Of a stretch of DNA of 64,000 nucleotides, positions 1-64,000 are shown piece after piece (the stretch's first letter is position 1; the number at the start of each line of letters is the position of its first letter). The DNA is taken from positions 806,001 to 870,000 of the forward strand of contig NZ_PYHR01000002.1 in assembly GCF_003121705.1 (NCBI RefSeq), given 5' to 3'. The DNA is from Serinibacter arcticus (lineage in GTDB: Bacteria > Actinomycetota > Actinomycetes > Actinomycetales > Beutenbergiaceae). A program made the position numbers and the translations under genes. The notes under the pieces are model-generated. The model made no database searches. It was not told the DNA's origin and worked only from the letters and a program-made list of their open reading frames with translations.

Positions 1-833
1 CGCGGGTCCGGGCCGGTGAGGGAGATCATCGGCGCGTTCCAGTAGTCGGGCTGCCGCGACCGCCAGTGCTCGTAGTCTTGCGGCGGGTCGATCGTGTGGT
101 CCTCGCCGTCGAGGTGGTCGATGACGAAGCACCAGCTGAAGGCCTGCTGATTCTCGGGCTGGGGCTGCTCCGGGGCGCTGGGCTCGCCGGTCTGCTCCCG
201 CGACTCGAACCCCGTGACGTGCTCCGCCCCGGTCAGGGGCAGCAGGTCGCCCAGCTCGGTGCCGTCCACGACGTAGGTGCTCGTGACGACGACGTCGCGG
301 CCCTGGTCGGTGAGGCGCAGCGTCACGCTGCGAACGGCGTCGTCCTGCACGACGGCCGAGATCGGGACGGCCGGCTGCAGCACGAGGAGACGCCCCGAGG
401 ACCGGTGCGGCGCGAGCATCGCCTCCAGCACGGCGGCGCCGACGGCCGGCTCGGAGCAGATGCGGCTCACCAGACCGTTGCCGGGGTTGAGCGCGCGCTC
501 GGCCCTGGCCTCGGCGGTCAGGGGGTAGTAGGTCCGGTAGTGGTCCCGGATCCCGTCGCGCAGGCGGCGGTAGCGGGCGGTCGCCCCGAACTGCTCGATC
601 CAGCTGTGCTCGTCGAGCGGGACGGCCTGGCTGGTGAGCTGACCCCCGAGCCAGGCGTACTCCTCGCTGAGCACGACGCGGGCACCGTTCTCGAGGGCCG
701 CGAGGGCGGCGGCGACGCCACCCAGACCGCCGCCGACGACGAGGACGTCCGTCGTGATCTCCGGGCCGGCCCCGAGCGTGTCGTCGCGGCCGAGGCCCGT
801 GATCGACGGTGCTGTCGGGTGGGGGTGGGTCAT
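1..833 (-). CDS. FAD-dependent oxidoreductase, partial (C-terminus beyond window)
   Basis: The first ~277 residues of a flavoprotein of the FAD_oxidored (PF12831-like) family; the 3' end lies before base 1. After a short leader there is a dinucleotide-binding motif (VLVVGGGLGGVAAALAALE) at about residues 32-50, then EEYAWLGGQL, typical of the isoalloxazine-binding turn of this family. Such proteins are cytosolic oxidases or dehydrogenases often found in carbohydrate-use loci; the substrate is not evident. The ATG at 833 overlaps the stop of the upstream LacI-type regulator by 4 bases (ATGA), so the two are probably co-transcribed. The frame is open with strongly GC-rich third positions throughout. 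Confidence 0.85.
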   Translation of the reverse strand, partial: MTHPHPTAPSITGLGRDDTLGAGPEITTDVLVVGGGLGGVAAALAALENGARVVLSEEYAWLGGQLTSQAVPLDEHSWIEQFGATARYRRLRDGIRDHYRTYYPLTAEARAERALNPGNGLVSRICSEPAVGAAVLEAMLAPHRSSGRLLVLQPAVPISAVVQDDAVRSVTLRLTDQGRDVVVTSTYVVDGTELGDLLPLTGAEHVTGFESREQTGEPSAPEQPQPENQQAFSWCFVIDHLDGEDHTIDPPQDYEHWRSRQPDYWNAPMISLTGPDP

Positions 834-1909
834 CGTGACTCCTTCTCGGAGGGTGTGGGAGGGGACGCGAGCGTCGAGCCGGCAACGATCGAGCAGGGCA
901 GGGTCAGCCGCAGGTCGTCGTCGGGCACGATCTCGGTGGGGTCGAGGATTCGGCCCAGGAGGGCGACGGCCTCCGCCCCGAGCTGGGTGCGCGGCGGGCT
1001 CAGCCGCGTGAGGTCGACCTGTCCCTCGGACGTGTGGGACGGGTCCGCCAGGGTGACGATCGACAGGTCCTCGGGCACCCGCACGCCCTCGCGGTGGGCG
1101 AGCGCGTGGATGGCGAGCGCGTGACCGGGCGACTCGACGAACGCCACGCTCGCACCGCTGGCGCGGAGCGCCTGCCAGTCGGCGGCGAGGTCCTCGCCGT
1201 CGGTGGCCCGGTCGAGCACGGTCGCGGAGCCGGAGGGGGCCCGCCGCGCGAGCTCGGAGACGAAGCCCCGGTGGCGGTCGACGACGGACTCCCCCGAGCT
1301 GTCGCGGCGGAGCATCGCGAAGCGTCGGTGCCCCAGGTCCCAGGCGCGGGCGACGAGGTCGGCCGTTCCGGCGACGTAGTCGGCGGCCACGTACGGCACG
1401 TCACGCGCCTCGCGGCGTCCGACCGCCACGAAGGGGAAACCGCTGGCGAGCAGCCGCTCCAGATCGGCTCCGTCCATCTCGAGCCCGAGGAGCAGGCAGC
1501 CGTCGGCCAGACGGAGCCGGTTGTTGGGGTGGAAGAGGCTGCGGCGACCGTCCACGACCGGCGCCGACGTGAACATGAGCAGGTCGTAGCCCAGCTGCTC
1601 GGCCTGGGACTCGATGCCCGTGAGCAGGGCGGCGTAGAAGTCTCGGCTCGCGGACGGGAACGCGGGCTCGTAGGTGAAGACGCCGACGAGCCGGTTGCCG
1701 ACCCCGGCCAGGCGGCGCGCCGCGGGGTCGGCGACGTACTCGGCCTCGCGGAGGACCTGCAGCACCCGCTCGCGGGTGTCGGCAGGGATGCGGGTCAGCG
1801 CGTCGGCCTTGCCGTTCACGACCAGCGAGACGGTCGACTGGCTGACCCCGGCGAGCTCGGCGATCCGCCGCTGGGTGATGCGTCGCTGCTGCCGTGGTGC
1901 TGTGGTCAT
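830..1909 (-). CDS. LacI-family transcriptional regulator
   Basis: 359 residues, the usual LacI/GalR length. An N-terminal helix-turn-helix at about residues 10-35 (RIAELAGVSQSTVSLVVNGK) is followed by the hinge (ADPAARRLAG) and a periplasmic-binding-protein-like effector domain. The protein should bind the palindromes at 1967-2022 that separate it from the divergent secreted glycoside-hydrolase-like gene at 2128, so it most likely controls both directions, including the FAD oxidoreductase it overlaps downstream. The effector is probably a sugar or oligosaccharide; this is inferred from family and context only. The ATG at 1909 begins TTAPRQQRR, a typical basic leader before the HTH. Confidence 0.93.
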   Translation of the reverse strand: MTTAPRQQRRITQRRIAELAGVSQSTVSLVVNGKADALTRIPADTRERVLQVLREAEYVADPAARRLAGVGNRLVGVFTYEPAFPSASRDFYAALLTGIESQAEQLGYDLLMFTSAPVVDGRRSLFHPNNRLRLADGCLLLGLEMDGADLERLLASGFPFVAVGRREARDVPYVAADYVAGTADLVARAWDLGHRRFAMLRRDSSGESVVDRHRGFVSELARRAPSGSATVLDRATDGEDLAADWQALRASGASVAFVESPGHALAIHALAHREGVRVPEDLSIVTLADPSHTSEGQVDLTRLSPPRTQLGAEAVALLGRILDPTEIVPDDDLRLTLPCSIVAGSTLASPPTPSEKESR

Positions 1910-1966
1910 CGCGTCCTCGCGTCCTCGCCGGCGTCGGTGCCGGTCTGATGAGCAGTTATTTCTGGA

Positions 1967-1998
1967 AGTTCGATGCTCATGCGCATTAGCATCGAACT
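1967..1998. promoter_or_regulatory. LacI-type operator 1 (32-bp palindrome, one mismatch)
   Basis: A 32-bp inverted repeat centred between 1982 and 1983, with 15 of 16 base pairs matched; the only mismatch is 1978/1987. The core is gctcatgcgcattagc (1975-1990). A CG dinucleotide at the centre of an even palindrome is typical of LacI/GalR operators. It lies in the divergent intergenic region between the LacI-type gene and the secreted hydrolase-like gene. Confidence 0.8.
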
Positions 1999-2006
1999 AC
2001 TCGGCC

Positions 2007-2022
2007 GCTAATGCGCATTAGC
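2007..2022. promoter_or_regulatory. LacI-type operator 2 (16-bp perfect palindrome)
   Basis: gctaatgcgcattagc is a perfect 16-bp palindrome that differs from the core of operator 1 at one base. The two centres are 32 bp apart, close to three helical turns, so two dimers could sit on the same DNA face. A further perfect 12-bp palindrome, caccgatcggtg, lies at 2049-2060 nearer the hydrolase-like gene and may belong to a different regulator or to the transcript leader. Confidence 0.8.
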
Positions 2023-2127
2023 AGGATGACTGGAGTCTAGACACAGGTCACCGATCGGTGTCAACCGGACGTCCCACCCAGGCCGGGCGAGCTGCGACGA
2101 CGCAGCTCCACCACAGGAGGTTGATCG

Positions 2128-4404
2128 ATGACGATCGCACGCAGACGCCCGGCGCGCGTCCTGGCCGCCCTCGCCGCGACAGCACTCGGCCTGGCCGGGG
2201 TCGCGGCGGTGGCGACACCGGCCGCAGCCGAGACCGCTCCCCCACCGGCGGGCTGGCCCGAGTTCGGCTACCAGGGGGTGATCACGACGAAGGATGCCGA
2301 CACGATCTGGAACCCCACGGACGAGTTCATCTTCCCGAGCGTCTTCCACGCCGGCGCCCACCTGGAGGATCCGCTGGCCGAGTGGTACCTCTACTACGCG
2401 CCGCACGACGACCCGGGCGGGATCTCCCTGCGCTACTCCGACAGCCTCGAGGGGCCGTGGACGGAGTACGCGGCCAACCCCGTCGTGGAGAACGTCTGGG
2501 ACCCGTACTACTCGGTCCCCCACGTCTCCAGCGCCGACGCGATCTGGAACGAGCAGGCCGGTCGGATGTTCCTCTACTTCCACGGCAGCAACTCCCAGAC
2601 CCGGTGGGCCGAGACGGACGACGGCGTCACGTTCGACTACGGCGGCCTCGCCGTCGACAACGCCATGGGTGGGCCGAACGTCACCGAGACCAGCTACGCC
2701 CGGGTGTTCGAGCACCCCGACCCGGACTCGCCGTACGCGTTCGGCATGTTCTACATGGGCAACGAGCGCGACGACATCCGTCGGATCCGCCTGGCCGAGT
2801 CCGTGGACGGTCGCACCTGGACCGTCGACCCCGACTACGTCGTGGCGCCGGGCGTCGAGGAGGGCCGGAACGTCTCCAGCGGTGACCTGTGGGAGTGGAA
2901 CGACCAGCTCTACGTGATCTACCACGCCTCCAGCGGGAAGTCCTACGCCCGCACGATCGACCCGACGCTGCGGGAGGTCGGCGAGACCCCGATCGTCCTG
3001 CACGAGGCCAGCGGGATCGGCGACGACGTCGGTCGCGTCGCCGCGCCGCAGGTCGTCACCGACGGCGGCGAGACCTACCTCTTCTACGAGTCGGGCGACC
3101 GGCTCGGGGCGACGATCGCCTGGGCGAAGGACGGCGCCGACGTCGTCGTCCCGCCGCCGTTCGGCGGCTTCCCGGAGGACCCGGCCGACCCGGTCTTCGA
3201 CCGGTGCGCAGCTCCGGGCAGCGACGAGTTCGAGGGCGACGCCCTCGCGGACGGGACGTGGGACCGCGTGCTGCGCGAGTCCGACGCCCGTCACCAGGTG
3301 GGCGACGGCGTGCTGACGGTGCCGACCTACGTCGGCGGCGTCGCCGCGGCGCCCCTGCTGCAGCAGGAGCTCCCCGCCGGCGCCTGGCAGGTCACCACGA
3401 AGGTGACGGTCGACGCCACGCAGCGGTTCCAGCAGGCGGGCCTCCTGCTCTGGGCCGCCGACGACCACTACGCCAAGCTCGACCTCGGCCGCGCGACACC
3501 GGGGCCGACCGTGGAGCTCGTCTACCACGACCGGGGCAGCAACCGGCTGGACAGCGCGGCGCCCCGGATCGCCGGGACGTCGACCCTGTGGCTCCGTCTC
3601 ACCAGCGACGGCGACACGATCCGCGCCCACGTCTCCTACGACGGTTCCACGTTCGAGCGCTACGGGCGGGACATCGACGTCGCCACGGCCGGGTTCACCC
3701 ACATCGGGCCGTACGCCTTCCGCGGGACGTCGGGCGCGCCGGAGATCCCGGCGACGTTCGAGTGGTTCCGGTTCTCCCCCGACGCCGCGAGCTACGCCGA
3801 GTGCGCGGCCCCCGCTGCACCGTCGTTCTCCGACGTGGACGACACGAACCGCTTCGCGACGGAGATCGAGTGGCTCGCGGAGCGAGGCATCTCCACGGGA
3901 TGGGTGCTGTCGGACGGCTCGGCCGAGTTCCGTCCGGTGACGCCGGTGGCGCGCGACGCGATGGCAGCGTTCCTGTACCGCCTGGCCGGCGAACCGGACT
4001 ACGTCGTGCCGACGGTCTCGCCCTTCACGGATGTGTCCACGGACGACCTCTTCTACGAGGAGATCGCGTGGCTGGCCGAGCGGGGCATCTCGACCGGCTG
4101 GGTCGCCGCGGACGGGACGGCGCAGTTCCGTCCGCTGGAGCCCATCGCTCGAGACGCGATGGCGGCCTTCCTCTACCGCTACGCCGACGTCGAGGGTCAC
4201 GAGACGCCGACGATCTCCCCGTTCGACGACGTGGTGACGTCGAACCAGTTCTTCACCGAGATCACCTGGCTCGCCGAGCGCGGGATCGCGACGGGCTGGG
4301 TCGGTGAGGGCAACGACGGGACGACCATCTTCCGCCCGCTCAACCCGGTGAACAGGGACGCCATGGCGGCCTTCATGTACCGCCTGCACCACCTGGAGAG
4401 CTGA
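2128..4404 (+). CDS. secreted GH43-like beta-propeller protein with three SLH-like repeats
   Basis: 758 residues with three parts. Residues 1-34 are a signal peptide (RRR n-region, Ala/Leu-rich core, ATPAAAE cleavage area). Residues ~40-350 read as a five-bladed propeller of the GH43/GH32/GH130 superfamily, with repeated YLYYAPHDD, MFLYFHGSN and YLFYESGD strands. Residues ~365-555 resemble the beta-sandwich often attached to GH43 enzymes (DEFEGD at its start). Residues ~565-758 hold three SLH-like repeats, each with FxDV, EIxWLAERGIxTGW and RDAMAAFLYR motifs. The product should be an exported carbohydrate-active protein held at the cell surface. An aggagg ribosome-binding site lies just before the ATG. 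It is divergent from the LacI gene, the two operators lie upstream, and a hairpin terminator follows. The substrate and catalytic acids are not assigned. Confidence 0.88.
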   Translation: MTIARRRPARVLAALAATALGLAGVAAVATPAAAETAPPPAGWPEFGYQGVITTKDADTIWNPTDEFIFPSVFHAGAHLEDPLAEWYLYYAPHDDPGGISLRYSDSLEGPWTEYAANPVVENVWDPYYSVPHVSSADAIWNEQAGRMFLYFHGSNSQTRWAETDDGVTFDYGGLAVDNAMGGPNVTETSYARVFEHPDPDSPYAFGMFYMGNERDDIRRIRLAESVDGRTWTVDPDYVVAPGVEEGRNVSSGDLWEWNDQLYVIYHASSGKSYARTIDPTLREVGETPIVLHEASGIGDDVGRVAAPQVVTDGGETYLFYESGDRLGATIAWAKDGADVVVPPPFGGFPEDPADPVFDRCAAPGSDEFEGDALADGTWDRVLRESDARHQVGDGVLTVPTYVGGVAAAPLLQQELPAGAWQVTTKVTVDATQRFQQAGLLLWAADDHYAKLDLGRATPGPTVELVYHDRGSNRLDSAAPRIAGTSTLWLRLTSDGDTIRAHVSYDGSTFERYGRDIDVATAGFTHIGPYAFRGTSGAPEIPATFEWFRFSPDAASYAECAAPAAPSFSDVDDTNRFATEIEWLAERGISTGWVLSDGSAEFRPVTPVARDAMAAFLYRLAGEPDYVVPTVSPFTDVSTDDLFYEEIAWLAERGISTGWVAADGTAQFRPLEPIARDAMAAFLYRYADVEGHETPTISPFDDVVTSNQFFTEITWLAERGIATGWVGEGNDGTTIFRPLNPVNRDAMAAFMYRLHHLES

Positions 4405-4438
4405 GGGTCGACCGCGCGCGATCGACCGCGAGGCCGCA

Positions 4439-4487
4439 ACGGCCGACACCCCGGGAGTCCAACGAGGACTCCCGGGGTGTCGGCCGT
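4439..4487 (+). terminator. hairpin terminator after the GH43-like gene
   Basis: A perfect 22-bp stem (4439-4460 with 4466-4487) closes a 5-base loop, aacga, 34 bases after the stop codon at 4404. It has no clear T-run, as is common in actinomycetes. It also sits between convergent genes, since DoxX on the other strand ends at 4508, so it may act in both directions. Confidence 0.85.
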
Positions 4488-4507
4488 GCGGCGCGGAACG
4501 CCTGAGG

Positions 4508-4963
4508 TCAGTCCCGACGGCGGCGGCGCGCGATCACCGCGTCGAGCGAGAACGCACCCGGACCGGTCAGCACGAGCGTGAGCGACACGGCAGCGAGGAC
4601 GAGCACGAACTCGTAGCCGCCGTCGCCGGCGAAGAAGCCCGCCGACAGGTGCACGATGACCAGCGCGCCGAGCATCGCGACGACGTTCAGCGCGGCGATG
4701 ATGCGCGTGCCGAGACCCAGGAGCAGGACGATCCCGCCCACGAGCTCGAAGATCGCCAGGGCGGGCCCGGCGACGCTCGCGGCGGGGACTCCCATGTCGG
4801 CGAAGGAGGCGGCGGTCCCCTCCAGGGTGAAGGTGAAGACCTTCTGGGCGCCGTGGGCGATCATCACGACCGCGAGCGCGAGGCGGGCGACGAGCAGACC
4901 CAGCGACGTCGTCGCGGGGCTCCCGAGGGCGGAGGACGTCGTGGCGGTGCGGGGGGTGGTCAT
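4508..4963 (-). CDS. DoxX-family membrane protein
   Basis: About 151 residues with four hydrophobic helices. The first follows SLGLLVARLALAVVMIAHG, with the HGAQKV turn characteristic of DoxX proteins; then come GPALAIFELVGGIVLLLGLGT, a third helix with LGALVIV, and the last with LVLAAVSLTLVL before an Arg-rich tail. DoxX proteins are small inner-membrane proteins linked to redox or thiol stress, mostly without a defined activity. I chose the ATG at 4963 because agaagg sits just upstream; an open frame continues to 5059, but that extension is rich in polar residues and overlaps the probable promoter. Confidence 0.85.
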   Translation of the reverse strand: MTTPRTATTSSALGSPATTSLGLLVARLALAVVMIAHGAQKVFTFTLEGTAASFADMGVPAASVAGPALAIFELVGGIVLLLGLGTRIIAALNVVAMLGALVIVHLSAGFFAGDGGYEFVLVLAAVSLTLVLTGPGAFSLDAVIARRRRRD

Positions 4964-5077
4964 CTCGAACCTTCTGTCAGGGGGCGTCGGCATCAGGTTG
5001 TCGCGGCAACTTCTCGACCCTAGGAGAGATTCCTGGGAGGACGCTGGACGTCCGGCCACCCCGAGGGACGAGGGTCG

Positions 5078-6109
5078 TCAGGGCCGCGCGACCCAGGTCT
5101 CGAGCACGGGGGCGAAGCCACGGCGAGCCCAGAACGTTGCACCCAGCGCGTTGTCGGCGACGTAGTGCAGACCGACCTGGTCGGGCGGTTCGGGCAGCGA
5201 GCGGAGCCAGGCCAGCGCCCGCGCAGTCAGGGCGGACCCGACGCCGCGCCCCCGCCTGTCGGGCGCCGTGCTCGCGAGCCCGATGTACCCGTGCCGTCGT
5301 GACAGCGCGAAGGTCGCCGGCGACTCCCCGGGCACGGTCAGGACGTCCACGACGACGACACCGACCACCCGACCGCCCTGCTCGGCGACGAACGCTCGAC
5401 CGACGTTCTCCGGCGCTCGGTGGTCGACCCAGCCGGAGGCGAGACGGACGAGGGTCGAGCGCTCCTGGACCTCCGACACCCCGCACCCGGTCTCCCGCGC
5501 GTGGTGGACGATCTCGGAGCGGAGCAGGTCGGCGAGCGCCTCGACGTCGCCACCGTTCGCCGGACGGACCCCCGGGGGCGGGGACGGCTCGACCCCGATC
5601 GGGGCCACGGGACGGAACGCGAGCACCTGGTCGAGCCGCAGGCCTCGCGCGCGCCAGACGGCTCCGGCGACGGCGTCACCCGCCAGCGCCTGGACCCCCA
5701 CGCGATCGACGCCGTCGCGCCCGGCCTGCTCGCGCAGCGCGTCGAAGAGGTACGGCCAGCTCCTGACGGCCCAGTCCGCGTCGGCGGCGCAGGCGCCCGC
5801 CAGCGGGACGAGGGTGGAGATCGGCGCCTGGTAGGTGAAGGCGTCGTCGGCCGGTCGCAGGCGCGTGGTGATCGACCCGAGAAAGCCCACGACGCGGTCA
5901 CCCTGGGCCGCCACGAAGGCCGACCGTGCCGGGTCGTCGAGGAAGCCCCGCACGACACCCGCGGCCACCGTCGCCGCATCGACGTCGGGCCTCACCCCGG
6001 TGGATGCCGCTCGGCGAAGGAAAGTCGACGCCGTCAGGGCGACGACGGCCCCGACATCACCGGCGGCGAACGGACGGATGTCGAATCGCGAGCTCCACAT
6101 GAGATCCAT
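5078..6109 (-). CDS. GNAT acetyltransferase, two GNAT domains
   Basis: About 343 residues with two tandem GNAT folds. The N-terminal copy (~1-160) begins FDIRPFAAGDVGAVVAL and has the AAQGDRVVGFLGS strand but a poorly kept acetyl-CoA loop. The C-terminal copy (~175-343) has VAEQGGRVVGVVVV and the acetyl-CoA loop PDRRGRGVGSALTARAL, followed by LHYVADNALGATFWARRGF, a classic GNAT end. The C-terminal domain is probably the active one. The acceptor is unknown. The start is uncertain: ATG at 6109, ATG at 6100 and TTG at 6115 are all possible, and none has a strong ribosome-binding site. It is divergent from the 2H-phosphoesterase gene at 6172. Confidence 0.85.
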   Translation of the reverse strand: MDLMWSSRFDIRPFAAGDVGAVVALTASTFLRRAASTGVRPDVDAATVAAGVVRGFLDDPARSAFVAAQGDRVVGFLGSITTRLRPADDAFTYQAPISTLVPLAGACAADADWAVRSWPYLFDALREQAGRDGVDRVGVQALAGDAVAGAVWRARGLRLDQVLAFRPVAPIGVEPSPPPGVRPANGGDVEALADLLRSEIVHHARETGCGVSEVQERSTLVRLASGWVDHRAPENVGRAFVAEQGGRVVGVVVVDVLTVPGESPATFALSRRHGYIGLASTAPDRRGRGVGSALTARALAWLRSLPEPPDQVGLHYVADNALGATFWARRGFAPVLETWVARP

Positions 6110-6171
6110 TCTCAACTAGATCGCCGCCTCGCGCACCCACCGGAAGGGCTGCCCTGACGGAGACTGGACGC

Positions 6172-6720
6172 ATGACCGACACCACGCCGTCGCCCGCGTC
6201 CGGGACGACCAGCATCGAGCTCGTGCTGGACGGCGTCGCCGACGATGCGGTCCGCGCCGAGTGGACGGCCCTGGCGGCCGCCGGGCTGTCGAGCCTGGCC
6301 CCCCACACCGCCCCGAGCAACCGGCCGCACGTCACCCTCCTGGAGCGGTCCACCCCCCTGCCCGACCCGTTCCCGCTCGACGGCGGCGAGCTCGCCGAGC
6401 TGCTGCCACTCCCCCTGGTCCTGGGCCCTCCGATCCTCATGGGCGACGGCGACCGTCGGGTCCTCGCGCGCTCCGTGGCCCCGACGACCGCCCTGCTGTC
6501 GCTGCACCGTGCCGTCCTCGCGGCAGCGGGCCCCGGCGAGGACCCGCCGCACCTCCGGCCGGGCCACTGGACTCCCCACGTCACGCTCGGTCGGCGCCTG
6601 CGCCTGGTCGACGCCCCTGCCGCCCTGGAGCTCCTCGGCACCGCGATCGAGGCACGAGGCGTCGCGGTCCGGCGGTGGGAGGCCGCGACGGCGACGGTCA
6701 CGGTCCTGCTGGGCGGGTGA
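6172..6720 (+). CDS. 2'-5' RNA ligase-like 2H phosphoesterase
   Basis: 182 residues carrying the two H-x-T/S motifs of the 2H phosphoesterase superfamily: PHVTLLE at about residue 50 and PHVTLGR at about residue 138. These two histidines form the active site that acts on 2',3'-cyclic or 2'-5' phosphodiester bonds in RNA or nucleotides. The physiological substrate of the actinobacterial members is not settled. A ggag ribosome-binding site precedes the ATG. The gene is isolated, between the divergent GNAT gene and a convergent unknown gene that ends at 6732. Confidence 0.85.
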   Translation: MTDTTPSPASGTTSIELVLDGVADDAVRAEWTALAAAGLSSLAPHTAPSNRPHVTLLERSTPLPDPFPLDGGELAELLPLPLVLGPPILMGDGDRRVLARSVAPTTALLSLHRAVLAAAGPGEDPPHLRPGHWTPHVTLGRRLRLVDAPAALELLGTAIEARGVAVRRWEAATATVTVLLGG

Positions 6721-6731
6721 CGGCGGCGCAG

Positions 6732-7262
6732 TCAGCCGCAGTCGTCGCAGAGCCCCGAGGCCGGCAGCGTCATGTGGTGCACCGGGCAGACGACGGGCTC
6801 CGCAACCGCCCGAGCCGACCGTCCGGTCGCGGGGCTGCCACCACTGAAGGTCGGGAACTCGGTCCTCGCGTAGGCCCCGGCCCCGACACGGACGTCGGCG
6901 AAGCCGCGGTTGACGAAGAGAAGTCCTGACCGGCCGGTCGGTGCGAAGGCGATGTACTGACGACTGTTCGGGATCCAGATCTCGTCGTGGTCGTGGGTGG
7001 CGATCAGCTCCCGTGCGGCCGGTCTGTTCTCGAGCGCCAGGGGCAGCGCCTCCAGCGCCGCCTCGGGATCGTCGAAGTACTCGCGACCGGTCCCCGCCAG
7101 CTCGTCCGCAGTCCACACGCACGGCTCGAGCTCGTCGTCCGACCCCGGGTCGACCAGGACGCGGTCGGCCACGGGAGTGTCGCGAAGATGGGCGCAAGCG
7201 AAGAGATGGGTGGTGGCGCCGGAACGCGTGCGGTAGAGCTCAGGTGAGCGATCGCTGTTCAT
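6732..7262 (-). CDS. unknown protein with C-terminal zinc-binding tail
   Basis: I do not recognise this family. About 176 residues from the ATG at 7262 (MNSDRSPELYRTRSG). The N-terminal part includes THLFACAHLRDTPVAD; the middle carries PNSRQYIAFAPTGRSGLLFVN; and the end has CPVHHMTLPASGLCDDCG, a Cys/His-rich segment (C-x2-H and C-x2-C) likely to bind zinc. Codon use is slightly less GC-biased than in its neighbours. It stands upstream of, and divergent from, the ABC operon, with the two ctgtcgacag palindromes in the gap, so it could share that control. A longer reading from 7529 exists but would cover the palindromes and read unlike protein. Confidence 0.6.
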   Translation of the reverse strand: MNSDRSPELYRTRSGATTHLFACAHLRDTPVADRVLVDPGSDDELEPCVWTADELAGTGREYFDDPEAALEALPLALENRPAARELIATHDHDEIWIPNSRQYIAFAPTGRSGLLFVNRGFADVRVGAGAYARTEFPTFSGGSPATGRSARAVAEPVVCPVHHMTLPASGLCDDCG

Positions 7263-7361
7263 ACCGTCATGCTGCCGCACACCGCTGACACTCCCGACAA
7301 CGCCGGCATCGTCTTGGGCGCCCCCACCCAGATCAACAGGGAACAGCCGATACCGCGCCAA

Positions 7362-7371
7362 CTGTCGACAG
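7362..7371. promoter_or_regulatory. candidate GntR operator, distal copy
   Basis: A perfect palindrome, ctgtcgacag, of the TGT-N2-ACA kind bound by FadR/FCD-type GntR regulators. The same 10-mer recurs at 7445-7454, and a variant (tgtcgaca) precedes the GntR gene of this operon at 16899. The surrounding stretch 7263-7509 has no convincing gene. Confidence 0.55.
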
Positions 7372-7444
7372 CCGACACATGCTCGCAACACGCCTTCTCC
7401 CAGCCGTAACCAGGGACGCACATCCGCGCAACAGGCGCTGCCTA

Positions 7445-7454
7445 CTGTCGACAG
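7445..7454. promoter_or_regulatory. candidate GntR operator, proximal copy
   Basis: The second ctgtcgacag, 83 bp downstream of the first and 56 bp upstream of the GTG of the ABC ATPase. Both copies are preceded by an A (actgtcgacag). Its position suggests repression or effector-dependent control of the operon by the GntR protein encoded at its end. Confidence 0.58.
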
Positions 7455-7509
7455 CACACAGCAGCCGGCGGACAGCACGACCGCCTCGACTCCCGGAGGA
7501 CGTGGACAG

Positions 7510-8316
7510 GTGGACCAGCCGACACGCACCGAGCTCGCCCCGCTTCTCGAGATCAGCTCGATCTCCTATCGCTACAAGGCCTCGTTGCCGCCCGTGATGG
7601 AGGACATCTCGCTCGACATCAGCTACGGAGAGTTCTTCGTCCTGCTCGGCCCGTCCGGGTGCGGCAAGACGACGATCCTCAACCAGGTCGCGGGCTTCGA
7701 GCGACCGACCTCCGGCGAGATCCGGCTCCGGGACGAGCTCGTGACCGCCCCTGGACCGGACCGCACCGTGATCTTCCAGGGGCACGACTCCCTGCTCGGC
7801 TGGCTCACGGTCAGGCAGAACGTGGAGTTCCCCCTCAAGGTCGCCGGCGTCCGGCCGGCGGAACGCCGCGAGCGGGCGGAGTCGGCCCTGCGCATGGTCG
7901 AGCTCGCGAACCAGGCCGACAAGTTCCCCCACGAGCTCTCCGGAGGGATGAAGCAGCGGGTGCAGATCGCGCGCGGCCTCGTCACCGAGTCCCGCATGCT
8001 CCTCATGGACGAGCCGTTCGGTGCACTCGACGCGCAGACCCGGACGACCCTGCAGCTCCAGCTCTCCGACATCTGGGAGCGCGAGCGCCGCACGGTCCTC
8101 TTCATCACCCACGACATCTCGGAGGCGGTCATCCTCGCCGACCGGGTCGGGGTGATGAGCGCGGGCCCGTCGGCGTACCTCCACTCGATCGTGCCGATCG
8201 ACCTCGAGCGTCCGCGGCTGCGCACCCCCGAGTTCAACGAGTACGTCGCCCACCTCGAGGACGTCGTGTCCGCGGCCAAGCGACGTGAGCCGCTCGCCTC
8301 GAAGGACGCTGCGTGA
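7510..8316 (+). CDS. ABC transporter ATP-binding protein, SsuB/TauB type
   Basis: 268 residues with all ABC ATPase motifs: Walker A GPSGCGKTT (~50), Q-loop FQGHDSLLGW, signature LSGGMKQRVQ, Walker B MLLMDEPFGALD and switch His in FITHD. The DSLLGW Q-loop and MDEPFGALDAQTR are typical of the nitrate/sulfonate/taurine/NMT1 subclass. It should energise import through the two permeases that follow, with the lipoprotein at 11934 as receptor. The GTG start is supported by ggagga (7495-7500). First gene of a ten-gene operon; its stop overlaps the next start (GTGA). Confidence 0.93.
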   Translation: MDQPTRTELAPLLEISSISYRYKASLPPVMEDISLDISYGEFFVLLGPSGCGKTTILNQVAGFERPTSGEIRLRDELVTAPGPDRTVIFQGHDSLLGWLTVRQNVEFPLKVAGVRPAERRERAESALRMVELANQADKFPHELSGGMKQRVQIARGLVTESRMLLMDEPFGALDAQTRTTLQLQLSDIWERERRTVLFITHDISEAVILADRVGVMSAGPSAYLHSIVPIDLERPRLRTPEFNEYVAHLEDVVSAAKRREPLASKDAA

Positions 8317-9101
8317 GCGCCGTCGCCCCGCCGCTGTCGGGGTCCGCCCGCGCCCGCTGGGCGCTGGTCGGCATCGCCGGAACCGCGGTGCTGTGGCAGG
8401 TCGGCGCGCTGCTCACCGCCAACCAGGCGACGCTGCCCACGCTCACCTCGGTGCTCGCCGAGATCGGCGCCCTCTCGACGGATCCCGCGCTGCGCACCCA
8501 CGTGCTGACGACGCTCGGACGGGTCCTCGCCGGCTTCCTCGTGGGATCGGTCCTCGGCCTCGTCACCGGGAGCCTCATCGGGGCCTTCTCGTGGGTCAGG
8601 CGGATCCTCAACCCGTACCTCAACTTCCTCCGGGCGATCGCTCCGATCGCCTGGATCGTGCCCGCCACGATCTGGCTCGGGGTGGGAGAGAGCTCGATCC
8701 AGTTCGTCGTCATCTACGCCGCCGTCTTCCCCGTCGCGATCAACACCATCTCCGGGATGGCGTCGCTCGCGCCCGACCGGGCACGGATGGGACGGGTCTT
8801 CGGCCTCTCGCCCGCCGGGATCTTCTGGCAGATCCGCATCCCGAACGCCGTCCCGTTCGCCCTCACGGGTGCCCGCCTCGGTCTGGGGCTCGCCTTCATG
8901 GCGACGATCGGCGCCGAGATGATCATCGGCCAGTCCGGCCTGGGCTACCTGATCTACGACGCCCGGGTCTTCTTCGACACCCCGCTGATGTTCGCGGGCA
9001 TCCTCCTGCTCGGCGTCGTCGGCTACCTGGGCGACCTCGGGTTCGCCGTCGTGCGGACCCGGGTCTTCTCCCGCTACTACGCCGGACGGACGGACGCATG
9101 A
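8313..9101 (+). CDS. ABC transporter permease, SsuC type
   Basis: 262 residues, about six membrane helices, BPD_transp_1 family. The cytoplasmic coupling loop shows FGLSPAGIFWQIRIPNAVPFALTGARLGLG, equivalent to the EAA motif that contacts the ATPase. It begins with a GTG that overlaps the ATPase stop and ends with an ATGA overlap into the second permease, so the three genes are translationally coupled. It forms one half of a heterodimeric importer channel in the cytoplasmic membrane. Confidence 0.92.
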   Translation: MSAVAPPLSGSARARWALVGIAGTAVLWQVGALLTANQATLPTLTSVLAEIGALSTDPALRTHVLTTLGRVLAGFLVGSVLGLVTGSLIGAFSWVRRILNPYLNFLRAIAPIAWIVPATIWLGVGESSIQFVVIYAAVFPVAINTISGMASLAPDRARMGRVFGLSPAGIFWQIRIPNAVPFALTGARLGLGLAFMATIGAEMIIGQSGLGYLIYDARVFFDTPLMFAGILLLGVVGYLGDLGFAVVRTRVFSRYYAGRTDA

Positions 9102-9964
9102 CCACCATGACCTCGAAGCCCGCCACCGCCCGGTGGCGCGGGTCGACCGCCGGCCGGGCCGGGACGCCCATCGCCTGGGGAGCCCTCGCGCGCCGCGTCG
9201 GAACGGCGACGGCGGTGCTCACCGTCTCCCTGACCCTCCTGATCCTCACGTGGGCCGCGACGTCCGCCGCGTTCGGCCTTCCGTTCCTCTTCCCCGGTCC
9301 CGGGGACGTGGCCCAGGCCTTCGTCTCCGCCGTCGAGAACGGCAAGCTGCTCACGGCCGTGCAGGCGAGCCTGGGACGCATCGCGGCCGGCTTCGCGATC
9401 GGCTGCAGCCTGGGGATCGTGCTCGGGCTCGTGCTCGGCGCGAGTCCGGTCCTGCGGGAGGTCGCCTCACCCCTGGTCACGTTCTTCAGGTTCGTCCCGC
9501 CCCTGGCGTGGTTCGCCCCCGCCCTCGTCCTGTTCGGTGCGGGTGAGGCGTCGATGATCGCGCTGATCGTCTACACGAGCGTCTTCGTCGTGGCGATGAG
9601 CACGCTGGAGGGCGGTGCGCGGGTGTCTCTCGACCTCCAGCGCATGGCCGGTGTCGCCGGCGCCTCCTGGTGGCAGCGGCTCGCCTGGGTGACGCTGCCG
9701 GCCTCGCTCCCCTACGTCTTCGCGGGCATGCGCATCGCGATGGGCAACGCCTTCATGACCGTCGTCTCCGCCGAGATGCTCGGGGCGTCGGCCGGCCTCG
9801 GCGTCATCGTCAACACGGGGATGATCTCCACCCGGATCCCCGACGTCTTTGTCGCGATCGCCGCCCTCGGGATCCTCGGCCTCGCCTTCGACCGGCTGTT
9901 CGTGCTCCTGATCAACACCGTCGGCCGCCGCTTCCGCGAGCAGGCGGGCTCCGCCGTCGCCTGA
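9098..9964 (+). CDS. ABC transporter permease, SsuC type (second subunit)
   Basis: 288 residues from the ATG at 9098, which overlaps the previous stop. A cytosolic N-terminus of ~40 residues precedes about six membrane helices; the EAA-like loop is ASWWQRLAWVTLPASLPYVFAGMRIAMG. With the first permease it makes a heterodimeric channel, as in RibXY/ThiXY-type systems that use two different permeases with an NMT1-type receptor. An open frame continues upstream inside the first permease gene but has no protein character there. Confidence 0.92.
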   Translation: MTTMTSKPATARWRGSTAGRAGTPIAWGALARRVGTATAVLTVSLTLLILTWAATSAAFGLPFLFPGPGDVAQAFVSAVENGKLLTAVQASLGRIAAGFAIGCSLGIVLGLVLGASPVLREVASPLVTFFRFVPPLAWFAPALVLFGAGEASMIALIVYTSVFVVAMSTLEGGARVSLDLQRMAGVAGASWWQRLAWVTLPASLPYVFAGMRIAMGNAFMTVVSAEMLGASAGLGVIVNTGMISTRIPDVFVAIAALGILGLAFDRLFVLLINTVGRRFREQAGSAVA

Positions 9965-10062
9965 GCGACCCCCGTCGCCCCACCCTCCCCACGCCCGTCG
10001 CCGACCCGGTCGGCCGAGCGCTCGCGCCTGCGAACAGCTCACTCCCAGCAAGGAGAAGTCCC

Positions 10063-10977
10063 GTGATCCCACCCCGTGACCGCGTCCTGTACAGCCCGCA
10101 CGCCGCCCGCCCCGAGATCTCCTGGCCCGGCGACGCCCGGATCGCCGTCTGGGTGGCGCCGAACATCGAGCACTACGAGTACACGCCGCCGCTCACCAGC
10201 GAGGCCCGTGACCCGTGGCCGCGGACCCCCCACCCCGACGTCCAGATGTACTCGTACAAGGACTACGGCAACCGGGTCGGCCTCTGGCGGATGGCGGACC
10301 TCCTCGACGAGCTCGACATCCGCGCCACGGTCTCGCTGAACATGGCCGTGATGGACCACTTCCCGGAGGTGGCCACCCTCATCAGGGACCTCCGGTGGAA
10401 GGTCATGAGCCACGGCATCTACAACACCCGCTTCAGCTACGGCCTCACCGAGGTCGAGGAGCGCGCCTGGCTGATCGACACGATCGAGTCGCTGCACCGG
10501 CACACCGGCCTCACCCTCCGCGGCATGCTCGGCCCGGCCATCTCGGGGACGCTGCGCACCCCCGACCTGATGGCCGAGCTCGGGCTGATCTACCACACGG
10601 ACTGGGCGCACGACGACGTCCCGGTCCCGCTCGCCGTGCAGGAGGGCCGGCTCATCTCGGTGCCGTACAGCTTCGATCTCAACGACGCCCCGCTCTTCGG
10701 GGCCAACCACGACAGCGCCTACTTCGTGGAGATCGCCAAGCGCCAGTTCGACACCCTCTACCGCGAGGGCGGGAAGGTCATGTGCCTGGCCCTCCACCCG
10801 TTCCTCTTCGGCCAGCCGCACACCATCGGCGACCTGTGCGAGATCCTCCGCTACATCACCGGGCACGACGACGTCTGGATGACGACGGCGGACGACATCG
10901 CCGAGCACTACCTCGCCCACCACTACGACACGCAGCTCGCGCACGCCTCGTCGCTGCTGCCCGCAAGGAGCGCCTGA
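10063..10977 (+). CDS. PuuE-like polysaccharide deacetylase-family hydrolase
   Basis: 304 residues from a GTG at 10063 with aaggag just upstream. The fold is the NodB/polysaccharide-deacetylase barrel of the PuuE/allantoinase-like branch: ARIAVWVAPNIEHYEY at the first strand, RATVSLNMAVMDHFPE, MSHGIYNTRFSYG, RGMLGPAISGTLRTPDLMAELG and VMCLALHPFLFGQPH. Members of this branch hydrolyse cyclic amides (allantoin, cyclic imides) or act on peptidoglycan. The classic H-x3-H metal pair is not obvious: HGIYN has Asn where the second His might be expected. It lies in an operon with a transporter, an ene-reductase and an amidase, which fits ring opening of a small N-heterocycle better than a cell-wall role. 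The substrate is not known. It overlaps the next gene by one base. Confidence 0.8.
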   Translation: MIPPRDRVLYSPHAARPEISWPGDARIAVWVAPNIEHYEYTPPLTSEARDPWPRTPHPDVQMYSYKDYGNRVGLWRMADLLDELDIRATVSLNMAVMDHFPEVATLIRDLRWKVMSHGIYNTRFSYGLTEVEERAWLIDTIESLHRHTGLTLRGMLGPAISGTLRTPDLMAELGLIYHTDWAHDDVPVPLAVQEGRLISVPYSFDLNDAPLFGANHDSAYFVEIAKRQFDTLYREGGKVMCLALHPFLFGQPHTIGDLCEILRYITGHDDVWMTTADDIAEHYLAHHYDTQLAHASSLLPARSA

Positions 10978-11920
10978 TGCCCGCCGACCGGACCCCCGGC
11001 CCCGACCACCCGCACCACGCCTGGTCCCCCCTGCCCCGCCGGGCCCAGCTGCGGTGGCCCCGCGAGAAGCCGCTCGCGATGACCGTGATCGTCCCGCTGG
11101 AGCACTTCGAGCTATCGCCCCCGAGGGCTCGGTCACGTCCCGGTTCCTCGGTGGAGGTCTCGGTGCCCGACCGTTCCCTGACTACGCCCGGCTCACCCAC
11201 CGGGAGTACGGGCACCGCGTCGGGATCTTCCGGATCCTCGACGTCCTCGAGCAGTTCGGCGTGACCCCCACGATCGCGCTCGACGCCATGACGGCGGAGT
11301 TCTACCCCTGGCTCGTCCGCCACCTGCAGCAGCGCGGGGTGACGTTCCTCGCCCACGGGATCGCCGTGACGCGGATGATCTCGAGCGCGATGACCGAGCA
11401 GGAGGAGCGCGCCTACATCGTGGACTCCCTCGACCGCCTCGAGGAGGTGCTCGGCGAGCGTCCGCGCGGCTGGATGGGCCCGGAGCAGGGCGAGTCCGAG
11501 CGGACGCCCGCCCTCCTCGCCGAGCTGGGGATCGACCACGTGTGCGACTGGCCGAACGACGAGCAGCCCTACCCGATGACCGTGCCGACGGGCGACCTGC
11601 TGTCGATCCCCACGCTGCACGACCTCGACGACTCCTACGCGCTCGTCCACCGCAACCTGCCGCTCTCGAGCTGGCAGACCATGCTCACCGACGCGGTGGA
11701 CCAGCTCATCACCGACGGCGAGGACACCGCCCGCGTGCTCGCCCTGACCGTCCGTCCCTGGCTCACCGGTCAGCCCTTCCGCATCGGGGTCCTCGAGGAC
11801 CTCCTCGCCCACGCCGCGGCGACCGGGAAGGTCTGGTTCGCCACCGCCGAGGAGGTCGCGGACGCCTACCGAGACTGCACCACCACCACCACCCGCCCCA
11901 GCCCCGCCCTCACCGCCTGA
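10977..11920 (+). pseudogene. second PuuE-like deacetylase paralog, single-base frameshift
   Basis: A paralog of the preceding gene, with the same HGIxxTR, TExEERAxI, RGxxGP and RTPxLxAELG landmarks. Reading starts at the ATG at 10977 (MPADRTPGPDHPHHAW) and is good through VIVPLEHFELSPP. It must then move by one base at the run of five C at 11118-11122 to continue as EGSVTSRFLGGGLGARPF and on to the stop at 11920. A sixth C would restore one frame of ~314 residues. Without it, translation runs on in the wrong frame and ends near 11264. The downstream frame keeps coding character throughout, so the lesion is recent or is a sequencing error in a C-run. Confidence 0.78.
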
Positions 11921-11933
11921 CTCTGGAGACACC

Positions 11934-12941
11934 ATGAAGAGCCCCGCCCGCCTCTCCGTCCTCGTCCCCGTGCTCGCCGGCAGCCTCCTGCTGACGGCCT
12001 GCGCCGGATCCTCCGCCTCCGACGGCGGTGACCCCGCCCCGGAGACCGTCGCGACCATCAACGTCGGCGTCGCTCCCGACTTCTTCTTCAGCCACCTCTA
12101 CTTCGCGGTCGAGGGGGGCTTCCTCGAGGACCAGGGGATCGACGCCACGCTCACCGAGTTCGCCTCCGGACAGGAGGCGACCGAGGCCGTGACGACCGGC
12201 CAGGCCGATCTGACCGGCAGCACCGCGACGACCGTCGTGAACCTCGCCGGTCGCGACACGGGTGTGCAGGTCCTCGGCTCCTACTCGGAGGGCAACGGCT
12301 GGTACGCCGTCGTCGGCAACGAGCAGGCGGCCGGCGTCACCTCGATCGACGACCTCGACGGCGTCGCCGTGGCGGCCCAGTTCGGCAACGCCATCGACAT
12401 GGTCGTGCGAACCTTCCTCGCCAACCACGACGCGGGGGTCGAGCTGATCGACTACCGCGACGTCAAGAGCCCCCAGCTCATGAGCGGTCTGGCACGCGGC
12501 GACTACGCGGCCGCGGCCATGTGGGAGCCGAACGTCTCCACCGCCCTGGCCAACATCGAGGGCGCCAGCATCGTGCTCGACTCCGACGAGGCCGTCCCGG
12601 TCCGGGGCTACAACATCTTCGGCGAGGAGCTCGCGGGCGACCCCGAGCTCCGCGAGCGGGTGCTCACCGCCCTCGACAACACGATCGAGTGGATGAACGA
12701 GAACCCGGACGAGGTCGTGGCTCTCGCCATGGAGAACAGCGGCATCGAGGACGAGGAGCTGGCCTCGTCGATCCAGGCCAAGCTCACATACTCCCTCGAC
12801 TTCACACAGGAGAACGTCGACGAGCTGAGCAACGCCGCCGCATTCTTCCGCGAGCAGGGACTCATCGAGGGCACCGAGGAGGACGTCGTCGCGATGTACG
12901 ACCTCGAGGGCTTCGAGGCCTGGAAGTCCAGCGCGGAGTGA
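11934..12941 (+). CDS. ABC transporter substrate-binding lipoprotein, NMT1/SsuA type
   Basis: 335 residues. A lipoprotein signal peptide ends in a lipobox (LLLTAC, Cys ~23), followed by a Ser/Asp-rich linker and the mature NMT1/THI5-like domain: VGVAPDFFFSHLYFAVEGGFLEDQGI, a GQADLTGSTATTVVNLAGRD middle part and AAMWEPNV near residue 200. It should be the extracytoplasmic receptor for the SsuBC-type transporter at 7510-9964. Homologs bind aminopyrimidines, sulfonates, riboflavin or other small organics, so ligand prediction is weak. It ends in a GTGA overlap with the MFS gene. Confidence 0.92.
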   Translation: MKSPARLSVLVPVLAGSLLLTACAGSSASDGGDPAPETVATINVGVAPDFFFSHLYFAVEGGFLEDQGIDATLTEFASGQEATEAVTTGQADLTGSTATTVVNLAGRDTGVQVLGSYSEGNGWYAVVGNEQAAGVTSIDDLDGVAVAAQFGNAIDMVVRTFLANHDAGVELIDYRDVKSPQLMSGLARGDYAAAAMWEPNVSTALANIEGASIVLDSDEAVPVRGYNIFGEELAGDPELRERVLTALDNTIEWMNENPDEVVALAMENSGIEDEELASSIQAKLTYSLDFTQENVDELSNAAAFFREQGLIEGTEEDVVAMYDLEGFEAWKSSAE

Positions 12942-14383
12942 CCACCTCTCCCCTGGCTCGCCGCCGGACCGGGAGGCCCACCACGCCTCCCGGTCCGGCG
13001 GTCCGGGCCCCTCAGCTCTCGCGGGCGGTGGCGTGGTCGCTCGGGAGCGGCACGATCCTCCAGCCCCTCAACTCCTCGGTCATCGCCGTCGCGCTCGTCC
13101 CCATCGCGGCGTCCTTCGGGTCGTCGTCGGCCATCCCGTGGATCGTGTCCGGGCTGTACATCGCCACCGCCGTGATGTCCCCGACGGCGGGGCGGCTCGC
13201 CGACGTGTTCGGTGCGAGGCGGATGTACCTCATCGGCCTCGTCGTGGTGACGGTCGCCGCCGTCGCCGGCCCGTTCGTCCCGACGGCGGGCTGGCTCGTC
13301 GCCGACCGCGTGCTGCTGGGCATCGGCACCGCGATGCACTTCCCGGCGTCGATGGCGATCATCCGCGACCTCGCGGCCCGCCGCGAGCAGAGCCCCACCA
13401 ACGCCATCGGGGTGATCGCGCTCTGCGGTCAGACGATGGCCGCGCTCGGTCCGACGCTCGGCGGTCTGCTCGTCGCCGTCTTCGGCTGGCACGGCGTCTT
13501 CCTGATCAACGTTCCGGTCGCCCTCGTGGCGATCGTGCTCGTGCTGCGCACCGTGCCGGCCTCGGTGGCACCGCCGCGGGAGTCCGGGGTGCGGGCGGCA
13601 CTTCGGCTGATCGACCCCGTCGGGGCCGCTCTGCTGATCGGCACCCTCGTCACGCTCATGATCGGGCTGCTCTCCCTGGGCGACTCGCCCCGGTGGCTTC
13701 TCCTGGGCGCCGCCCTTCCGCTCGGGTCCGCCCTCGTCCTGTGGGAGCTCCGGGTCGCTCACCCCTTCGTCGATGTGCGGGCGATCGCCCGCACCCCGGC
13801 GCTGGCGCAGGTGTACGGCCGGACGTTCCTCACGTTCGTCGCCTTCTACTGCGTCTTCTACGGGCTCCCCCAGTGGCTCCAGACCGACGGCGGCTACGAC
13901 ACCGCCGCGACCGGGCTGCTCGTGCTCCCCGTCTTCGCCGCCGGCGTGCTCGGCACGCTCGTCGCCACGCGGCTCGCCCGTCGGTCGCGACCGCGCGTCC
14001 TGCTCGTCGTCGGATCGGCCGCGCTCGCCGCCGGCGGCACGGTCCTGGCCCTCACCGTCCGGGAGGACGGGCCCGTGATCCTCGTCGTGCTCTCCGCCCT
14101 GCTGCTCGGCATCCCCACCGGTTTCAACAACCTCGGCAACCAGCTCGACCTCCACGTCCACGCCGCGGCCAGCGGCTCGGGCGCGGCCGCCGGCATGTAC
14201 CGCACGGCCCAGTACGTCGGAGCCTGCCTGTCGACGGTCGTCGTGGCCCGCGCGTTCGACCTCCCGCTCGAGGCAGGAGGCATCGACGCTCTCGGCGTCG
14301 TCGTCGGTGGTGTCGGAACCCTGCTCCTCCTCACCAGCGTCGTCGCCCTCGTGCGGACGCGTCATCGGAAGGCCCGCGCATGA
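12938..14383 (+). CDS. MFS transporter, EmrB/QacA (DHA2)-like
   Basis: About 481 residues from the GTG at 12938, with roughly 13-14 hydrophobic helices. Motif A appears as GRLADVFGARRMY between helices 2 and 3, and motif C-like GQTMAALGPTLGGLLV in helix 5, both typical of 14-helix proton-driven exporters. Within a catabolic operon that already has an ABC importer, it may export a product or toxic intermediate, or import a related compound. The start overlaps the receptor stop and the stop overlaps the next start, so it is tightly coupled to the pathway genes. Confidence 0.88.
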   Translation: MTTSPLARRRTGRPTTPPGPAVRAPQLSRAVAWSLGSGTILQPLNSSVIAVALVPIAASFGSSSAIPWIVSGLYIATAVMSPTAGRLADVFGARRMYLIGLVVVTVAAVAGPFVPTAGWLVADRVLLGIGTAMHFPASMAIIRDLAARREQSPTNAIGVIALCGQTMAALGPTLGGLLVAVFGWHGVFLINVPVALVAIVLVLRTVPASVAPPRESGVRAALRLIDPVGAALLIGTLVTLMIGLLSLGDSPRWLLLGAALPLGSALVLWELRVAHPFVDVRAIARTPALAQVYGRTFLTFVAFYCVFYGLPQWLQTDGGYDTAATGLLVLPVFAAGVLGTLVATRLARRSRPRVLLVVGSAALAAGGTVLALTVREDGPVILVVLSALLLGIPTGFNNLGNQLDLHVHAAASGSGAAAGMYRTAQYVGACLSTVVVARAFDLPLEAGGIDALGVVVGGVGTLLLLTSVVALVRTRHRKARA

Positions 14384-15507
14384 CCTCCCTGTTCGACCCG
14401 ATCCAGCTCCGCGACCTGACCGTGCCCAACCGGGTGTGGCTCTCGCCGATGTGCATGTTCGCCTGCGAGCAGCGGGACGGCGTGGTGGGCGACTTCCACC
14501 TCGCGCACTACGGCGGCATCGCCCTCGGAGGAACGGGTCTGCTCGTCACCGAGGCGACGGCGGTCTCACCGGACGGTCGCGTGAGCCCGGACGACGCCGG
14601 ACTGTGGGACGACGCCCAGGTCGCGCCGTGGCGTCGGGTCACCGACCTCGTGCACGCGGCCGGGGCGACGATCGCCGTCCAGCTGGCGCACGCGGGCCGC
14701 AAGGGGTCCAAGCACCGCGCTCTCCTGGGCGACGACGACCTGCACGGGTCCGTCCCGCCGGACCGAGGCGGCTGGGAAACGCTCGGCGCCACCGGGACGG
14801 CGTTCGGCCGCTACACACCACCGCGCCGCGCCGCGGCCACCGACCTCGAGGAGGTGGTGCACGCCTTCGTCGACGCCGCCGAGCGCGCCGTCGCCGCCGG
14901 CTTCGACGCCGTCGAGCTGCACGGTGCGCACGGCTACCTGCTCCACGAGACGCTCTCGCCCCTGACCTCGTCCGAGGATCCCGCCTGGGGCGGTGACCCC
15001 TCACCGGGCGTCGACGGGCGCGAGCGGCTGCTGCTGGAGACGGTGCGCGGCGTCCGCCGCGTGATCCCGGCAGGCATGCCGCTGATCGTCCGGCTGTCGG
15101 TGAGCGACGTCGCGCCCGGAGGCAGCACGGCCGAGTCGACGCTGGCGCTGGTCGAGCGCCTGGCTGGCGAGGGGGTCGACCTCGTGGACTGCTCCTCCGG
15201 CGGGCTGCTCGCCGGGATCGAGTACGACGCCGGCCCGGGCTACCAGGTGCCGGGAGCTGCCGTCGTGCGGCGGGCGGGACTGCCGGTCGGTGCCGTCGGC
15301 CTCCTGGACGATCCGCACCTGGCCCAGAGCGTCCTGACCGACGGCAGCGCCGACGTCGTGCTGCTGGGCCGCGCCCTGCTGCGGGACCCCCACTGGGTCC
15401 GCCATGCCGCGCACGCGCTCGGCCGGCTCGACGACGTCCCCGAACCTGCCCGCTACAGCCGTGGCTGGCGCGAGATCCGTCGCGCCGCCACCACCCCCGC
15501 AGCCTGA
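14380..15507 (+). CDS. NADH:flavin oxidoreductase, YqjM-like old yellow enzyme
   Basis: 375 residues, FMN-dependent ene-reductase. YqjM-class hallmarks are visible: LSPMCMF near residue 25 (the redox-tuning Cys), QLAHAGRKGS near residue 105, the substrate-binding HGAHGYLLHETLSP (His pair) near 187-200, and PLIVRLSV near 235. The C-terminal phosphate-binding segment is VVLLGRALLRDPHW. Such enzymes reduce C=C bonds activated by a carbonyl or imide; N-substituted maleimides are classic substrates. In this operon the enzyme could saturate a ring before hydrolysis. The ATG overlaps the MFS stop. Confidence 0.9.
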   Translation: MTSLFDPIQLRDLTVPNRVWLSPMCMFACEQRDGVVGDFHLAHYGGIALGGTGLLVTEATAVSPDGRVSPDDAGLWDDAQVAPWRRVTDLVHAAGATIAVQLAHAGRKGSKHRALLGDDDLHGSVPPDRGGWETLGATGTAFGRYTPPRRAAATDLEEVVHAFVDAAERAVAAGFDAVELHGAHGYLLHETLSPLTSSEDPAWGGDPSPGVDGRERLLLETVRGVRRVIPAGMPLIVRLSVSDVAPGGSTAESTLALVERLAGEGVDLVDCSSGGLLAGIEYDAGPGYQVPGAAVVRRAGLPVGAVGLLDDPHLAQSVLTDGSADVVLLGRALLRDPHWVRHAAHALGRLDDVPEPARYSRGWREIRRAATTPAA

Positions 15508-15524
15508 CCCGAACGGAGACCATC

Positions 15525-16886
15525 GTGAGCACCCCGAACCAGCTGGACGCCACCGCCGTCGCGACCGAGACCCGAGCGGGCCGGCTGAGCGTGCGGGAGG
15601 TGGCGCAGTCCGTCCTCGAGCGCATCGAGCTCCGCGACCCGGCCGTGCGCGCCTGGAGCCACCTCGACCCCGAAGCCGTCCTCGCGAGCGCCGATGGGCT
15701 CGACGGGCGTGAGACCCGGGGCCTCCTGCACGGCGTCCCCGTCGGGGTGAAGGACGTCATCAACACCCGTGACATGCCGACCGAGCACCACACGGCCCGG
15801 TACGTCGGAAGCGTGCCGGGGGTGGACGCCGCCTGCATCGACACCCTGCGCTCCGCGGGGGCGCTGCTGGTGGGCAAGACCGTCACCACCGAGTTCGCCG
15901 CCACCAACACCGGCGGCCCGACCCGCAACCCGCACGACCCCGAGCGCACGCCGGGCGGGTCGTCGAGCGGGTCGGGCGCGGCGGTCGCGGACCTCCAGGT
16001 AGCGGTCGCCCTCGGGACCCAGACGGGCGGGTCGACCATCCGCCCGGCGTCGTTCACCGGGGTCTACGCCCTCAAGCCGACGTGGAACAGCATCAGCCGC
16101 GAGGGACTCAAGATGTACTCGGCGACGTGCGACACCCTCGGGCTCTACGCGCGGTCGGGTCGTGACCTCGCGCTGCTCGCGGACGTGTTCCACCTCGACG
16201 AGCCCGACCGCCCCCTGCCGACCTCGCTCGCCGGGCTCCGGGTCGGGCTGTGCCGCACGCCCGCCTGGGACCTCGCGGAGCCGGCGACGCGTGAGGCGCT
16301 CGCGACGGCCGCGGGTGTCCTGCGCGACGGCGGGGCCGAGGTCGCGGAGCTGGAGCTCCCGGAGATCTTCGAGGAGCTGCCGACCGTCCATCGCCGGATC
16401 CTGCGCCGGGAGGGTCGGTCCGCCTTCCTCAACGAGCACCTGGCCAGCCCCGACCTACCGGCGTTCTTCCACGAGATGGTTCTCGGCACCGACACGGTCG
16501 ACTCGATCGGCTGGCCGACCGGGACGCCCGACGTGGCCGACTTCCGGGCGGCCTACCGCGTGGCAGACCGGTGCCGTGCGCTCTACGACGACGTGGCGTC
16601 ACCGTTCGACGTCGTCCTCACCCCCAGCGCCCCGGGCGAGGCGCCGATCGGCATCGGCAACACCGGCAGCTCGGTCTTCAACTCGCTCTGGACCCTGCTC
16701 CAGGTGCCCGTGGTGAACGTGCCCGGACTCGTCGGCCCCGCCGGCATGCCGATCGGGGTGTCGATCGTCGGCCGGCGCTACCAGGACCGCCTCGCCGTCG
16801 CGTGCGCCGGACTCCTGGGGGCGGCCGTCGCCGCGCGGACGGACGACGTCGCCCCCTCGCTCCCAGCGATGGCCGCGTTCCGCTGA
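15525..16886 (+). CDS. amidase, amidase-signature family
   Basis: 453 residues with the Ser-cisSer-Lys triad of the amidase-signature fold: Lys76 in VPVGVKD, cis-Ser146 in TPGGSSSGSGAAV and nucleophile Ser170 in TQTGGSTIRPAS. The 24-residue distance between the serines matches known members. It hydrolyses a carboxamide to acid and ammonia in the cytosol. In context it may act on the half-amide left after ring opening by the PuuE-like enzyme, or on an aryl or alkyl amide taken up by the transporter. GTG start with an acggag ribosome-binding site; 17 bases after the ene-reductase. Confidence 0.92.
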   Translation: MSTPNQLDATAVATETRAGRLSVREVAQSVLERIELRDPAVRAWSHLDPEAVLASADGLDGRETRGLLHGVPVGVKDVINTRDMPTEHHTARYVGSVPGVDAACIDTLRSAGALLVGKTVTTEFAATNTGGPTRNPHDPERTPGGSSSGSGAAVADLQVAVALGTQTGGSTIRPASFTGVYALKPTWNSISREGLKMYSATCDTLGLYARSGRDLALLADVFHLDEPDRPLPTSLAGLRVGLCRTPAWDLAEPATREALATAAGVLRDGGAEVAELELPEIFEELPTVHRRILRREGRSAFLNEHLASPDLPAFFHEMVLGTDTVDSIGWPTGTPDVADFRAAYRVADRCRALYDDVASPFDVVLTPSAPGEAPIGIGNTGSSVFNSLWTLLQVPVVNVPGLVGPAGMPIGVSIVGRRYQDRLAVACAGLLGAAVAARTDDVAPSLPAMAAFR

Positions 16887-16898
16887 CGGCAGTAGGCT

Positions 16899-16906
16899 GT
16901 CGACAC
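16899..16906. promoter_or_regulatory. candidate GntR operator before the regulator gene
   Basis: tgtcgaca within ggctgtcgacacc, 22 bp before the GntR ATG. It shares the core of the two ctgtcgacag sites at 7362 and 7445, which suggests autoregulation and a common regulator for the whole operon. Confidence 0.45.
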
Positions 16907-16927
16907 CTCCCCGAGCGAAGCGAATCG

Positions 16928-17608
16928 ATGACGACGACCCCACCCCGGCCCGCACCCGCCCCCCTCCGACGACAGGTCGAGAGCTACAGCAACCAGGCCG
17001 TGACCGCTCTGCGCGACATGGTGCTCTCAGGTGATCTCCGCCCGGGCGAACGCCTCAACGAGGTGGGCCTCGCCGACGCCCTCGGGATCAGTCGGGCTCC
17101 GTTGCGGGAAGCGATCCAGCACCTGCGGAGCGAGGGTCTGCTGACCGCCGTCGCTGGGCGCGGGGCGTACGTGCGCTCGTTGACGCCGACCGAGCTGGAG
17201 GAGCTGTTCGAGGTGCGCCACCTCCTCGAGATCCACGCCCTGCGGCTGGCCGCGGCCCGCGCCACGCCGCAGGAGCTCGAGACGCTGCGGGCCGACATGT
17301 CCGAGCGCGGCCACCTCTTCGACACGTTCCCCAGCCGTCCGCAGGAGAACGACTTCCACCTGCGGATCGCCAGGCTGGCCGGGAACTCGGCCCTGCTGGC
17401 GGTGATCACGGACGTCCACCGGCAGACGCAGCTGGTCCGCCAGCAGATCGCCGACTCCAACCACGCCCATCCCGACCGCATCCTGCACGAGCACGCCGAT
17501 CTCATCGAGGCCCTGATCGCCGGCGACGTGGACCGGGCCGAGGCGATCCTGGTCGAGCACCTCCGCGTCACCATGGCCGAGGGGATGGCGATCCTCGAGG
17601 GTCGCTGA
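16928..17608 (+). CDS. GntR-family regulator, FCD (FadR) subfamily
   Basis: 226 residues from the ATG at 16928. The N-terminal winged helix runs through ALRDMVLSGDLRPGERLNEVGLA and LGISRAPLREAIQHLRSEGL (~20-75), the GntR signature. The rest is an all-helical FCD domain with ligand- and metal-type residues in ENDFHLRIARLAGN and HEHADLIEALIAGD. Last gene of the operon that begins at 7510, 41 bases after the amidase. FCD regulators typically bind TGT-N2-ACA half-sites and respond to the pathway's small organic acid; the palindromes at 7362, 7445 and 16899 fit this. Confidence 0.93.
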   Translation: MTTTPPRPAPAPLRRQVESYSNQAVTALRDMVLSGDLRPGERLNEVGLADALGISRAPLREAIQHLRSEGLLTAVAGRGAYVRSLTPTELEELFEVRHLLEIHALRLAAARATPQELETLRADMSERGHLFDTFPSRPQENDFHLRIARLAGNSALLAVITDVHRQTQLVRQQIADSNHAHPDRILHEHADLIEALIAGDVDRAEAILVEHLRVTMAEGMAILEGR

Positions 17609-17662
17609 TCGGCGGTCGCCGGGTCGCTCGTCGCTGCACCGACCGCCGACTAGGGTCGAGCC

Positions 17663-18283
17663 GTGCCCTCCACCCCGCGCTCGCCCTACGCGGCCGCCCT
17701 GGGCCCGGCGATCGAGCGGCTTCACCCCAGTCTCCAGCGCTACTTCGCGACGATCCCGCCCGGCCACCGCGGCGTCGGCGAGGGCGTCTTCGACACCGCC
17801 GGCACCCCGCGCCGCTGGTTGTGGCCGCTGCTCCGACTCGTCCAGCCCCGCGGCGTCGTGTTCGCGGGCTGGGAGCGCGACGTGCCGTTCCGGATCGTCA
17901 ACCGGACGGTCGGCGGCTCCGCCGTCGCCGTCCGCGAGCTCGACCTGCCCGACGGCACCTGGGTGATGCGTGACGACGTCGTGCGCTCGCCCGCCGGCGG
18001 CGTCACCGACCGCCTCGGTTCCCCCGTCACCCTGGCCGCCACCTTCGACGTCGCGGTCGACGGCGATGCGCTCGTGCTCACCAGTCGCACCCTGGGCGTC
18101 GCCCTCGGCCCGCTGAGGTTCGCGGCGCCCCGCCGCCTGAGTCCGGTCGTCCGGCTGCGCGAGTCCTTCGACGCCGCGAGCGGCCACCAGCGCGTCGACC
18201 TCGCCGTCGACCACCCCCTGCTCGGCCGCCTGTACGGCTACGGCGGCCTGTTCACTTATCGCATCGAGAAGGAGATCTCGTGA
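17663..18283 (+). CDS. DUF4166 domain protein
   Basis: 206 residues, GTG start. It matches the DUF4166 pattern: LHPSLQRYFATIP near the N-terminus, HRGVGEGVFDTAGTPRRWLWPLL, and RESFDAASGHQRVDLAVDHPLLGRLYGYGGLF at the end. Its biochemical role is unknown. In many actinomycetes this domain occurs beside, or fused to, an NAD(P)-binding epimerase like the one that follows here with a GTGA overlap, so the two probably work together. It is transcribed in the same direction as the GntR gene but 54 bases downstream, and is probably a separate unit. Confidence 0.82.
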   Translation: MPSTPRSPYAAALGPAIERLHPSLQRYFATIPPGHRGVGEGVFDTAGTPRRWLWPLLRLVQPRGVVFAGWERDVPFRIVNRTVGGSAVAVRELDLPDGTWVMRDDVVRSPAGGVTDRLGSPVTLAATFDVAVDGDALVLTSRTLGVALGPLRFAAPRRLSPVVRLRESFDAASGHQRVDLAVDHPLLGRLYGYGGLFTYRIEKEIS

Positions 18284-19263
18284 CCGCACCGCTCGGCCGC
18301 GTCGTCATCGGTGGAGCGTCCGGCTTCATCGGTCAGCACCTGGTGAGGCGCTACCGACGCGCCGGCCGCGAGGTCGTCACCGTCGGACGCTCCGGGGCCG
18401 ACGTCTCGTGGGACGACGACGCCGGGATCGCGCGCGCCGTCGACGGTGCGGCGATCGTGGTCGGCCTGGCCGGCAAGAGCGTCGGGTGCCGCTACAACGC
18501 CGCCAACCGAGCCGAGATCTTCCGCTCCCGGCTGGAGACCACCGCCGCGCTGAGCCGCGCGATCGCCGCCGCCGCCGTGCCGCCGCCCGTGTGGGTCAAC
18601 TCCTCGACCGCCACCATCTACCGCCACGCCGAGGATCGGCCCCAGACCGAGAGCGACGGCGAGCTCGGCGAGGGCTTCTCGGTCGCCGTCGCGAAGGCGT
18701 GGGAGGAGGCGCTGGACGCCGACGACCTGCCCGGCACCCGCCGCGTCGCGCTGCGCGCCGCGATCGTGCTCGGCCGGGGCGGCGCCCTCGGCCCGATCAG
18801 GGGCCTCGCGAGGACCGGGCTCGGCGGCTCGAACTGGGACGGTCGGTGGCCGATCACGCGCGCGCGACGCGCGGCGGGGACGGCCCACGAGTTCCGTGCT
18901 CGCCGCGGCACCCAGCGGTTCAGCTGGATCCACGTCGAGGACCTCGCCCGGGTGATCGACCTGATCGAGACGACGCCGTCGCTCGAGGGACCCGTGAACG
19001 CCTCCACCCCGAACCCCGAGGACAACCGCACCTTCATGGCGCTGGTGCGCCGCAGCCTCGGCGTCCGCATCGGCCCGCCGCTGCCGCGCTGGGTGCTCGA
19101 GATCGGCGCGATGATGATCCGCACCGAGACCGAGCTCGTGCTCAAGAGCCGCTGGGTGCTGCCCGAGAAGCTCGTGGCAGCCGGGTTCACGTTCGACCAC
19201 CCGACGCTCGAGGGTGCCCTGCGGGACGTGCTCGCCCCGCGTCAGCCCCAGCCGCCGAGGTAG
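18280..19263 (+). CDS. NAD(P)-dependent epimerase, TIGR01777-like
   Basis: 327 residues. A Rossmann start (VVIGGASGFIGQHLVRRYRR) is followed by LAGKSVGCRYNAANRAEIFRSRLETT, a signature of the YfcH/TIGR01777 branch of atypical short-chain reductases. WIHVEDLARVIDLI and a C-terminal DUF1731-like segment (LPRWVLEIG, PEKLVAAGFTFDHPTLEGAL) complete the family. The substrate is unknown. GTG start overlapping the DUF4166 stop. Its 3' end overlaps the convergent glycosyltransferase gene by 22 bases. Confidence 0.87.
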   Translation: MTAPLGRVVIGGASGFIGQHLVRRYRRAGREVVTVGRSGADVSWDDDAGIARAVDGAAIVVGLAGKSVGCRYNAANRAEIFRSRLETTAALSRAIAAAAVPPPVWVNSSTATIYRHAEDRPQTESDGELGEGFSVAVAKAWEEALDADDLPGTRRVALRAAIVLGRGGALGPIRGLARTGLGGSNWDGRWPITRARRAAGTAHEFRARRGTQRFSWIHVEDLARVIDLIETTPSLEGPVNASTPNPEDNRTFMALVRRSLGVRIGPPLPRWVLEIGAMMIRTETELVLKSRWVLPEKLVAAGFTFDHPTLEGALRDVLAPRQPQPPR

Positions 19264-20552
19264 GCCTCGAGGTCGGGCTCGTCAGGCACGGGGAGAAGTC
19301 CGGGAGCGGGGCGCGCCTCGCGCCGCCAGCCCGCGTCCTCGCCCCACCTCCGCTCGCGCAGACGTGCCCGCCCCGAGGAGACCGTCACCACTCCCCCGAG
19401 GTCGACGGTGCCCAGCGGGGCGCCCGACGCGTCGACGGGTTCCGCGAGGACGTCGGCGACGGCGGCCCGCAGCCCAACGGGGTCGGTCACCCGCTGCGGC
19501 GTCGGCACGAGGACCGTCACCCGGGCGCGCTCGTCCGCCTCCGCGACCACGCGAGGATCGGCCGCGAAGACGTCCAGCACCTCGCGCGGCACGACGACCC
19601 GCGCCTGCGGCAGGGCCGCGAGCATGCTGTCGACGGCGACGAACGCGGCAGCGGGCCCGGCGGCCGAGGCGAGCTCGACCACGACGTCCGTCCGCGGGGC
19701 GATCAGCGCGTGCGGCCGGGAGCCCGCGACCCCGATCGACCCCGCGAGCGTCAGGGTCTCGGCATTCTTGCGACGTCGGGCCTCCGCCTCGTCCCGGCCC
19801 GCCCACTCCGGTCCGTCGTGCCAGGCGACGGCGTCGTCCACGTGCGCGAGCACGGCCCCGGTCGTCCACGCCCGCGACGCCCACTCCCAGTCCTCGCCGC
19901 CGTAGGACTCGAACGTCTCGTCGAACCCTCCGACGCGGTCGAAGAACCACCGGCTGCACGCCGTGACGGCACCGATGACGAACCGGTAGGACCGGTCGTC
20001 GGCGTCGAGCAGGTTCCGCGAGCGCCGGTAGGCGTCCGCGAGCCACGACGGCTCCGGAAGGGGGTGCCGCGCGGCGGCGGCGGCGACCTGCTCCGCCGGG
20101 TCGGTGCCCGCCAGGTCCGCGTGCCGACGGCGACCCACCGTGACGGCCTCGGGCAGCAGCGAGGGCAGCCGCACGAGCCGCTCGACGTAGGTCGGCTCCG
20201 GCGCCGTGTCGGCGTCCAGGAAGCACAGCAGGTCGCCGCTGCTCGCCGTGACGCCGAGGTTGCGGACGGCCGCGAGCCGGAACCCGCGGTCGTCCTGCCG
20301 CACCAGCCGCACGCCGTCGGGGACGACGGGCGTCCGGGGCGAACCGTCGTCGGCCACCACGATCTCCAGCAGGTCCTGGGGCCACGTCTGCCGCCGCAGG
20401 GCGGTCAGCGTGCGCGCGAGCTGCTCCGGCTGGTCGTAGTGGGCGACGACGACCGAGACGGTGCGCTCGACGGCCGGCTGCGCCGCGACGAGGTCCCACC
20501 GGTTGCCCGGGACCCCGCGGCCCCAGGGCGGCGGCACCGCCGTCGCGCTCAC
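19242..20552 (-). CDS. glycosyltransferase family 2
   Basis: About 436 residues from the GTG at 20552, which overlaps the stop of the gene upstream. GT-A fold: VSVVVAHYDQPEQLARTLTAL, VVADDGS, the nucleotide-sugar/metal motif CFLDADTAPEP, and a galactosyltransferase-like second half (GGFDETFESYGGEDWEWASR). A C-terminal extension of ~170 residues has no match I recognise. It should add a sugar to a surface or secreted glycan from the cytosolic side. Last gene of the left arm (22428 to 19242) of the glycosyltransferase locus. Confidence 0.85.
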   Translation of the reverse strand: MSATAVPPPWGRGVPGNRWDLVAAQPAVERTVSVVVAHYDQPEQLARTLTALRRQTWPQDLLEIVVADDGSPRTPVVPDGVRLVRQDDRGFRLAAVRNLGVTASSGDLLCFLDADTAPEPTYVERLVRLPSLLPEAVTVGRRRHADLAGTDPAEQVAAAAARHPLPEPSWLADAYRRSRNLLDADDRSYRFVIGAVTACSRWFFDRVGGFDETFESYGGEDWEWASRAWTTGAVLAHVDDAVAWHDGPEWAGRDEAEARRRKNAETLTLAGSIGVAGSRPHALIAPRTDVVVELASAAGPAAAFVAVDSMLAALPQARVVVPREVLDVFAADPRVVAEADERARVTVLVPTPQRVTDPVGLRAAVADVLAEPVDASGAPLGTVDLGGVVTVSSGRARLRERRWGEDAGWRREARPAPGLLPVPDEPDLEAYLGGWG

Positions 20553-21526
20553 CGCGAGCGCCACAGGTCCAGGTAGGCGCGCGCGGTGTCGTCGAGATCG
20601 GGCCGCGTGACCGCGGACGCGTCCTGCCAGGTCGTGTCCGGGTGCGCGAGCGCGTGCGCGATCGCCGTGGACAGGCCCTCGAGGGTGATCGGCGTCGTCG
20701 TCCCGGGTCGGAGCTCGGCCATCTCGCGGAAGTAGGGCGAGTCCACCACGAGGGGGCGGCGCCCCGCGGCGATCCAGTCCGTGAGGGACCCGGAGGCGGA
20801 CACGTGCTGGTGCGCGACGACGGGGACGGCGACGGCGCGGCTGCGCGCGACGAGGTCGGCGTCGCTCAGGAAGCCCGTGCTCTCCAGCCGCACCCCGTGC
20901 CGGCGGGCGTGCTCGACGAGCTCGGCCAGCTCGCCCTCGTGGCCCGCGGAGGCGCGGCCGAGGGCGACGACCGGCGGCGAGGGGTCGAGCCCGAGCGCCG
21001 CCACGGCGTCGACCGCCTCGCGGTGCCCCTTGCCCGGGTAGAAGAAGCCGAGCACCGCCACGGACCCGTCGGAGGCCCACGCCGTCGGCGCCGGGAGCGC
21101 CCCGGGCACGGGGAGCGGGATCACCGTCACGTCGAGCTCCGAGCCGAAGGCCTCGCGCAGCAGCCGCCGCTCGTGCTCGCTGTTGACCACGACCGCTGCC
21201 GCGGCCGCGACGACCCGGCGGTAGCAGGCCAGCCGCCGGGGCAGCCGCCCCGGCCCGTCGGAGTCCTGCGGCACGTCGTGCAGCGTCACGGTGAGGTGGG
21301 AGCGCGCGGCCAGGGCCTCGATGCGACCGGCGGCCTCCTCGGCGTCGGCCCCCCACAGGCGGTCGGTGAAGTGCAGGTGGACGCGGGGCGGCAGCGCAAC
21401 GTCGGGCGTCCACCGCAGCAGCGGGAACGCAGGGTCGAGGCGCGCGACGGCGGCGGCCACCGTCCGGGCGTAGCGGTCCACCCCGTGACCGGCGTCGTCG
21501 AGGTGGAGGAGTGCGAGCGCCGTCAC
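20549..21526 (-). CDS. glycosyltransferase, GT-B fold (GT4-like)
   Basis: 325 residues from a GTG at 21526 that overlaps the upstream stop. Features of a short GT-B enzyme: VVVNSEHERRLLREAFG, VIPLPVPGALPAP, a Rossmann half with VAVLGFFYPGKGHREAVDAVAALG, and VPVVAHQHVSASGSLTDWIAAGRRPLVVDSPYFREM in place of the usual E-x7-E. The donor and acceptor are unknown. It lies in the middle of the left arm of the cluster, translationally coupled on both sides. Confidence 0.78.
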   Translation of the reverse strand: MTALALLHLDDAGHGVDRYARTVAAAVARLDPAFPLLRWTPDVALPPRVHLHFTDRLWGADAEEAAGRIEALAARSHLTVTLHDVPQDSDGPGRLPRRLACYRRVVAAAAAVVVNSEHERRLLREAFGSELDVTVIPLPVPGALPAPTAWASDGSVAVLGFFYPGKGHREAVDAVAALGLDPSPPVVALGRASAGHEGELAELVEHARRHGVRLESTGFLSDADLVARSRAVAVPVVAHQHVSASGSLTDWIAAGRRPLVVDSPYFREMAELRPGTTTPITLEGLSTAIAHALAHPDTTWQDASAVTRPDLDDTARAYLDLWRSR

Positions 21527-22428
21527 CGGGCGCCCAGCAACTCGAGCACGGCGGCGTGGCGGTCGAGCCCGGCGCGCACGACCTCGGGATGGCGGCCGTA
21601 CCAGGCCAGGTGCTCGGCGCGGACGGCCTCCCCCTCGATCACCACGCCGTCCACGACCCAGTGATCGGTCGGCTCGTCCGGCAACCCCCAGGTCTCGATG
21701 ACCGCGGCCTCGCGGGGAGCGTGCACGGAGGTCAGCAGGGGCCGCGACGGGGCGGGCGGGATGCGCTCGAGGCCCAGGGCCTGCGCGACCCGGCCGGCGA
21801 GCGCGACCCAGACGGGGTTGCCGGGGTGGTTCAACGTGCGCATGTGGTCGAACGTCGGCCGCTCGAACAGGTCGGCGATCCTCACGGTCGCGTGCGCCTC
21901 CTCCCGGCGGCGGAGCTGGTCCAGCGACTCCGCCGCGACGGCCCGCACGGCCTCAGGCGTCGCCGTCGCGGGGACCTCGAGGCCGGCCGCCCGGCCGAGC
22001 AGCCGCAGGTCGTGGTAGGCCACGAGCGGCGGGACGAGCGAGGTGTCCGACGGCGGTCGGACGATCGCGTGGAACGGGTACAGCCCGGCGAACCGCACCA
22101 CAGGGATGCGGCACACCGCCGCACCGGCACCGAGCGCGGCGGCCAGCTGCCGCGAGCCGAGCGGCAGACCGTGGTAGTCGTCGTGGATGGGCTGCGTGAT
22201 CAGCACCCCCGACCGGGCGAGCCAGCGTCGCAGGTGCGGGAGGTCGTCGGCGACGAGCTCGTGGACGGGAGGGGTCCGCACGAGGTCGACCTCGTCCCCC
22301 AGGGCGAGGCGCAGCGACTCGGCCTGGCAGTTCCCGGCCACGACGCCGACGGGCCGGCCGTCGACGGCCTCGTCCAGCTCGCCGTAGAACCGGCCGTAGT
22401 GGCGCCGTCGAGCGGCCTCGTCCGACAC
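21523..22428 (-). CDS. WcbI-like polysaccharide biosynthesis protein
   Basis: About 301 residues from a GTG at 22428 (VSDEAARRRHYGRFY). GVVAGNCQAESLRLAL and VLITQPIHDDYHGLPLGSRQLA match the WcbI family, first described in capsule loci and proposed to act as an acetyltransferase or CoA-binding enzyme on polysaccharide. First gene of the left glycosyltransferase arm; 158 bases separate it from the divergent right arm. An upstream in-frame extension to 22566 is possible but is Gly/Arg-rich and covers the probable promoter. Confidence 0.78.
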   Translation of the reverse strand: MSDEAARRRHYGRFYGELDEAVDGRPVGVVAGNCQAESLRLALGDEVDLVRTPPVHELVADDLPHLRRWLARSGVLITQPIHDDYHGLPLGSRQLAAALGAGAAVCRIPVVRFAGLYPFHAIVRPPSDTSLVPPLVAYHDLRLLGRAAGLEVPATATPEAVRAVAAESLDQLRRREEAHATVRIADLFERPTFDHMRTLNHPGNPVWVALAGRVAQALGLERIPPAPSRPLLTSVHAPREAAVIETWGLPDEPTDHWVVDGVVIEGEAVRAEHLAWYGRHPEVVRAGLDRHAAVLELLGAR

Positions 22429-22586
22429 GGTTCTCCGCTCCACGCTCCCGGTCGGCGGCTGATCGCCATCCTGGTCAACGGGGGTCGTGGAACCTACTGT
22501 AGAACGCAGGCCCCCCGGCCCCCGTCCCAGCCTCGGCGTCAGACGGTGCCGCCCTGCGGCTCCCACTCGCGCCCACGAGGAGGCAC

Positions 22587-23687
22587 GTGGATCAGAAATC
22601 CCCGAACTGGTGTACGAGAGTCGTCTCCGTCCCTGCGGGCCACCCCTACGTGAAGTCCCTCGGGATCGACGGCGACGGCGTCCTCCGCCCGCCCGACCCC
22701 CTGCCCGATCCGGCCGAGCCCACCCGCTGGTGGCCGCCCGTGGTGCTCGACGCGAGCTGGATCCGGGCCAACGCCGACACCTTCGACGTCCTGCACGTGC
22801 ACTTCGGGACCGAGTCCCTCCCTCCCGGCCGGCTCGCCGCCGCCCTCGACGCCCTGGCGGAGGTGGGCCGTCCGCTCGTGCACACCGTGCACGACCTGAC
22901 CAACCCGCAGCTGACCGACCAGGCCGCCCACGAGGCCGACCTCGCGCTCCTGCTCGCCCGCGCCGACGCCGTGATCACGCTGACCGACGGCGCCGCCGCC
23001 GAGATCGAGCGGCGCTGGGGCCGCACCGCCGTCGTCGTGCCGCACCCGGCGATCGTCGCCGTCGACGCGGCCACCCCCCGGGGACGCCCGTCCGAGGCGA
23101 TCACCGTCGGCGTCCACCTGCGGGACCTGCGCCCCGGGATCGACGGCGTCGGCGCCGTCCGGACGCTGCTCGCGGGGCTGGACGCGCTCCGCGACGCGGG
23201 CGTGGTCGCCGTCGGCCGCGTGGTCGTGAACGACCGCGTGCGCGAACCGGCGATCCTCGCGGAGATCACGACCCTCGTCACCGGGCGCGACGACGTCGCG
23301 CTCGAGGTGCGGGCCCGCGTCTCGGACGCCGACCTCGAGGCCGAGGTGGCCGACCTCGACGTCGCCCTGCTCCCCTACCGCCACGGCACCCACTCCGGCT
23401 GGGTCGAGCTGTGCCACGACCTGGGCGTCGGGGTCGTCGGACCGGTCGCCGGCCAGTGGCACCGCCAGCACCCGGAGGAGTTCGTCCCGCTGACGATGGG
23501 CGACGGCGCCTCGTGTGCGGCCGCCGTTGTCGACGCCGTCGCGGGCGGCGCCCGACCGGGCAGCGCCGAACGGCGCGACCTCGTGGCGCGGCGGGCGGCC
23601 GCGCGCGCCGTCGAGCGCGTCGCCGTCGCCCGGGCTCACGCGGCCGTCTACGCCGGGGTGCTCGCGCCGTCGGGAGCCCGCGCGTGA
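22587..23687 (+). CDS. glycosyltransferase (GT4-like)
   Basis: 366 residues, GTG start. FDVLHVHFGTESLPPGRLAAAL, LVHTVHDLTNPQLTDQ and VPHPAIV are features of GT-B enzymes, and the last third has DVALLPYRHGTHSGWVELCHDLG, where the usual E-x7-E is partly kept. First gene of the right arm, divergent from the WcbI-like gene. Its stop overlaps the next start (GTGA). Sugar specificity cannot be read from the sequence. Confidence 0.8.
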   Translation: MDQKSPNWCTRVVSVPAGHPYVKSLGIDGDGVLRPPDPLPDPAEPTRWWPPVVLDASWIRANADTFDVLHVHFGTESLPPGRLAAALDALAEVGRPLVHTVHDLTNPQLTDQAAHEADLALLLARADAVITLTDGAAAEIERRWGRTAVVVPHPAIVAVDAATPRGRPSEAITVGVHLRDLRPGIDGVGAVRTLLAGLDALRDAGVVAVGRVVVNDRVREPAILAEITTLVTGRDDVALEVRARVSDADLEAEVADLDVALLPYRHGTHSGWVELCHDLGVGVVGPVAGQWHRQHPEEFVPLTMGDGASCAAAVVDAVAGGARPGSAERRDLVARRAAARAVERVAVARAHAAVYAGVLAPSGARA

Positions 23688-24808
23688 AGGCCGGGTCGCC
23701 TTCTCTGCGGATCGTCGTCGTCGCCCCCTCGCGGCACCCCCTGGGCCAGCCGCACCCGGGCGGCCTCGAGGCCGCCGTCTGGGACCGCGTCGCCCACCTG
23801 CGCCGACGCGGCCACCACGTGCAGCTCGTGGCCGCCGAGGGGTCGGACTTCCTGCGGAACTCCCCCGCCGCCTTCCGGCTGCCGCCGACCCGGTGGCCCG
23901 CGGGCTCGTCCTCCGACACGGACTACCCGCCGGGGTACCTCGAGCTGGCGCAGGACGCCCTCGACCGCGCGCTGCACCACCTCAGCCGCCGGTCGGAGGA
24001 GGTCGACGTCGTGGAGAACCACAGCCTGCACGCCCTCCCGCTCCGGTGGGCGCCGCGGCTGGGCATCCCCGTGGTCACGACGCTGCACACCCCGCCGATC
24101 GAGGACATGGTCGAGGCGATCCACGCCGCCGGCACCGCGCTCGGACCGGTGCTCGCCGTGAGCAGCCACACCGCTCGGTCCTGGCTGGAGCGCGGCGTGC
24201 ACGCCCGCGTCCTTCCCAACGCCGTGGACGCCGCCCGCTGGCAGTTCGGTCCGGGCGGGCCCGATCTGGTGTGGTTCGGCCGGATCGTGCCCGAGAAGGG
24301 CCCGGACGTCGCGATCCGTGCCGCCCGCCTGCTCGGCCGACGGCTCGTGCTGGCGGGCCGGGTGGGAGACGTCGAGTACGCGGAGCGGGCGATCCGCCCG
24401 CACCTGGGCGACGACGTCGTGCACCTCGGTTCGCTCCACCAGCGCGACCTCGCTCGCCTCGTCGGGTCGAGCGCGTGCGCGCTCGTGACGCCGATGTGGG
24501 ACGAGCCGTTCGGCCTCGTCCTGGCGGAGGCGCTCTGCACGGGCACCCCGGTCGCCGCGTTCGACCGCGGCGGGGTGAGCGAGGTCGTGGCCGGCTCGCC
24601 CGGCGCGCGGCTCGTCGCCCCCGGCGACGTCGAGGCGCTCGCGGCGGCGGTCGCGGCCATCGAGGGCCCCTCGTCGGAGGTGCGCCGCCGGATCCGCGAG
24701 CACGCCACGCGGCGGTTCTCGCTCGAGCGCCAGCTGGACGCCGTCGAGGCGATCCACCGCACGGCGATGGTGACCGACCCCTCGTGGGAGACGGCGGTGT
24801 CCGCGTGA
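23684..24808 (+). CDS. glycosyltransferase family 4
   Basis: About 374 residues from the GTG at 23684. A full GT4 layout: PHPGGLEAAVWDRVAHLRRRGH at the N-terminal loop, TLHTPPIEDMVEAI, AVSSHTARSW, LPNAVDAARW, the donor-binding LVWFGRIVPEKGPDVAIRAA, and MWDEPFGLVLAEALCTGTPV with the E-x7-E catalytic pair. A retaining enzyme using a nucleotide sugar on a cytosolic acceptor. Coupled to both neighbours by GTGA overlaps. Confidence 0.9.
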   Translation: MKAGSPSLRIVVVAPSRHPLGQPHPGGLEAAVWDRVAHLRRRGHHVQLVAAEGSDFLRNSPAAFRLPPTRWPAGSSSDTDYPPGYLELAQDALDRALHHLSRRSEEVDVVENHSLHALPLRWAPRLGIPVVTTLHTPPIEDMVEAIHAAGTALGPVLAVSSHTARSWLERGVHARVLPNAVDAARWQFGPGGPDLVWFGRIVPEKGPDVAIRAARLLGRRLVLAGRVGDVEYAERAIRPHLGDDVVHLGSLHQRDLARLVGSSACALVTPMWDEPFGLVLAEALCTGTPVAAFDRGGVSEVVAGSPGARLVAPGDVEALAAAVAAIEGPSSEVRRRIREHATRRFSLERQLDAVEAIHRTAMVTDPSWETAVSA

Positions 24809-25791
24809 GCACGATCGGCTGGTACGTCCACCACCACGGATCGGGCCACCTCGTGCGCTTCCTCGCGGTCCGGCCGCACCTGTCCGACGACGTCGTCGTC
24901 CTCAGCTCGCTGCCCGAGCCCGCCGCGCTCCCGCCGCGCACGCGGTGGGTGGTGCTCGACCGCGACGACGACGTCGTGACCGGGCCCGACGGCGTCGCGC
25001 GCGATCCGCACGAGGCGGACCCGCGGGCGGGCGGGCACCTGCACTGGGCGCCGCTGCACCATCCCGGCCACACCCGCCGGCTCGCGACGATCGCCGAGGT
25101 GGTCGCGGCCGAGCGACCCGGCGCGTTCGTCGTCGACGTCTCGGCCGAGGTCGGCGTGCTCGTCCGGCTGCTCGGCGTTCCGCTCGTGGCGATGACCCAG
25201 CCCGGCGTCCGGGAGGACGCCCCGCACCGGCTCGCGCGCGGCCTCGCCCACGCCGTCGTGGCCCCGTGGCCGGCGGGCCGGATCGCCGGCGCCCCGCCGG
25301 AGCTCCACGAGGTCGGGGGCGTCTCGCGGTTCGGCGGGCGCCCGCGCTCGGCCGCGCCCGAACCCGGACGCGTGCTCCTGCTCGGCGGCGGCCCCGAGGC
25401 GCCCCTCCGCGCGCCCGGAACGACCGGCGACTGGCACTGGCACCGGCTGGGCGACGAGGGCTGGGTCGAGGACCCGTGGCACGACCTGTGCCGCGCCGAG
25501 GTGATCGTCTCGGCGGCCGGTCAGAACGCGGTCGCCGACCTGGCTGCGGCGGGGGCGCGCGCCGTCGTGATCGCGCAGGACCGTCCCTTCGACGAGCAGC
25601 GGGCGACGGCGGACGCGCTGCGCGAGGGCGGCCTCGCCGTCGTCGTCGACGCGTGGCCGGACGACGACGCGTGGCCGGCCTTGCTGGAGGCCGCCCGCCG
25701 GCTGGATCCGCCCTGGGAGCGCTGGCAGGTGGCGGGAGCCGCCGAGCGCGCCGCCGCGGTCATCTCCTCGACGACGGAGCGCTGGCGATGA
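24805..25791 (+). CDS. glycosyltransferase, GT28/MurG-like
   Basis: About 328 residues from the GTG at 24805. GWYVHHHGSGHLVRFLAVRPHL is the N-terminal GHxxR-type loop of GT28 enzymes, and EVIVSAAGQNAVADLAAAGARAVVIAQDRPFDEQRATADAL corresponds to the donor-binding segment of MurG/UGT-like proteins. There is no membrane helix. It probably transfers one sugar to a lipid-linked or soluble acceptor. The acceptor is not known. Coupled to the next GT2 gene by ATGA. Confidence 0.8.
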   Translation: MSTIGWYVHHHGSGHLVRFLAVRPHLSDDVVVLSSLPEPAALPPRTRWVVLDRDDDVVTGPDGVARDPHEADPRAGGHLHWAPLHHPGHTRRLATIAEVVAAERPGAFVVDVSAEVGVLVRLLGVPLVAMTQPGVREDAPHRLARGLAHAVVAPWPAGRIAGAPPELHEVGGVSRFGGRPRSAAPEPGRVLLLGGGPEAPLRAPGTTGDWHWHRLGDEGWVEDPWHDLCRAEVIVSAAGQNAVADLAAAGARAVVIAQDRPFDEQRATADALREGGLAVVVDAWPDDDAWPALLEAARRLDPPWERWQVAGAAERAAAVISSTTERWR

Positions 25792-26600
25792 CGGCCGTCG
25801 TCACGCTCGCCTCGCTCGCTCGGCTGGACCACGTCGAGCGGCAGCAGGAGCGGCTCGCCCGCGAGGACCCCGAGGTCCTCCGGGTCCTGGTCTGGCTCGA
25901 CCCCACCCCAGCGCCCGCCCACCTCGCCGCGCGCGCCCTGACGCTGCACGTCCCGCCGGGCGGGCACGGGCTCCGGCTCGCCGCCGGCCGCAACCGGGGC
26001 GTCGCCGCGGCGGTGGCCGCCGGACACGACCTCGTGGTGCTGCTCGACGCGGACTGCGTCCCGGGTCCGGCCATGCTCAAGCGGTACGTCGAGGCGTCGG
26101 CGCGGCACCCGCGGTCGCTGCTGTGCGGCCCCGTCACCTACCTCCCCGAGGGGGTGCGCGTCGATCCGGCCACGGACCTGGCGGCTCTGACGGCGCCCCA
26201 CCCGGCGCGCCCCGATCCCGAGCCCGGGACGACCGTCGTCGCCGCCGACGAGGACTACGCCCTGTTCTGGTCGCTGTCGTTCGCGACGACGACCGCCGGC
26301 TGGGAGGCGTTCGGCGGCTTCGACGAGGCGTACGAGGGCTACGGCGGTGAGGACACCGACGTCGCCTTCCGCGCCCGCGCGGTCGGGGTGCCGCTCGTCT
26401 GGGTCGGGGGCGCGCACGCCTACCACCAGCACCACGCGACATCGGCGCCGCCCTGGCAGCACCTCGACGACATCCTGCGCAACGGCGCGCTCTTCGCCCG
26501 GCGGTGGGGACGGTGGCCGATGGAGGGCTGGATCACCGCGTTCGCACAGGCGGGCGCGATCGAGCAGGTCGGGGACGGCTGGCGGCGCGTCCCGGCGTGA
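25788..26600 (+). CDS. glycosyltransferase family 2
   Basis: 270 residues from the ATG at 25788. LAAGRNRGVAAAVAAGHDLVVLLDADCVPGPAML holds the DxD-type metal/donor motif (DAD), and WEAFGGFDEAYEGYGGEDTDVAFRARAVG is the galactosyltransferase-like acceptor half, as in the GT2 at 19242. Last gene of the right arm. The arm contains no flippase, polymerase or nucleotide-sugar synthesis gene, so export must use functions encoded elsewhere. Confidence 0.86.
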   Translation: MTAVVTLASLARLDHVERQQERLAREDPEVLRVLVWLDPTPAPAHLAARALTLHVPPGGHGLRLAAGRNRGVAAAVAAGHDLVVLLDADCVPGPAMLKRYVEASARHPRSLLCGPVTYLPEGVRVDPATDLAALTAPHPARPDPEPGTTVVAADEDYALFWSLSFATTTAGWEAFGGFDEAYEGYGGEDTDVAFRARAVGVPLVWVGGAHAYHQHHATSAPPWQHLDDILRNGALFARRWGRWPMEGWITAFAQAGAIEQVGDGWRRVPA

Positions 26601-26623
26601 TCGGCCGGTCGGCGTCGAGCCGG

Positions 26624-26845
26624 TCAGCGCGGCTTCAGCCGTCGCAGCGCCGAGCCCTTGTGCGCCGCCTGCGACCCGGACCTCTCCGAGGTCACGAGGT
26701 AGGCGGGCTCGTCCGCCGAGGCGGTGAAGTGCTGGTCGGCGAACTCGAAGTCGCGCACGCGCTTCTCGTCCACCGTGCCGCGGGTGCGGCCCTGCGGGGT
26801 GTTCCAGCTGACCCGGTCGCCCGGGGCGAGGTCGTCGCTCGTCAT
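26624..26845 (-). CDS. DUF2945 small Tudor-like protein
   Basis: 73 residues matching DUF2945 (HVA1-type Tudor): PGDRVSWNTPQGRTRGTVDEKR, then a strand-turn-strand core with PAYLVTSERSGSQAAHKGSALRRL. A small cytosolic protein of unknown function. The ATG at 26845 overlaps the stop of the upstream P-loop kinase gene (ATGA). Confidence 0.85.
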   Translation of the reverse strand: MTSDDLAPGDRVSWNTPQGRTRGTVDEKRVRDFEFADQHFTASADEPAYLVTSERSGSQAAHKGSALRRLKPR

Positions 26846-27612
26846 GGTGTTCTCCTCCGTCCCACCCAGCCTCGGTCACCCGGACCCGGGAGTCCAGGAC
26901 GCTCGTCGGCGAGCAGGATCCGCCCCACGGCGAGGTCGTCGCCGTCGAGCGCGAGGACCGGGGTGCCGGCCACGACGACGTCGGCCAGGTCCCACGGCCG
27001 CAGCTCGTCGACGAAGGTCCGCTCGGCGGCGCTCCACTCGTGCCAGAACGCCGTCGCCGCCGCGAGGTCTCCGTTCGCGCCCTCGGCGACGTCGCGCGCG
27101 ATGCCGCGCCGCTCCGCCTCCGGCGCGTCCACCTGGACCCAGATCGTGGCGTCGGCCCGACCGCCCCGGGTCGCGAGCGCCGCACCCGTCCCCTCGACCA
27201 CCACGAGCGGCGTGCGCGCGGGGACGACGACGTGCCCGTCCCGACCCCGGGGCTCCCACGCGGGCGGGCGGAACGCGACGGCGTCACCGCGGGCGACGGC
27301 GTCGAGCAGCTCCTCGAGCAGGTGACCCCACGCGAAGAACGGCTCGTGCCAGGCGAGGTCGTCGGTGTGGACCACGACGGCGCCCGGCACCACGGCCGCG
27401 AGGCGGGCCGCCAGCGTGGACTTCCCGGCCCCGCCACGGCCGTCCACCGCGAGGACCCGGGTCCGGGTGGGCCCGTCACCGACACCGGCCCCCACCGCCG
27501 CAACGTCAGCGGACGGCAGCAGCTCGTCCAGGAGAGCCGCGACGCCGACCGCGCGCCACGCCCCGGCCGCCGGCTCGCCGGGCTCCAGCCGCATCGGCGC
27601 GAGGTCGCCCAC
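26842..27612 (-). CDS. uridine kinase-like P-loop protein
   Basis: About 256 residues from the GTG at 27612 (VGDLAPMRLEPGEP). Walker A is VDGRGGAGKSTLAARL near residue 70, followed by VVVHTDDLAWHEPFFAWG and VVVEGTGAALATRGGRADATIWVQVDAP, the order seen in uridine kinase/(d)NMP kinase-like proteins of actinomycetes. It likely phosphorylates a small metabolite. It starts 3 bases after the acetyltransferase stop and overlaps the DUF2945 start, forming a three-gene unit. Confidence 0.78.
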   Translation of the reverse strand: MGDLAPMRLEPGEPAAGAWRAVGVAALLDELLPSADVAAVGAGVGDGPTRTRVLAVDGRGGAGKSTLAARLAAVVPGAVVVHTDDLAWHEPFFAWGHLLEELLDAVARGDAVAFRPPAWEPRGRDGHVVVPARTPLVVVEGTGAALATRGGRADATIWVQVDAPEAERRGIARDVAEGANGDLAAATAFWHEWSAAERTFVDELRPWDLADVVVAGTPVLALDGDDLAVGRILLADERPGLPGPGDRGWVGRRRTP

Positions 27613-27614
27613 GG

Positions 27615-28193
27615 TCAGATCTCGCGCAGGACGCGGGCCGGGTTGCCGACGGCGACGACGTTCGCCGGGATGTCGCGCGTGACGACCGAACCGGCACCGA
27701 TGACCGAGTTCTCGCCGATCGTGACCCCGGGGCAGACGATCACTCCCCCGCCGAGCCACACGTTGTCGCCGATCGTGATCGGCTCGGCCGCCTCGAGCTT
27801 GTCGCGCCGCGGCTGCGGGTCGACCGGGTGGGTCGGCGTGAGCAGCTGGACGTTCGGGCCGATCTGGCAGTCCTGCCCGATCGTGATCGTGGCGACGTCG
27901 AGCATCGTGAGGTTGTAGTTGGCGAAGGTGCGGGCCCCCACGTGGATGTTCTCGCCGTAGTCCACGAACACGGGCGGCTTGAGGTGGGCGCCCTCCCCGA
28001 GGCTGCCGAGCAGCTCCTCCAGGATGCTGCGGGAGTCGGGCTCCCCCGCCACGACCGCCCGGTGGTAGGCGTCGGCGAGGGCGAGCCCGCGCTGGGCCAG
28101 CCGCTCGCTGTCGGGGTCGTCGGCGATGTAGAGGTCACCGGCGAGCATGCGCTCGCGGTTGGTGCGGTCGTCGCCCGCGAAGTAGTCCGTCAT
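27615..28193 (-). CDS. maltose/galactoside O-acetyltransferase family
   Basis: 192 residues from the ATG at 28193 (MTDYFAGDDRTNRERMLAGDLY, the Mac-domain start). A left-handed beta-helix of hexapeptide repeats follows, with FVDYGENIHVGARTFANYNL, the catalytic-His region LLTPTHPVDPQPRR and IIGENSVIGAGSVVTRDIPANVVAVGNPA-type coils. It transfers acetyl from acetyl-CoA to a sugar hydroxyl. First gene of the unit; an inverted repeat typical of a TetR-type operator lies 9-24 bp upstream of the start. Confidence 0.92.
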   Translation of the reverse strand: MTDYFAGDDRTNRERMLAGDLYIADDPDSERLAQRGLALADAYHRAVVAGEPDSRSILEELLGSLGEGAHLKPPVFVDYGENIHVGARTFANYNLTMLDVATITIGQDCQIGPNVQLLTPTHPVDPQPRRDKLEAAEPITIGDNVWLGGGVIVCPGVTIGENSVIGAGSVVTRDIPANVVAVGNPARVLREI

Positions 28194-28201
28194 GGCGGCG
28201 A

Positions 28202-28217
28202 GTGTACATCCGTACAC
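28202..28217. promoter_or_regulatory. inverted repeat before the acetyltransferase gene
   Basis: gtgtac-N4-gtacac, two perfect 6-base arms at 28202-28207 and 28212-28217, directly upstream of the ATG at 28193 on the minus strand. The TGTAC/GTACA arms resemble TetR-family operators of actinomycetes. No TetR gene is in the window, so the cognate regulator is unknown. Confidence 0.45.
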
Positions 28218-28233
28218 ATCGGCGGACGAGCCC

Positions 28234-28461
28234 TCAGTCGGTGGGCGTCGGCCCCTGCTGCGCGGCGAGGTGCGCCCGCGCCTCGCGCTCGGCGAGGACG
28301 TCCGCGAAGTCGGTGATCGGCTTGTCGGCGAAGTGCGCCGTCGCCTCCGTCGCCTCCCGCTCGAGCTCGGCCGGGTCGGCGTCGGGGAACGTCTCGACGA
28401 GGTGGTTGACGACGGTGTGGACCGTGCGGTCGAAGTCGAAGTCCCGCGTGGAGTGCGTCAT
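28234..28461 (-). CDS. small helical protein of unknown function
   Basis: 75 residues, acidic and helical: VHTVVNHLVETFPDADPAELEREATEA followed by DFADVLAEREARAHLAA. The layout resembles the small three-helix-bundle dimerisation proteins common in actinomycetes, but I do not assign a function. aagga lies upstream of the ATG. The 214 bases between this gene and the nucleotidase at 28676 contain no other gene that I can see and must hold both divergent promoters. Confidence 0.65.
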   Translation of the reverse strand: MTHSTRDFDFDRTVHTVVNHLVETFPDADPAELEREATEATAHFADKPITDFADVLAEREARAHLAAQQGPTPTD

Positions 28462-28675
28462 CGTTCGTCATCCTTCGTCGTCGAGGGGCGGCGGGACGTT
28501 CGCTCCGTCGCGTCGTTCCTGTCCAGGCTAGGTCGGCCCCGCTCCGACGGGAAGACCCGGACGGGCGGCGGCCGGACCCGCGCCGCCGCGGCCGGCGAGT
28601 TCACGTCCCGTCTCCCTGCCCGACACACGCCGTGGTTACGGTGGTCCGGCCCCCTGACCCCTCGAGAGGACACCC

Positions 28676-30730
28676 ATGCCTACCCGTCGATCGATCGCCG
28701 TCGGCGTCGCCACCCTTGGCGCCGCGGCTCTCGCCCTCCCCGCGGCCGCCGTGCCGACCGATCCCCCGGCACCCCCCGCCGAGGCCGTGGAGCTGACCCT
28801 CCTGGCCACCACGGACGTGCACGGTCACGTGCGCGACTGGAACTACTTCACGAACGCCCCGTTCCCCCCGACGGACAGCCTCGGCCTGGCGCGCGCGAGC
28901 ACCGCGATCCAGCAGATCCGCGAGGCGAAGGGCGCGGACTCCGTCGTCGTCGTCGACAACGGGGACGCCATCCAGGGCACGCCGTTGACGTATCTCTACG
29001 GCTACGGCGACAACCGCCAGCAGGTGCTGGACGGCACCACCACCCACCCGATGGCGACGGCGTTCAACACGGTCGGCTACGACGCCGGCACCGTGGGCAA
29101 CCACGAGTACAACTACGACCTCGACCTGCTCGACGCCTACGAGCGCGACGTCGACATGCCCGTCCTGGGGGCGAACGTCATCGACGTCGCCACGGGCGCG
29201 CCCTACCACGCGCCGTACGAGCTCATCGAGCGCACGATCGACGGGCAGGACGTCACGATCGGCGTCATCGGCCTGGTCACGCCCGGCGTGCGGGTGTGGG
29301 ACGAGCAGTACGTGGACGGCAAGCTCGAGTTCCAGGACATGGTCACCGCGGCGAAGCAGTGGGTCCCGGTCGTCGCCGACCAGGCCGACGTCGTCGTCGT
29401 GCTCGCCCACACGGGTCAGGGCACCGTGCCCGACGAGGGCTACGACCCCGCCGCGCTGCACGAGGACGTCGCCGGCAACATCGCCCGCCAGGTCCCCGGC
29501 ATCGACGTGCTGGTCGCCGGCCACAGCCACCGCGACCTGCCCGAGACCGTGGTGACGAACGTCGACGGCGAGCAGACGCTCATCACGCAGCCGAACTACT
29601 GGGCCCGCGGCATCACCGAGACGACGCTCACCCTGCTGCCCGACGCCGAGGGCTCCTTCGACGTCGACTGGGCGGGAACCGCCCCGACCGTCACGCCGCA
29701 CTACGGCAAGGACGGCTACGCGGAGGACCCCGACGTCGTCGCCGCCATCGAGGAGCAGCACGCCTCGACCGTCACCTACGTCAACACGCCGGTCGCGACG
29801 TCGACGCAGGCCCTCCCCGCCGAGCGCTCGCGCTACGAGGACACCGCGATCATCGACTTCATCAACCACGTGCAGCAGACCACGGTCGAGGCGGCGCTGG
29901 AGGGTACGGAGCACGCCGACAAGCGCGTCATCAGCCAGGCGTCGCCGTTCTCCCGCACGGCCCTCTTCCCGGAGGGCGAGGTCACGATCCGCGACATCGC
30001 CGGGCTCTACATCTACGAGAACACGCTGCGCGCCGTCGAGCTGACGGGGGCGCAGGTGCGCGAGTACCTCGAGCACTCGGCCCGCTACTTCGTGCAGACC
30101 GAGCGCGGGGCGACGTTCGACCCCGAGACCGGCACCAACGCCGTCTACGGCGGCGACCGCGCGATCCCGGACTACGCCTACGACGTCCTCAGCGGCGTGA
30201 CGTACACGATCGACGTGTCAGAGCCGGTCGGCTCGCGCATCAAGGCGCTGGCCTACCCCGACGGCGCCCCCGTGGGTGACGCGGACACGCTCGTGATGGC
30301 CGTCAACAACTACCGCCAGACCGGCGGCAGCGGGTACCCGCACGTGGCCGACGCCCCCGTCGTCTACGACGGCCTGCTCGAGATCCGCCAGCTCCTCATC
30401 GACTGGGCCGGCGAGCGCGGCGTCATCGACCCGGCCGAGTTCTTCGTGCCGAGCTGGTGGCTCACGACCGCCTACGAGGCACCGGTCGAGACGCCCGACC
30501 CCACCGAGGAGCCGACGGTCGACCCGACCACGGACCCGACGACAGACCCGACCTCGACGGCGCCGACGACCGACCCGACGTCGTCCGACAGCCCGACGGC
30601 GGGCGGACCCTCGCGCGGCGACCTCGCTGACACGGGCGCCGACCTCACCGCCGCCTGGGCAGCGCTGGGTCTGCTCGTGGCGGGAGGCGCCACGGTGCTG
30701 ATCGCCCGACGCCACCGCGCACGGGCCTGA
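28676..30730 (+). CDS. wall-anchored 5'-nucleotidase/2',3'-cyclic phosphodiesterase
   Basis: 684 residues. A signal peptide ends near residue 29. The metallophosphatase domain has TTDVHGHV, DNGDAIQGTP, GTVGNHEYNY, LAHTGQG and AGHSHRDLPE, the five metal-binding blocks. The C-terminal nucleotidase domain includes PFSRTALFPEGEVTIRDI and the NNYRQTGGSGYPH substrate loop. A Pro/Thr/Asp repeat spacer (PTTDPTTDPTS type) leads to LADTG, a membrane helix and a positive tail. LAxTG is the signal used by class E sortases, so this should be a wall-anchored enzyme that releases nucleosides and phosphate from nucleotides outside the cell. A hairpin terminator follows. Confidence 0.93.
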   Translation: MPTRRSIAVGVATLGAAALALPAAAVPTDPPAPPAEAVELTLLATTDVHGHVRDWNYFTNAPFPPTDSLGLARASTAIQQIREAKGADSVVVVDNGDAIQGTPLTYLYGYGDNRQQVLDGTTTHPMATAFNTVGYDAGTVGNHEYNYDLDLLDAYERDVDMPVLGANVIDVATGAPYHAPYELIERTIDGQDVTIGVIGLVTPGVRVWDEQYVDGKLEFQDMVTAAKQWVPVVADQADVVVVLAHTGQGTVPDEGYDPAALHEDVAGNIARQVPGIDVLVAGHSHRDLPETVVTNVDGEQTLITQPNYWARGITETTLTLLPDAEGSFDVDWAGTAPTVTPHYGKDGYAEDPDVVAAIEEQHASTVTYVNTPVATSTQALPAERSRYEDTAIIDFINHVQQTTVEAALEGTEHADKRVISQASPFSRTALFPEGEVTIRDIAGLYIYENTLRAVELTGAQVREYLEHSARYFVQTERGATFDPETGTNAVYGGDRAIPDYAYDVLSGVTYTIDVSEPVGSRIKALAYPDGAPVGDADTLVMAVNNYRQTGGSGYPHVADAPVVYDGLLEIRQLLIDWAGERGVIDPAEFFVPSWWLTTAYEAPVETPDPTEEPTVDPTTDPTTDPTSTAPTTDPTSSDSPTAGGPSRGDLADTGADLTAAWAALGLLVAGGATVLIARRHRARA

Positions 30731-30734
30731 CTAC

Positions 30735-30780
30735 CGACCGAGGGCCCCGGGGGGCAGCTGCTCCCCGGGGCCCTCGGTCG
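30735..30780 (+). terminator. hairpin terminator after the nucleotidase gene
   Basis: A perfect 18-bp GC-rich stem (30735-30752 with 30763-30780) with a 10-base loop, starting 5 bases after the stop codon at 30730. The convergent sugar-kinase gene ends at 30812, so it may serve both strands. Confidence 0.85.
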
Positions 30781-30811
30781 TTCCCGGCGCGGGACGGTCC
30801 GTCCGCTCGTC

Positions 30812-31939
30812 CTAGCGGTCGACGCGCGCCGAGCCGCCGCCGGCGAGCTTGAGCACCTCGGCCTTGGTGACCATCGTCGTGTCGCCCGGGGTCGTCATCG
30901 CGAGCGCGCCGTGCGCGGCCCCGTACTCGACCGCCGTGGCGAGGGGCTGGCCGTCGAGCAGGCCGTAGATCAGCCCGGAGGCGAACGAGTCGCCGCCTCC
31001 CACACGGTCCAGGATCTCCAGACCCGGGCGGTGCGTCGCCTCGACGACGCCCGTCGCGGGCGACCAGGCCAGCGCGCCCCAGTCGTTGATCGTGGCGCTG
31101 CGGACCGTGCGCATCGTGGTACCGATCGCCTTGAAGTTCGGGAAGGCCGCGGCCGCGGTCTCGATCATCGCCTTGAAGGAGTCGGTCTCGAGCTCGGCGA
31201 GGTTCTCGTCCACGCCCTCGACGGCGAATCCCAGCGAGGCGGTGAAGTCCTCCTCGTTGCCGATCATGACGTCGATGTGCGGGGCGATCGCCCGGTTGAC
31301 CTCCTGCGCCTTGGCCTGTCCGCCGATCGCCTTCCACAGCGAGGGGCGGTAGTTGAGGTCGTAGGACACGACCGTGCCGTACTCCTTCGCCTTCGTGACG
31401 GCGGTCAGCACGGTCTCGGCCGAGACCTCCGACAGCGCGGCGAAGATGCCGCCGGTGTGGAGCCACCGCACGCCGAGCTCGCCGAAGAGCCGGTCCCAGT
31501 CGACGTCGTCGGGCCGCAGCTGCGAGGCCGCGGTCAGGCCGCGGTCGGACACCCCGACGGCGCCGCGCACCCCGAAGCCGCGCTCGGTGAAGTTGAGCCC
31601 GTTGCGGACGCTGCGGCCGATGCCGTCGTAGTCCACCCACTGCACGAACTCGGTGTCCAGGCCGCCGGTGAGGATGAAGTCCTCCACCAGGCGCCCGACC
31701 TCGTTGTCCGCGAGCGCCGTGACGATCGCACCGCGCAGCCCGAACGCGCGGCGCAGGCCGCGGGTGACGTTGTACTCGCCGCCGCCCTCCCACGCCCGGA
31801 AGCTGCGGGCCGTGCGGATGCGACCCTCACCCGGGTCGAGGCGCAGCATGACCTCCCCCAGCGAGACGGCGTCGTAGCGGCACTCGGACGCGGGACGGAG
31901 GTCGAGGGCCGCCACCTCGGGCGGGAGGGCGTGGGTCAT
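30812..31939 (-). CDS. kdgK: 2-keto-3-deoxygluconate kinase, PfkB family
   Basis: 375 residues. PfkB ribokinase fold: SLGEVMLRLDPGEGRIRTA at the start, FRAWEGGGEYNVTRGLRRAFG for sugar binding, YDLNYRPSLW in the middle, and RVGGGDSFASGLIYGLL with the catalytic Asp of the GxGD motif (GGGD here). It phosphorylates 2-keto-3-deoxygluconate to KDPG, which the aldolase encoded upstream splits to pyruvate and glyceraldehyde 3-phosphate. The two form the lower part of uronate or gluconate catabolism under the IclR-type regulator at 32735. Confidence 0.88.
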   Translation of the reverse strand: MTHALPPEVAALDLRPASECRYDAVSLGEVMLRLDPGEGRIRTARSFRAWEGGGEYNVTRGLRRAFGLRGAIVTALADNEVGRLVEDFILTGGLDTEFVQWVDYDGIGRSVRNGLNFTERGFGVRGAVGVSDRGLTAASQLRPDDVDWDRLFGELGVRWLHTGGIFAALSEVSAETVLTAVTKAKEYGTVVSYDLNYRPSLWKAIGGQAKAQEVNRAIAPHIDVMIGNEEDFTASLGFAVEGVDENLAELETDSFKAMIETAAAAFPNFKAIGTTMRTVRSATINDWGALAWSPATGVVEATHRPGLEILDRVGGGDSFASGLIYGLLDGQPLATAVEYGAAHGALAMTTPGDTTMVTKAEVLKLAGGGSARVDR

Positions 31940-31999
31940 GGGGGCTCCTGGGTTCGGGTCGTCAGGGGTGGGTCGTCCGGGGACGACGGCGGGGGTCGG

Positions 32000-32638
32000 T
32001 CAGGCGGCCGGGCGCAGCTGCCGGGCGAGGCCGACCGCGGTGGTGGTGAGCTCGGTGACGGCGGCGAAGTCGCCGGCGCGCACGAGGCTCGAGGGGACCA
32101 TCCACGACCCGCCGACCGCGCGCACACCGGGAAGGGCGAGGTAGTCGCCGAGGTTGTCGGGACCGATCCCGCCGGTGGGGACGAACGAGACCCCGCCGAA
32201 CGGTGCGGCGAGCGCCGCGATGGCCTTCGCGCCGCCCGACGTGCCGGCGGGGAAGAACTTCACCGTGGTGAGCCCGAGCTCGAGGGCCGCCTGGATCTCG
32301 GTGGCCGTCACGGCGCCGGGCAGCGCCAGGATGCCGTGCTCCTGGCAGCGCTCGACGACGGCGCGGCTGGTGCCGGGCGAGACGACGTACTGCGCCCCGG
32401 CCGCCACGGCCGCGTCGACCTGCGCGACGGTCAGGACGGTCCCCGCGCCGACGAGCACGTCCCCGCGTGCGGCCATGATCCGGATCGACTCCTCGGCGGC
32501 GGCGGTGCGGAAGGTCACCTCGGCGACCGGGAGCCCGCCGGCGACGAGGGCGCCGGCGAGGCCGTCGGCGTCGCGCGCGTCGTCGAGCACGACGACGGGG
32601 ACCAGGGTGGCGGCGGCGAGCTGTGACAGGACGTCCAT
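32000..32638 (-). CDS. eda: 2-keto-3-deoxy-6-phosphogluconate aldolase
   Basis: 212 residues from the ATG at 32638 (MDVLSQL), preceded by ggaga. Class I KDPG/KHG aldolase barrel: VAEVTFRT (general-base Glu), VGAGTVLTVAQVDAAVAAGAQYVVSPG, and TTVKFFPAG with the Schiff-base Lys. FVPTGGIGPDNLGDYL binds phosphate. It cleaves KDPG to pyruvate and glyceraldehyde 3-phosphate. Upstream of kdgK in the same direction, 60 bases apart; the operators at 32662-32695 lie in its promoter. Confidence 0.92.
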   Translation of the reverse strand: MDVLSQLAAATLVPVVVLDDARDADGLAGALVAGGLPVAEVTFRTAAAEESIRIMAARGDVLVGAGTVLTVAQVDAAVAAGAQYVVSPGTSRAVVERCQEHGILALPGAVTATEIQAALELGLTTVKFFPAGTSGGAKAIAALAAPFGGVSFVPTGGIGPDNLGDYLALPGVRAVGGSWMVPSSLVRAGDFAAVTELTTTAVGLARQLRPAA

Positions 32639-32661
32639 CGAATCTCCAATGATTCCGCTAG

Positions 32662-32695
32662 GCGCAACGTGCGTTGCGCTCAATGGTGCTATTGA
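32662..32695. promoter_or_regulatory. candidate IclR operator in the eda-kdgK promoter
   Basis: Two adjacent inverted repeats: gcgcaacg-tg-cgttgcgc at 32662-32679 (8-bp arms, fully matched) and tcaat-N6-attga at 32680-32695. They occupy the 96-base gap between the eda start and the stop of the IclR gene upstream. Paired palindromes of this kind are usual IclR targets; which of the two is bound, and where the -35/-10 lie, cannot be decided by eye. Confidence 0.6.
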
Positions 32696-32734
32696 AGCAG
32701 ACCCGACTCGCGGGCGCCAGGCTCCGAGCCGGTC

Positions 32735-33490
32735 TCAGACCGGGCGGACCCCGACCCCGGGCGGGAGCAGCGCGGGCAGCACGGTGCGCATGGCCCGCGC
32801 CACCTCGGCCAGCCGCTCGTCGTCGAACCGCTCGCGCGGCGCCGTCACGCTGACGGCCGCGACGGTGGCCCCACCACGTACGAGGGGAACGGCGACGCAC
32901 GCGATCCCGGGCTCGTTCTCCTCGCACTCGTGCACGAACCCCGTGGCAGCGGCGCCGCTGATCACGGACCAGGCACGATCGGCGACGGCCTCGGTGGTCC
33001 CGGGCTCGAGGTACGGCGCGAGCGCCGCGCGGGTCCCGACGCGATCCAGCAGCAGCGCCCGGCCGAGGGCCGTCGTCGCGGCCGGCATCCGGCGCCCGAC
33101 GGCGGACCACACGCGCACGGGGCGCTGCGGCTCGACCTTGTCGAGGTAGACGATCTGGGCCCCCACCAGCACCCCGAGGTGGACGAGCTCGTCGACCTCG
33201 CGCGAGAGCGCGACGAGCGCCGGGTGCAGCACGACGGCGAGGTTGTCCCCGCCCAGGTAGCCGTCACCGAGCGTGAGGCCGGCCGGTCCGAGGCGGTAGA
33301 CGCCGGAGGCGGGGTCCTGGCTGACGAAGCCGCGGAAGCTCAGCGCCGCGAGCGCCCGGTGCAGCGTCGTCTTGTGCACGCCGACGCGGTCGGCCAGGGT
33401 CGCGAGGCTCGCGCCGTCGGGTCCGGCCTCGGCCAGCGCGACGAGCACGAGCAGGGCGCGGTCGATGCTCTCCACGGGCGAGGTCGTCAC
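32735..33490 (-). CDS. IclR-family transcriptional regulator
   Basis: 251 residues. An N-terminal winged helix (LATLADRVGVHKTTLHRALAAL, ~28-49) and a GAF-like effector domain with GVLVGAQIVYLDKVEPQRPVRVW and GIACVAVPLVRGGATVAAVSVTAP. By family and position it controls the eda-kdgK pair, probably sensing KDG, KDPG or a related uronate product. It is on the same strand as its proposed targets, with candidate operators 39-73 bp beyond its stop. Confidence 0.93.
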   Translation of the reverse strand: MTTSPVESIDRALLVLVALAEAGPDGASLATLADRVGVHKTTLHRALAALSFRGFVSQDPASGVYRLGPAGLTLGDGYLGGDNLAVVLHPALVALSREVDELVHLGVLVGAQIVYLDKVEPQRPVRVWSAVGRRMPAATTALGRALLLDRVGTRAALAPYLEPGTTEAVADRAWSVISGAAATGFVHECEENEPGIACVAVPLVRGGATVAAVSVTAPRERFDDERLAEVARAMRTVLPALLPPGVGVRPV

Positions 33491-33539
33491 GGGTGGCCAC
33501 TCTGCCAGGTCGCGTCGGGGCTGCGCCCGGCGGGGGGTC

Positions 33540-34022
33540 TCACGCCCAGAAGTCCCGGTGGACCTCGGCGGCCTCGTCCTCGAGCATCGGACCCACCACG
33601 TCGACGGGCTTGGACCCCGCCGCGACGACGTCGCGGCAGGGCAGACGCAGCGTCGGGTTCTCGGGGTCTTCCCCCGCGATCTCGTACAGCACGTGCTCGG
33701 GCAGCGCGTAGACGATCCGACCGATGCCGGCCCAGTAGATCGCGGCCGCGCACATCGCGCAGGGCTCGCAGCTGCTGACCAGGGTCGTGGCCGGCAGGTC
33801 GTCGTGCGGCAGCGTCGTCGTCGCGAGCCGCACGAGGTTCGTCTCGGCGTGGCCGGTGACGTCGCCGTCGTCGGCCACGGTGTTCTCGGCCTCCAGCAGG
33901 GCGGCGCCGTCGGGCCCCACCAGGACCGCGCCGAACGGGTGGTTCCCTCGTTCCCGTGCCTGCGCCGCGAGCGCGATCGCGCGGCGCGCCGGCTCCTCCC
34001 ACCGCTGCGTCGACCCCGTCAT
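33540..34022 (-). CDS. nucleoside deaminase, cytidine/guanine deaminase fold
   Basis: 160 residues from the ATG at 34022, with ggagg 8 bases upstream. Zinc-dependent deaminase motifs: GHAETNLVR (HAE, metal ligand and proton shuttle) and SCEPCAMCAAAIYWAG (PCxxC). GNHPFGAVLVGPDG is the N-terminal strand. Closest by eye to the guanine deaminase/tRNA adenosine deaminase-like group; the base used is not certain. It ends 50 bases before the IclR gene on the same strand. Confidence 0.88.
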   Translation of the reverse strand: MTGSTQRWEEPARRAIALAAQARERGNHPFGAVLVGPDGAALLEAENTVADDGDVTGHAETNLVRLATTTLPHDDLPATTLVSSCEPCAMCAAAIYWAGIGRIVYALPEHVLYEIAGEDPENPTLRLPCRDVVAAGSKPVDVVGPMLEDEAAEVHRDFWA

Positions 34023-34076
34023 CGCCACCACCTCCGGTCCCGACCGTAACCCCGACGGTCGAAGGGGCGCGAGGAC

Positions 34077-34871
34077 TCAGGTACCGCCCTCGCGCGCGAG
34101 CCGCTCCGCCGCGGCCTGCGCGCCCGGACCGTCGAGGTAGACCCCGCCCCGCACGAGCGGCACCAGCAGCCCGTCCCGCGGCGGCGCCGTCGGGTCGAGC
34201 TCGTAGAGGAGCGGGTGGCCGGTGGGCAGGCCGAGCGCCTGGACCTCGACGTCGGACAGCGCGTCGAGCACCCCGCACAGCGCCCGCAGCGAGTTGCCGT
34301 GGCCGACCACGATCGCCGCACCCCCGCCGCGCACGACGGGCTCGACCCGCTCGCGCCACAGCTGCGTGACGCGCACCATCACGTCCGCGAGGGACTCCGT
34401 CCGCGGCAGGGCGGCCGCCGGGAGGCGCTGGAACAGGGGCGTCGCCGCGAGCTCGGCGTGCAGCGCGTCGTCCATCGGGGGCGGCGGCACGCGGACCGAC
34501 CGGCGCCACGCGAGGAACTGGCCCTCGCCGACCTCGTCGCAGACCTCGGTCTTCGTCCGTCCCGTCAGCGCGCCGTAGCAGCGCTCGTCGAGCCGCCAGT
34601 CGCGCACGAAGGTCGGCAGCGCCGACAGCTCCCGCGCCAGCACGTCGGCCGTGTGCCAGGCCCGCTCGAGCTCCGAGGTGATCGCGACGTCGAACCTCAG
34701 CCCCGTGGCGCCGACGAGCCGAGCGGCGCGGCGCGCCTCCTCGACGCCGCGCTCCGACAGGGGGACGTCGAGCACGCCGGTGAACATCCCGGCGGCGTTG
34801 GCGACGCTCTCGCCGTGGCGCACCAGGACGACGCGACCGAGGTGGAGGTCCGGGGTGACGGGGGCGTTCAT
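34077..34871 (-). CDS. gpmA: 2,3-bisphosphoglycerate-dependent phosphoglycerate mutase
   Basis: 264 residues. The phosphohistidine motif LVRHGESVANAAGMFTGVLDVPLSERG is at the N-terminus, and IVVGHGNSLRALCGVLDAL carries the second catalytic His. TSELERAWHTADVL fits dPGM. The conserved ERHYG block reads ERCYGALTG here: the Glu and Arg are kept, but His is replaced by Cys next to the active site. It interconverts 3- and 2-phosphoglycerate in glycolysis. A paralog with the canonical residue could exist elsewhere in the genome. Confidence 0.88.
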   Translation of the reverse strand: MNAPVTPDLHLGRVVLVRHGESVANAAGMFTGVLDVPLSERGVEEARRAARLVGATGLRFDVAITSELERAWHTADVLARELSALPTFVRDWRLDERCYGALTGRTKTEVCDEVGEGQFLAWRRSVRVPPPPMDDALHAELAATPLFQRLPAAALPRTESLADVMVRVTQLWRERVEPVVRGGGAAIVVGHGNSLRALCGVLDALSDVEVQALGLPTGHPLLYELDPTAPPRDGLLVPLVRGGVYLDGPGAQAAAERLAREGGT

Positions 34872-34892
34872 CCCTCCACGCTACGGGGGGCC

Positions 34893-35360
34893 TCAGCCTC
34901 CGGCGACGGCCGTCCGGCGCGGTCCGACGTCGCGGCGTCGGAGGCGCTGCAGGAGCACCCAGACCTCACAGCCGAGGCAGAGGTCGACGACGGCGTTGAG
35001 GAGCGCGGCCACGAGCGCGAACGCCACGGCCACGAAGAAGACGACCGACGCGCCCAGCGCGCCGCCCACCAGCCCGACGACGGCGAACCCCAGCCCGACC
35101 GCCTGCGCGAACCGCGGCGGGCGCGGGTCCTCGAGCTCGCGCGGCGGGGCGAGGCGCGGGCGCACGAGACGTCGGAAGACCGCCGCGTACGGGGAGCGTC
35201 CCGGCCCGAGGGCCACGCCGGCGGCGAACACGAGCGCCTGGAGGCCGAGCGGCACCAGCCCGCGGGGCACGCCGAGCACGAGCGTCACCGCGAGCACGAG
35301 CGAGGTGAGCGCGGCAGCGAACCGCGGGCCGCGGGGGTCGATCGGGGTGGGGCGGGCCAT
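34893..35360 (-). CDS. DUF4395 membrane protein
   Basis: 155 residues with about four hydrophobic helices. IDPRGPRFAAALTSLVLAVTL at the N-terminus and NAVVDLCLGCEVWVLLQRL near the C-terminus are typical of DUF4395; the C-x2-C pair sits at a membrane edge. In many actinomycetes this gene follows a membrane-tethered thioredoxin, as here, so it may be a partner in thiol-disulfide exchange. The ATG at 35360 lies 3 bases after the restored thioredoxin stop. Confidence 0.85.
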   Translation of the reverse strand: MARPTPIDPRGPRFAAALTSLVLAVTLVLGVPRGLVPLGLQALVFAAGVALGPGRSPYAAVFRRLVRPRLAPPRELEDPRPPRFAQAVGLGFAVVGLVGGALGASVVFFVAVAFALVAALLNAVVDLCLGCEVWVLLQRLRRRDVGPRRTAVAGG

Positions 35361-35363
35361 CGG

Positions 35364-35884
35364 TCAGTCCTTCGTCGGGGGTGGACCCGCGCTCGCGCGG
35401 GTGGTGGCGCGGGTGGTGGCGCGGGTGGTCGTGCGGGAGCTGGTGCTGGTGGTGGTGGCGGTCGAGGGCCCGCCCGCGGGGCGAGGTCGTCCAGCGCGGC
35501 GACGAGCGCACTCCGGTCCGGCACCCCGGCGACCCGGAAGCGCACGCGCCGGTCGCCGTCGAGCAGGAGCACGGTCGGGGTGCGCAGCACGTCGAGCTCG
35601 CGGACGAGCCCGGGGTGCTCGGCGACGTCGAGATCCACGTGCGCGACGTCGTCGCGCCCGGCGACGAGGTCGGTGAGCAGACGCCGCGCCGCCCGGCACG
35701 GGGCGCAGACCTCGGAGGAGAGCTGCAGGACGACGGGGATCCCGTCGTCCGCCAGGCCGGGCACCGCGACGGCCCCCGGACGCGAGGTCGGCACCACCCG
35801 CCCGTCGCGCCGGCGACGCCACAGGGCGACCCCGAGCGCGAGCACGACGGCGCCCACCAGCACCACGACACCGACCCCGTCCAC
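35364..35884 (-). CDS. membrane-tethered thioredoxin-like protein, probable frameshift in tail
   Basis: GTG start at 35884 with aggagg upstream. An N-terminal membrane helix (VVVLVGAVVLALGVALW) is followed by a thioredoxin fold with active site SSEVCAPCRAARRLL (CxPC) and LRTPTVLLLDGD containing the cis-Pro. The frame is good to LDDLAPRAG. In the same frame the tail becomes a Pro-rich stretch that runs 76 bases into the DUF4395 gene with poor codon bias. Moving one base at the ggg run near 35466-35468 gives a Ser/Thr-rich tail with strong GC at third positions and a stop at 35364, next to the DUF4395 start. One base is probably missing here. Total about 173 residues if restored. Confidence 0.72.
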
Positions 35885-36003
35885 GGCCCACCTCCTGCTC
35901 CGAGAGTGCGCCCCGCACCGCGGGAGCACCACGTGCCGCCGCCTCGTCCCGCATCGTGGGACGCGGGCTCCCGTGCGAGCAGCGGCGCGGCCGAGCGGCC
36001 GCG

Positions 36004-36455
36004 TCAGCGCGGCGAGACCGCGCCGTCGACCACCCGCTGGAACAGCGCCTCGTAGTCGGCGACCATCCGCTCGCTCGAGAACCGGCGGACGGCGTCCGCC
36101 CGTCAGGCCGACCGGTCCAGGCCCGGGGCGGCGGCGACCGCACGCACCGCCTCGTCGCGGTCGTGCACCAGGAAGCCGGAGAGGCCGGCCGTCACCAGCT
36201 CGGGCATGGAGCCGAGAGGGTGGGCGATCACCGGGGTCCCGGCGACGAGCGCCTCCACCACGGACAGCCCGAACGGGCTCGGCGAAGTCGATGAGGTGGA
36301 GCAGCGCCGTCGCGCCGCCGAGCAGCCGCGACAGCTCGCGCGGGCCGACGGCGCCGACGTAGCTGACCGCCTCGCCGTCCACCAGCGGCGCCACCCGCTC
36401 CTCGAAGTAGGCCCGGTCCTGCACCACCCCCGCGATCACGAGCGGCAGCCCGGGG
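36004..36455 (-). pseudogene. GT4 glycosyltransferase remnant (C-terminal half)
   Basis: Only the donor-binding half of a GT4 enzyme is left. From the right end it reads GLPLVIAGVVQDRAYFEERV, YVGAVGPRELSRLLGGATAL and LIDFAEP. It then needs a one-base shift at the ggg run near 36275-36277 to read FGLSVVEALVAGTPV, AHPLGSMPELVTAGLSGFL and HDRDEAVRAV. A TGA at 36103-36105 interrupts that frame before RADAVRRFSSERMVADY and the final stop at 36004-36006. The N-terminal half is missing; similarity stops at about 36452-36455, where sequence of another gene begins on the plus strand. Three separate lesions mark it as a decayed gene. Confidence 0.72.
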
Positions 36456-36574
36456 CCCTGCGGCACGGCCGCACCCTCGTGCTGCCGTACGGCTGCAGCG
36501 ACCGCTCCACCCGCATCGCCCTGGTCGACCTCGACGGTCTCCTGGCCGCGCTCCTGGCGGGGAGTCACCGGTGA
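36455..36574 (+). pseudogene. remnant of a GH130-like glycosidase/phosphorylase C-terminus
   Basis: About 39 codons ending at TGA 36572-36574: LRHGRTLVLPYGCSDRSTR then IALVDLDGLLAALLAG. The pattern YGCSDxxxRIAxVDLDxLLAAL resembles the C-terminus of GH130-type mannosidases and phosphorylases. No start or upstream domain is present: the 5' side runs straight into the broken GT4 gene on the other strand. With the GT4 remnant it suggests that one deletion removed the 5' halves of two divergent genes. The next ~175 bases to 36750 show no gene and should hold the promoter of the DUF6421 gene. Confidence 0.5.
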
Positions 36575-36749
36575 CCGACGTCGGCCGGGTGGGCACGACG
36601 GCGCCCTGACCGCCGCCCGGCGCACCGTGCGTCCGCATGCTGGACCGACCCGTTACGCTTGCCCGACCCACGAGCGCGACCGGCGCCGTCGGCCCCCGCG
36701 GCAGCGCGGTCGACCCCGCTGCCGCCGACCGCAGGATCGGAGGTTTCTC

Positions 36750-38192
36750 ATGTCGCAGACCATCAACGGTGCCAAGGCGATCATCGGAGAGCCCGAGGTC
36801 CTGGAGGACCGTCTCGCGCTCGCCCGCGACGTCGAGACCTCGGCGGCGTGGCTCGACCTCAAGGCCGCCGCGACGACGATCCAGGCGCTGCAGGTCAAGG
36901 ACGGCTCCGTGCCCGAGGCGGGTGACCACGCCGAGGCGACCGCGCTCGTCGAGCGGATCATCACCGCCGTCGAGGCCCTGGCCCCCTGCTTCCCCCACGA
37001 CGAGAGCTACCTGCGCGCCGTCGTCGTCGACCTGGCCCGCTGGCGCGAGGGTGGCTTCGGCGTGCCGGACTTCCTCGACTCGCTCGTGGAGTTCCAGCCC
37101 CAGCTGCACCGCGTCGACGGGCTGCGCCACCTGGTGCTGTTCCCGATGTACACGCAGAACGGTTCCACCAACCGTCACGTCGAGGCGCTGATCGTCGAGG
37201 TCATCTGGCCCGAGTCCGTCGCGCAGCTCGAGGCCGAGCAGTACAGCAACGCGCTGTTCTGCTCGCTCCGGCTCGTCGACTTCACGCCCGGCTACGACAC
37301 GAACTCGGCGGTCCTGTTCCCCGAGACGGTCGCGATGCGCGAGATCCCGACCTTCACCTGGGGCGCGATCTTCCAGGACCGCGAGGCCGCCCGGTTCCGC
37401 CGGGTCACGAAGGCGGCTGCCGAGATCACCAAGCTCGAGCTGCCCGCGGACCTCGCGGCGATGCTGGACGACCAGCACCAGACCGAGCACATGTTCGTGA
37501 TGTGGGACCTCATCCACGACCGCACCCACATGCGCGGCGACCTGCCGTTCGACCCGTTCATGATCAAGCAGCGGATGCCGTTCTTCCTCTACTCGCTCGA
37601 GGAGATGCGCTGCGACCTCACCGCGTTCCGCGAGGCGGTCGCGATCGAGGAGCGCACGGCCACCCGCCTGGCCGCTGGGGAGGACCTCACCGAGGTCGAG
37701 CGCGCCGAGGGTCGGCACGCCCGCGGGGTGCAGTACGGCGTCGTGCTCGACCGGATCTTCCGGTTCGCGCTCACCGGCTCCCGCGTGCGCAACTACGACG
37801 GGCTCGGCGGGCAGCTGCTGTTCGCCTGGCTGCACCAGCGCCACGTCATCGAGTGGACCGACGTCAAGCTGCACATCGACTGGGAGGCCGCGAAGATCGC
37901 CGTCGTCGCTCTCTCGGACGCGATCAACGAGCTCTACTGGGCCTCGATCGACCGTCCGAAGGTCGTGCACTGGCTCGCCGCCTACGACCTCGTCCGCAGC
38001 GTCCTGCCGCCGCACCCGGCGTCGCAGTGGGCCCCCGGGCTGTCCCGCGAGATCCTCGCCGGGCTGCCGAAGGGCTACACGGACGCCGTGCTCGATGACG
38101 AGTTCCCGCTGTCGATGTTCCACGAGGCGCTCGGCAAGAAGCTCAAGCCGGTGATCGACTCGACGGTCGGCATCACCGCCGCCGATGCCTGA
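36750..38192 (+). CDS. DUF6421 family protein
   Basis: 480 residues from the ATG at 36750, with cggagg upstream. A soluble, acidic, mostly helical protein of the actinobacterial DUF6421 family: HRVDGLRHLVLFPMYTQNGS, DDQHQTEHMFVMWDLIHDR and QLLFAWLHQRHVIEWTDV. DQHQTEH and HDRTHMRGD are His-rich and could bind a metal; this is only what the residues suggest. Function unknown. The stop overlaps the SDR start by 8 bases, and a threonine aldolase follows, an arrangement I believe recurs in related genomes. Confidence 0.82.
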   Translation: MSQTINGAKAIIGEPEVLEDRLALARDVETSAAWLDLKAAATTIQALQVKDGSVPEAGDHAEATALVERIITAVEALAPCFPHDESYLRAVVVDLARWREGGFGVPDFLDSLVEFQPQLHRVDGLRHLVLFPMYTQNGSTNRHVEALIVEVIWPESVAQLEAEQYSNALFCSLRLVDFTPGYDTNSAVLFPETVAMREIPTFTWGAIFQDREAARFRRVTKAAAEITKLELPADLAAMLDDQHQTEHMFVMWDLIHDRTHMRGDLPFDPFMIKQRMPFFLYSLEEMRCDLTAFREAVAIEERTATRLAAGEDLTEVERAEGRHARGVQYGVVLDRIFRFALTGSRVRNYDGLGGQLLFAWLHQRHVIEWTDVKLHIDWEAAKIAVVALSDAINELYWASIDRPKVVHWLAAYDLVRSVLPPHPASQWAPGLSREILAGLPKGYTDAVLDDEFPLSMFHEALGKKLKPVIDSTVGITAADA

Positions 38193-38916
38193 CCTGCCCG
38201 ACACGGCACCGACTGCGGCTCACCCCGAGGGCTCGGACACCCCGGGCACCGGCGCGGCAGGACGTACCGTCCTGCTCGCCGGCGCCTCCTCCGCCCTCGG
38301 CACCCGCCTCGCCCGCTCCCTGGGCGAGGCGGGTGCCCGGGTGGTCGCCGTCGCGCGCCGGGAGATCCCGGAGCTCGACGGCCTGGAGCGCGTGACCACC
38401 CTGCGCGCCGACCTCACCGACCCCGCGGCCGTCGCCGCTCTCGTCGCGTCGGTGCACGACGGCGTGGGCCCCGTCGACGCCGTCCTCCCGCTCGTGGGTG
38501 GCTGGCGCGGCGGTGGCGGCATCGCCGGCCAGAGCGAGGCGGACTTCCGGTTCCTCGAGGCCTCGCTCACCACCCTGCGGCTGACGACGACGGCGTTCTG
38601 GGACGACCTCGTCGCCTCGCCCGCCGGCCGGGTCGCCATCGTCTCCTCCACCACCGTCGCGACGCCGCGGGCAGGCAACGCCTCCTACGGCGCGCTCAAG
38701 GCCGCCGCGGAGTTCTGGACGGGCGCGCTGGCGCACGGCTTCACCACCACCGCCGCCACCGGCCCGGACGGCGAGGTGCGGGGCGCCGCCGTCGTGCTCC
38801 GCGTGCGCGCGGTCGAGGGCCTCGAGGACCGGCTGACCGAGGCCGTCCTCGGCCTGTGGGACTCCCCCGCGGCGACCCTCAACGGCAGCACCCGCACCCT
38901 GCAGCAAGGAGAATGA
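38185..38916 (+). CDS. short-chain dehydrogenase/reductase
   Basis: 243 residues. Rossmann start TVLLAGASSALGTRLARSLG (~28-47), VARRE at the end of beta-2, and VAIVSSTTVATPRAGNASYGALKAA with the Ser and YxxxK catalytic elements. NAD(P)-dependent, substrate unknown. It overlaps the DUF6421 gene by 8 bases and the threonine aldolase start by 4 (ATGA), so it is the middle gene of a coupled trio. Confidence 0.88.
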   Translation: MPDLPDTAPTAAHPEGSDTPGTGAAGRTVLLAGASSALGTRLARSLGEAGARVVAVARREIPELDGLERVTTLRADLTDPAAVAALVASVHDGVGPVDAVLPLVGGWRGGGGIAGQSEADFRFLEASLTTLRLTTTAFWDDLVASPAGRVAIVSSTTVATPRAGNASYGALKAAAEFWTGALAHGFTTTAATGPDGEVRGAAVVLRVRAVEGLEDRLTEAVLGLWDSPAATLNGSTRTLQQGE

Positions 38917-40013
38917 CCAGCGTGACCGATCTGACCCCGCTCCACGACGCCTCCCTGCGCGCGTTCGCCTCCGACAACTACTCCGGCATCCACCCCGAGG
39001 TCCTCGCGGCCATCGCGGCCGCCAACGACGGCCACCAGGTGGCCTACGGCGAGGACGTCTACACCGCCCGGCTCCAGGAGGTCGCCGTCGAGACGTTCGG
39101 CGAGGGCGCCGCGATCTTCCCGACCTTCAACGGCACGGGCGCGAACGTCGTCGCCCTGCAGGCGATGCTCCCGCGCTGGGGCGCCGTGGTCTGCGCGAGC
39201 ACGGCGCACATCAACGTCGACGAGGGTGGGGCGCCCGAGCGCATGGGCTCGCTCAAGCTGCTCACCGTCGACACCCCCGACGGCAAGCTGACGCCCGAGC
39301 TGGTGGACGTCCAGGCCTGGGGCTGGGGTGACGAGCACCGCGCCCAGCCGCTGGTCGTCTCGATCACGCAGACGACCGAGCTGGGGACCTGCTACACCCC
39401 GGAGGAGATCCGGGCCCTGGCCGACCACGCGCACGCGCGCGGCATGTGGCTGCACCTCGACGGCGCCCGGCTCTCCAACGCCGCCGCGTCGCTGGGACTC
39501 CCGCTGCGGGCGTTCACGCGTGACGCCGGCGTCGACGTGCTCAGCCTCGGCGGCACCAAGAACGGCATGATGCTCGGCGAGGCCGTCGTCGTGCTGAACC
39601 CCGACGCGATCCTCGGCGGCGTCGCGGCGCTGCCGTTCGTGCGAAAGCTGTCGATGCAGCTCGCCTCGAAGATGCGGTTCGTCTCCGCCCAGCTGGTCGC
39701 GCTCTACTCCGGCGACCTCTACCTGCGCAACGCCACGCACGCCAACGCGATGGCCCGGCGCCTGCGCGCCGCCCTCGAGGCGGGGGTGGCCGCGGGCGAG
39801 CTGCCCGGGCTCGCGTTCACCCAGGAGACCCGCTCCAACGCGGTCTTCGCGACCCTGCCGACCGGCGTCGCCGACCGGCTGCGGGAGACGTTCCGGTTCT
39901 ACGACTGGGACGCCGCGAGAAACGAGGTGCGCTGGATGTGCTCGTTCGACACGACCGAGGGCGACGTCGACGCGTTCGTGGTGGCGATCAGGGAGCAGCT
40001 GGCGCAGGGCTGA
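38913..40013 (+). CDS. threonine aldolase/beta-eliminating lyase family
   Basis: 366 residues from the ATG at 38913 (aaggag upstream). PLP fold type I: FASDNYSGIHPEVLAAI, EDVYTARLQE, FPTFNGTGANVVALQAM, WLHLDGARLSNAAASLG and LSLGGTKNGMMLGEAVV, where the Lys in GGTKNG binds PLP. The family cleaves L-threonine or allo-threonine to glycine and acetaldehyde, or acts on other beta-hydroxy amino acids. Third gene of the DUF6421-SDR-aldolase trio. Confidence 0.9.
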   Translation: MTSVTDLTPLHDASLRAFASDNYSGIHPEVLAAIAAANDGHQVAYGEDVYTARLQEVAVETFGEGAAIFPTFNGTGANVVALQAMLPRWGAVVCASTAHINVDEGGAPERMGSLKLLTVDTPDGKLTPELVDVQAWGWGDEHRAQPLVVSITQTTELGTCYTPEEIRALADHAHARGMWLHLDGARLSNAAASLGLPLRAFTRDAGVDVLSLGGTKNGMMLGEAVVVLNPDAILGGVAALPFVRKLSMQLASKMRFVSAQLVALYSGDLYLRNATHANAMARRLRAALEAGVAAGELPGLAFTQETRSNAVFATLPTGVADRLRETFRFYDWDAARNEVRWMCSFDTTEGDVDAFVVAIREQLAQG

Positions 40014-40076
40014 GCGCCCGAGGTCGGGACGTGCGCCCCTGACGTCCCGGGAACGCGTGCGGGGAGCATCGCCCGC

Positions 40077-40721
40077 ATGACTCCTTCACGCATCCTCACC
40101 CTCGCCGCCGGGATCGCGGCTCCTGTCCTGTTCGTCGCCGGGCAGGCTCTCCTGCCGAACCTCGGGCGGGACGTCGAGCCCGCCTTCACGCTCATGCTCG
40201 AGCACCGGGACCAGCTCATCGTCAGCAGGCTGCTCACCGCGGCCGGGTCGTACCTGATGCTCGTGACGCTGTGGCTGATCGCCCGCGCCGGCGGCCGGGT
40301 GACGAGGATCGGGGCGGTCATCGCCGCCGTCGGCACCTTCTTCAACGCCTTCAGCCAGGGCGTCCAGGGCTACGCCGCCTGGGGATCGACAGCCCCCGGC
40401 CTGGACCACCGGGCCACGATGCAGACGCTGCTGCACCTCGAGGACGGCCTCGCGGGCCTGCCGGTCTCCTACTGGTCGATCCCGGTGTTCGGCCTCGGGA
40501 TCCTCGTCGTCGGCGTCGGCGGGCTTCTGGTCCGGACGTCACCGTGGTGGGTGCCGATGCTGCTCCTCGTCGGCGCCGTGCTCGCGTTCGCCACGGCCGG
40601 GCTCGGACCCGTGGTCGCGCTGACGCAGGCACCGCTGGCGATCGCGCTCGTCGCTCTCGTGCTCCCGAGCATCCCCACCCTTGTCCCGGAGCCGATCCCG
40701 GTCCACGCTGAACGACGATGA
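40077..40721 (+). CDS. six-helix integral membrane protein of unknown function
   Basis: 214 residues with about six hydrophobic segments, including ILTLAAGIAAPVLFVAGQAL at the N-terminus, LLTAAGSYLMLVTLWLIARA, IGAVIAAVGTFFNAFSQGV and VPMLLLVGAVLAFATAG. No family is recognised with confidence. The stop overlaps the histidine kinase start by 4 bases, so it may be a sensory or target partner of that two-component system. Confidence 0.75.
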   Translation: MTPSRILTLAAGIAAPVLFVAGQALLPNLGRDVEPAFTLMLEHRDQLIVSRLLTAAGSYLMLVTLWLIARAGGRVTRIGAVIAAVGTFFNAFSQGVQGYAAWGSTAPGLDHRATMQTLLHLEDGLAGLPVSYWSIPVFGLGILVVGVGGLLVRTSPWWVPMLLLVGAVLAFATAGLGPVVALTQAPLAIALVALVLPSIPTLVPEPIPVHAERR

Positions 40722-42442
40722 GCGATCCGGCAGCTCTCCGCCGACGCGCCCTCGTCGCCGCGGGCTGCTGCGCGACGCTGGTGCTGACGGCGCTCGCGCT
40801 CGTCGTCGTCGTCGGTCCGGAGCGTGCGCTGGTCACCCACCTGGTGGAGGACACGGCGGCGGCGCTCGCCTGGGTGGGGCTCGCGGTGGCCTGCGCACTC
40901 CGGAACCGCCCCACGGGTTCCGTCCTGACGATCGCGGGCGCCTGGAGCGTGGCGGCGGTGACGGGCGGCTGGTCGTTGGTGCTCGACCCGTCGGCCGCGG
41001 CGGCGGTCGGCTGGGCGAGCGCTGGCAGCTGGGGTCTCGGGGTCGGGCTGGCCTACACGCTCGGGGTCCTCACCGCGGCCCGCTGGTCGTCGCCGCGCGT
41101 CCTCCGACGGGCCGCCGTCGCCGCCTCGCTCCTCGTGGCACTGGCCTTCGCCACCCTGCCGACGGTCACCACGGACGACCAGGTGCGCCCCAACCCGGTC
41201 GGGACCCCCCTCGCCCCCGTCCTGGCGGTCGTGGGGGTCATCGCCGTCGTGGTCGTGGCGTTCGCCGTGATCGCAGCCCTCGCGATGCAGGCGTCGAGCC
41301 CCGCCAGACGACGCACGATCCTGCCGGTGCTGGTCGCGGCCCTCGCGGGCCTCGTCGCGATCGGCACCGGTGCCTTCGCGACCCAGTGGGCCCCGATCGC
41401 GCAGGCGCTGACGGTCCCGCTCCTGCCGCTGACGATCGCCGCCACCGTCCTCGGGACGCCGGGACGCGGCCGTCGATCCGTGGCCGCCCAGCTCGACGGG
41501 GCCGCGGATCCCTCGAGCGCGCTGGCGGCGACGCTGGCCGAGCTGGGCCACGAGCTCGGACTGACCGGGCTGGCGATCGAGGTCGACGGGCGCACCGTCG
41601 CCTCGGTCGGAGGGTCGTTCGACGACGTGCGGCTGCCGCTCGTGCACCTCGGTCGCCCGGAGGGCCACCTGCTCACGCCGCCCCTCGACGAGGACGCCGC
41701 CGACGAGATCGGTCGGGTCGCCCCGTCGGTCGCCGCAGTGCTGGCCTCGGTGCGCCTCGTCGAGGAGCTGCGTCGCTCGCGGGCCGAGCTCACCGTCGCG
41801 CGGGAGGCCGAGCGGCGGCGGGTCCGGCGCGACCTGCACGACGAGATCGGTCCGCTCCTGGCTGCGGTCGCCGTCCAGACCGAGGCGGCCGCGCTGACGC
41901 TCGAGCGCTCGCCGGACAGCTCCCGCCGGTCGCTCGCGAAGGCCCGTGCCGCAGGTTCGGACGCCGTGCTGGCGCTGCGGCGCATCGTCCGCGACCTGCA
42001 GCCGGTCGCCGTCGACGACCTCGGTCTGGTGGGGGCCCTCGAGGAGCTGGCCGCACGGCTCACCGGGCCGGCGACGGTCACGGTGACGTCCTCCCCGACG
42101 CCACCCCTGTCCGCCGCAGTCGAGGTGGCGCTCTACCGCATCGCCGCCGAGGCGGCCGGCAACGCGGTGCGGCACGCAGCCGCGACGCGGGTCCGGCTGG
42201 CTCTCACGGTGGTCGACGGCGCCGTCGTGCTGACGGTCGACGACGACGGATGCGGCTTCGACACGACCGGGCCCGTCGCCGGGGCTGCTGCCGGTGCCGG
42301 TGCCGGTGTCGGCATCGGGCTCGGCTCGATGCGCGAGCGGGCCGCCGAGCTGGACGGGCGACTGTCCATCGGCAGCAGCGCGACGGGCACGACGGTGCGG
42401 GCAGAGCTGCCCGTTCCGGCTGCGGGCGGAACGTCCCCGTGA
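40718..42442 (+). CDS. sensor histidine kinase, NarL/HisKA_3 type
   Basis: 574 residues. The N-terminal ~240 residues hold about eight membrane helices (7TM-like sensor), then a linker, a dimerisation helix with the phospho-acceptor RRVRRDLHDEIGPLLAAV (His ~374), and an HATPase_c domain with EVALYRIAAEAAGNAVRHA (N box) and LTVDDDGCGFD (G1) plus GLGSMRERAAELDG (G2). It autophosphorylates and passes the phosphate to the regulator encoded next (GTGA overlap). The signal is unknown. Confidence 0.93.
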   Translation: MSDPAALRRRALVAAGCCATLVLTALALVVVVGPERALVTHLVEDTAAALAWVGLAVACALRNRPTGSVLTIAGAWSVAAVTGGWSLVLDPSAAAAVGWASAGSWGLGVGLAYTLGVLTAARWSSPRVLRRAAVAASLLVALAFATLPTVTTDDQVRPNPVGTPLAPVLAVVGVIAVVVVAFAVIAALAMQASSPARRRTILPVLVAALAGLVAIGTGAFATQWAPIAQALTVPLLPLTIAATVLGTPGRGRRSVAAQLDGAADPSSALAATLAELGHELGLTGLAIEVDGRTVASVGGSFDDVRLPLVHLGRPEGHLLTPPLDEDAADEIGRVAPSVAAVLASVRLVEELRRSRAELTVAREAERRRVRRDLHDEIGPLLAAVAVQTEAAALTLERSPDSSRRSLAKARAAGSDAVLALRRIVRDLQPVAVDDLGLVGALEELAARLTGPATVTVTSSPTPPLSAAVEVALYRIAAEAAGNAVRHAAATRVRLALTVVDGAVVLTVDDDGCGFDTTGPVAGAAAGAGAGVGIGLGSMRERAAELDGRLSIGSSATGTTVRAELPVPAAGGTSP

Positions 42443-43059
42443 GGGTGCTCCTGTGCGACGACCACCCCGTCTACCGCGACGGCCTGCGGACACTCCTGCA
42501 GGAGCTCGGCCTCGACGTGGTCGCCGAGGCCGCGAGCGGTGAGGAGGCGGTGCACCGGGCAGCCGAGCTCGCTCCTGACGTCGTCGTGATGGACCTCTCG
42601 ATGCCAGGCATCGGCGGGGTGGAGGCGACGCGGCGGATCGTCGCGGCCCGCCCCGAGACCCGCGTGCTCGCGCTGACGATGATCGAGGAGGACGCCACGA
42701 TGCTGGCGGCGCTGCGCGCCGGTGCGAGCGGCTACCTGCTCAAGGGCGCCACGGGCGCGGAGATCAGCGCAGCGCTCGACGCGGTGGGGCGCGGCGCCGT
42801 GACGATCGCTCCCGAGGTCGCGACGGGCCTGCGGTCGGGGCTGCACCGACCCGACCCCTTCCCCCAGCTCACCCCGCGCGAGCACGACGTCCTGCGTCTC
42901 ATGAGCCGGGGTCGGACCAACGAGCTCATCGCGCAGACCCTCCACCTGTCGGTCAAGACCGTGCGGAACGTCGTCTCCAGCATCTTCCTCAAGCTGGGCG
43001 TCTCGACCCGGGCGCAGGCGGTCGCGACCGCGCGGGACGCCGGGGTCGACGGGCACTGA
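42439..43059 (+). CDS. response regulator, NarL/LuxR type
   Basis: 206 residues from the GTG at 42439. Receiver domain: LLCDDHPVYRDGL acidic pair, phosphorylated Asp in VVVMDLSMPGIGG (~53), Thr in LALTMIEED and Lys in YLLKGATG. The LuxR-type HTH is at ~140-200: LTPREHDVLRLMSRG and LHLSVKTVRNVVSSIFLKLG. The cognate partner of the overlapping kinase. Its stop is 15 bases from the convergent glnE stop. Confidence 0.95.
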   Translation: MRVLLCDDHPVYRDGLRTLLQELGLDVVAEAASGEEAVHRAAELAPDVVVMDLSMPGIGGVEATRRIVAARPETRVLALTMIEEDATMLAALRAGASGYLLKGATGAEISAALDAVGRGAVTIAPEVATGLRSGLHRPDPFPQLTPREHDVLRLMSRGRTNELIAQTLHLSVKTVRNVVSSIFLKLGVSTRAQAVATARDAGVDGH

Positions 43060-43073
43060 CGAGCCCTGACGAG

Positions 43074-46000
43074 CTACTCGCCGAAGAACACCCGCTCGAC
43101 CACGACCCGCGCCCGGCGGGCCGACCGGAGGTAGTCCTCCTCGAACTCCGTGCCCGCCGCCGGACCGTAACCGAGCAGCTGGGCGACGCCCGCGAGCTCG
43201 CGCCGATCCAGGGGCAGCACGTCGATCTTCGCGCCGTTCGTCCGCCCCGTGGCGAGCACGATCGCGTCGCGTGCGCGCACCGCCGTGCGCCACGCCTGCC
43301 GCAGGGTGTCGGCGTCCTCCGCCGAGATCAGCTCGGCCCCGGCCGCCGCCGCGAGCGCGTCGAGCGTGCGCGGCGTCCGCAGACCCGGCACCTCGTGCGC
43401 GTGGAGCAGCTGCAGGTACTGCACCGTCCACTCGACGTCGGAGATCCCGCCCCGACCGAGCTTGAGGTGGCGGGTGGCGGGCACCCCGCGCGGGAGCCGC
43501 TCGTTCTCCACGCGCGCCTTGATGCGACGCAGCTCCCGCAGGTTGGTGTCGTCGAGACCGCCCCCGGCGTAGCGGACGGGGTCGATGAGCGCGAGGAAGC
43601 GCTCGGCGAGGCCGTCGTCGCCCGCCACCGGACGGGCGCGCAGGAGCGCCTGACGCTCCCAGATGGCCGACCACCGGCCGTAGTACTCGGTGTAGGCGGC
43701 GAACGTGCGCGTCAGCGGGCCGCTGCGGCCCTCGGGGCGGAGCGTCGCGTCGACCTCCAACGCCGGTTCCGGCCCCGTCTGGCCGAGCAGGGACCCCACC
43801 TGCTGCGCGACGGCGAGCGCGAACGACTGCGCGTCGCTCGCGTCGACGCCGGGCAGGGGGTCGTGGACGAACATCACGTCGGCGTCGGAGGAGTAGCCCA
43901 GCTCGTGCCCGCCGAGACGTCCCATCGCCACGATCAGCTGGGTCGTCGGCGCCGCCTCGAGCCCGCGGGCCTGGCAGACCTGCATGGTGGCGATGCGGAG
44001 CGCACCGCGCAGCGCGGCGTCGGCGGCGTAGGAGATCCCCGGCGTCGTGTCCGCCTCGAGGTTGGTCAGGACGTCGCCGACGGCGGTGCGGGCGAGCTCG
44101 CGGCGGCGCAGGTACCGCACCCGGGTCGCGCCGGCGGTCACATCGCCCTCGAGGCGGCGCAGGGCCGCCTCCATCTCCGCCTCGAGCAGCTCGGGCGAGC
44201 GGGGCGCGAGGTCGCCGTCCTCGGCGAGCCACTGCACGGACTCGGGTGAGCGACGCAGGCTCGCGGAGACGTACTGCGAGGAGGAGAGCACGCGGGCGAG
44301 GTTCTGGGCCGCGACGCCGGAGTCGCGCAGCAGCTTGAGGTACCAGTGCGAGGAGCCGATCTCCTCCGACAGCGCCCGGAAGGCGAGCAGACCGGCGTCG
44401 GGATCCGGCCCCTCGGTGAACCAGCCGAGCATGACCGGGAGCAGCTGGCGCTGGATCGCGGCGCGGCGCGAGACGCCCTCGGTGAGCGCCGCGATGTGAC
44501 GCAGCGCGGCGTCGGGGGCTCGGTAGCCGAGCGCCGCCAGGCGTGCGCCGGCCGCCTCGGGTGCGAGCGCGGCGTCCTCGGCCGACAGCTGCGCCGTCGC
44601 CGGAAGGAGTGGACGGTAGAACAGCTCCTCGTGCAGGCGACGCACGTCGCGGCGCGTGTGACGCCACCGCACCAGCAGCTCGGTGGTGACGTCGGCCTCG
44701 GCGTCGGGCGTGATCAGCATCGAGCGGCCGAGACGGTCGAGGTCGCGGTCGTCCGTCGGGACGAGGTGGGAGCGCCGCATCCGGTAGAGCTGGATGCGGT
44801 GCTCCATCAGCCGCAGGAAGCGGTAGCAGACGGCGAGGCGCGCGGCGTCGGCGCGACCGACGAAGCCCTCCTGGGCCAGCGCCGCGAGGCCGCCGAGGGT
44901 GTTGCGGTGCCGGATCTCGGGGGCGAGCCGGCCGTGCACGAGCTGCAGCAGCTGGACGGTGAACTCGACGTCGCGCAGGCCGCCGGCCCCGAGCTTGAGC
45001 TGACGGTCGGCGTCCTTGCGCGGCACGTGGGCCTCGACGCGGCGCCGCATCGCCTGGGCGTCCTCCACGAAGTGCTCGCGCTGGACGGCGGTCCACACCA
45101 TCGGGCTGAGCGCCTCGACGTAGGCCTCGCCCAGGGCGAGGTCCCCGGCCACCGGCCGCGCCTTGAGGAGCGCCTGGAACTCCCAGGTCTTGGCCCAGCG
45201 CTTGTAGTACGCCACGTGGCTGGCGAGCGTCCGCACCAGCGGGCCCTGCTTGCCCTCGGGACGCAGCGCCGCGTCGACCTCCCACAGGGCCGGCTCGCGG
45301 CTCGTGGACGAGCACGCGCGGGCCATCCCGGAGGCGAGCCGGGCGCCGATGCGCATGGCCCGCTGCTCAAGGTCGGCGGGGTCGAGGGTGTCGTCGTCGG
45401 CTGCGTCGGCGCCGTCGACCGGCTCGGCGACCTCAGCGACCTCGGCGACGAACACGACGTCGACGTCGGAGATGTAGTTGAGCTCGCGGCCACCGGTCTT
45501 GCCCATCCCGAGCACCGCGAGCCGGACGCGGTGGTGGTCGGGCACCTCCGAGCGGGCGATCGCCAGGGCGGCCTCGAGCGCGGCCGCCGCCAGGTCGGCG
45601 AGCGTCGCGGCGACGCCGGGCAGCGAGGAGAGCGGGTCGGGACGGGTGAGGTCCGACGCGGCGATCCGCAGGAGCTGCTGGCGGTAGCAGCGGCGCATGG
45701 CGTCGGTCGCGTCCGCGACGTCGGCGATCGCCGAGACCGGCACGTCGGCGTCGGGATCGGCCCCGACCGAGCGCAGCAGCGCGGCGCGCACGTCCTCCGC
45801 GGGCTCGGCCAGGATCCCGGGCCGACCTCGCCGGTCACGACGGCGACGTCGTCGGGGTGCATCGCGAGCGTGTCACCCAGGGCCGCGGAGGCGCCGACGA
45901 CGGCGAGCAGCCGCGAGCGCGCCTCCCCCGGCGTGCGCAGCACGGCGGTGAGATGGGCCCGCACCGCCGGGCTCGCCCCCGCGTGCACACGGGCGAGCGT

Positions 46001-46174
46001 GAGCAGCCCGAGATCGGGATCGGCCGACCGGGCGAGATCGGTGAGGAGGTCGTCCCCGCCGTCGCCGCCCGTCACCTCGCCGAACCACGGCTCCGCCAGG
46101 ATCGAGGCGGCGCGCGCGAGCTCCCGGAAGCCGAACCGGATGAGCCGGGTCGAGGGTGACGCCGCCCTGGTCAC
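43074..46174 (-). CDS. glnE: glutamine synthetase adenylyltransferase/deadenylylase, frameshifted
   Basis: Bifunctional GlnE in two halves, each with a nucleotidyltransferase core: KTGGRELNYISDVDVVFVAEV in the N-terminal (deadenylylating) half and MGRLGGHELGYSSDADVMFVHD in the C-terminal (adenylylating) half. The GTG start at 46174 lies just after the glnA stop. The frame is good to VVTGEVGPG, then must shift by one base at the ccc run near 45816-45818 to read ILAEPAEDVRAALLRSVGAD and on to the stop at 43074. With one base restored, the protein is ~1033 residues, close to mycobacterial GlnE (~990). Without it, the longest intact part is about 905 residues and lacks the first ~125. GlnE controls glutamine synthetase I by adenylylation in response to nitrogen. 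Confidence 0.88.
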
Positions 46175-46175
46175 G

Positions 46176-47513
46176 TCAGAGGGCTCGCAGGAACTTGGAG
46201 ACCTCGTACGGCGTGACCTGGGCGCGGTACTCGCTCCACTCGCGACGCTTGTTGCGCAGGAAGAACTCGAACACCGACTCCCCGAGCGTCTCGGCGACGA
46301 GCTCGGAGCGCTCCATCAGCTCGAGGGCGTCCTGGAGGTTGTTCGGGAGCGGGGCGATGCCGAGCGCGCGGCGCTCGGAGTCGCTGAGGTCCCACACGTT
46401 GTCCTCGGCCTCGTCGGGGAGCTCGTAGTCCTCCTCGATGCCCTTGAGGCCGGCGGCCAGGAGAAGCGCGTAGGAGAGGTACGGGTTCGCGGCCGAGTCG
46501 AGCCCGCGGTACTCCACCCGGGCCGACTGGCTCTTGCCCGGCTTGTACATCGGCACGCGGACGAGCGCGGAGCGGTTGTTGTGGCCCCAGCAGATGTAGC
46601 TCGGGGCCTCGCCGCCGCCCCAGAGCCGCTTGTAGGAGTTGACGAACTGGTTCGTGACGGCGGTGATCTCCGCCGAGTGGCGCAGCAGGCCGGCGATGAA
46701 CTTGCGGCCGGTCGAGCTCAGCGCGTAGCGCCCCGACGGGTCGTAGAACGCGTTCGTGTCGCCCTCGAACAGCGACAGGTGCGTGTGCATGCCGGAACCG
46801 GGCTGTCCCGAGAGCGGCTTGGGCATGAAGGACGCCATGATGCCCTGGTCAAGGGCGACCTCCTTCACGACGGTGCGGAACGTCATGATGTTGTCGGCCG
46901 TCGAGAGGGCGTCCGCGTAGCGCAGGTCGATCTCGTTCTGGCCGGGGCCGGCCTCGTGGTGGGAGTACTCCACCGAGATGCCCATGGACTCCAGCAGGCT
47001 GATCGCCGCGCGACGGAAGTCGTGGCCGGTGCCGCGGGCGACGTGGTCGAAGTAGCCCGCCTCGTCGACAGGGACCAGCGGGCCGCTGGCGCTCTCCGGG
47101 GTGTGGAAGAGGTAGAACTCCACCTCGGGGTGCGTGTAGTAGGCGAAGCCGAGGTCGGAGGCCTTGGCCAGCGCGCGCTTGAGCACGTTGCGGGAGTCGG
47201 CGGCGGCGGGCTGACCGTCGGGCGTGAGGATGTCGCAGAACATGCGCGCGGTGCCGCGCTGGTCGCCGCGCCACGGCAGGACCTGGAAGGTCGCGGGGTC
47301 GGGGCGCGCGAGCATGTCGGCCTCGGACACGCGGGAGAGGCCCTCGATGGCGCTGCCGTCGAACCCGATGCCCTCGGCGAACGCGCTCTCCAGCTCCGCC
47401 GGGGCGATGGCCACCGACTTCAGCAGGCCGAGCACGTCCGTGAACCACAGACGGATGAAGCGGATGTCGCGCTCCTCGATCGCTCGGAGCACGTACTCCT
47501 GCTGCTTGTCCAT
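46176..47513 (-). CDS. glnA: type I glutamine synthetase, GlnA2-like
   Basis: 445 residues from the ATG at 47513. GS motifs: GFDGSAIEGLSRVSEADML, metal-binding HPEVEFYLF, HHEAGPGQNEID, ATP/glutamate-site SGMHTHLSLFEGDTN and the SYKRLWGGGEAPSYICWG region. Where GS-I beta enzymes have the adenylylation motif DKNLYDLP, this protein has EDNVWDLSD, Trp in place of the target Tyr. Together with the ~446-residue length this points to the GlnA2 type that GlnE cannot adenylylate. It lies directly upstream of glnE, as glnA2-glnE does in mycobacteria. It makes glutamine, or in some lineages gamma-glutamyl amides, from glutamate and ammonia. Confidence 0.93.
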   Translation of the reverse strand: MDKQQEYVLRAIEERDIRFIRLWFTDVLGLLKSVAIAPAELESAFAEGIGFDGSAIEGLSRVSEADMLARPDPATFQVLPWRGDQRGTARMFCDILTPDGQPAAADSRNVLKRALAKASDLGFAYYTHPEVEFYLFHTPESASGPLVPVDEAGYFDHVARGTGHDFRRAAISLLESMGISVEYSHHEAGPGQNEIDLRYADALSTADNIMTFRTVVKEVALDQGIMASFMPKPLSGQPGSGMHTHLSLFEGDTNAFYDPSGRYALSSTGRKFIAGLLRHSAEITAVTNQFVNSYKRLWGGGEAPSYICWGHNNRSALVRVPMYKPGKSQSARVEYRGLDSAANPYLSYALLLAAGLKGIEEDYELPDEAEDNVWDLSDSERRALGIAPLPNNLQDALELMERSELVAETLGESVFEFFLRNKRREWSEYRAQVTPYEVSKFLRAL

Positions 47514-47656
47514 CGTTCTCCTTCGGCGAGGCTGGTGCGACGTTCCTATCATGCTGCCTCGCGGGCCCGACCACCCAACGACGCGCTCCGGGCGACGGCG
47601 GCGAGCACGTCGGACGCTCGGGGGGAGGCACGTGCGCCGTGGCTAGGGTGGTCACC

Positions 47657-48529
47657 ATGAGCAGCACTCCGGGCGTCCACGGTTCAGCCTCCTCCTCCCC
47701 CGCCACCCCCGCGGCCCCGACGGCGCCGCCCAGGCGCGTGCGCGTCCAGCACCTGCGGGAGGCGAAGGACGCCGGTCGACGGCTGACGATGCTCACCGCC
47801 TACGACGCCCCGACCGCCCGGATCTTCGACGAGGCCGGCGTCGACATGCTGCTGGTCGGTGACTCGATCGGCGACAACATGCTCGGCCACGACTCCACGA
47901 TCCCCGTGACGATGGACGAGCTCGTCCCGGCCGTCCGAGCCGTCTCCCGCGCCTCCCGCCGCGCCCTCGTGGTCGCGGACCTCCCGTTCGGGTCCTACGA
48001 GGCCTCGCCGCAGCAGGCGCACGCCGCCGCGGTGCGGATGCTCAAGGAGGGTGGCGCGAACGCCGTGAAGATCGAGGGCGGGCGTCGGATCGCCGCGCAC
48101 GTCGAGCTCCTCTCGGGCGCGGGGATCCCCGTCGTCGGACACCTCGGCCTGACGCCGCAGGCGGAGAACATGCTCGGCGGCAAGCGGGTCCAGGGCCGTG
48201 GGGCCGACGCGGCCGACGCCCTGCTGGCCGACGCCGTCGCGCTGGCCGAGGCGGGCGCCGTCGCCATCGTGCTGGAGATGATTCCCGAGCAGCTCGCGCA
48301 GCGCGTCACCGACCGGCTCGCGATCCCGACCATCGGGATCGGCGCGGGGAACGCGTGCGACGGCCAGGTGCTCGTGTGGCTCGACATGGCTGGCATGGGC
48401 GACTGGTCGCCGCGGTTCGCCAAGCAGTTCGGCGCCGTCGGGGCGGCGCTCTCGCAGGCGACGAGCGACTACGTCGACGCCGTCCGCAGCGGCACCTTCC
48501 CCGGCCCGGAGCACACCTTCACGTCCTAG
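47657..48529 (+). CDS. panB: ketopantoate hydroxymethyltransferase
   Basis: About 290 residues from the ATG at 47657. An Ala/Pro/Ser-rich N-terminal extension of ~30 residues precedes the PanB barrel: LTMLTAYDAPTARIFDEAGVD, LLVGDSIGDNMLGHDSTIPV (metal Asp), FGSYEASPQQ, GANAVKIEGG, PVVGHLGLTPQ and IVLEMIPEQLA with the catalytic Glu. IPTIGIGAGNACDGQVLVWLDM ends the active site. It adds a hydroxymethyl group from methylene-tetrahydrofolate to 2-oxoisovalerate, the first step of pantothenate synthesis. Divergent from glnA across 143 bases. Confidence 0.95.
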   Translation: MSSTPGVHGSASSSPATPAAPTAPPRRVRVQHLREAKDAGRRLTMLTAYDAPTARIFDEAGVDMLLVGDSIGDNMLGHDSTIPVTMDELVPAVRAVSRASRRALVVADLPFGSYEASPQQAHAAAVRMLKEGGANAVKIEGGRRIAAHVELLSGAGIPVVGHLGLTPQAENMLGGKRVQGRGADAADALLADAVALAEAGAVAIVLEMIPEQLAQRVTDRLAIPTIGIGAGNACDGQVLVWLDMAGMGDWSPRFAKQFGAVGAALSQATSDYVDAVRSGTFPGPEHTFTS

Positions 48530-48557
48530 GACCGGGGTCGGTCGCCGTCGCCGTCGG

Positions 48558-48761
48558 TCAGGACTTCTCCCACTCCCGGTCCTGCTCGTCCCAGTCCTCG
48601 GTCCGCTGCCGCGCCTTGGCCAGCGCGGCCTCGGCGTCCTCCTGCGAGGCGTACGGTCCCATCCGCTGGGTCCACGAGGACTGGAGGCCCTTCTCGACCG
48701 CCCCGGTCGCGAGGTTGAAGTAGTACCCGTGCTCCGTGAGGTCCTGCTCCGAGTGCGTCAT
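48558..48761 (-). CDS. small conserved actinobacterial protein
   Basis: 67 residues, acidic. HGYYFNLATGAVEKGLQSSW and RMGPYASQEDAEAALAKARQR give a compact alpha/beta unit reminiscent of a SPOR-like fold. A strong aggagg precedes the ATG at 48761. I recognise the pattern as common in actinomycetes but know of no function. It lies between convergent panB and divergent ppgK. Confidence 0.75.
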   Translation of the reverse strand: MTHSEQDLTEHGYYFNLATGAVEKGLQSSWTQRMGPYASQEDAEAALAKARQRTEDWDEQDREWEKS

Positions 48762-48862
48762 CGCATCCTCCTGTGTCGTGAGTCTCTAGACTCCCCATGC
48801 TGGCACTCCTCGTGCCGGCGCACACCTATCCACGAGCCGCGACGCGGACGAGAGGCATGGTC

Positions 48863-49624
48863 ATGGCGAAGAAGCACGAGCTGGCGTTCGGGATCGACGT
48901 CGGGGGCTCCGGCATCAAGGGCGCGCCCGTCGACCTGACGACCGGCGAGTTCGCCGCCGATCGCGTGCGGATCCCCACGCCCGACCCGTCCACCCCGGCC
49001 GCCGTCGGCGCCGTTCTGGGCGAGCTCGTCGCGTCCTTCTCCCTCCCGGACGACACCCCGGTCGGCCTGACCTTCCCCGCCATCGTGAAGCGCGGCGTCG
49101 CCCACTCGGCGGCGAACGTCGATCCGTCGTGGATCGGCACCGACATCGCCGCCGTCGCCCGCGAGGCCACGGGGCGACGCGCCGTCGTCGCGAACGACGC
49201 CGATGCCGCCGGCTTCGCGGAGGTCGCCTACGGCGCCGCGAAGCACAAGGAGGGCCTCGTCATGGTCATCACGCTGGGGACCGGCATCGGCTCCGCGATG
49301 ATCCACGACGGCGTGCTCATCCCCAACGCCGAGCTCGGCCACCTCGAGATCGACGGCTTCGACGCCGAGAGCCGCGCCTCCAACGGCGTACGCGAGCGCG
49401 AGGGCTGGACGTTCGAGGAGTGGGCGCCCAAGCTCCAGCGCTACTTCTCCCACGTGGAGTTCCTCTTCTCCCCCGATCTGTTCGTCGTCGGCGGCGGCGT
49501 GAGCAAGAAGCACGCGCAGTTCCTGCCGCTGCTCGACCTGAAGACCCCGATCGTGCCCGCCAAGCTCCGCAACGCCGCCGGGATCGTCGGCGCCGCCGCG
49601 CTCGCCGCGCGCATCGCCGTCTGA
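48863..49624 (+). CDS. ppgK: polyphosphate glucokinase
   Basis: 253 residues from the ATG at 48863 ([10 protein letters not shown]; 48857 is an alternative start). ROK/actin-like fold: [20 protein letters not shown] phosphate loop, [17 protein letters not shown] with the catalytic Asp, and [20 protein letters not shown] and [14 protein letters not shown] for glucose binding. [18 protein letters not shown] is the second phosphate loop. It phosphorylates glucose with polyphosphate or ATP, feeding glycolysis, and is typical of actinomycetes. Confidence 0.94.
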
Positions 49625-49628
49625 CGCC

Positions 49629-50063
49629 GTGGCGGACCAGGAGCAGGAGCGCTCGCTGGCGTCGTGGCGGGCCGCGTTCGCGCAGGAGCGCTGGTTCCTC
49701 ATCGCCCGCGGCTGGGGCGACCAGGTGACGCCGTACGCCGTCGAGATCGACGGCGAGGGGGTCATCGCCGTCTTCACGACGCCGGAGCGCGCGCGGGACT
49801 TCGGCCTCGCCTCGGGGCTGGAGCCGGCCGAGGCGAGCGCCCTCATCGCCGTGCCGCGCGAGGCCGCCGTCGGCTACCTGGTGCAGTTCGCCGAGGACGG
49901 CGTGCACGCCGTGGTGCTGGACCCGGGTATCGACGACAGCGCCGTGATGCTGGCGGCGCTCCCCCACGTCGAGCAGCTCTCGCTGCGCGAGGAGGACGCC
50001 TCCGACGGCGGGGCCGTGGTCGGTGGTGGCGGCAGCGAGGACGCCGTCGGTCGCGACGCCTGA
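49629..50063 (+). CDS. conserved protein of unknown function
   Basis: 144 residues, GTG start 4 bases after ppgK. It has the look of an SseB-like single domain: RWFLIARGWGDQVTPYAVEI, ITTPERARDFGLASGL-type spacing (VFTTPERARDFGLASGLEPA) and GYLVQFAEDGVHAVVLDPG. The Gly/Asp-rich tail is probably unstructured. Function not known; probably co-transcribed with ppgK and the P-loop gene that follows. Confidence 0.7.
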   Translation: MADQEQERSLASWRAAFAQERWFLIARGWGDQVTPYAVEIDGEGVIAVFTTPERARDFGLASGLEPAEASALIAVPREAAVGYLVQFAEDGVHAVVLDPGIDDSAVMLAALPHVEQLSLREEDASDGGAVVGGGGSEDAVGRDA

Positions 50064-50079
50064 GCGGACGGTCGCCGTC

Positions 50080-50544
50080 GTGCCCCGGATCCTGATCACC
50101 GGGATGTCCGGTGCCGGCAAGACGACGCTGCTCGCGGGTCTCGCCCGGCGCGGTCACCTCACGGTCGAGACCGACGTCGACGGCTGGGTGCTGCCCGACG
50201 GGCGGTGGGACGAGCCGCGGGTGACCGCGCTGCTGGACGCCGAACCCGACGTCGTCGTGTCCGGCACCGTGGAGAACCAGGGCGCGTTCTACGGCCGGTT
50301 CGACGCCGTCGTGCTGCTGTCCGCGCCGCTGGACGTCCTGCTCCACCGCGTCGCCACCCGGACCGACAATCCGTACGGACGAACGACCGCCGACCGCGCG
50401 GAGATCGCCGGCTACGTCGAGACGGTGGAGCCGTTGCTGCGCCGCGGCGCGACGCTCGAGCTGGACGGGCGCGAGGATCCGGAGAGCCTGGTCGACGCCG
50501 TGGAGCGGTTGCTGGTGCCGGGGCCCGGGTCGGGGCAGGCCTGA
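50080..50544 (+). CDS. AAA/shikimate kinase-like P-loop protein
   Basis: About 154 residues from the GTG at 50080. Walker A is ILITGMSGAGKTTLLAGLARR at the very N-terminus; VETDVDGWVLPDG and VVVSGTVENQGAFYGRFD follow, and LLSAPLDVLLHRVATRTDNPYGRT resembles the LID region of small nucleotide or shikimate kinases. The substrate is unknown. It is 16 bases downstream of the previous gene. Confidence 0.75.
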   Translation: MPRILITGMSGAGKTTLLAGLARRGHLTVETDVDGWVLPDGRWDEPRVTALLDAEPDVVVSGTVENQGAFYGRFDAVVLLSAPLDVLLHRVATRTDNPYGRTTADRAEIAGYVETVEPLLRRGATLELDGREDPESLVDAVERLLVPGPGSGQA

Positions 50545-50569
50545 GGTCGGGTTGCTCCACACGGCTCGA

Positions 50570-50592
50570 TGTCGTACCCCGGTGCGACGCTC
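50570..50592 (+). promoter_or_regulatory. conserved upstream box, copy 1
   Basis: tgtcgta, 5 bases, gtgcgacgctc, then 5 bases to the ATG at 50598. The same arrangement recurs before the paralog at 50970. It may be a promoter or a translation-control element shared by the two genes. Confidence 0.45.
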
Positions 50593-50597
50593 GGGGC

Positions 50598-50888
50598 ATG
50601 GCCAGGCAAGCGTGGGAGATCCCTCGGAATGACGTCGTCACGCAGACGATCGTGAACGCCGTGTCCGAACCGGGACGGTTCCCGCTCGACTGGGTGGACG
50701 CTCCCGAGTCGGGCCCGATCCCCGTGACCGTGCGACTGCTCTGGGCGATCGACGGCGAGGAGTGGGTGACGGCCCGGGCTCGCGCCTGGACCCGGAGCCT
50801 CGTGCTGGTCGAGCTTCGCGACCCGCGTTGGCGAGTGGGGGCGGCGTGGCTGCCGGCGCGTGACGTGCGGCGGGCCGAGGCCGCCTGA
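50598..50888 (+). CDS. small protein, tandem paralog 1
   Basis: 96 residues from the ATG at 50598. I do not recognise the family. The core is PVTVRLLWAIDGEEWVTARA and RSLVLVELRDPRW, ending WLPARDVRRAEAA. It closely matches the gene at 50970: both have VxxxLLWAIDGEE-like strands, a W-T-x2-LVLVE strand, RDPRW/DRRW and the closing AWLxxRDVRR. This looks like a small beta-rich fold. No membrane helix or signal peptide is present. The upstream box at 50570-50592 is conserved with the paralog. Confidence 0.65.
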   Translation: MARQAWEIPRNDVVTQTIVNAVSEPGRFPLDWVDAPESGPIPVTVRLLWAIDGEEWVTARARAWTRSLVLVELRDPRWRVGAAWLPARDVRRAEAA

Positions 50889-50941
50889 GCGCGGAGCCGC
50901 CGGCGAGTAGTTCGACGTCGCGCGACCACGCCACCGCCCCG

Positions 50942-50964
50942 TGTCGTACATCTGTGCGATGCTC
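50942..50964 (+). promoter_or_regulatory. conserved upstream box, copy 2
   Basis: tgtcgta, 5 bases, gtgcgatgctc, then 5 bases to the GTG at 50970. The spacing between the boxes and to the start codon is identical to copy 1 at 50570-50592, which also supports the choice of GTG 50970. Confidence 0.45.
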
Positions 50965-50969
50965 ACCGC

Positions 50970-51287
50970 GTGCTTGGCATCTATGGAGACGTCCCGACCT
51001 GGGACGACGGACGACAGGAGATCCTGAACGCCTACCGCGTCCCCCGCCGCTGGACCGCCGCGCCGTTCCCACCCGGGCCCGTCGCCGTCGTCGCCCGCAT
51101 CGTGTGGTCCGTCGACGGCGAGCAGCTGCGCGACACGCGCGCCACTGCGTGGACCCCGCGGTTCGTGCTGGTGGAGGTGTTCGACCGGCGGTGGTACCTG
51201 AACGCCGCGTGGCTCAGGACTCGCGACGTCAGGCGGAGGTCGGCTCGCCCCGGTCGGGGTCGGGCCGGCGGGACAGGTTCGCGCTGA
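50970..51287 (+). CDS. small protein, tandem paralog 2
   Basis: 105 residues from the GTG at 50970. Paralog of the gene at 50598: PGPVAVVARIVWSVDGEQLR, WTPRFVLVEVFDRRWYLNA and AAWLRTRDVRR align without gaps through the core. It has a slightly longer N-terminus (MLGIYGDVPTWDDGRQEILN) and an Arg/Gly-rich tail after the shared end. The tail may be a decayed extension. Function unknown. It ends 44 bases from the 3' end of rnpB on the other strand. Confidence 0.62.
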   Translation: MLGIYGDVPTWDDGRQEILNAYRVPRRWTAAPFPPGPVAVVARIVWSVDGEQLRDTRATAWTPRFVLVEVFDRRWYLNAAWLRTRDVRRRSARPGRGRAGGTGSR

Positions 51288-51330
51288 ACGTGGTGCTGCG
51301 TCGGGCCCCGTGTCGAGGCAGGGCGAGATT

Positions 51331-51722
51331 AGGGGGATGAGCCGGCCGATACGCCGGGTTTTGTGTCCCGCCGACGGTTACCCGTCGACCGGTGGCGACC
51401 ATCCATCTACGACGTACGTTGCCGCACGCCTCCAGCGGCCTACCCGGGAGCATCGAGCGGGCAGCTCGCTCCCTGTCTGGCCTTGCTCCGGGTGGGGTTT
51501 ACCTAGCCGCGCCGGTCACCCGGCACGCTGGTGCGCTCTTACCGCACCCTTTCACCCTTGCCCCGCTCGTCCCGGAGGACGTGCGTGGCGGTCTTCTCTC
51601 TGTGGCACTGTCCCGTGGGTCACCCCAGGTGGCCGTTAGCCACCACCCTGCCCTGTGGAGCCCGGACGTTCCTCGGTCCCCGGGCGAGCCCGGGAAACGC
51701 GGCCGCCTGGCCGACTCATCCG
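51331..51722 (-). ncRNA. rnpB: RNase P RNA, bacterial type A
   Basis: About 390 bases on the minus strand with the universal landmarks. The 5' side has gaggaacgtccgggctcca; the middle has agggtgaaagggtgcggtaa, gagcgcacc and aggtaaacccc; the 3' side ends in cggccggctcatcc. The P1 helix pairs the 5' end (complement of 51709-51720) with the 3' end (complement of 51336-51347) over 12 bases with one G-U. This is the catalytic RNA that trims tRNA 5' leaders with the RnpA protein. A tagact at 51729-51734 on the minus strand may be its -10 element. Ends are good to about 10 bases. Confidence 0.93.
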
Positions 51723-51750
51723 CGGGTGAGTCTACCGGCGGATGAGTCGG
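51711..51750. repeat. inverted repeat at the 5' end of rnpB
   Basis: 13-base arms ccgactcatccgc (51711-51723) and gcggatgagtcgg (51738-51750) with a 14-base spacer that contains the proposed rnpB -10 element. The inner arm is the 5' strand of the RNase P P1 helix. Confidence 0.55.
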
Positions 51751-51796
51751 GGCCCCGGACCCTCGCCCAGCGAGGCACCCGACTAGATTCGTCGGC

Positions 51797-52267
51797 ATGG
51801 CCTCGCACTCCTACGCCACCACGCTGTCCTGGAGCGGTTCCACCGGGACCGGCTACCGCGCCTACTCCCGCGACCACGAGGTGAGCGCCGCGCCTGCTGA
51901 GCAGACGCTCGGCCTCTCGGCCGATCCGGCCTTCCGCGGGAGCGCCTCGTTGCTCAATCCCGAGCAGCTGGTCGTCGCGGCCGCCAGCTCGTGCCAGCTC
52001 CTGTCATTCCTGGCGGTGGCCGCCCGGGCCGGCCTCGACGTCGTCGACTACACCGACGACGCGACCGCCGTCATGGACCTCGCCGCCGATCCGCCGCGGC
52101 TGACCACGATCGACCTGCACCCGGTCGTCACCGTCGTCGGCGATCGTGAGGAGACCCTGCGCCTGCTGGCCGAGGCCCATGAGCAGTGCTACATCGCGAA
52201 CTCGCTCCGCACGCCCGTCACCCTCCACCCGCGGGTGGTCGTCCGGGAGGCGGCGACGCCGTCGTGA
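51797..52267 (+). CDS. OsmC-family peroxiredoxin-like protein
   Basis: 156 residues. OsmC fold with the two redox cysteines: AAASSCQLLSFLAVAARAG (~62) and AHEQCYIANSL (~130). LNPEQLVVAA before the first Cys is typical. It reduces organic hydroperoxides. The start lies 75 bases from the rnpB 5' end on the other strand. The stop is directly followed by, or one base overlapped with, the next ATG. Confidence 0.9.
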   Translation: MASHSYATTLSWSGSTGTGYRAYSRDHEVSAAPAEQTLGLSADPAFRGSASLLNPEQLVVAAASSCQLLSFLAVAARAGLDVVDYTDDATAVMDLAADPPRLTTIDLHPVVTVVGDREETLRLLAEAHEQCYIANSLRTPVTLHPRVVVREAATPS

Positions 52268-52932
52268 TGATCCCCCTGGCGATCGCGAACGCGATCCGCG
52301 ACGGTGCGGTGACCACCGCCTACCGGCGCTGGGACGTCCCCCGCGTGAAGGTGGGTGGCACCCAGCTGACGGCGTCCGGCATCGTGCGCTTCGACGCCGT
52401 CGAGGAGATCACCGACGTCGATGCGCTCACCGACGACGACGCCCGTGCGGCCGGGGTGCGCGACGCCGTCGAGCTCCGCCGACGCCTCGCTCCCCCGGAC
52501 CGCGAGTCCGCGACGCCCGTGCGCCGCAGCCCGCGCGGCGGGAAGGGTGGCGACCGGGTCTACCGCGTCACGCTGAGCTGGGTCGGCGTCGACCCGCGTC
52601 TCGAGCTGCGCGAGAAGCCCGCGCGCGGAGCGGCGCTGGTAACGCTCAAGGCCGACGTCGCCGCGCTCGACGCCGGTCGGCAGTCGGGACCGTGGACGCG
52701 CCAGATCCTGGTGTGGATCCGCGACAACCCGGGCGTGATCAGCACCGAGCTCGCCGACCTCCTCGGGCGCGAGCTCCTGCCGATGAAGGCGGACATCCGG
52801 CGCCTCAAGGCACTCGGACTCACGATCAGCCTCCGCGTCGGCTACGAGCTCTCGCCCCGCGGTCGCGGGTACCTGCGCGCGCTCGAGCGCGACGACGCCG
52901 CCTCCGACCAGGGGGTACTTCCCGCCCCTTGA
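52267..52932 (+). CDS. ASCH/PUA-like protein with C-terminal winged helix
   Basis: About 221 residues from the ATG at 52267 (GTG 52264 also possible). The N-terminal part (DGAVTTAYRRWDVPRVKVGG, VRFDAVEEITDVD) resembles an ASCH-type PUA domain; the middle VYRVTLSWVGVDPRLELRE is another strand pair; and the C-terminal third (RQILVWIRDNPGVISTELADLLG and RRLKALGLTISLRVGYEL) looks like a winged helix. An RNA- or DNA-binding role is suggested but not shown. The last codons fall in the first 22-bp repeat array. Confidence 0.68.
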   Translation: MIPLAIANAIRDGAVTTAYRRWDVPRVKVGGTQLTASGIVRFDAVEEITDVDALTDDDARAAGVRDAVELRRRLAPPDRESATPVRRSPRGGKGGDRVYRVTLSWVGVDPRLELREKPARGAALVTLKADVAALDAGRQSGPWTRQILVWIRDNPGVISTELADLLGRELLPMKADIRRLKALGLTISLRVGYELSPRGRGYLRALERDDAASDQGVLPAP

Positions 52933-52990
52933 GGGGGTAGTTCCAGCCCCTTGAGGGGGCGGTTGCCGCCCCACCAGGGGGTACTTCTGG
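52905..52990 (+). repeat. 22-bp tandem repeat array 1 (about four units)
   Basis: Four head-to-tail units, two of them clear 22-mers at 52927-52948 and 52949-52970, built on ccccttgaggggg followed by a tagttcc-like segment; the outer units are more diverged. Each core can fold into a small hairpin. The array covers the convergent gap between the ASCH-like gene and yaaA. It is the inverse of array 2 at 53785-53894. Confidence 0.8.
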
Positions 52991-52992
52991 TC

Positions 52993-53721
52993 CTACGGCG
53001 AGACGAGGGTGAGCACGTCCGGGCGGGTCGGTGACGTCGACGGCGTGAGCTCGGCGCCAAGGATCTCGCCGGTCCTCACGAGGCTGCGGGCGGCTCGCTG
53101 CAGCGAGCGGGCGTCCGTCGGCTCCGCGCCACGGCGGGACAGCAGGTGCCGCACCAGGACGCCCCGCAGGTGCTTGGCGAAGTGACTCACGACGCGCCGC
53201 TCGCCGTCGACCTCCTGCTCCACGCGCACGGTGACCCAGGACGCCGACGTCGGCGGTCGCCACAGCGGGGCGAACTCGCTCGAGCGCACGTCGACGACGA
53301 GCTCGCCCTCGGCGCGCGGCTCGAGAGCCTCCTCGATCGCCGGCCGCCAGAACGGCCCGAGGCCGCCGACGCCGGGCGTCATCCCCATCGCGAGCCGACT
53401 GGCGGGGACGGGGTCGGTCGGACCCACCATGCCGAGCAGCGGCGACGCGATCAGCACGCACGCGCGCATGCGGTCGGCCGTGGCCCCGGGACGAGCGAGC
53501 AGCTTGGGGAGGTCGGCCGCCGCGTAGAGGACGCCGGTGAGCACGTCGCACGCACGCGCCGTCGGAGCGCCGGCCGGATCGTGCTCGGTACCCGCGAGCG
53601 CCGTCGTCAGCTCACGTCGCCGATCGGTGAGCGACGGAAGACTGAGGGACGAGAGGTCGAGGGGAGCTGCGCCGTCGGGGCCGGGGGTCTGGCCGCGGGA
53701 CGGGGGAAGGACGAGGAGCAC
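52993..53721 (-). CDS. yaaA: YaaA-family peroxide stress protein
   Basis: 242 residues. YaaA/DUF328 features: LLVLPPSRGQTPG at the N-terminus, ARACDVLTGVLYAAADLPKL, MGMTPGVGGLGPFWRPAI, VVDVRSSEFAPLWRPP and RRVVSHFAKHLRGVLVRHLL, the family signature. Escherichia coli YaaA lowers free iron and protects DNA from peroxide. Here it stands alone between two inverted arrays of 22-bp repeats. The ATG at 53721 is followed by LLVLPPSRG, the usual start. Confidence 0.9.
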   Translation of the reverse strand: MLLVLPPSRGQTPGPDGAAPLDLSSLSLPSLTDRRRELTTALAGTEHDPAGAPTARACDVLTGVLYAAADLPKLLARPGATADRMRACVLIASPLLGMVGPTDPVPASRLAMGMTPGVGGLGPFWRPAIEEALEPRAEGELVVDVRSSEFAPLWRPPTSASWVTVRVEQEVDGERRVVSHFAKHLRGVLVRHLLSRRGAEPTDARSLQRAARSLVRTGEILGAELTPSTSPTRPDVLTLVSP

Positions 53722-53784
53722 CGTTCGATTCTAGGTGGGCGCTCGTCGTCGTCCGGAGGCAGCCGGACGCGACCTCGACGTCAC

Positions 53785-53894
53785 GAAGTACCCCCTCGAG
53801 GGGCAGCAAGTACCCCCCAGAGGGGCAGGAAGTACCCCCTCGAGGGGCAGCAACTACCCCCTCGAGGGGCGGGAAGTACCCCCTGGAGGGCGGG
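53785..53894 (-). repeat. 22-bp tandem repeat array 2 (five units)
   Basis: Five exact 22-bp units at 53785, 53807, 53829, 53851 and 53873. Each has a gaagtac/caagtac start, the palindrome cccctcgagggg (varied in units 2 and 5) and a cag/cgg end. The orientation is opposite to array 1, so the arrays form an inverted pair around yaaA. It lies between the yaaA start and the end of the zinc-ribbon-like gene, 10 bases before its stop. Confidence 0.88.
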
Positions 53895-53903
53895 CGGGCG
53901 CGC

Positions 53904-54638
53904 TCAGTCCTCGAGGCGGACGAGGATGTAGCCGTCCTCCTCCGAGCGGATCACGGCGTCCTTGGCGGCAGCCTTGATCGCGGCGACCTCCGACAGGCTG
54001 AGGTCCAGGTGCAGCGGCTCGGTACGGGTGCCGCGGATCGACAGCACCGCCAGCCCGCTGTTGAGCGTGCGCACCTTCTGGTACAGCGCGAGCAGGGACT
54101 CGTCGATGCCGTCGGCGGCCACGGCACGCCGCTGCGTGACGTCGGCCAGCTGGGCGTCGAGATCGGCGAACGCGGCGTCGCGCTCGGCGGTGGCCGTGGC
54201 GACGTCGGACTCGATCGCCGCCATCTGCTGACGCAGCGCGTCGAGCTCGCCCTCGGCGGTCTCGAGCTGCTCCATGAGCTCGATCTCGACGTCCTCGAGC
54301 ACGCTCTGCCGGCGGGCGAGCGACTCGAGCTCGGCGATCACGGCGACGGAGTCCTTCGCGTTGAACGCGCCGGCGTCGAGCCGACCCCGGTCCCTCGTGG
54401 AACGCTCGCGCACCTGCTCGACGTCGGCCTCGGCCTTCGCGACCGCGCGGCGGTGGTCCTTCACCACGGACTCGGCCAGCACGGCGGAGCGGCGCAGGTC
54501 CTCGGCGCGGCCGGCGAGCTCGGTGAGCGTCGCGAGGCTCGGGTGGCTGCGACGCGCGTGGGCGAGCTTGGCCAGCTGGGTGTCCAGGGCCTGCACGTCC
54601 AGGAGACGGCGCTGGTCGACGGCGGGGGCGGTACTCAC
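53904..54638 (-). CDS. coiled-coil zinc-ribbon-family protein with lost cysteines
   Basis: About 244 residues from the GTG at 54638 with aggag upstream. A long antiparallel coiled coil (residues ~5-180, heptad-rich, e.g. AELESLARRQSVLEDVEIELMEQ-type segments) leads to the C-terminal block where related proteins carry a C4 zinc ribbon. Here that block reads GTRTEPLHLDLSLSEVAAIKAAAK and SEEDGYILVRL: all four cysteines are replaced, so it cannot bind zinc. The GTG overlaps the stop of the Nif3-like gene, a pairing common in actinomycetes. Function unknown. Confidence 0.85.
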   Translation of the reverse strand: MSTAPAVDQRRLLDVQALDTQLAKLAHARRSHPSLATLTELAGRAEDLRRSAVLAESVVKDHRRAVAKAEADVEQVRERSTRDRGRLDAGAFNAKDSVAVIAELESLARRQSVLEDVEIELMEQLETAEGELDALRQQMAAIESDVATATAERDAAFADLDAQLADVTQRRAVAADGIDESLLALYQKVRTLNSGLAVLSIRGTRTEPLHLDLSLSEVAAIKAAAKDAVIRSEEDGYILVRLED

Positions 54639-55495
54639 GGGTTCACTCCTCGGGTGGCGTGGGCGACGTCGGTCCAGGCGTCGGTGCGCTCGGTGGAGAC
54701 GTGGACCTCCACCGTAGTGCCCCGGGCTGCGGCGTCCCGGCGCAGCTGGTCGGCGAGGTTCGGCAGCCAGACCCACTCGCTCGCCCAGTGGGCGGCGTCC
54801 AGCAGGAAGGGCCGGTCGGCGGCGGCGCGGAAGTCGGTGGCGGGGTGGTGGCGCAGGTCGGCGGTGAGGTAGACGTCGGCGCCCGAGGCGCGAGCGGCCT
54901 CGAGGTAGCTGTCCCCACTCCCCCCGCACACCGCGATGCGCTCGACGACGCCCTCGCGAGCGCCGGCGATCCGGATCCCCTGCGCGGTGGCCGGAAGCAC
55001 CGAGGCGACGTGGCGCGCGAACGCCTCGAGCGTCGTCGGCACCGGGAGGCGACCCACGCGGCCCGTCCCGGAGCCCGCGAGCGAGTCGGGGTGCGACGAC
55101 GGCACCAGCGGTTCGAGGTCGACCAGCCCCACCGCCTCCGCGAGCGACTCGGAGACCCCGCCTGGTGCGTCGTCCGCGTTGGTGTGCGCCGCGTAGAGGG
55201 CGACGCCGCCGCGGACCAGCCCGGTGAGGATGCGGCCCTTGGCGGTGGTCTCGGCGATCGAGGTCACGCCTCGCAGCAGCAGCGGGTGGTGCACCACGAG
55301 GAGGTCGGCCGCGAGCTCGACGGCCTCGGCCGCCGTCGCCTCGGTGGCCTCGACGGCGCACAGGACCCGGCGGACGGGCCGGGTCGGGTCACCGACGACC
55401 AGCCCGACGGCGTCCCAGTCCTGGGCCGTCGACGGCGGGTAGCGGCGCTTGAGGTCGGCGAGCAGCGCGCCGACGGTGTCAGCCTCGCCGGCCAC
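54635..55495 (-). CDS. Nif3-like dinuclear metal-centre protein
   Basis: 286 residues. NIF3 family: QDWDAVGLVVGDP, LLVVHHPLLLRGV (two metal-binding His), YAAHTNADDAPGGVSESLAEA, and the C-terminal VYLTADLRHHPATDF and LLDAAHWASEW with further metal ligands. It forms a hexameric dinuclear-metal hydrolase-like protein whose substrate is debated. The stop overlaps the coiled-coil gene start (GTGA). Confidence 0.92.
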   Translation of the reverse strand: MAGEADTVGALLADLKRRYPPSTAQDWDAVGLVVGDPTRPVRRVLCAVEATEATAAEAVELAADLLVVHHPLLLRGVTSIAETTAKGRILTGLVRGGVALYAAHTNADDAPGGVSESLAEAVGLVDLEPLVPSSHPDSLAGSGTGRVGRLPVPTTLEAFARHVASVLPATAQGIRIAGAREGVVERIAVCGGSGDSYLEAARASGADVYLTADLRHHPATDFRAAADRPFLLDAAHWASEWVWLPNLADQLRRDAAARGTTVEVHVSTERTDAWTDVAHATRGVNP

Positions 55496-55509
55496 GTCCG
55501 GGGCCCGGC

Positions 55510-55839
55510 TCAGACGTTGAAGCCGATGGCGCGCAGCTGCTCGCGCCCGGAGTCGGTGATCTTGTCAGGGCCCCACGGCGGCATCCACACCCAGTTGATG
55601 CTGATGCCGGTCAGGAGGCCCTCGACGGCCTGGTTGGCCTGGTCCTCGATGACGTCGGTCAGCGGGCAGGCGGCGGAGGTCAGGGTCATGTCGATGACGG
55701 CGGAGCCGTCGGGCTCGACCACGACGCCGTAGATCAGGCCGAGGTCGACGACGTTGATGCCGAGCTCGGGATCGATGACGTCACGGAGCGCCTCCTCGAC
55801 GTCGGCAACGTTCGGGACGGAGGGCACGGTGTCGGTCAT
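55510..55839 (-). CDS. DUF59/SufT-type iron-sulfur assembly factor
   Basis: 109 residues. VEEALRDVIDPELGINVVDLGLIYGV, DMTLTSAACPLTD with the conserved Cys and WVWMPPWGPDKITDSGREQL match the PaaD/SufT-like metal-sulfur cluster carrier family. It helps mature iron-sulfur proteins. sufU lies at the end of the window on the same strand but on the far side of the giant adhesin gene. Confidence 0.92.
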   Translation of the reverse strand: MTDTVPSVPNVADVEEALRDVIDPELGINVVDLGLIYGVVVEPDGSAVIDMTLTSAACPLTDVIEDQANQAVEGLLTGISINWVWMPPWGPDKITDSGREQLRAIGFNV

Positions 55840-55848
55840 CCCCCCAGG

Positions 55849-55892
55849 GTAGTCGCGCCGGCACCGGATCGGTCCGGTGCCGGCGCGACTAC
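55849..55892 (-). terminator. hairpin terminator after the giant adhesin gene
   Basis: A perfect 20-bp stem (55849-55868 with 55873-55892) with the tetraloop tcgg on the plus strand, 26 bases downstream of the adhesin stop at 55918 and just before the DUF59 gene start at 55839. Confidence 0.85.
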
Positions 55893-55917
55893 GCGCTGAG
55901 CGTCAACCCTTGCGAAC

Positions 55918-58900
55918 TCAGACCTCCCGCGTCCGACGACGACGCCACACGGCGACCGCTCCGAGGAGCAGCAGCCCGGCCGCCGCCAGCAGCGACCGCC
56001 CGACGCCGTCGGCACCGGTCCACGGGAGCGTGGCTCCCGGGCGGGCCGGAGGCGCGGCGTGCTCGATCGCCACGGTGTCGGAGCCCGACGACGTCCCGGT
56101 GTCGCTGGGGTCGTCCGCGTTCGTCCACGTCGCGGTGGCGGTGTTGACGACCGACGTCGCGCTGGTGCGCGGATCGACCCGCACGCCCACCGTGACGGTC
56201 GGCGCCGTCGCGCCGCGGGTGAGCGGTCCGAACAGCTCGCACCGCAGCGTCCCGCCGTAGCCGCGGGCGTCCTCACCCGTGACGTCGCAGTTCTTCCAGG
56301 ACGGGAAGGACGTGCTCGACGTCGTCACACCCGTCACCGCGAGGGTGGCCGGCACGGGATCGGTGAGCACGAGCGGCATCGCCGCCCCGAGCCCGGTGTT
56401 GGTGACCGCGACCGTGTAGTCGAACGTGCCGCCGGGGCTCGTGCGCTCGACGCTCGCCGTCTTGGTGACCGACACCCGCGGGTCGCGCTCGATGGAGCAG
56501 CCGTCCGCCGTCCGCTCGGGGTAGGTGACCTCGAACGAGACAGACGGGTTGACCGAGAACGTCAGCGACGTGAGCGCACGCCACGGCTCGTCGGGCTCGG
56601 TCGTGTCGCGCACCCGACCGGCGAAGGCGATGACGCCGGCCTTCAGCGTGCCGTCCGCGTTGAGGTCGTCGGGCCGCATGTCCCGCCAACCGGGCCAGTC
56701 CACCGACTCGCCCGAGGGCAGGAAGGTCACGCCGGGGAACGCGATCTCGCCGGTGTCGCCGCTGGCGAGCGTGCGGGTGATCTCGGCCGGGACCGGGGCG
56801 GTCCCGGTCAGGGGCACCCACCTCATCTCGATCGGGAGCGCCGACAGGTTCGCGGTCGTGGCGACGCTGTACCCGAGGTACGGCGCGTCGGCCACGCAGC
56901 GGATGTACGGCGCCGCGACGATCTCCTCGAGGGGGACGGTCACGTCGTCGCAGTCGTTGGTCGGGTCGACGTCGCCGGCCGCCGCGACGCAGGCGGTGTT
57001 GTCGAGCTCCGCCACCGGGACCGGGGCCACGGGGGCGGGCTGGCCCACGGTGAGGACCGGGACCTCCCCCACGGGCGGCGCCAGCACCTCGACCGTCACG
57101 AGGATCTCCCAGACGTCGTCGCCCACCGGCAGGTTCGGCGCGACGACCCGGACGGCGTTGCCGACGCTCTCGTCGACCCACCCCGTCGGGACGGCGACCT
57201 CCACGACCCGCAGGCGCGCGGTCGGGACGTCGTCGGTGACGACGGCGTCGCTCACCGCGGACGTGCCGTTGTTGCGGACGGCGAGCGTGTAGGTGAACAC
57301 GTCACCGGCCTCGACGACGTCGACGCCGTCCGGCAGCCCGGCCGTCTTGAGGATGCCGACGTCCGGCACCTCCACGACGCCGCAGCCGTCGTCGGTCTCG
57401 ACGAGGTCACCGGCGGTCACGGTGGCCGCATTCACCACCACGACTCCCGTGGCACCGCCGTCGTCGCACGAGAGCGGGCTCTCGAGCCCGGCCACGGTCG
57501 GACGCACGGTGACCGAGACCTGGTAGGTCCAGGTCTCCCCCGCGACCAGCGGGCCGTCGGCCAGCACCCAGTCACCGGACTCCGGTCGCTCGGTGTCGGC
57601 GGGCACCGGGGAGTCCCCCACGGCCACGACCGACCACGGCTGGACGATCTCGGCCCCGGTGATGTCGTGCGGCTCCTCCACGAGGCGGACCCACGCGGCC
57701 GGCGCGACGCCGTCGGTGGCCTCCCACGGGTGGGCGACGGTGACGGTGTAGGTCAGGGTCGAGGCGCCGTCGGCCGCGGGGGTCACCACGGCGTCGGACT
57801 TCTCCAGCTCCGGCTGGGCGGGCTCGGCGCAGGCGACGACGTCGACCGTCGTGCCCCCGGTGGCCAGCTCGGCCGTGTTGAGGAAGCCGCCGGGACCCTC
57901 GGAGCAGACCCAGGTGCCCTCCTCGAGGGCGTCGTCGGTGACCCTCGCCGTCACGGTCACCGTGTAGGTGTGCGTGCTCCCGGCTGCGATGACGGCGTCG
58001 TCGGCCAGCGTCGCCGTCCAGTCGGTGTCGTCGAACGAGCCCGAGGGTGTCGGTCCGTCGAGGTCCCCGACCCAGTCGGCCGCCTGCACCTCGATGCCCT
58101 CGCCGTAGGCCAGCTCGTCGGTGAGGTCGTAGACGGCGCTGAGGTCGTCGGGATTGGCCTCGCCGTCCGGCTGGACGACGACCAGGTCGTACACGACCGT
58201 CCAGTCGCCGTCGACGTCCTGCTCGACGGAGACGACGTCCTTGGTCACGCTCGGCAGCACCAGCTCGGCGACCGGCTCGCAGACCTCGTCCTCGTCCACC
58301 ACGCCCGCCCCGGTGGACAGGGCCGCGGCGTTGAAGAACCCGCTGCCCGGCTCACCGGTGCACTCGCGGTCGGCGGGCGTGGCGGTGACGCGCACGGTGT
58401 GGACGACCGTGTAGACGTCCACCTCACCGGCCGCCAGGGCGACGTCGGTCACGATCGGCGCGACACCGTCCCAGGTGATCGGACCGTCAGGGCCGGTCAC
58501 GCTCTGGCCGACGATCGTGGCGCCGCTCGGGTAGCCGGGGACGTCGCTGAGGCTGTAGAACGTCGGGCTCTCCCCGCCGGTGACGGTGAGCGTCGTCGTG
58601 ACCGCCCACAGGCCGGTGGCCGAGTCCTGGACGGCGGAGACGAACGTCTTGTCCACCGTCGGCGTGCTCGGCTCGGCGCACGCCTCGACCTCGGTCGAGG
58701 TGCCCGCCGAGGTCGCGACGGCCGTGTTGAGGAACCCGCCGCCGTTCTCGGTGCACACCAGCTCGGCGCTCTCTCCCGCGGGGGTGGCGACGGCGGCGCG
58801 CACGGTCACCGTGAAGGTTGCGGTGGCGCCGGGGGCCAGCAGACCGTTCGGCACGAGCACCGCGCTCCAGGTGCCGGGGGGCGCCTCGAGGAAGGGCGAC

Positions 58901-61900
58901 GGCGGACCGCCGCTGCCGTTCCAGGTGGCACCGAGGACCGTGGTCCCCGCCCCGTACGCGAGTGTGTCGACGAGGCGGTAGGTCGCCGCGACGTCGGGGT
59001 CGGGGTTGGCGACGACGATGTCGTAGACGACCGTCCAGACGCCGTCGGCGTCCTGGGTCGGCGTCCCGACGACCGACTTCGTGACCGTCACCGGGACCGG
59101 GTCGATCTCGGCACAGGCCGAGGCCTCGTCCGAGCCGACGCCGTTGCTGACGACGGCCGTGTTGGTGACACCCCCGTCGGGGCACAGCAGCCCGGCCGGG
59201 TCGGCGTCGACCGCGACCGTGACCTCGCCCGTCACCCGGTAGGTGTGGGTCTCGCCGAGCGCGATGGTCCCGCTCGCGAGGGTCTGGTCGCCGGCACCGT
59301 CGAAGGCGGCGTCGACCGCGGCCGACGAGGTCGGCGGCGTCGGGCCGCTCGCGTCCCAGCCGTCCACCAGGGTGACGCCCGCCGGGAGGGCCCCCGGGGC
59401 GTCGGTGGCGACGTAGCCCACCACCGCGGGCTGACCGGCGACGCCGGTGCTCGGGTAGCTGACCACGACGTCGTAGGCGATCGTCCAGCGGCCCGTCACC
59501 GGATCCTGGACCGACGGCAGCGCCCTCTTGGCCACCGACGGGCTCGCGGGCTCGGCGCACGCCGAGGCGTCGACCGTCTCGTCGGCGTAGGTCAGCGTGG
59601 CCGTGTTGTCGAAGGCGGCCGTCTCCTCGCCGCAGACGAACGGTGCCGTCGACCCGGCCCCGGTCACGGACGCCGTGACGACGACCGCGTACGTGTGCGT
59701 CTCACCGACGGCCAGCGTGACGTCGTCGGCCAGCTGCGTGGTCGGCAGCGTGCCGGCGACGGCGGGCGTGCCGGAGCCGAGACGTTCCCACGTCAGCGAC
59801 GTGGCGGTCGCGGCCGGGCCGAACGCCGGGGTGTCGGACAGGTCGTAGGCCGCCGGGACGGTCCCGACGTTCTCGACGTCGACGTGGTAGGTCACGGTCC
59901 AGGTCAGGTCGGCGCCCTGCCGGACGTCCTGCACCGTCTTGGCGACCTCCAGCAGCGGCGGGACGGCGACGTTGGTGAAGGTGCACGCCACGACGTCGCC
60001 CCGTGCGAGGGTGAGCGAGGTCTGGGTCGGGCTGACGCCCTGCGCCGACGTGCTCCCCGTGCACGTGAGGTCCTCCCACGTGTAGCCGGCCGGACCGTCC
60101 TCGGTCAGCGCGTAGGCGCCGGCCGCGAGCGCCTTGGTCTCGCCCGACGCGAACGTCGTGGGAGTCCCGGCGGAGGTGGCGACGAGGTCCCAGTCGGACG
60201 GCTGGGCCGTCCCGCCCTCGACGACCTTCGTCAGCGTCAGCCGGGGTGCGACGTCGTCGTTGACCCATCGGTAGGTGGCGCTGGTCCCCGCCGCCAGCGT
60301 GACGGAGGTCGAGTCCGCGGCGACCCAGGTCGTCCCGTCCCAGCGCTGCAGCGTCGCGGTGTAGCCACCCGGACCCGTCTCAGCGAGGAGGTAGGGCTGC
60401 CCGGGACGCACGGTCACGGTGGAGGCGTCACCGACGGCGCTCGCGGCGCCGACGACGGAGCGCACCCCGAGGCCCGCGGTCTGCGGGTCGGCCGTCAACG
60501 TCCACGAGCTCGGTGGCAGGGCCGGCGAGCTGTCGGAGACGACGTGCTTGAGCAGCGTCAGGTGGGCGGTGGCGTTGGTGACGGTGCACCGCGTCCAGGC
60601 ACCGAGGGGCACCGTGACGGCGGACGTCTCCCAGGCGGTCCCGACCGGGGCGCCCGAGGAGTTCAGCGCGACGCACGACCACGCACCGGTCTGGACGTAC
60701 TCGGACGCACCCGCGGCCGTCGACGTCTCCGCGAGCGGGTGGGCGACGCCGGGAGTCACCGAGCCGGTCACGCTCCCGGCGCCGGAGAGGCCGCCGCCGG
60801 TGAGCGTCCAGGCGGTGGCGGGGAGCCCACCGCCCGCGACGGTCTTGGTGAGCGTCAGACGGGTGTCGCAGGTGAGGGAGTTGACGATCGTGTAGGTGGT
60901 GGCCGCGGTCGGCGTCACCGACTGCGACAGGTCGTCGCCCATCGTCACCGGCGCACCGGTGCCGGTGATCAGCGTCGGGTCGCCCGCCCACGAGCAGCGC
61001 GGCATGGCGGCGGCGTCGAAGCCGCGCGCCTCGGTCAGGGTCACCGCGGACCCGCTGGGGACGCGGGTCGTGCTCCCCCACGGCGTCGGGGTCGTTCCGC
61101 TCGGGAGCCCCACCGTCAGCGAGGACGAGGTGCCGGACGGCATCTGGTTGAGGGGCTGCTCGACGCCGTTGACGACCCAGCGCTTGTTCACGGTGATGTC
61201 GACGCCGGGGTCGGGCGCCCGGTTGTAGACGGTGCAGCTGACGGCGGCGTCGCGCGGGACGCTGACGGAGAACGACGAGCCCGTGGACGACGCCGTGACC
61301 GTGGCGCCGCTCGGCAGCACCCGGCAGTCCGTCCGCCAGTAGGTGAAGCCGGGATGCTCGGTGAGCGACTCGGCGACGGTCACCGACGCGGGGGTGGACT
61401 GGCTGCCGAACGCCAGGTCGAACGCCACCGCGGAGGTGGCGGCCGCCGTCGTGCCGACGCCGGGGGTGACCGTGACCGGGGCGGCGACGCTCGGGTCGAA
61501 GGTCCACCCACCGCCGCCGTCGACGGCCTGCGCGACGTTGGTGCTGCCGTACGGCAGCACCTTCTTCACGACCGTCAGGGTGCTGCGGCAGCCCACGAGC
61601 GCGAGCTCGCGCAGTGCCGCAGCCGCGGTGGTGTAGCTCGACTCCTGGAAGTAGTCGGCCGTGGTGATGTTGCTGCCGTTGTACCTGGTCGGACCGCTCA
61701 CCGCGCGGAGGTTGAACGCCGCCCCGGACTGCGTGACGCCCGAGCCGACGCCGAGAGCGAGGACGCGCGCGCCCCCGGCCTTGACCGCGTTCGCGGAGAA
61801 CACCGCCTCCTCGACCTCGCGGAAGCGGTTGAGGTAGTCACCGCCCTGGTTCTGCCCCGTTCCGTAGCGGGTCGGGTTGCCGTCGGTGAGGAGGATGACG

Positions 61901-63185
61901 ACGTCGTGACCGCCCGCGGCCGCCTGGTACAGGCCGGCGTCCCAGTTGGTCGCACCCGCCTGCGACGGGAGGTTGTTCGCCCAGCTCGTGACGGCGCCGG
62001 CGCCGCCGGACACCGACGTGGCGGGGAGCCGGTAGCTCGACCCGGTCATCGCCGTCGTGCCGAAGGAGTAGCCCGAGACCGTCGAGCTCGTCCCCGCGAG
62101 TGCCGAGCCGAGGGCGGCGACCGCGCTCTTCATCTGGCTGTGCTCGCTCGAGGCGCCGCCGGAGGTGCTGATGGAGTTCGAGAGGTCGACGACGATGCCG
62201 ACGTCCAGCCCGCAGGACGCCGGGAAGGACCGGTTGCCGAGCGACTGCGGCCACACCCCGCCGGAGGCGCGGGTGTTCGTCGTCGTGGTGTTCATCATGA
62301 ACTGCGGGTTGTAGGCCGTCGGGCTCGTGTAGGTGGTGCCGGCGACGATCAGCGGGGTCTGGAACCGGTAGCCGGCCCCGGTGGTCCCGGTGCCCCCGGT
62401 GCCCTCGTTGTCACCGGTCCGCAGCGTCGGGTTGGTGAAGTACCCGGCGGCCGCCCCGGCCTCGGACGGGAGGTCGCGCACCCAGTACCGGGCGCCGGGC
62501 GCCACGTTGCTGAACGTGCACAGGCCTCCGACCGACGCGCAGGTCCCGACCTGGGTGCCTCCGGTCTCGGCGGTGAACAGACCGAGGTCAGCGCCGTCGA
62601 TCAGGGGGGCGACCGTGGTCGTCCCGGTGCGGAGACCGCCCATCGAGATCACGACCGTGCCACCGGCGACGGCGGCCGGCGCGACGGCGGCGAGCTCGGT
62701 CGACGGGGCTGCGGCGAGGTCGGTCGGCGGGGCCGCGGGTGCCTGGCGCTGTGACGCTGTCGGCGCCTCGGCCGGTGCCTCGGTGGCCTCGGGCGGCTCG
62801 ACCTGGTCGACCTGGTCGGGCGGCTCGGTCGGCTCGGTCGCAGCGGTCTCGACCGGCGCGGGGGCCTCCGTGGCGGGGCCTCCGTGGCGGGGGCCTCCTC
62901 GGCCGGAGCCTCGGACGTCGCCGTCCCGCTCGGCTGCGTGGTGTCGGACTCGACCGGAGGGGCGGCCTCGTCCACCACGCCGTCGACGACGGCTGTCGCC
63001 TCGGCCGACCAGCTCGTTCCCGGGTCGGCCGCCGGGTCCGCCGGCGGGGACTGCGCGACGGCGGGCGTCGCCACCCCCATCGTCAGGCAGAGGGCGGGGA
63101 TCGCCGCCCAGGCGACCAGTCGACGCCGTCGGATCCTGCTCGTCCGCCGACGGTTGCCCCAGTGCTCCCCAGCTGTTCCAGCCAT
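55918..63185 (-). CDS. giant LPxTG-anchored VWA adhesin with repeat array, one frameshift
   Basis: About 2422 residues once one base is restored. ATG at 63185 (MAGTAGEHW, ggag upstream). Order: signal peptide 1-44 (ending TPAVA); an Ala/Pro/Glu/Thr-rich linker to ~190; a VWA domain ~320-500 with the MIDAS residues DLSNS, TNWDAG and LTDGNPT; Cna/prealbumin-like strands ~530-1075, each starting LTLTK/LTLLK; six or seven repeats of ~140-150 residues from ~1077 to ~2090, each opening like PSVxKxVxSVQD-x-DGxWTV and most closing in ACAEP; two further DUF11-like units; then LPWTGAD (~2387), a membrane helix and RRRRTREV. The reading frame breaks in the linker at the gggg run 62875-62878: neighbouring copies of the same 15-base repeat have five G. 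The product is a sortase-anchored surface protein for adhesion or a pilus tip. Confidence 0.88.
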
Positions 63186-63545
63186 TGCCTGTCTCCACCC
63201 ACGCCGCGCACCATCGCGCACTATTAGCCCCCTGGCGGGGTGAGCATAGGACCGGAAAGCGAATGCCCGCGCGGGGCAATTTCGGGGCGGGAACAGCTAT
63301 TCCCCCGTAGCGCGCCAAGACGCGTCTAGAACACTCAGAACTTGCCTAACTACGCCCTTGAAGGGGTCTATTCACCTGTTGCGCAAGCCCTGCGCGAATA
63401 TTCGAGGCGGGCCTTGTTCGCAATTCCCGCGAAATGCGGAGAAACTAGCGCAACGCTGCACTTCCTCATGAATGACACGCTCGTAGAGCAATGGCGGAGC
63501 ACGTTCAAGGGACGGTCACGCGCGCCTCACGGCGGCGTCTCACCG
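63186..63545. other. long intergenic region, lower GC
   Basis: 360 bases between the adhesin start and the sufU end, visibly richer in A/T (for example 63400-63490) than the rest of the window. I see no tRNA, known riboswitch or convincing ORF. It should hold the adhesin promoter. Short inverted pieces such as ccccttgaagggg-like sequence near 63354-63367 are present, but none is strong enough to call. Confidence 0.6.
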
Positions 63546-64000
63546 TCAGGACGGGTCGGCGACCAGCGCCTTCGCCATCGCGTCGCGCAGGGCCATCCAG
63601 CCGAGCAGCGCGCACTTGATCCGGGCCGGGAAGCGGGCGACCCCGACCAGGGCGGCGCCGTCCTCGAGCCGCTCCTCGCGCTCGTCCGCCAGCGACTCAC
63701 CACGGTTGCCCATGAGGGCGCGGAAGTCCTCGGCGAGGCCGTCGACCTGTCGGACGTCCTTGCCGACGACGAGATCCGTGAGGATGGAGAGCGACGCCCG
63801 CGAGATGGAGCACCCCACGCCCTCCCAGCCGAGGTCGGCGAGCACGGGGGCCCCGCCCTCGGACGCGGGATCCAGGCGTACGCGGAGCGTGACCTCGTCA
63901 CCGCAGGTGGGGTTGACCTGGAAGGACTCCCCCGCCATCGCGGCGCCGTCCAGGGCGATCAGTCCCTCCCCGTGCCGCTCGCGCGCGTGGTCGAGGATCA
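63546..64000 (-). CDS. sufU: SufU-type iron-sulfur cluster scaffold, partial (5' end beyond window)
   Basis: About 151 residues are visible, entering from base 64000 in frame as ILDHARERHGEG, the usual SufU N-terminal helix, so only a few residues are missing. Three metal-binding cysteines are in NPTCGDEVTLRV, GVGCSISRAS and ARIKCALLGW. GLAEDFRALMGNRGESLADERE is the SufU-specific insert that NifU/IscU lacks. It works with SufS as a zinc-dependent sulfur transferase in cluster assembly. The rest of a suf operon is expected upstream, outside the window. Confidence 0.93.
   Translation of the reverse strand, partial: ILDHARERHGEGLIALDGAAMAGESFQVNPTCGDEVTLRVRLDPASEGGAPVLADLGWEGVGCSISRASLSILTDLVVGKDVRQVDGLAEDFRALMGNRGESLADEREERLEDGAALVGVARFPARIKCALLGWMALRDAMAKALVADPS

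Follow-up and report, generated by a model that had tools for sequence, protein, structure and literature searches.

The closest tested precedent for the three enzyme classes considered here is, by analogy, the nicotinate (hxn) regulon of Aspergillus, in which, as described in PMC9304392, an old-yellow-enzyme (OYE) protein, HxnT, a cyclic imide hydrolase, HxnM, and an amidase, HxnN, are joined in one regulon, imide ring opening and hydrolysis of the half-amide having been inferred from mutants and metabolites. The hxn system differs from the locus described below: HxnM is single and HpPgdA-like, oxygenases and a dehydrogenase also act, and the regulon is fungal, with another regulator and other transporters. 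HxnM is there given as 64% identical to the cyclic imide hydrolase (imidase, AAY98498) of P. putida YZ-26, which would perform the same reaction as the one proposed here for a pair of PuuE-like proteins, though it belongs to the HpPgdA-like branch. The allantoinase PuuE has been described as metal-independent (PMC10967932) and as a homotetramer (PMC12283931). According to earlier work cited in PMC7318184, senescent leaves and lake sediments contain maleimides as well as hematinic acid; that study itself found hematinic acid but detected no maleimides.

Organization of the operon

The window, a 64,000-nucleotide stretch of Serinibacter arcticus, carries ten same-strand genes with coding-type GC3 at 7510-17608, preceded by two identical 12-bp sites.

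7361-7372, unstranded: candidate operator copy 1, ACTGTCGACAGC, with core palindrome CTGTCGACAG
7444-7455, unstranded: candidate operator copy 2, identical 12-bp site 83 bp past copy 1
7510-8316, + strand: ABC importer ATPase, SsuB/TauB-like class (PF00005, E 2e-30)
8313-9101, + strand: ABC permease 1 (PF00528)
9098-9964, + strand: ABC permease 2 (PF00528)
10063-10977, + strand: PUU1, PuuE-like NodB-fold hydrolase, proposed catalytic subunit (TIGR03212, PDB 1Z7A/3CL6, AF2 model, conserved residues)
10977-11920, + strand: PUU2, the other PuuE-like subunit, with a broken frame in the assembly (intact orthologue in Puerhibacterium)
11934-12941, + strand: substrate receptor, NMT1/SsuA superfamily (PF09084, E 2.2e-13)
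12938-14383, + strand: DHA2-like MFS transporter, probable exporter (PF07690)
14380-15507, + strand: OYE ene-reductase, YqjM-like class (PF00724; nearest PDB 7O0T and YqjM-like enzymes)
15525-16886, + strand: amidase-signature amidase, closest in the PDB to malonamidase E2 (PF01425; 1OCK, E 1.2e-56)
16928-17608, + strand: GntR regulator with FCD ligand domain (PF00392, PF07729)

Pfam families matched the labels given earlier to the operon genes, with the exception of PUU1, which had no Pfam match. The sequence-only reading had grouped an importer, a regulator, an ene-reductase, PuuE-like hydrolases and an amidase within one operon, which gene calls and Pfam bore out, PUU1 being recognized through TIGR03212 and PDB matches; its ten genes hold as to identity, strand and place, except that PUU2 is not a single open frame. 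For the ATPase, the score was below the cut-off in each of the best 25 of 186 NCBIfam models matched; the receptor reached 103.5 bits against SsuA_fam (TIGR01728, SsuA aliphatic sulfonate receptor; cut-off 163.5) and the MFS transporter 138.8 bits against TIGR00711 (cut-off 230.2). The regulator is of the FCD type, with a helix-turn-helix match of 62.2 bits (PF00392) and an FCD match of 76.9 bits (PF07729).

The 12-mer ACTGTCGACAGC has two exact matches across the 4.06-Mb genome, both upstream of the operon, while the reversed control pattern occurs once and the 10-bp core CTGTCGACAG is found at three places. Within the window the palindrome was observed twice against 0.24 expected, 4 of 100 shuffles also reaching two. 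A promoter/terminator scan of 7180-7540 found none. The paired palindromes are a likely operator for the operon's own GntR regulator.

Ene-reductase and amidase

The OYE protein matches PF00724 with 208.5 bits and contains H181/H184, which we take to be the active-site His-x-x-His pair, as well as R361, presumably the C-terminal Arg finger of the YqjM class. It shares with the YqjM/NamA ene-reductases the fold family, the histidine pair and the C-terminal Arg-Gly-Trp, but position 27 is Phe where four aligned enzymes have Tyr, and its score of 306 bits against the NamA NADPH dehydrogenase model NF010047 falls below the cut-off of 431. The amidase matches PF01425 with 240.6 bits and contains the stretches GVKD, GGSSSGS and TQTGGSTIRPA. 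Malonamidase E2 (1OCK) leads its PDB ranking, the next molecule following at E 3e-39; the catalytic stretches common to both include GGSxIRPA, although any substrate suggested for the operon amidase on these grounds would be a proposal.

Fold and catalytic residues of the PuuE-like proteins

PUU1 scored 120.7 bits and the C-terminal part of PUU2 93.5 bits against the PuuE allantoinase model TIGR03212, so far under its cut-off of 424.6 that an allantoinase proper was rejected. PDB sequence matches of PUU1 include 1Z7A and 3CL6, with E 1.7e-25 for PuuE versus 7e-7 for the HpPgdA-like 3QBU; among the PDB entries compared, PuuE thus appears to be a closer relative of PUU1 than the HpPgdA/HxnM imidase branch, represented there by 3QBU. 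The AF2 model of PUU1 (pLDDT 88.7) and the model of Puerhibacterium PUU2 both have the PuuE-type NodB fold, with Z scores to PuuE 3CL6 of 31.4 and 32.8, respectively, and 3QBU appears as the fifth fold match of PUU1. The best 50 fold matches per PUU model contained no dihydropyrimidinase-type imidase, an absence that excludes nothing.

E36, R71, H117, D184, D208 and H245, common to PuuE, are kept in all 77 first-subunit (P1) sequences and in the seven b-type P1. Second subunits (P2) are more varied: in the b-type, H117 is replaced by R and R71 by T in 7/7, and H245 by F in six and by A in one, a loss of catalytic-type residues. Counted over 75 P2, H117 is found in 68 and H245 in 62. The motif HxxxH is presumably motif 2 of the CE4 metal site. 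Its second histidine is N (HxxxN) in 77/77 P1 and 7/7 b-type P1, which fits a metal-independent, PuuE-like protein, and a canonical CE4 polysaccharide deacetylase was rejected on the same grounds; Polysacc_deac_1 (PF01522) has no match in PUU1 and 36.8 bits (cut-off 23.1) in the C-terminal part of PUU2. P1 shares with PuuE of P. fluorescens (3CL6; 1Z7A) the whole-chain fold, the E/R/H/D/D/H positions and the lack of the canonical metal triad, but identity is 24-29%, and two distinct tandem subunits take the place of a single self-assembling chain.

The N-terminal part of PUU2 (from 10977) and its C-terminal part (11123-11920) lie in different frames, with a single frame change between about 11,100 and 11,123, inside a C-rich stretch; the copy in the window, broken as assembled, may therefore not form a complex. 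A general programmed frameshift was rejected, since the Puerhibacterium copy is intact and 41 aligned homologues are open. A window-wide survey of frame changes, meant as a base rate of assembly errors, left the PUU2 break itself unflagged and is for this reason too insensitive; the match inspected in it was not a clean gene.

A conserved gene pair within a variable neighbourhood

A second PuuE-like gene was absent in only 2 of the best 80 GTDB loci (L009 and L067), both of which reach a contig end. Of the full set of 108 loci, 86 contain two or more PuuE-like genes, and 83 have a tandem pair on one strand, within 1.5 kb of each other; apart from the two contig-end cases, 20 have a single PUU1-like gene (one of them, L104, also cut near the gene), so the partner is not always needed. 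P1 and P2 form two largely separate tree groups, and their distances correlate with r = 0.90 over 41 dereplicated loci (maximum of 2000 permutations, 0.28), a correlation that is expected from linked inheritance alone. Measured from the P1 stop, the closest candidate start codon of P2 is at -8 to +10 nt in 30/41 loci, a count uncontrolled for chance starts, the commonest offset being -4 (12/41). The pair was found in Chloroflexota and Acidimicrobiia MAGs, Alpha- and Betaproteobacteria, actinobacteria and plasmids, some of them conjugative. Linkage is almost universal in the best 80 loci, and the two genes, listed earlier as two PuuE-like hydrolases, make better sense as a pair inherited together than as enzymes that are neighbours by chance. 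In a mainly open-access literature search on imidases, maleimide ene-reductases and polysaccharide deacetylases, the pair was undescribed among the matches listed.

The company of the pair varies. An OYE gene lies within 6.5 kb of it in 4/108 loci, and both OYE and amidase in 2/108, the window included; the ten-gene set as a conserved module was consequently rejected. As a whole the set is a local combination, and the conserved element is the PUU1-PUU2 pair. The sequence-only reading had taken scattered orthologs as grounds for refutation: OYE, importer and exporter are not fixed companions of the pair, while the pair stays together.

Members of four amide-hydrolase families numbered 20 within 3 kb of PUU genes (332 kb of flank) versus 3 beyond 5 kb (396 kb), counted over 60 dereplicated loci with seed loci excluded; the families were picked after being seen there, so even without seed loci the enrichment is partly circular. 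A same-strand amide hydrolase lies at most 3 kb away in 17 of these 60 loci, and simple HMMs found no same-strand member of the four families within 6.5 kb in 74/108. In all 13 annotated plasmid regions viewed, near-duplicates included and with no background rate to set beside the count, an amide hydrolase of one family or another lies at most two genes from the PUU genes. All six b-type pairs outside Puerhibacterium show the order isochorismatase-PUU1b-PUU2b-MFS; the NCBIfam search left the isochorismatase-family neighbours of PUU genes without a specific family.

LeuCD-type hydratases were present in 4 of the 13 plasmid regions, three of which also hold an isocitrate-lyase-family gene, and some plasmid clusters join the pair with both an isochorismatase-family hydrolase and a LeuCD-type hydratase. 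LeuC and LeuD of pJE1 score above cut-off against models of ordinary 3-isopropylmalate dehydratase. The hydratase and isocitrate-lyase-family genes fit the needs of a maleimide-maleamate-maleate route. PDB 4L07 presumably corresponds to the P. putida S16 maleamate amidase.

Proposed pathway and alternative readings

We consider it somewhat more probable than not that the locus is a catabolic operon under its own regulator, dedicated to a small cyclic imide or closely related cyclic amide, in which PUU1 and PUU2 form a heteromeric ring-opening hydrolase. The ABC importer would take up the substrate and the YqjM-like ene-reductase would saturate a C=C bond adjacent to a carbonyl. The PUU1-PUU2 heteromer, presumably descended from a self-assembling ancestor, would then cleave the imide C-N bond and open the ring without a canonical NodB metal site, and the amidase would split the resulting half-amide, setting ammonium free and leaving a dicarboxylate. 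The FCD-GntR protein may sense a pathway acid and act at the two upstream CTGTCGACAG sites. The order of reduction, ring opening and amide hydrolysis suggested earlier gains support, as it fits the families and has in the hxn regulon a precedent for the same classes. If one substrate had to be named, an (alkyl)maleimide or succinimide would be our first choice, and the plasmid clusters with isochorismatase-family hydrolase and LeuCD-type hydratase lend this idea, also raised before, some independent support.

A different ring is conceivable. Catabolism of a cyclic ureide (hydantoin, dihydropyrimidine or allantoin-like), with the associated hydrolases stripping a carbamoyl group, would agree with PuuE, an allantoinase, being among the best structural matches; both isochorismatase-family neighbours used as queries have N-carbamoylsarcosine amidohydrolase among their matches, one plasmid neighbour is so annotated, the Puerhibacterium CN-hydrolase is nearest to the N-carbamoylputrescine amidase model, under its cut-off, and hydantoinase A/B genes lie downstream of the pair in Salipiger. 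We nevertheless regard it as unlikely, given the wide miss of the allantoinase cut-off, the malonamidase-E2-like amidase of the window, and the hydratase and isocitrate-lyase-family genes, which are more in keeping with a dicarboxylate than with an amino acid or glyoxylate. A pyridine-derived six-membered ring (glutarimide or lactam) would make the operon the bacterial equivalent of the nicotinate pathway known from fungi, the OYE partly saturating a hydroxypyridine, PUU opening a piperidinedione and the amidase freeing ammonium. The enzyme classes equal HxnT, HxnM and HxnN as described in PMC9304392, and molybdenum hydroxylases, which suggest N-heterocycle hydroxylation, occur near the pair in Reyranella-type loci, Pseudonocardia and Streptosporangiaceae (clusters 4 and 7), and on an Arthrobacter plasmid together with an ABC importer and an asparaginase. 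Pfam and NCBIfam, applied to the ten operon genes, found among them neither a pyridine hydroxylase nor an HxnW-type dehydrogenase, and PUU1 is by sequence not nearest to the HpPgdA-like branch, which makes this ring improbable in our view.

It is doubtful, too, that the PuuE-like genes encode independent enzymes for successive or alternative substrates rather than one complex. Since the PuuE-like residues are retained in most P2, catalysis by many of them is conceivable; five Dehalococcoidia-type loci have a further gene between the two PuuE-like ones, and in L068 these are oppositely oriented; against this stand their linkage, co-divergence and close junctions, and the b-type, in which P2 lacks both histidines while P1 retains them. 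Compatible with any of these readings, though again with little probability in our judgement, the operon copy could be decaying or non-functional, with PUU2 inactivated and the cluster being lost. Such decay would account for the frame change in PUU2, for apparent frame changes in PUU2b and OYE of a sister genome (G002) and for a patchy distribution (10/396 genomes of the order sample, this one included), but the other nine genes are open, the palindrome pair is intact, and the C-terminal part of PUU2 has no stop and an end branch of 0.43, close to the 0.38 of the intact relative, hence either constraint was lifted a short time ago or the break comes from an error in the assembly.

Returning to the heteromeric hydrolase, we would raise, as a speculation to which we give little credence at present, that the PUU1-PUU2 pair represents a new class of cyclic imide hydrolases, widespread, metal-independent and built of two subunits, a catalytic chain and a partner able to become a pseudo-enzyme. 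Such enzymes might be an entry point for degrading alkylated maleimides, for example from oxidative chlorophyll or haem breakdown, either via succinimides, as in this operon, or directly via maleamate, maleate and a LeuCD-type hydratase, as on sphingomonad, Burkholderia and Acidiphilium plasmids. If the pair is a two-subunit imide hydrolase, many 'polysaccharide deacetylase' genes that have no assigned role could be re-annotated, NodB-fold heteromers with a pseudo-enzyme as partner would join the known forms of imide ring opening, and the question of what becomes of maleimides could be put to the test.

The operon and its candidate operator

Ten plus-strand genes with short or overlapping junctions occupy 7510–17608 of the window, so that the operon proposed in the sequence-only reading stands. 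The elements discussed here are:

7361 and 7444, the two copies of the 12-mer ACTGTCGACAGC
7510–17608, plus strand, ten-gene operon
10063–10977, plus strand, PUU1, first PuuE-like NodB-fold hydrolase
10977–11920, plus strand, PUU2, second PuuE-like NodB-fold hydrolase
14380–15507, plus strand, YqjM-like old-yellow-enzyme ene-reductase (OYE)
15525–16886, plus strand, amidase-signature protein
16928–17608, plus strand, FCD-GntR regulator

GC content is 71–78% per 2-kb block of the window, in a genome of 4.06 Mb; this composition and the closest relatives point to an actinobacterium. Nine of the ten gene labels are backed by Pfam, where PUU1 found no match, and no operon protein reached an NCBIfam cut-off among the matches listed. 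The flanking genes (a LacI regulator, a DUF1349/SLH protein, DoxX, GNAT, one lacking a Pfam match, DUF4166 and an epimerase) look unrelated to the operon. We regard the operon as real, and it is probably a self-regulated catabolic unit.

Both PuuE-like hydrolase genes expected from the first reading are there, but PUU2 is not a single open frame, since the segment from 10977 and that ending at 11920 lie in different frames, with the switch between ~11,100 and 11,123. As the downstream segment is free of stops and its end branch in the tree (0.43) is about equal to that of the intact Puerhibacterium protein (0.38), the break is either recent or an assembly error. Apparent frame changes also occur in PUU2b (the second gene of a b-type pair, one of two kinds of pair) and in the OYE gene of the sister genome G002 (locus L088, 8950–12400), the same kind of genes being affected in two genomes of one genus.

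ACTGTCGACAGC has exactly two copies in the genome, 83 bp apart upstream of the first gene, and its reversed control pattern occurs once. Three genome positions carry the 10-bp core, against one or two for the control (one match counted on each strand). The palindrome was observed twice in the window against 0.24 expected, a count reached in 4 of 100 shuffles, and for this reason the weight rests on the closeness of the copies and their genome-wide rarity. In a scan of 128 loci the core appeared as single copies in L061 and L063, and was absent from the Puerhibacterium locus L027 and 125 others. The two copies are a good candidate for the operator site of the FCD-GntR regulator, whose gene closes the operon.

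A conserved pair of PuuE-like genes

Of the 238 relatives confirmed in a single GTDB scan that used PUU1, the best 80 loci were kept, which makes this a sample of closest similarity rather than a random selection. All 80 have a second PuuE-like gene apart from L009 and L067, each cut off by the end of its contig. In L068 it lies on the opposite strand, and in five Dehalococcoidia-type loci (L012, L015, L016, L019 and L020) a cluster-38 gene, arylsulfotransferase-like in L016, the one member scanned, separates the two. With the class and order samples contributing 24 more loci, the window's family three and the window one, the total came to 108, of which 86 have at least two PuuE-like genes and 83 a same-strand tandem pair. 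The 22 single-copy loci, counting both contig-end cases, fall mostly on separate branches. PUU1 was detected at E 1e-50 or better in 18/394 genomes of the class sample and 10/396 of the order sample, and at E 1e-20 in 4/24 genomes of the family, the window genome being counted each time; this patchiness matches expectation for an accessory catabolic unit.

In a quick-search tree of 90 representatives, with support below 80% on 32 of 87 inner branches, the counterparts of PUU1 and PUU2 (P1 and P2) form largely but not strictly separate groups, with 4 and 3 label changes. Their distances correlate at 0.90 over 41 dereplicated loci (permutation maximum 0.28), which demonstrates co-inheritance rather than contact, since shared descent of a linked unit would also yield such a correlation. 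The closest possible P2 start codon lies −8 to +10 nt from the P1 stop in 30 of the 41, a count made without a control for chance. Puerhibacterium L027 holds, in one cluster (2892–15645), a-type and b-type pairs, a CN-hydrolase, importer, MFS, receptor, OYE and amidase.

AlphaFold2 models of PUU1 and the intact Puerhibacterium PUU2 (pLDDT 88.7 and 88.6) both matched best PuuE, 1Z7A and 3S6O (Z 31–33), then 3RXZ and HP0310/3QBU (Z 27–31), against Z of ~21 or lower for ArnD, chitin deacetylases and other NodB or GH57 folds. In rows that were not dereplicated, and whose alignment is less certain around E36–E39, the positions E36, R71, H117, D184, D208 and H245, common to PuuE, are kept in 77/77 P1 and 7/7 b-type P1 proteins. 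All of them carry Asn in place of the second motif-2 histidine, in agreement with the metal-independence of PuuE reported in PMC10967932. P2 rows keep H117 in 68/75 and H245 in 62/75, the latter being Arg in the window and Puerhibacterium proteins, and all three of R71, H117 and H245 are replaced in the b-type P2 (7/7). PuuE is described as a homotetramer in PMC12283931. The simplest reading of these sequences is that the pair arose by duplication and subfunctionalisation from an ancestor that self-assembled as PuuE does, and that its two members would form a hetero-oligomer.

Genes travelling with the pair

Searched for across genomes, the operon's exact gene set proved rare: four of the 108 loci (window, L027, L088 of G002, and L108 of genome G444) have a same-strand OYE at 6.5 kb or less, and two have OYE plus amidase. 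Four families of amide hydrolase recur near PUU genes (amidase-signature, CN-hydrolase, isochorismatase-family and asparaginase); chosen after being seen there, they number 20 within 3 kb (332 kb of flank) against 3 beyond 5 kb (396 kb) in 60 dereplicated loci, seed loci excluded. Same-strand members occur within 3 kb in 17 of the 60, and simple profiles found none same-strand within 6.5 kb in 74 of 108. The order isochorismatase-PUU1b-PUU2b-MFS is kept in 6/6 b-type pairs outside Puerhibacterium. The isochorismatase-family neighbours in L091 and L055, the two searched, best matched 4L07/4L08, the former of which we take to be maleamate amidase, followed by N-carbamoylsarcosine amidohydrolase. 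Molybdenum hydroxylase, PUU pair and asparaginase occur together in three actinobacterial families (L051, L065 and L115, Arthrobacter plasmid pLDW-10), and in L027 a superoxide dismutase gene lies past the amidase on the other strand.

Matches were found in 72 plasmid records, 15 of them predicted conjugative. An amide hydrolase, in one case annotated merely as 'cysteine hydrolase', lies at most two genes from the PUU gene(s) in 13/13 annotated regions, out of 14 hand-picked for viewing from 30 matches listed of the 72 records, a set with two near-duplicate couples and no background rate; two of the 13 have a single PUU gene. Pairs with a LeuCD-type hydratase are found on sphingomonad (Sphingomonas pJE1, Sphingobium), Burkholderia and Acidiphilium plasmids (L116, L120, L122, L125), with an isocitrate-lyase-family gene in all but the Acidiphilium one; in Burkholderia these extra genes are on the other strand. 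LeuC and LeuD of pJE1 exceed the cut-offs of ordinary 3-isopropylmalate dehydratase models, and its lyase falls under the PrpB cut-off, with carboxyvinyl-carboxyphosphonate phosphorylmutase as best PDB match and 2,3-dimethylmalate lyase and petal death protein among the next. LeuCD-type hydratases act on acids such as alkylmaleate, which here would come from an alkylmaleamate. On Rhizobium and Agrobacterium plasmids (L119, L124), PUU1-PUU2-MFS-amidase precedes an ABC importer of the amino-acid type, with no OYE; of the plasmid arrangements, this one resembles the window set most.

Proposed pathway

The closest solved relative of the operon's amidase is malonamidase E2, at E 1.2e-56 against 3e-39 for the next molecule. 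The two share the TQTGGSxIRPA stretch; in malonamidase E2 the Arg after the nucleophile binds the substrate carboxylate. In the OYE, the YqjM-class His pair and C-terminal Arg are in place, and old yellow enzymes reduce maleimides well. OYE, PUU enzymes and amidase would act in sequence, by C=C reduction, ring opening and half-amide hydrolysis, a logic that the sequence-only reading guessed well and that fits the enzyme families. It also knew of no operon on record with this exact set. Mutants and metabolites reported in PMC9304392 and PMC8478523 assign to one Aspergillus nidulans regulon HxnT (OYE), HxnW (dehydrogenase), HxnM (a cyclic imide hydrolase that is a relative of HpPgdA and PuuE and shares 64% identity with P. 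putida AAY98498) and HxnN, a PF01425 amidase. The logic was thus already described in this fungus, although its imidase branch and upstream route differ. More general than the ten-gene operon itself is the finding of the widespread paired PuuE-like hydrolase, for which a two-subunit cyclic imide hydrolase is the likeliest identity.
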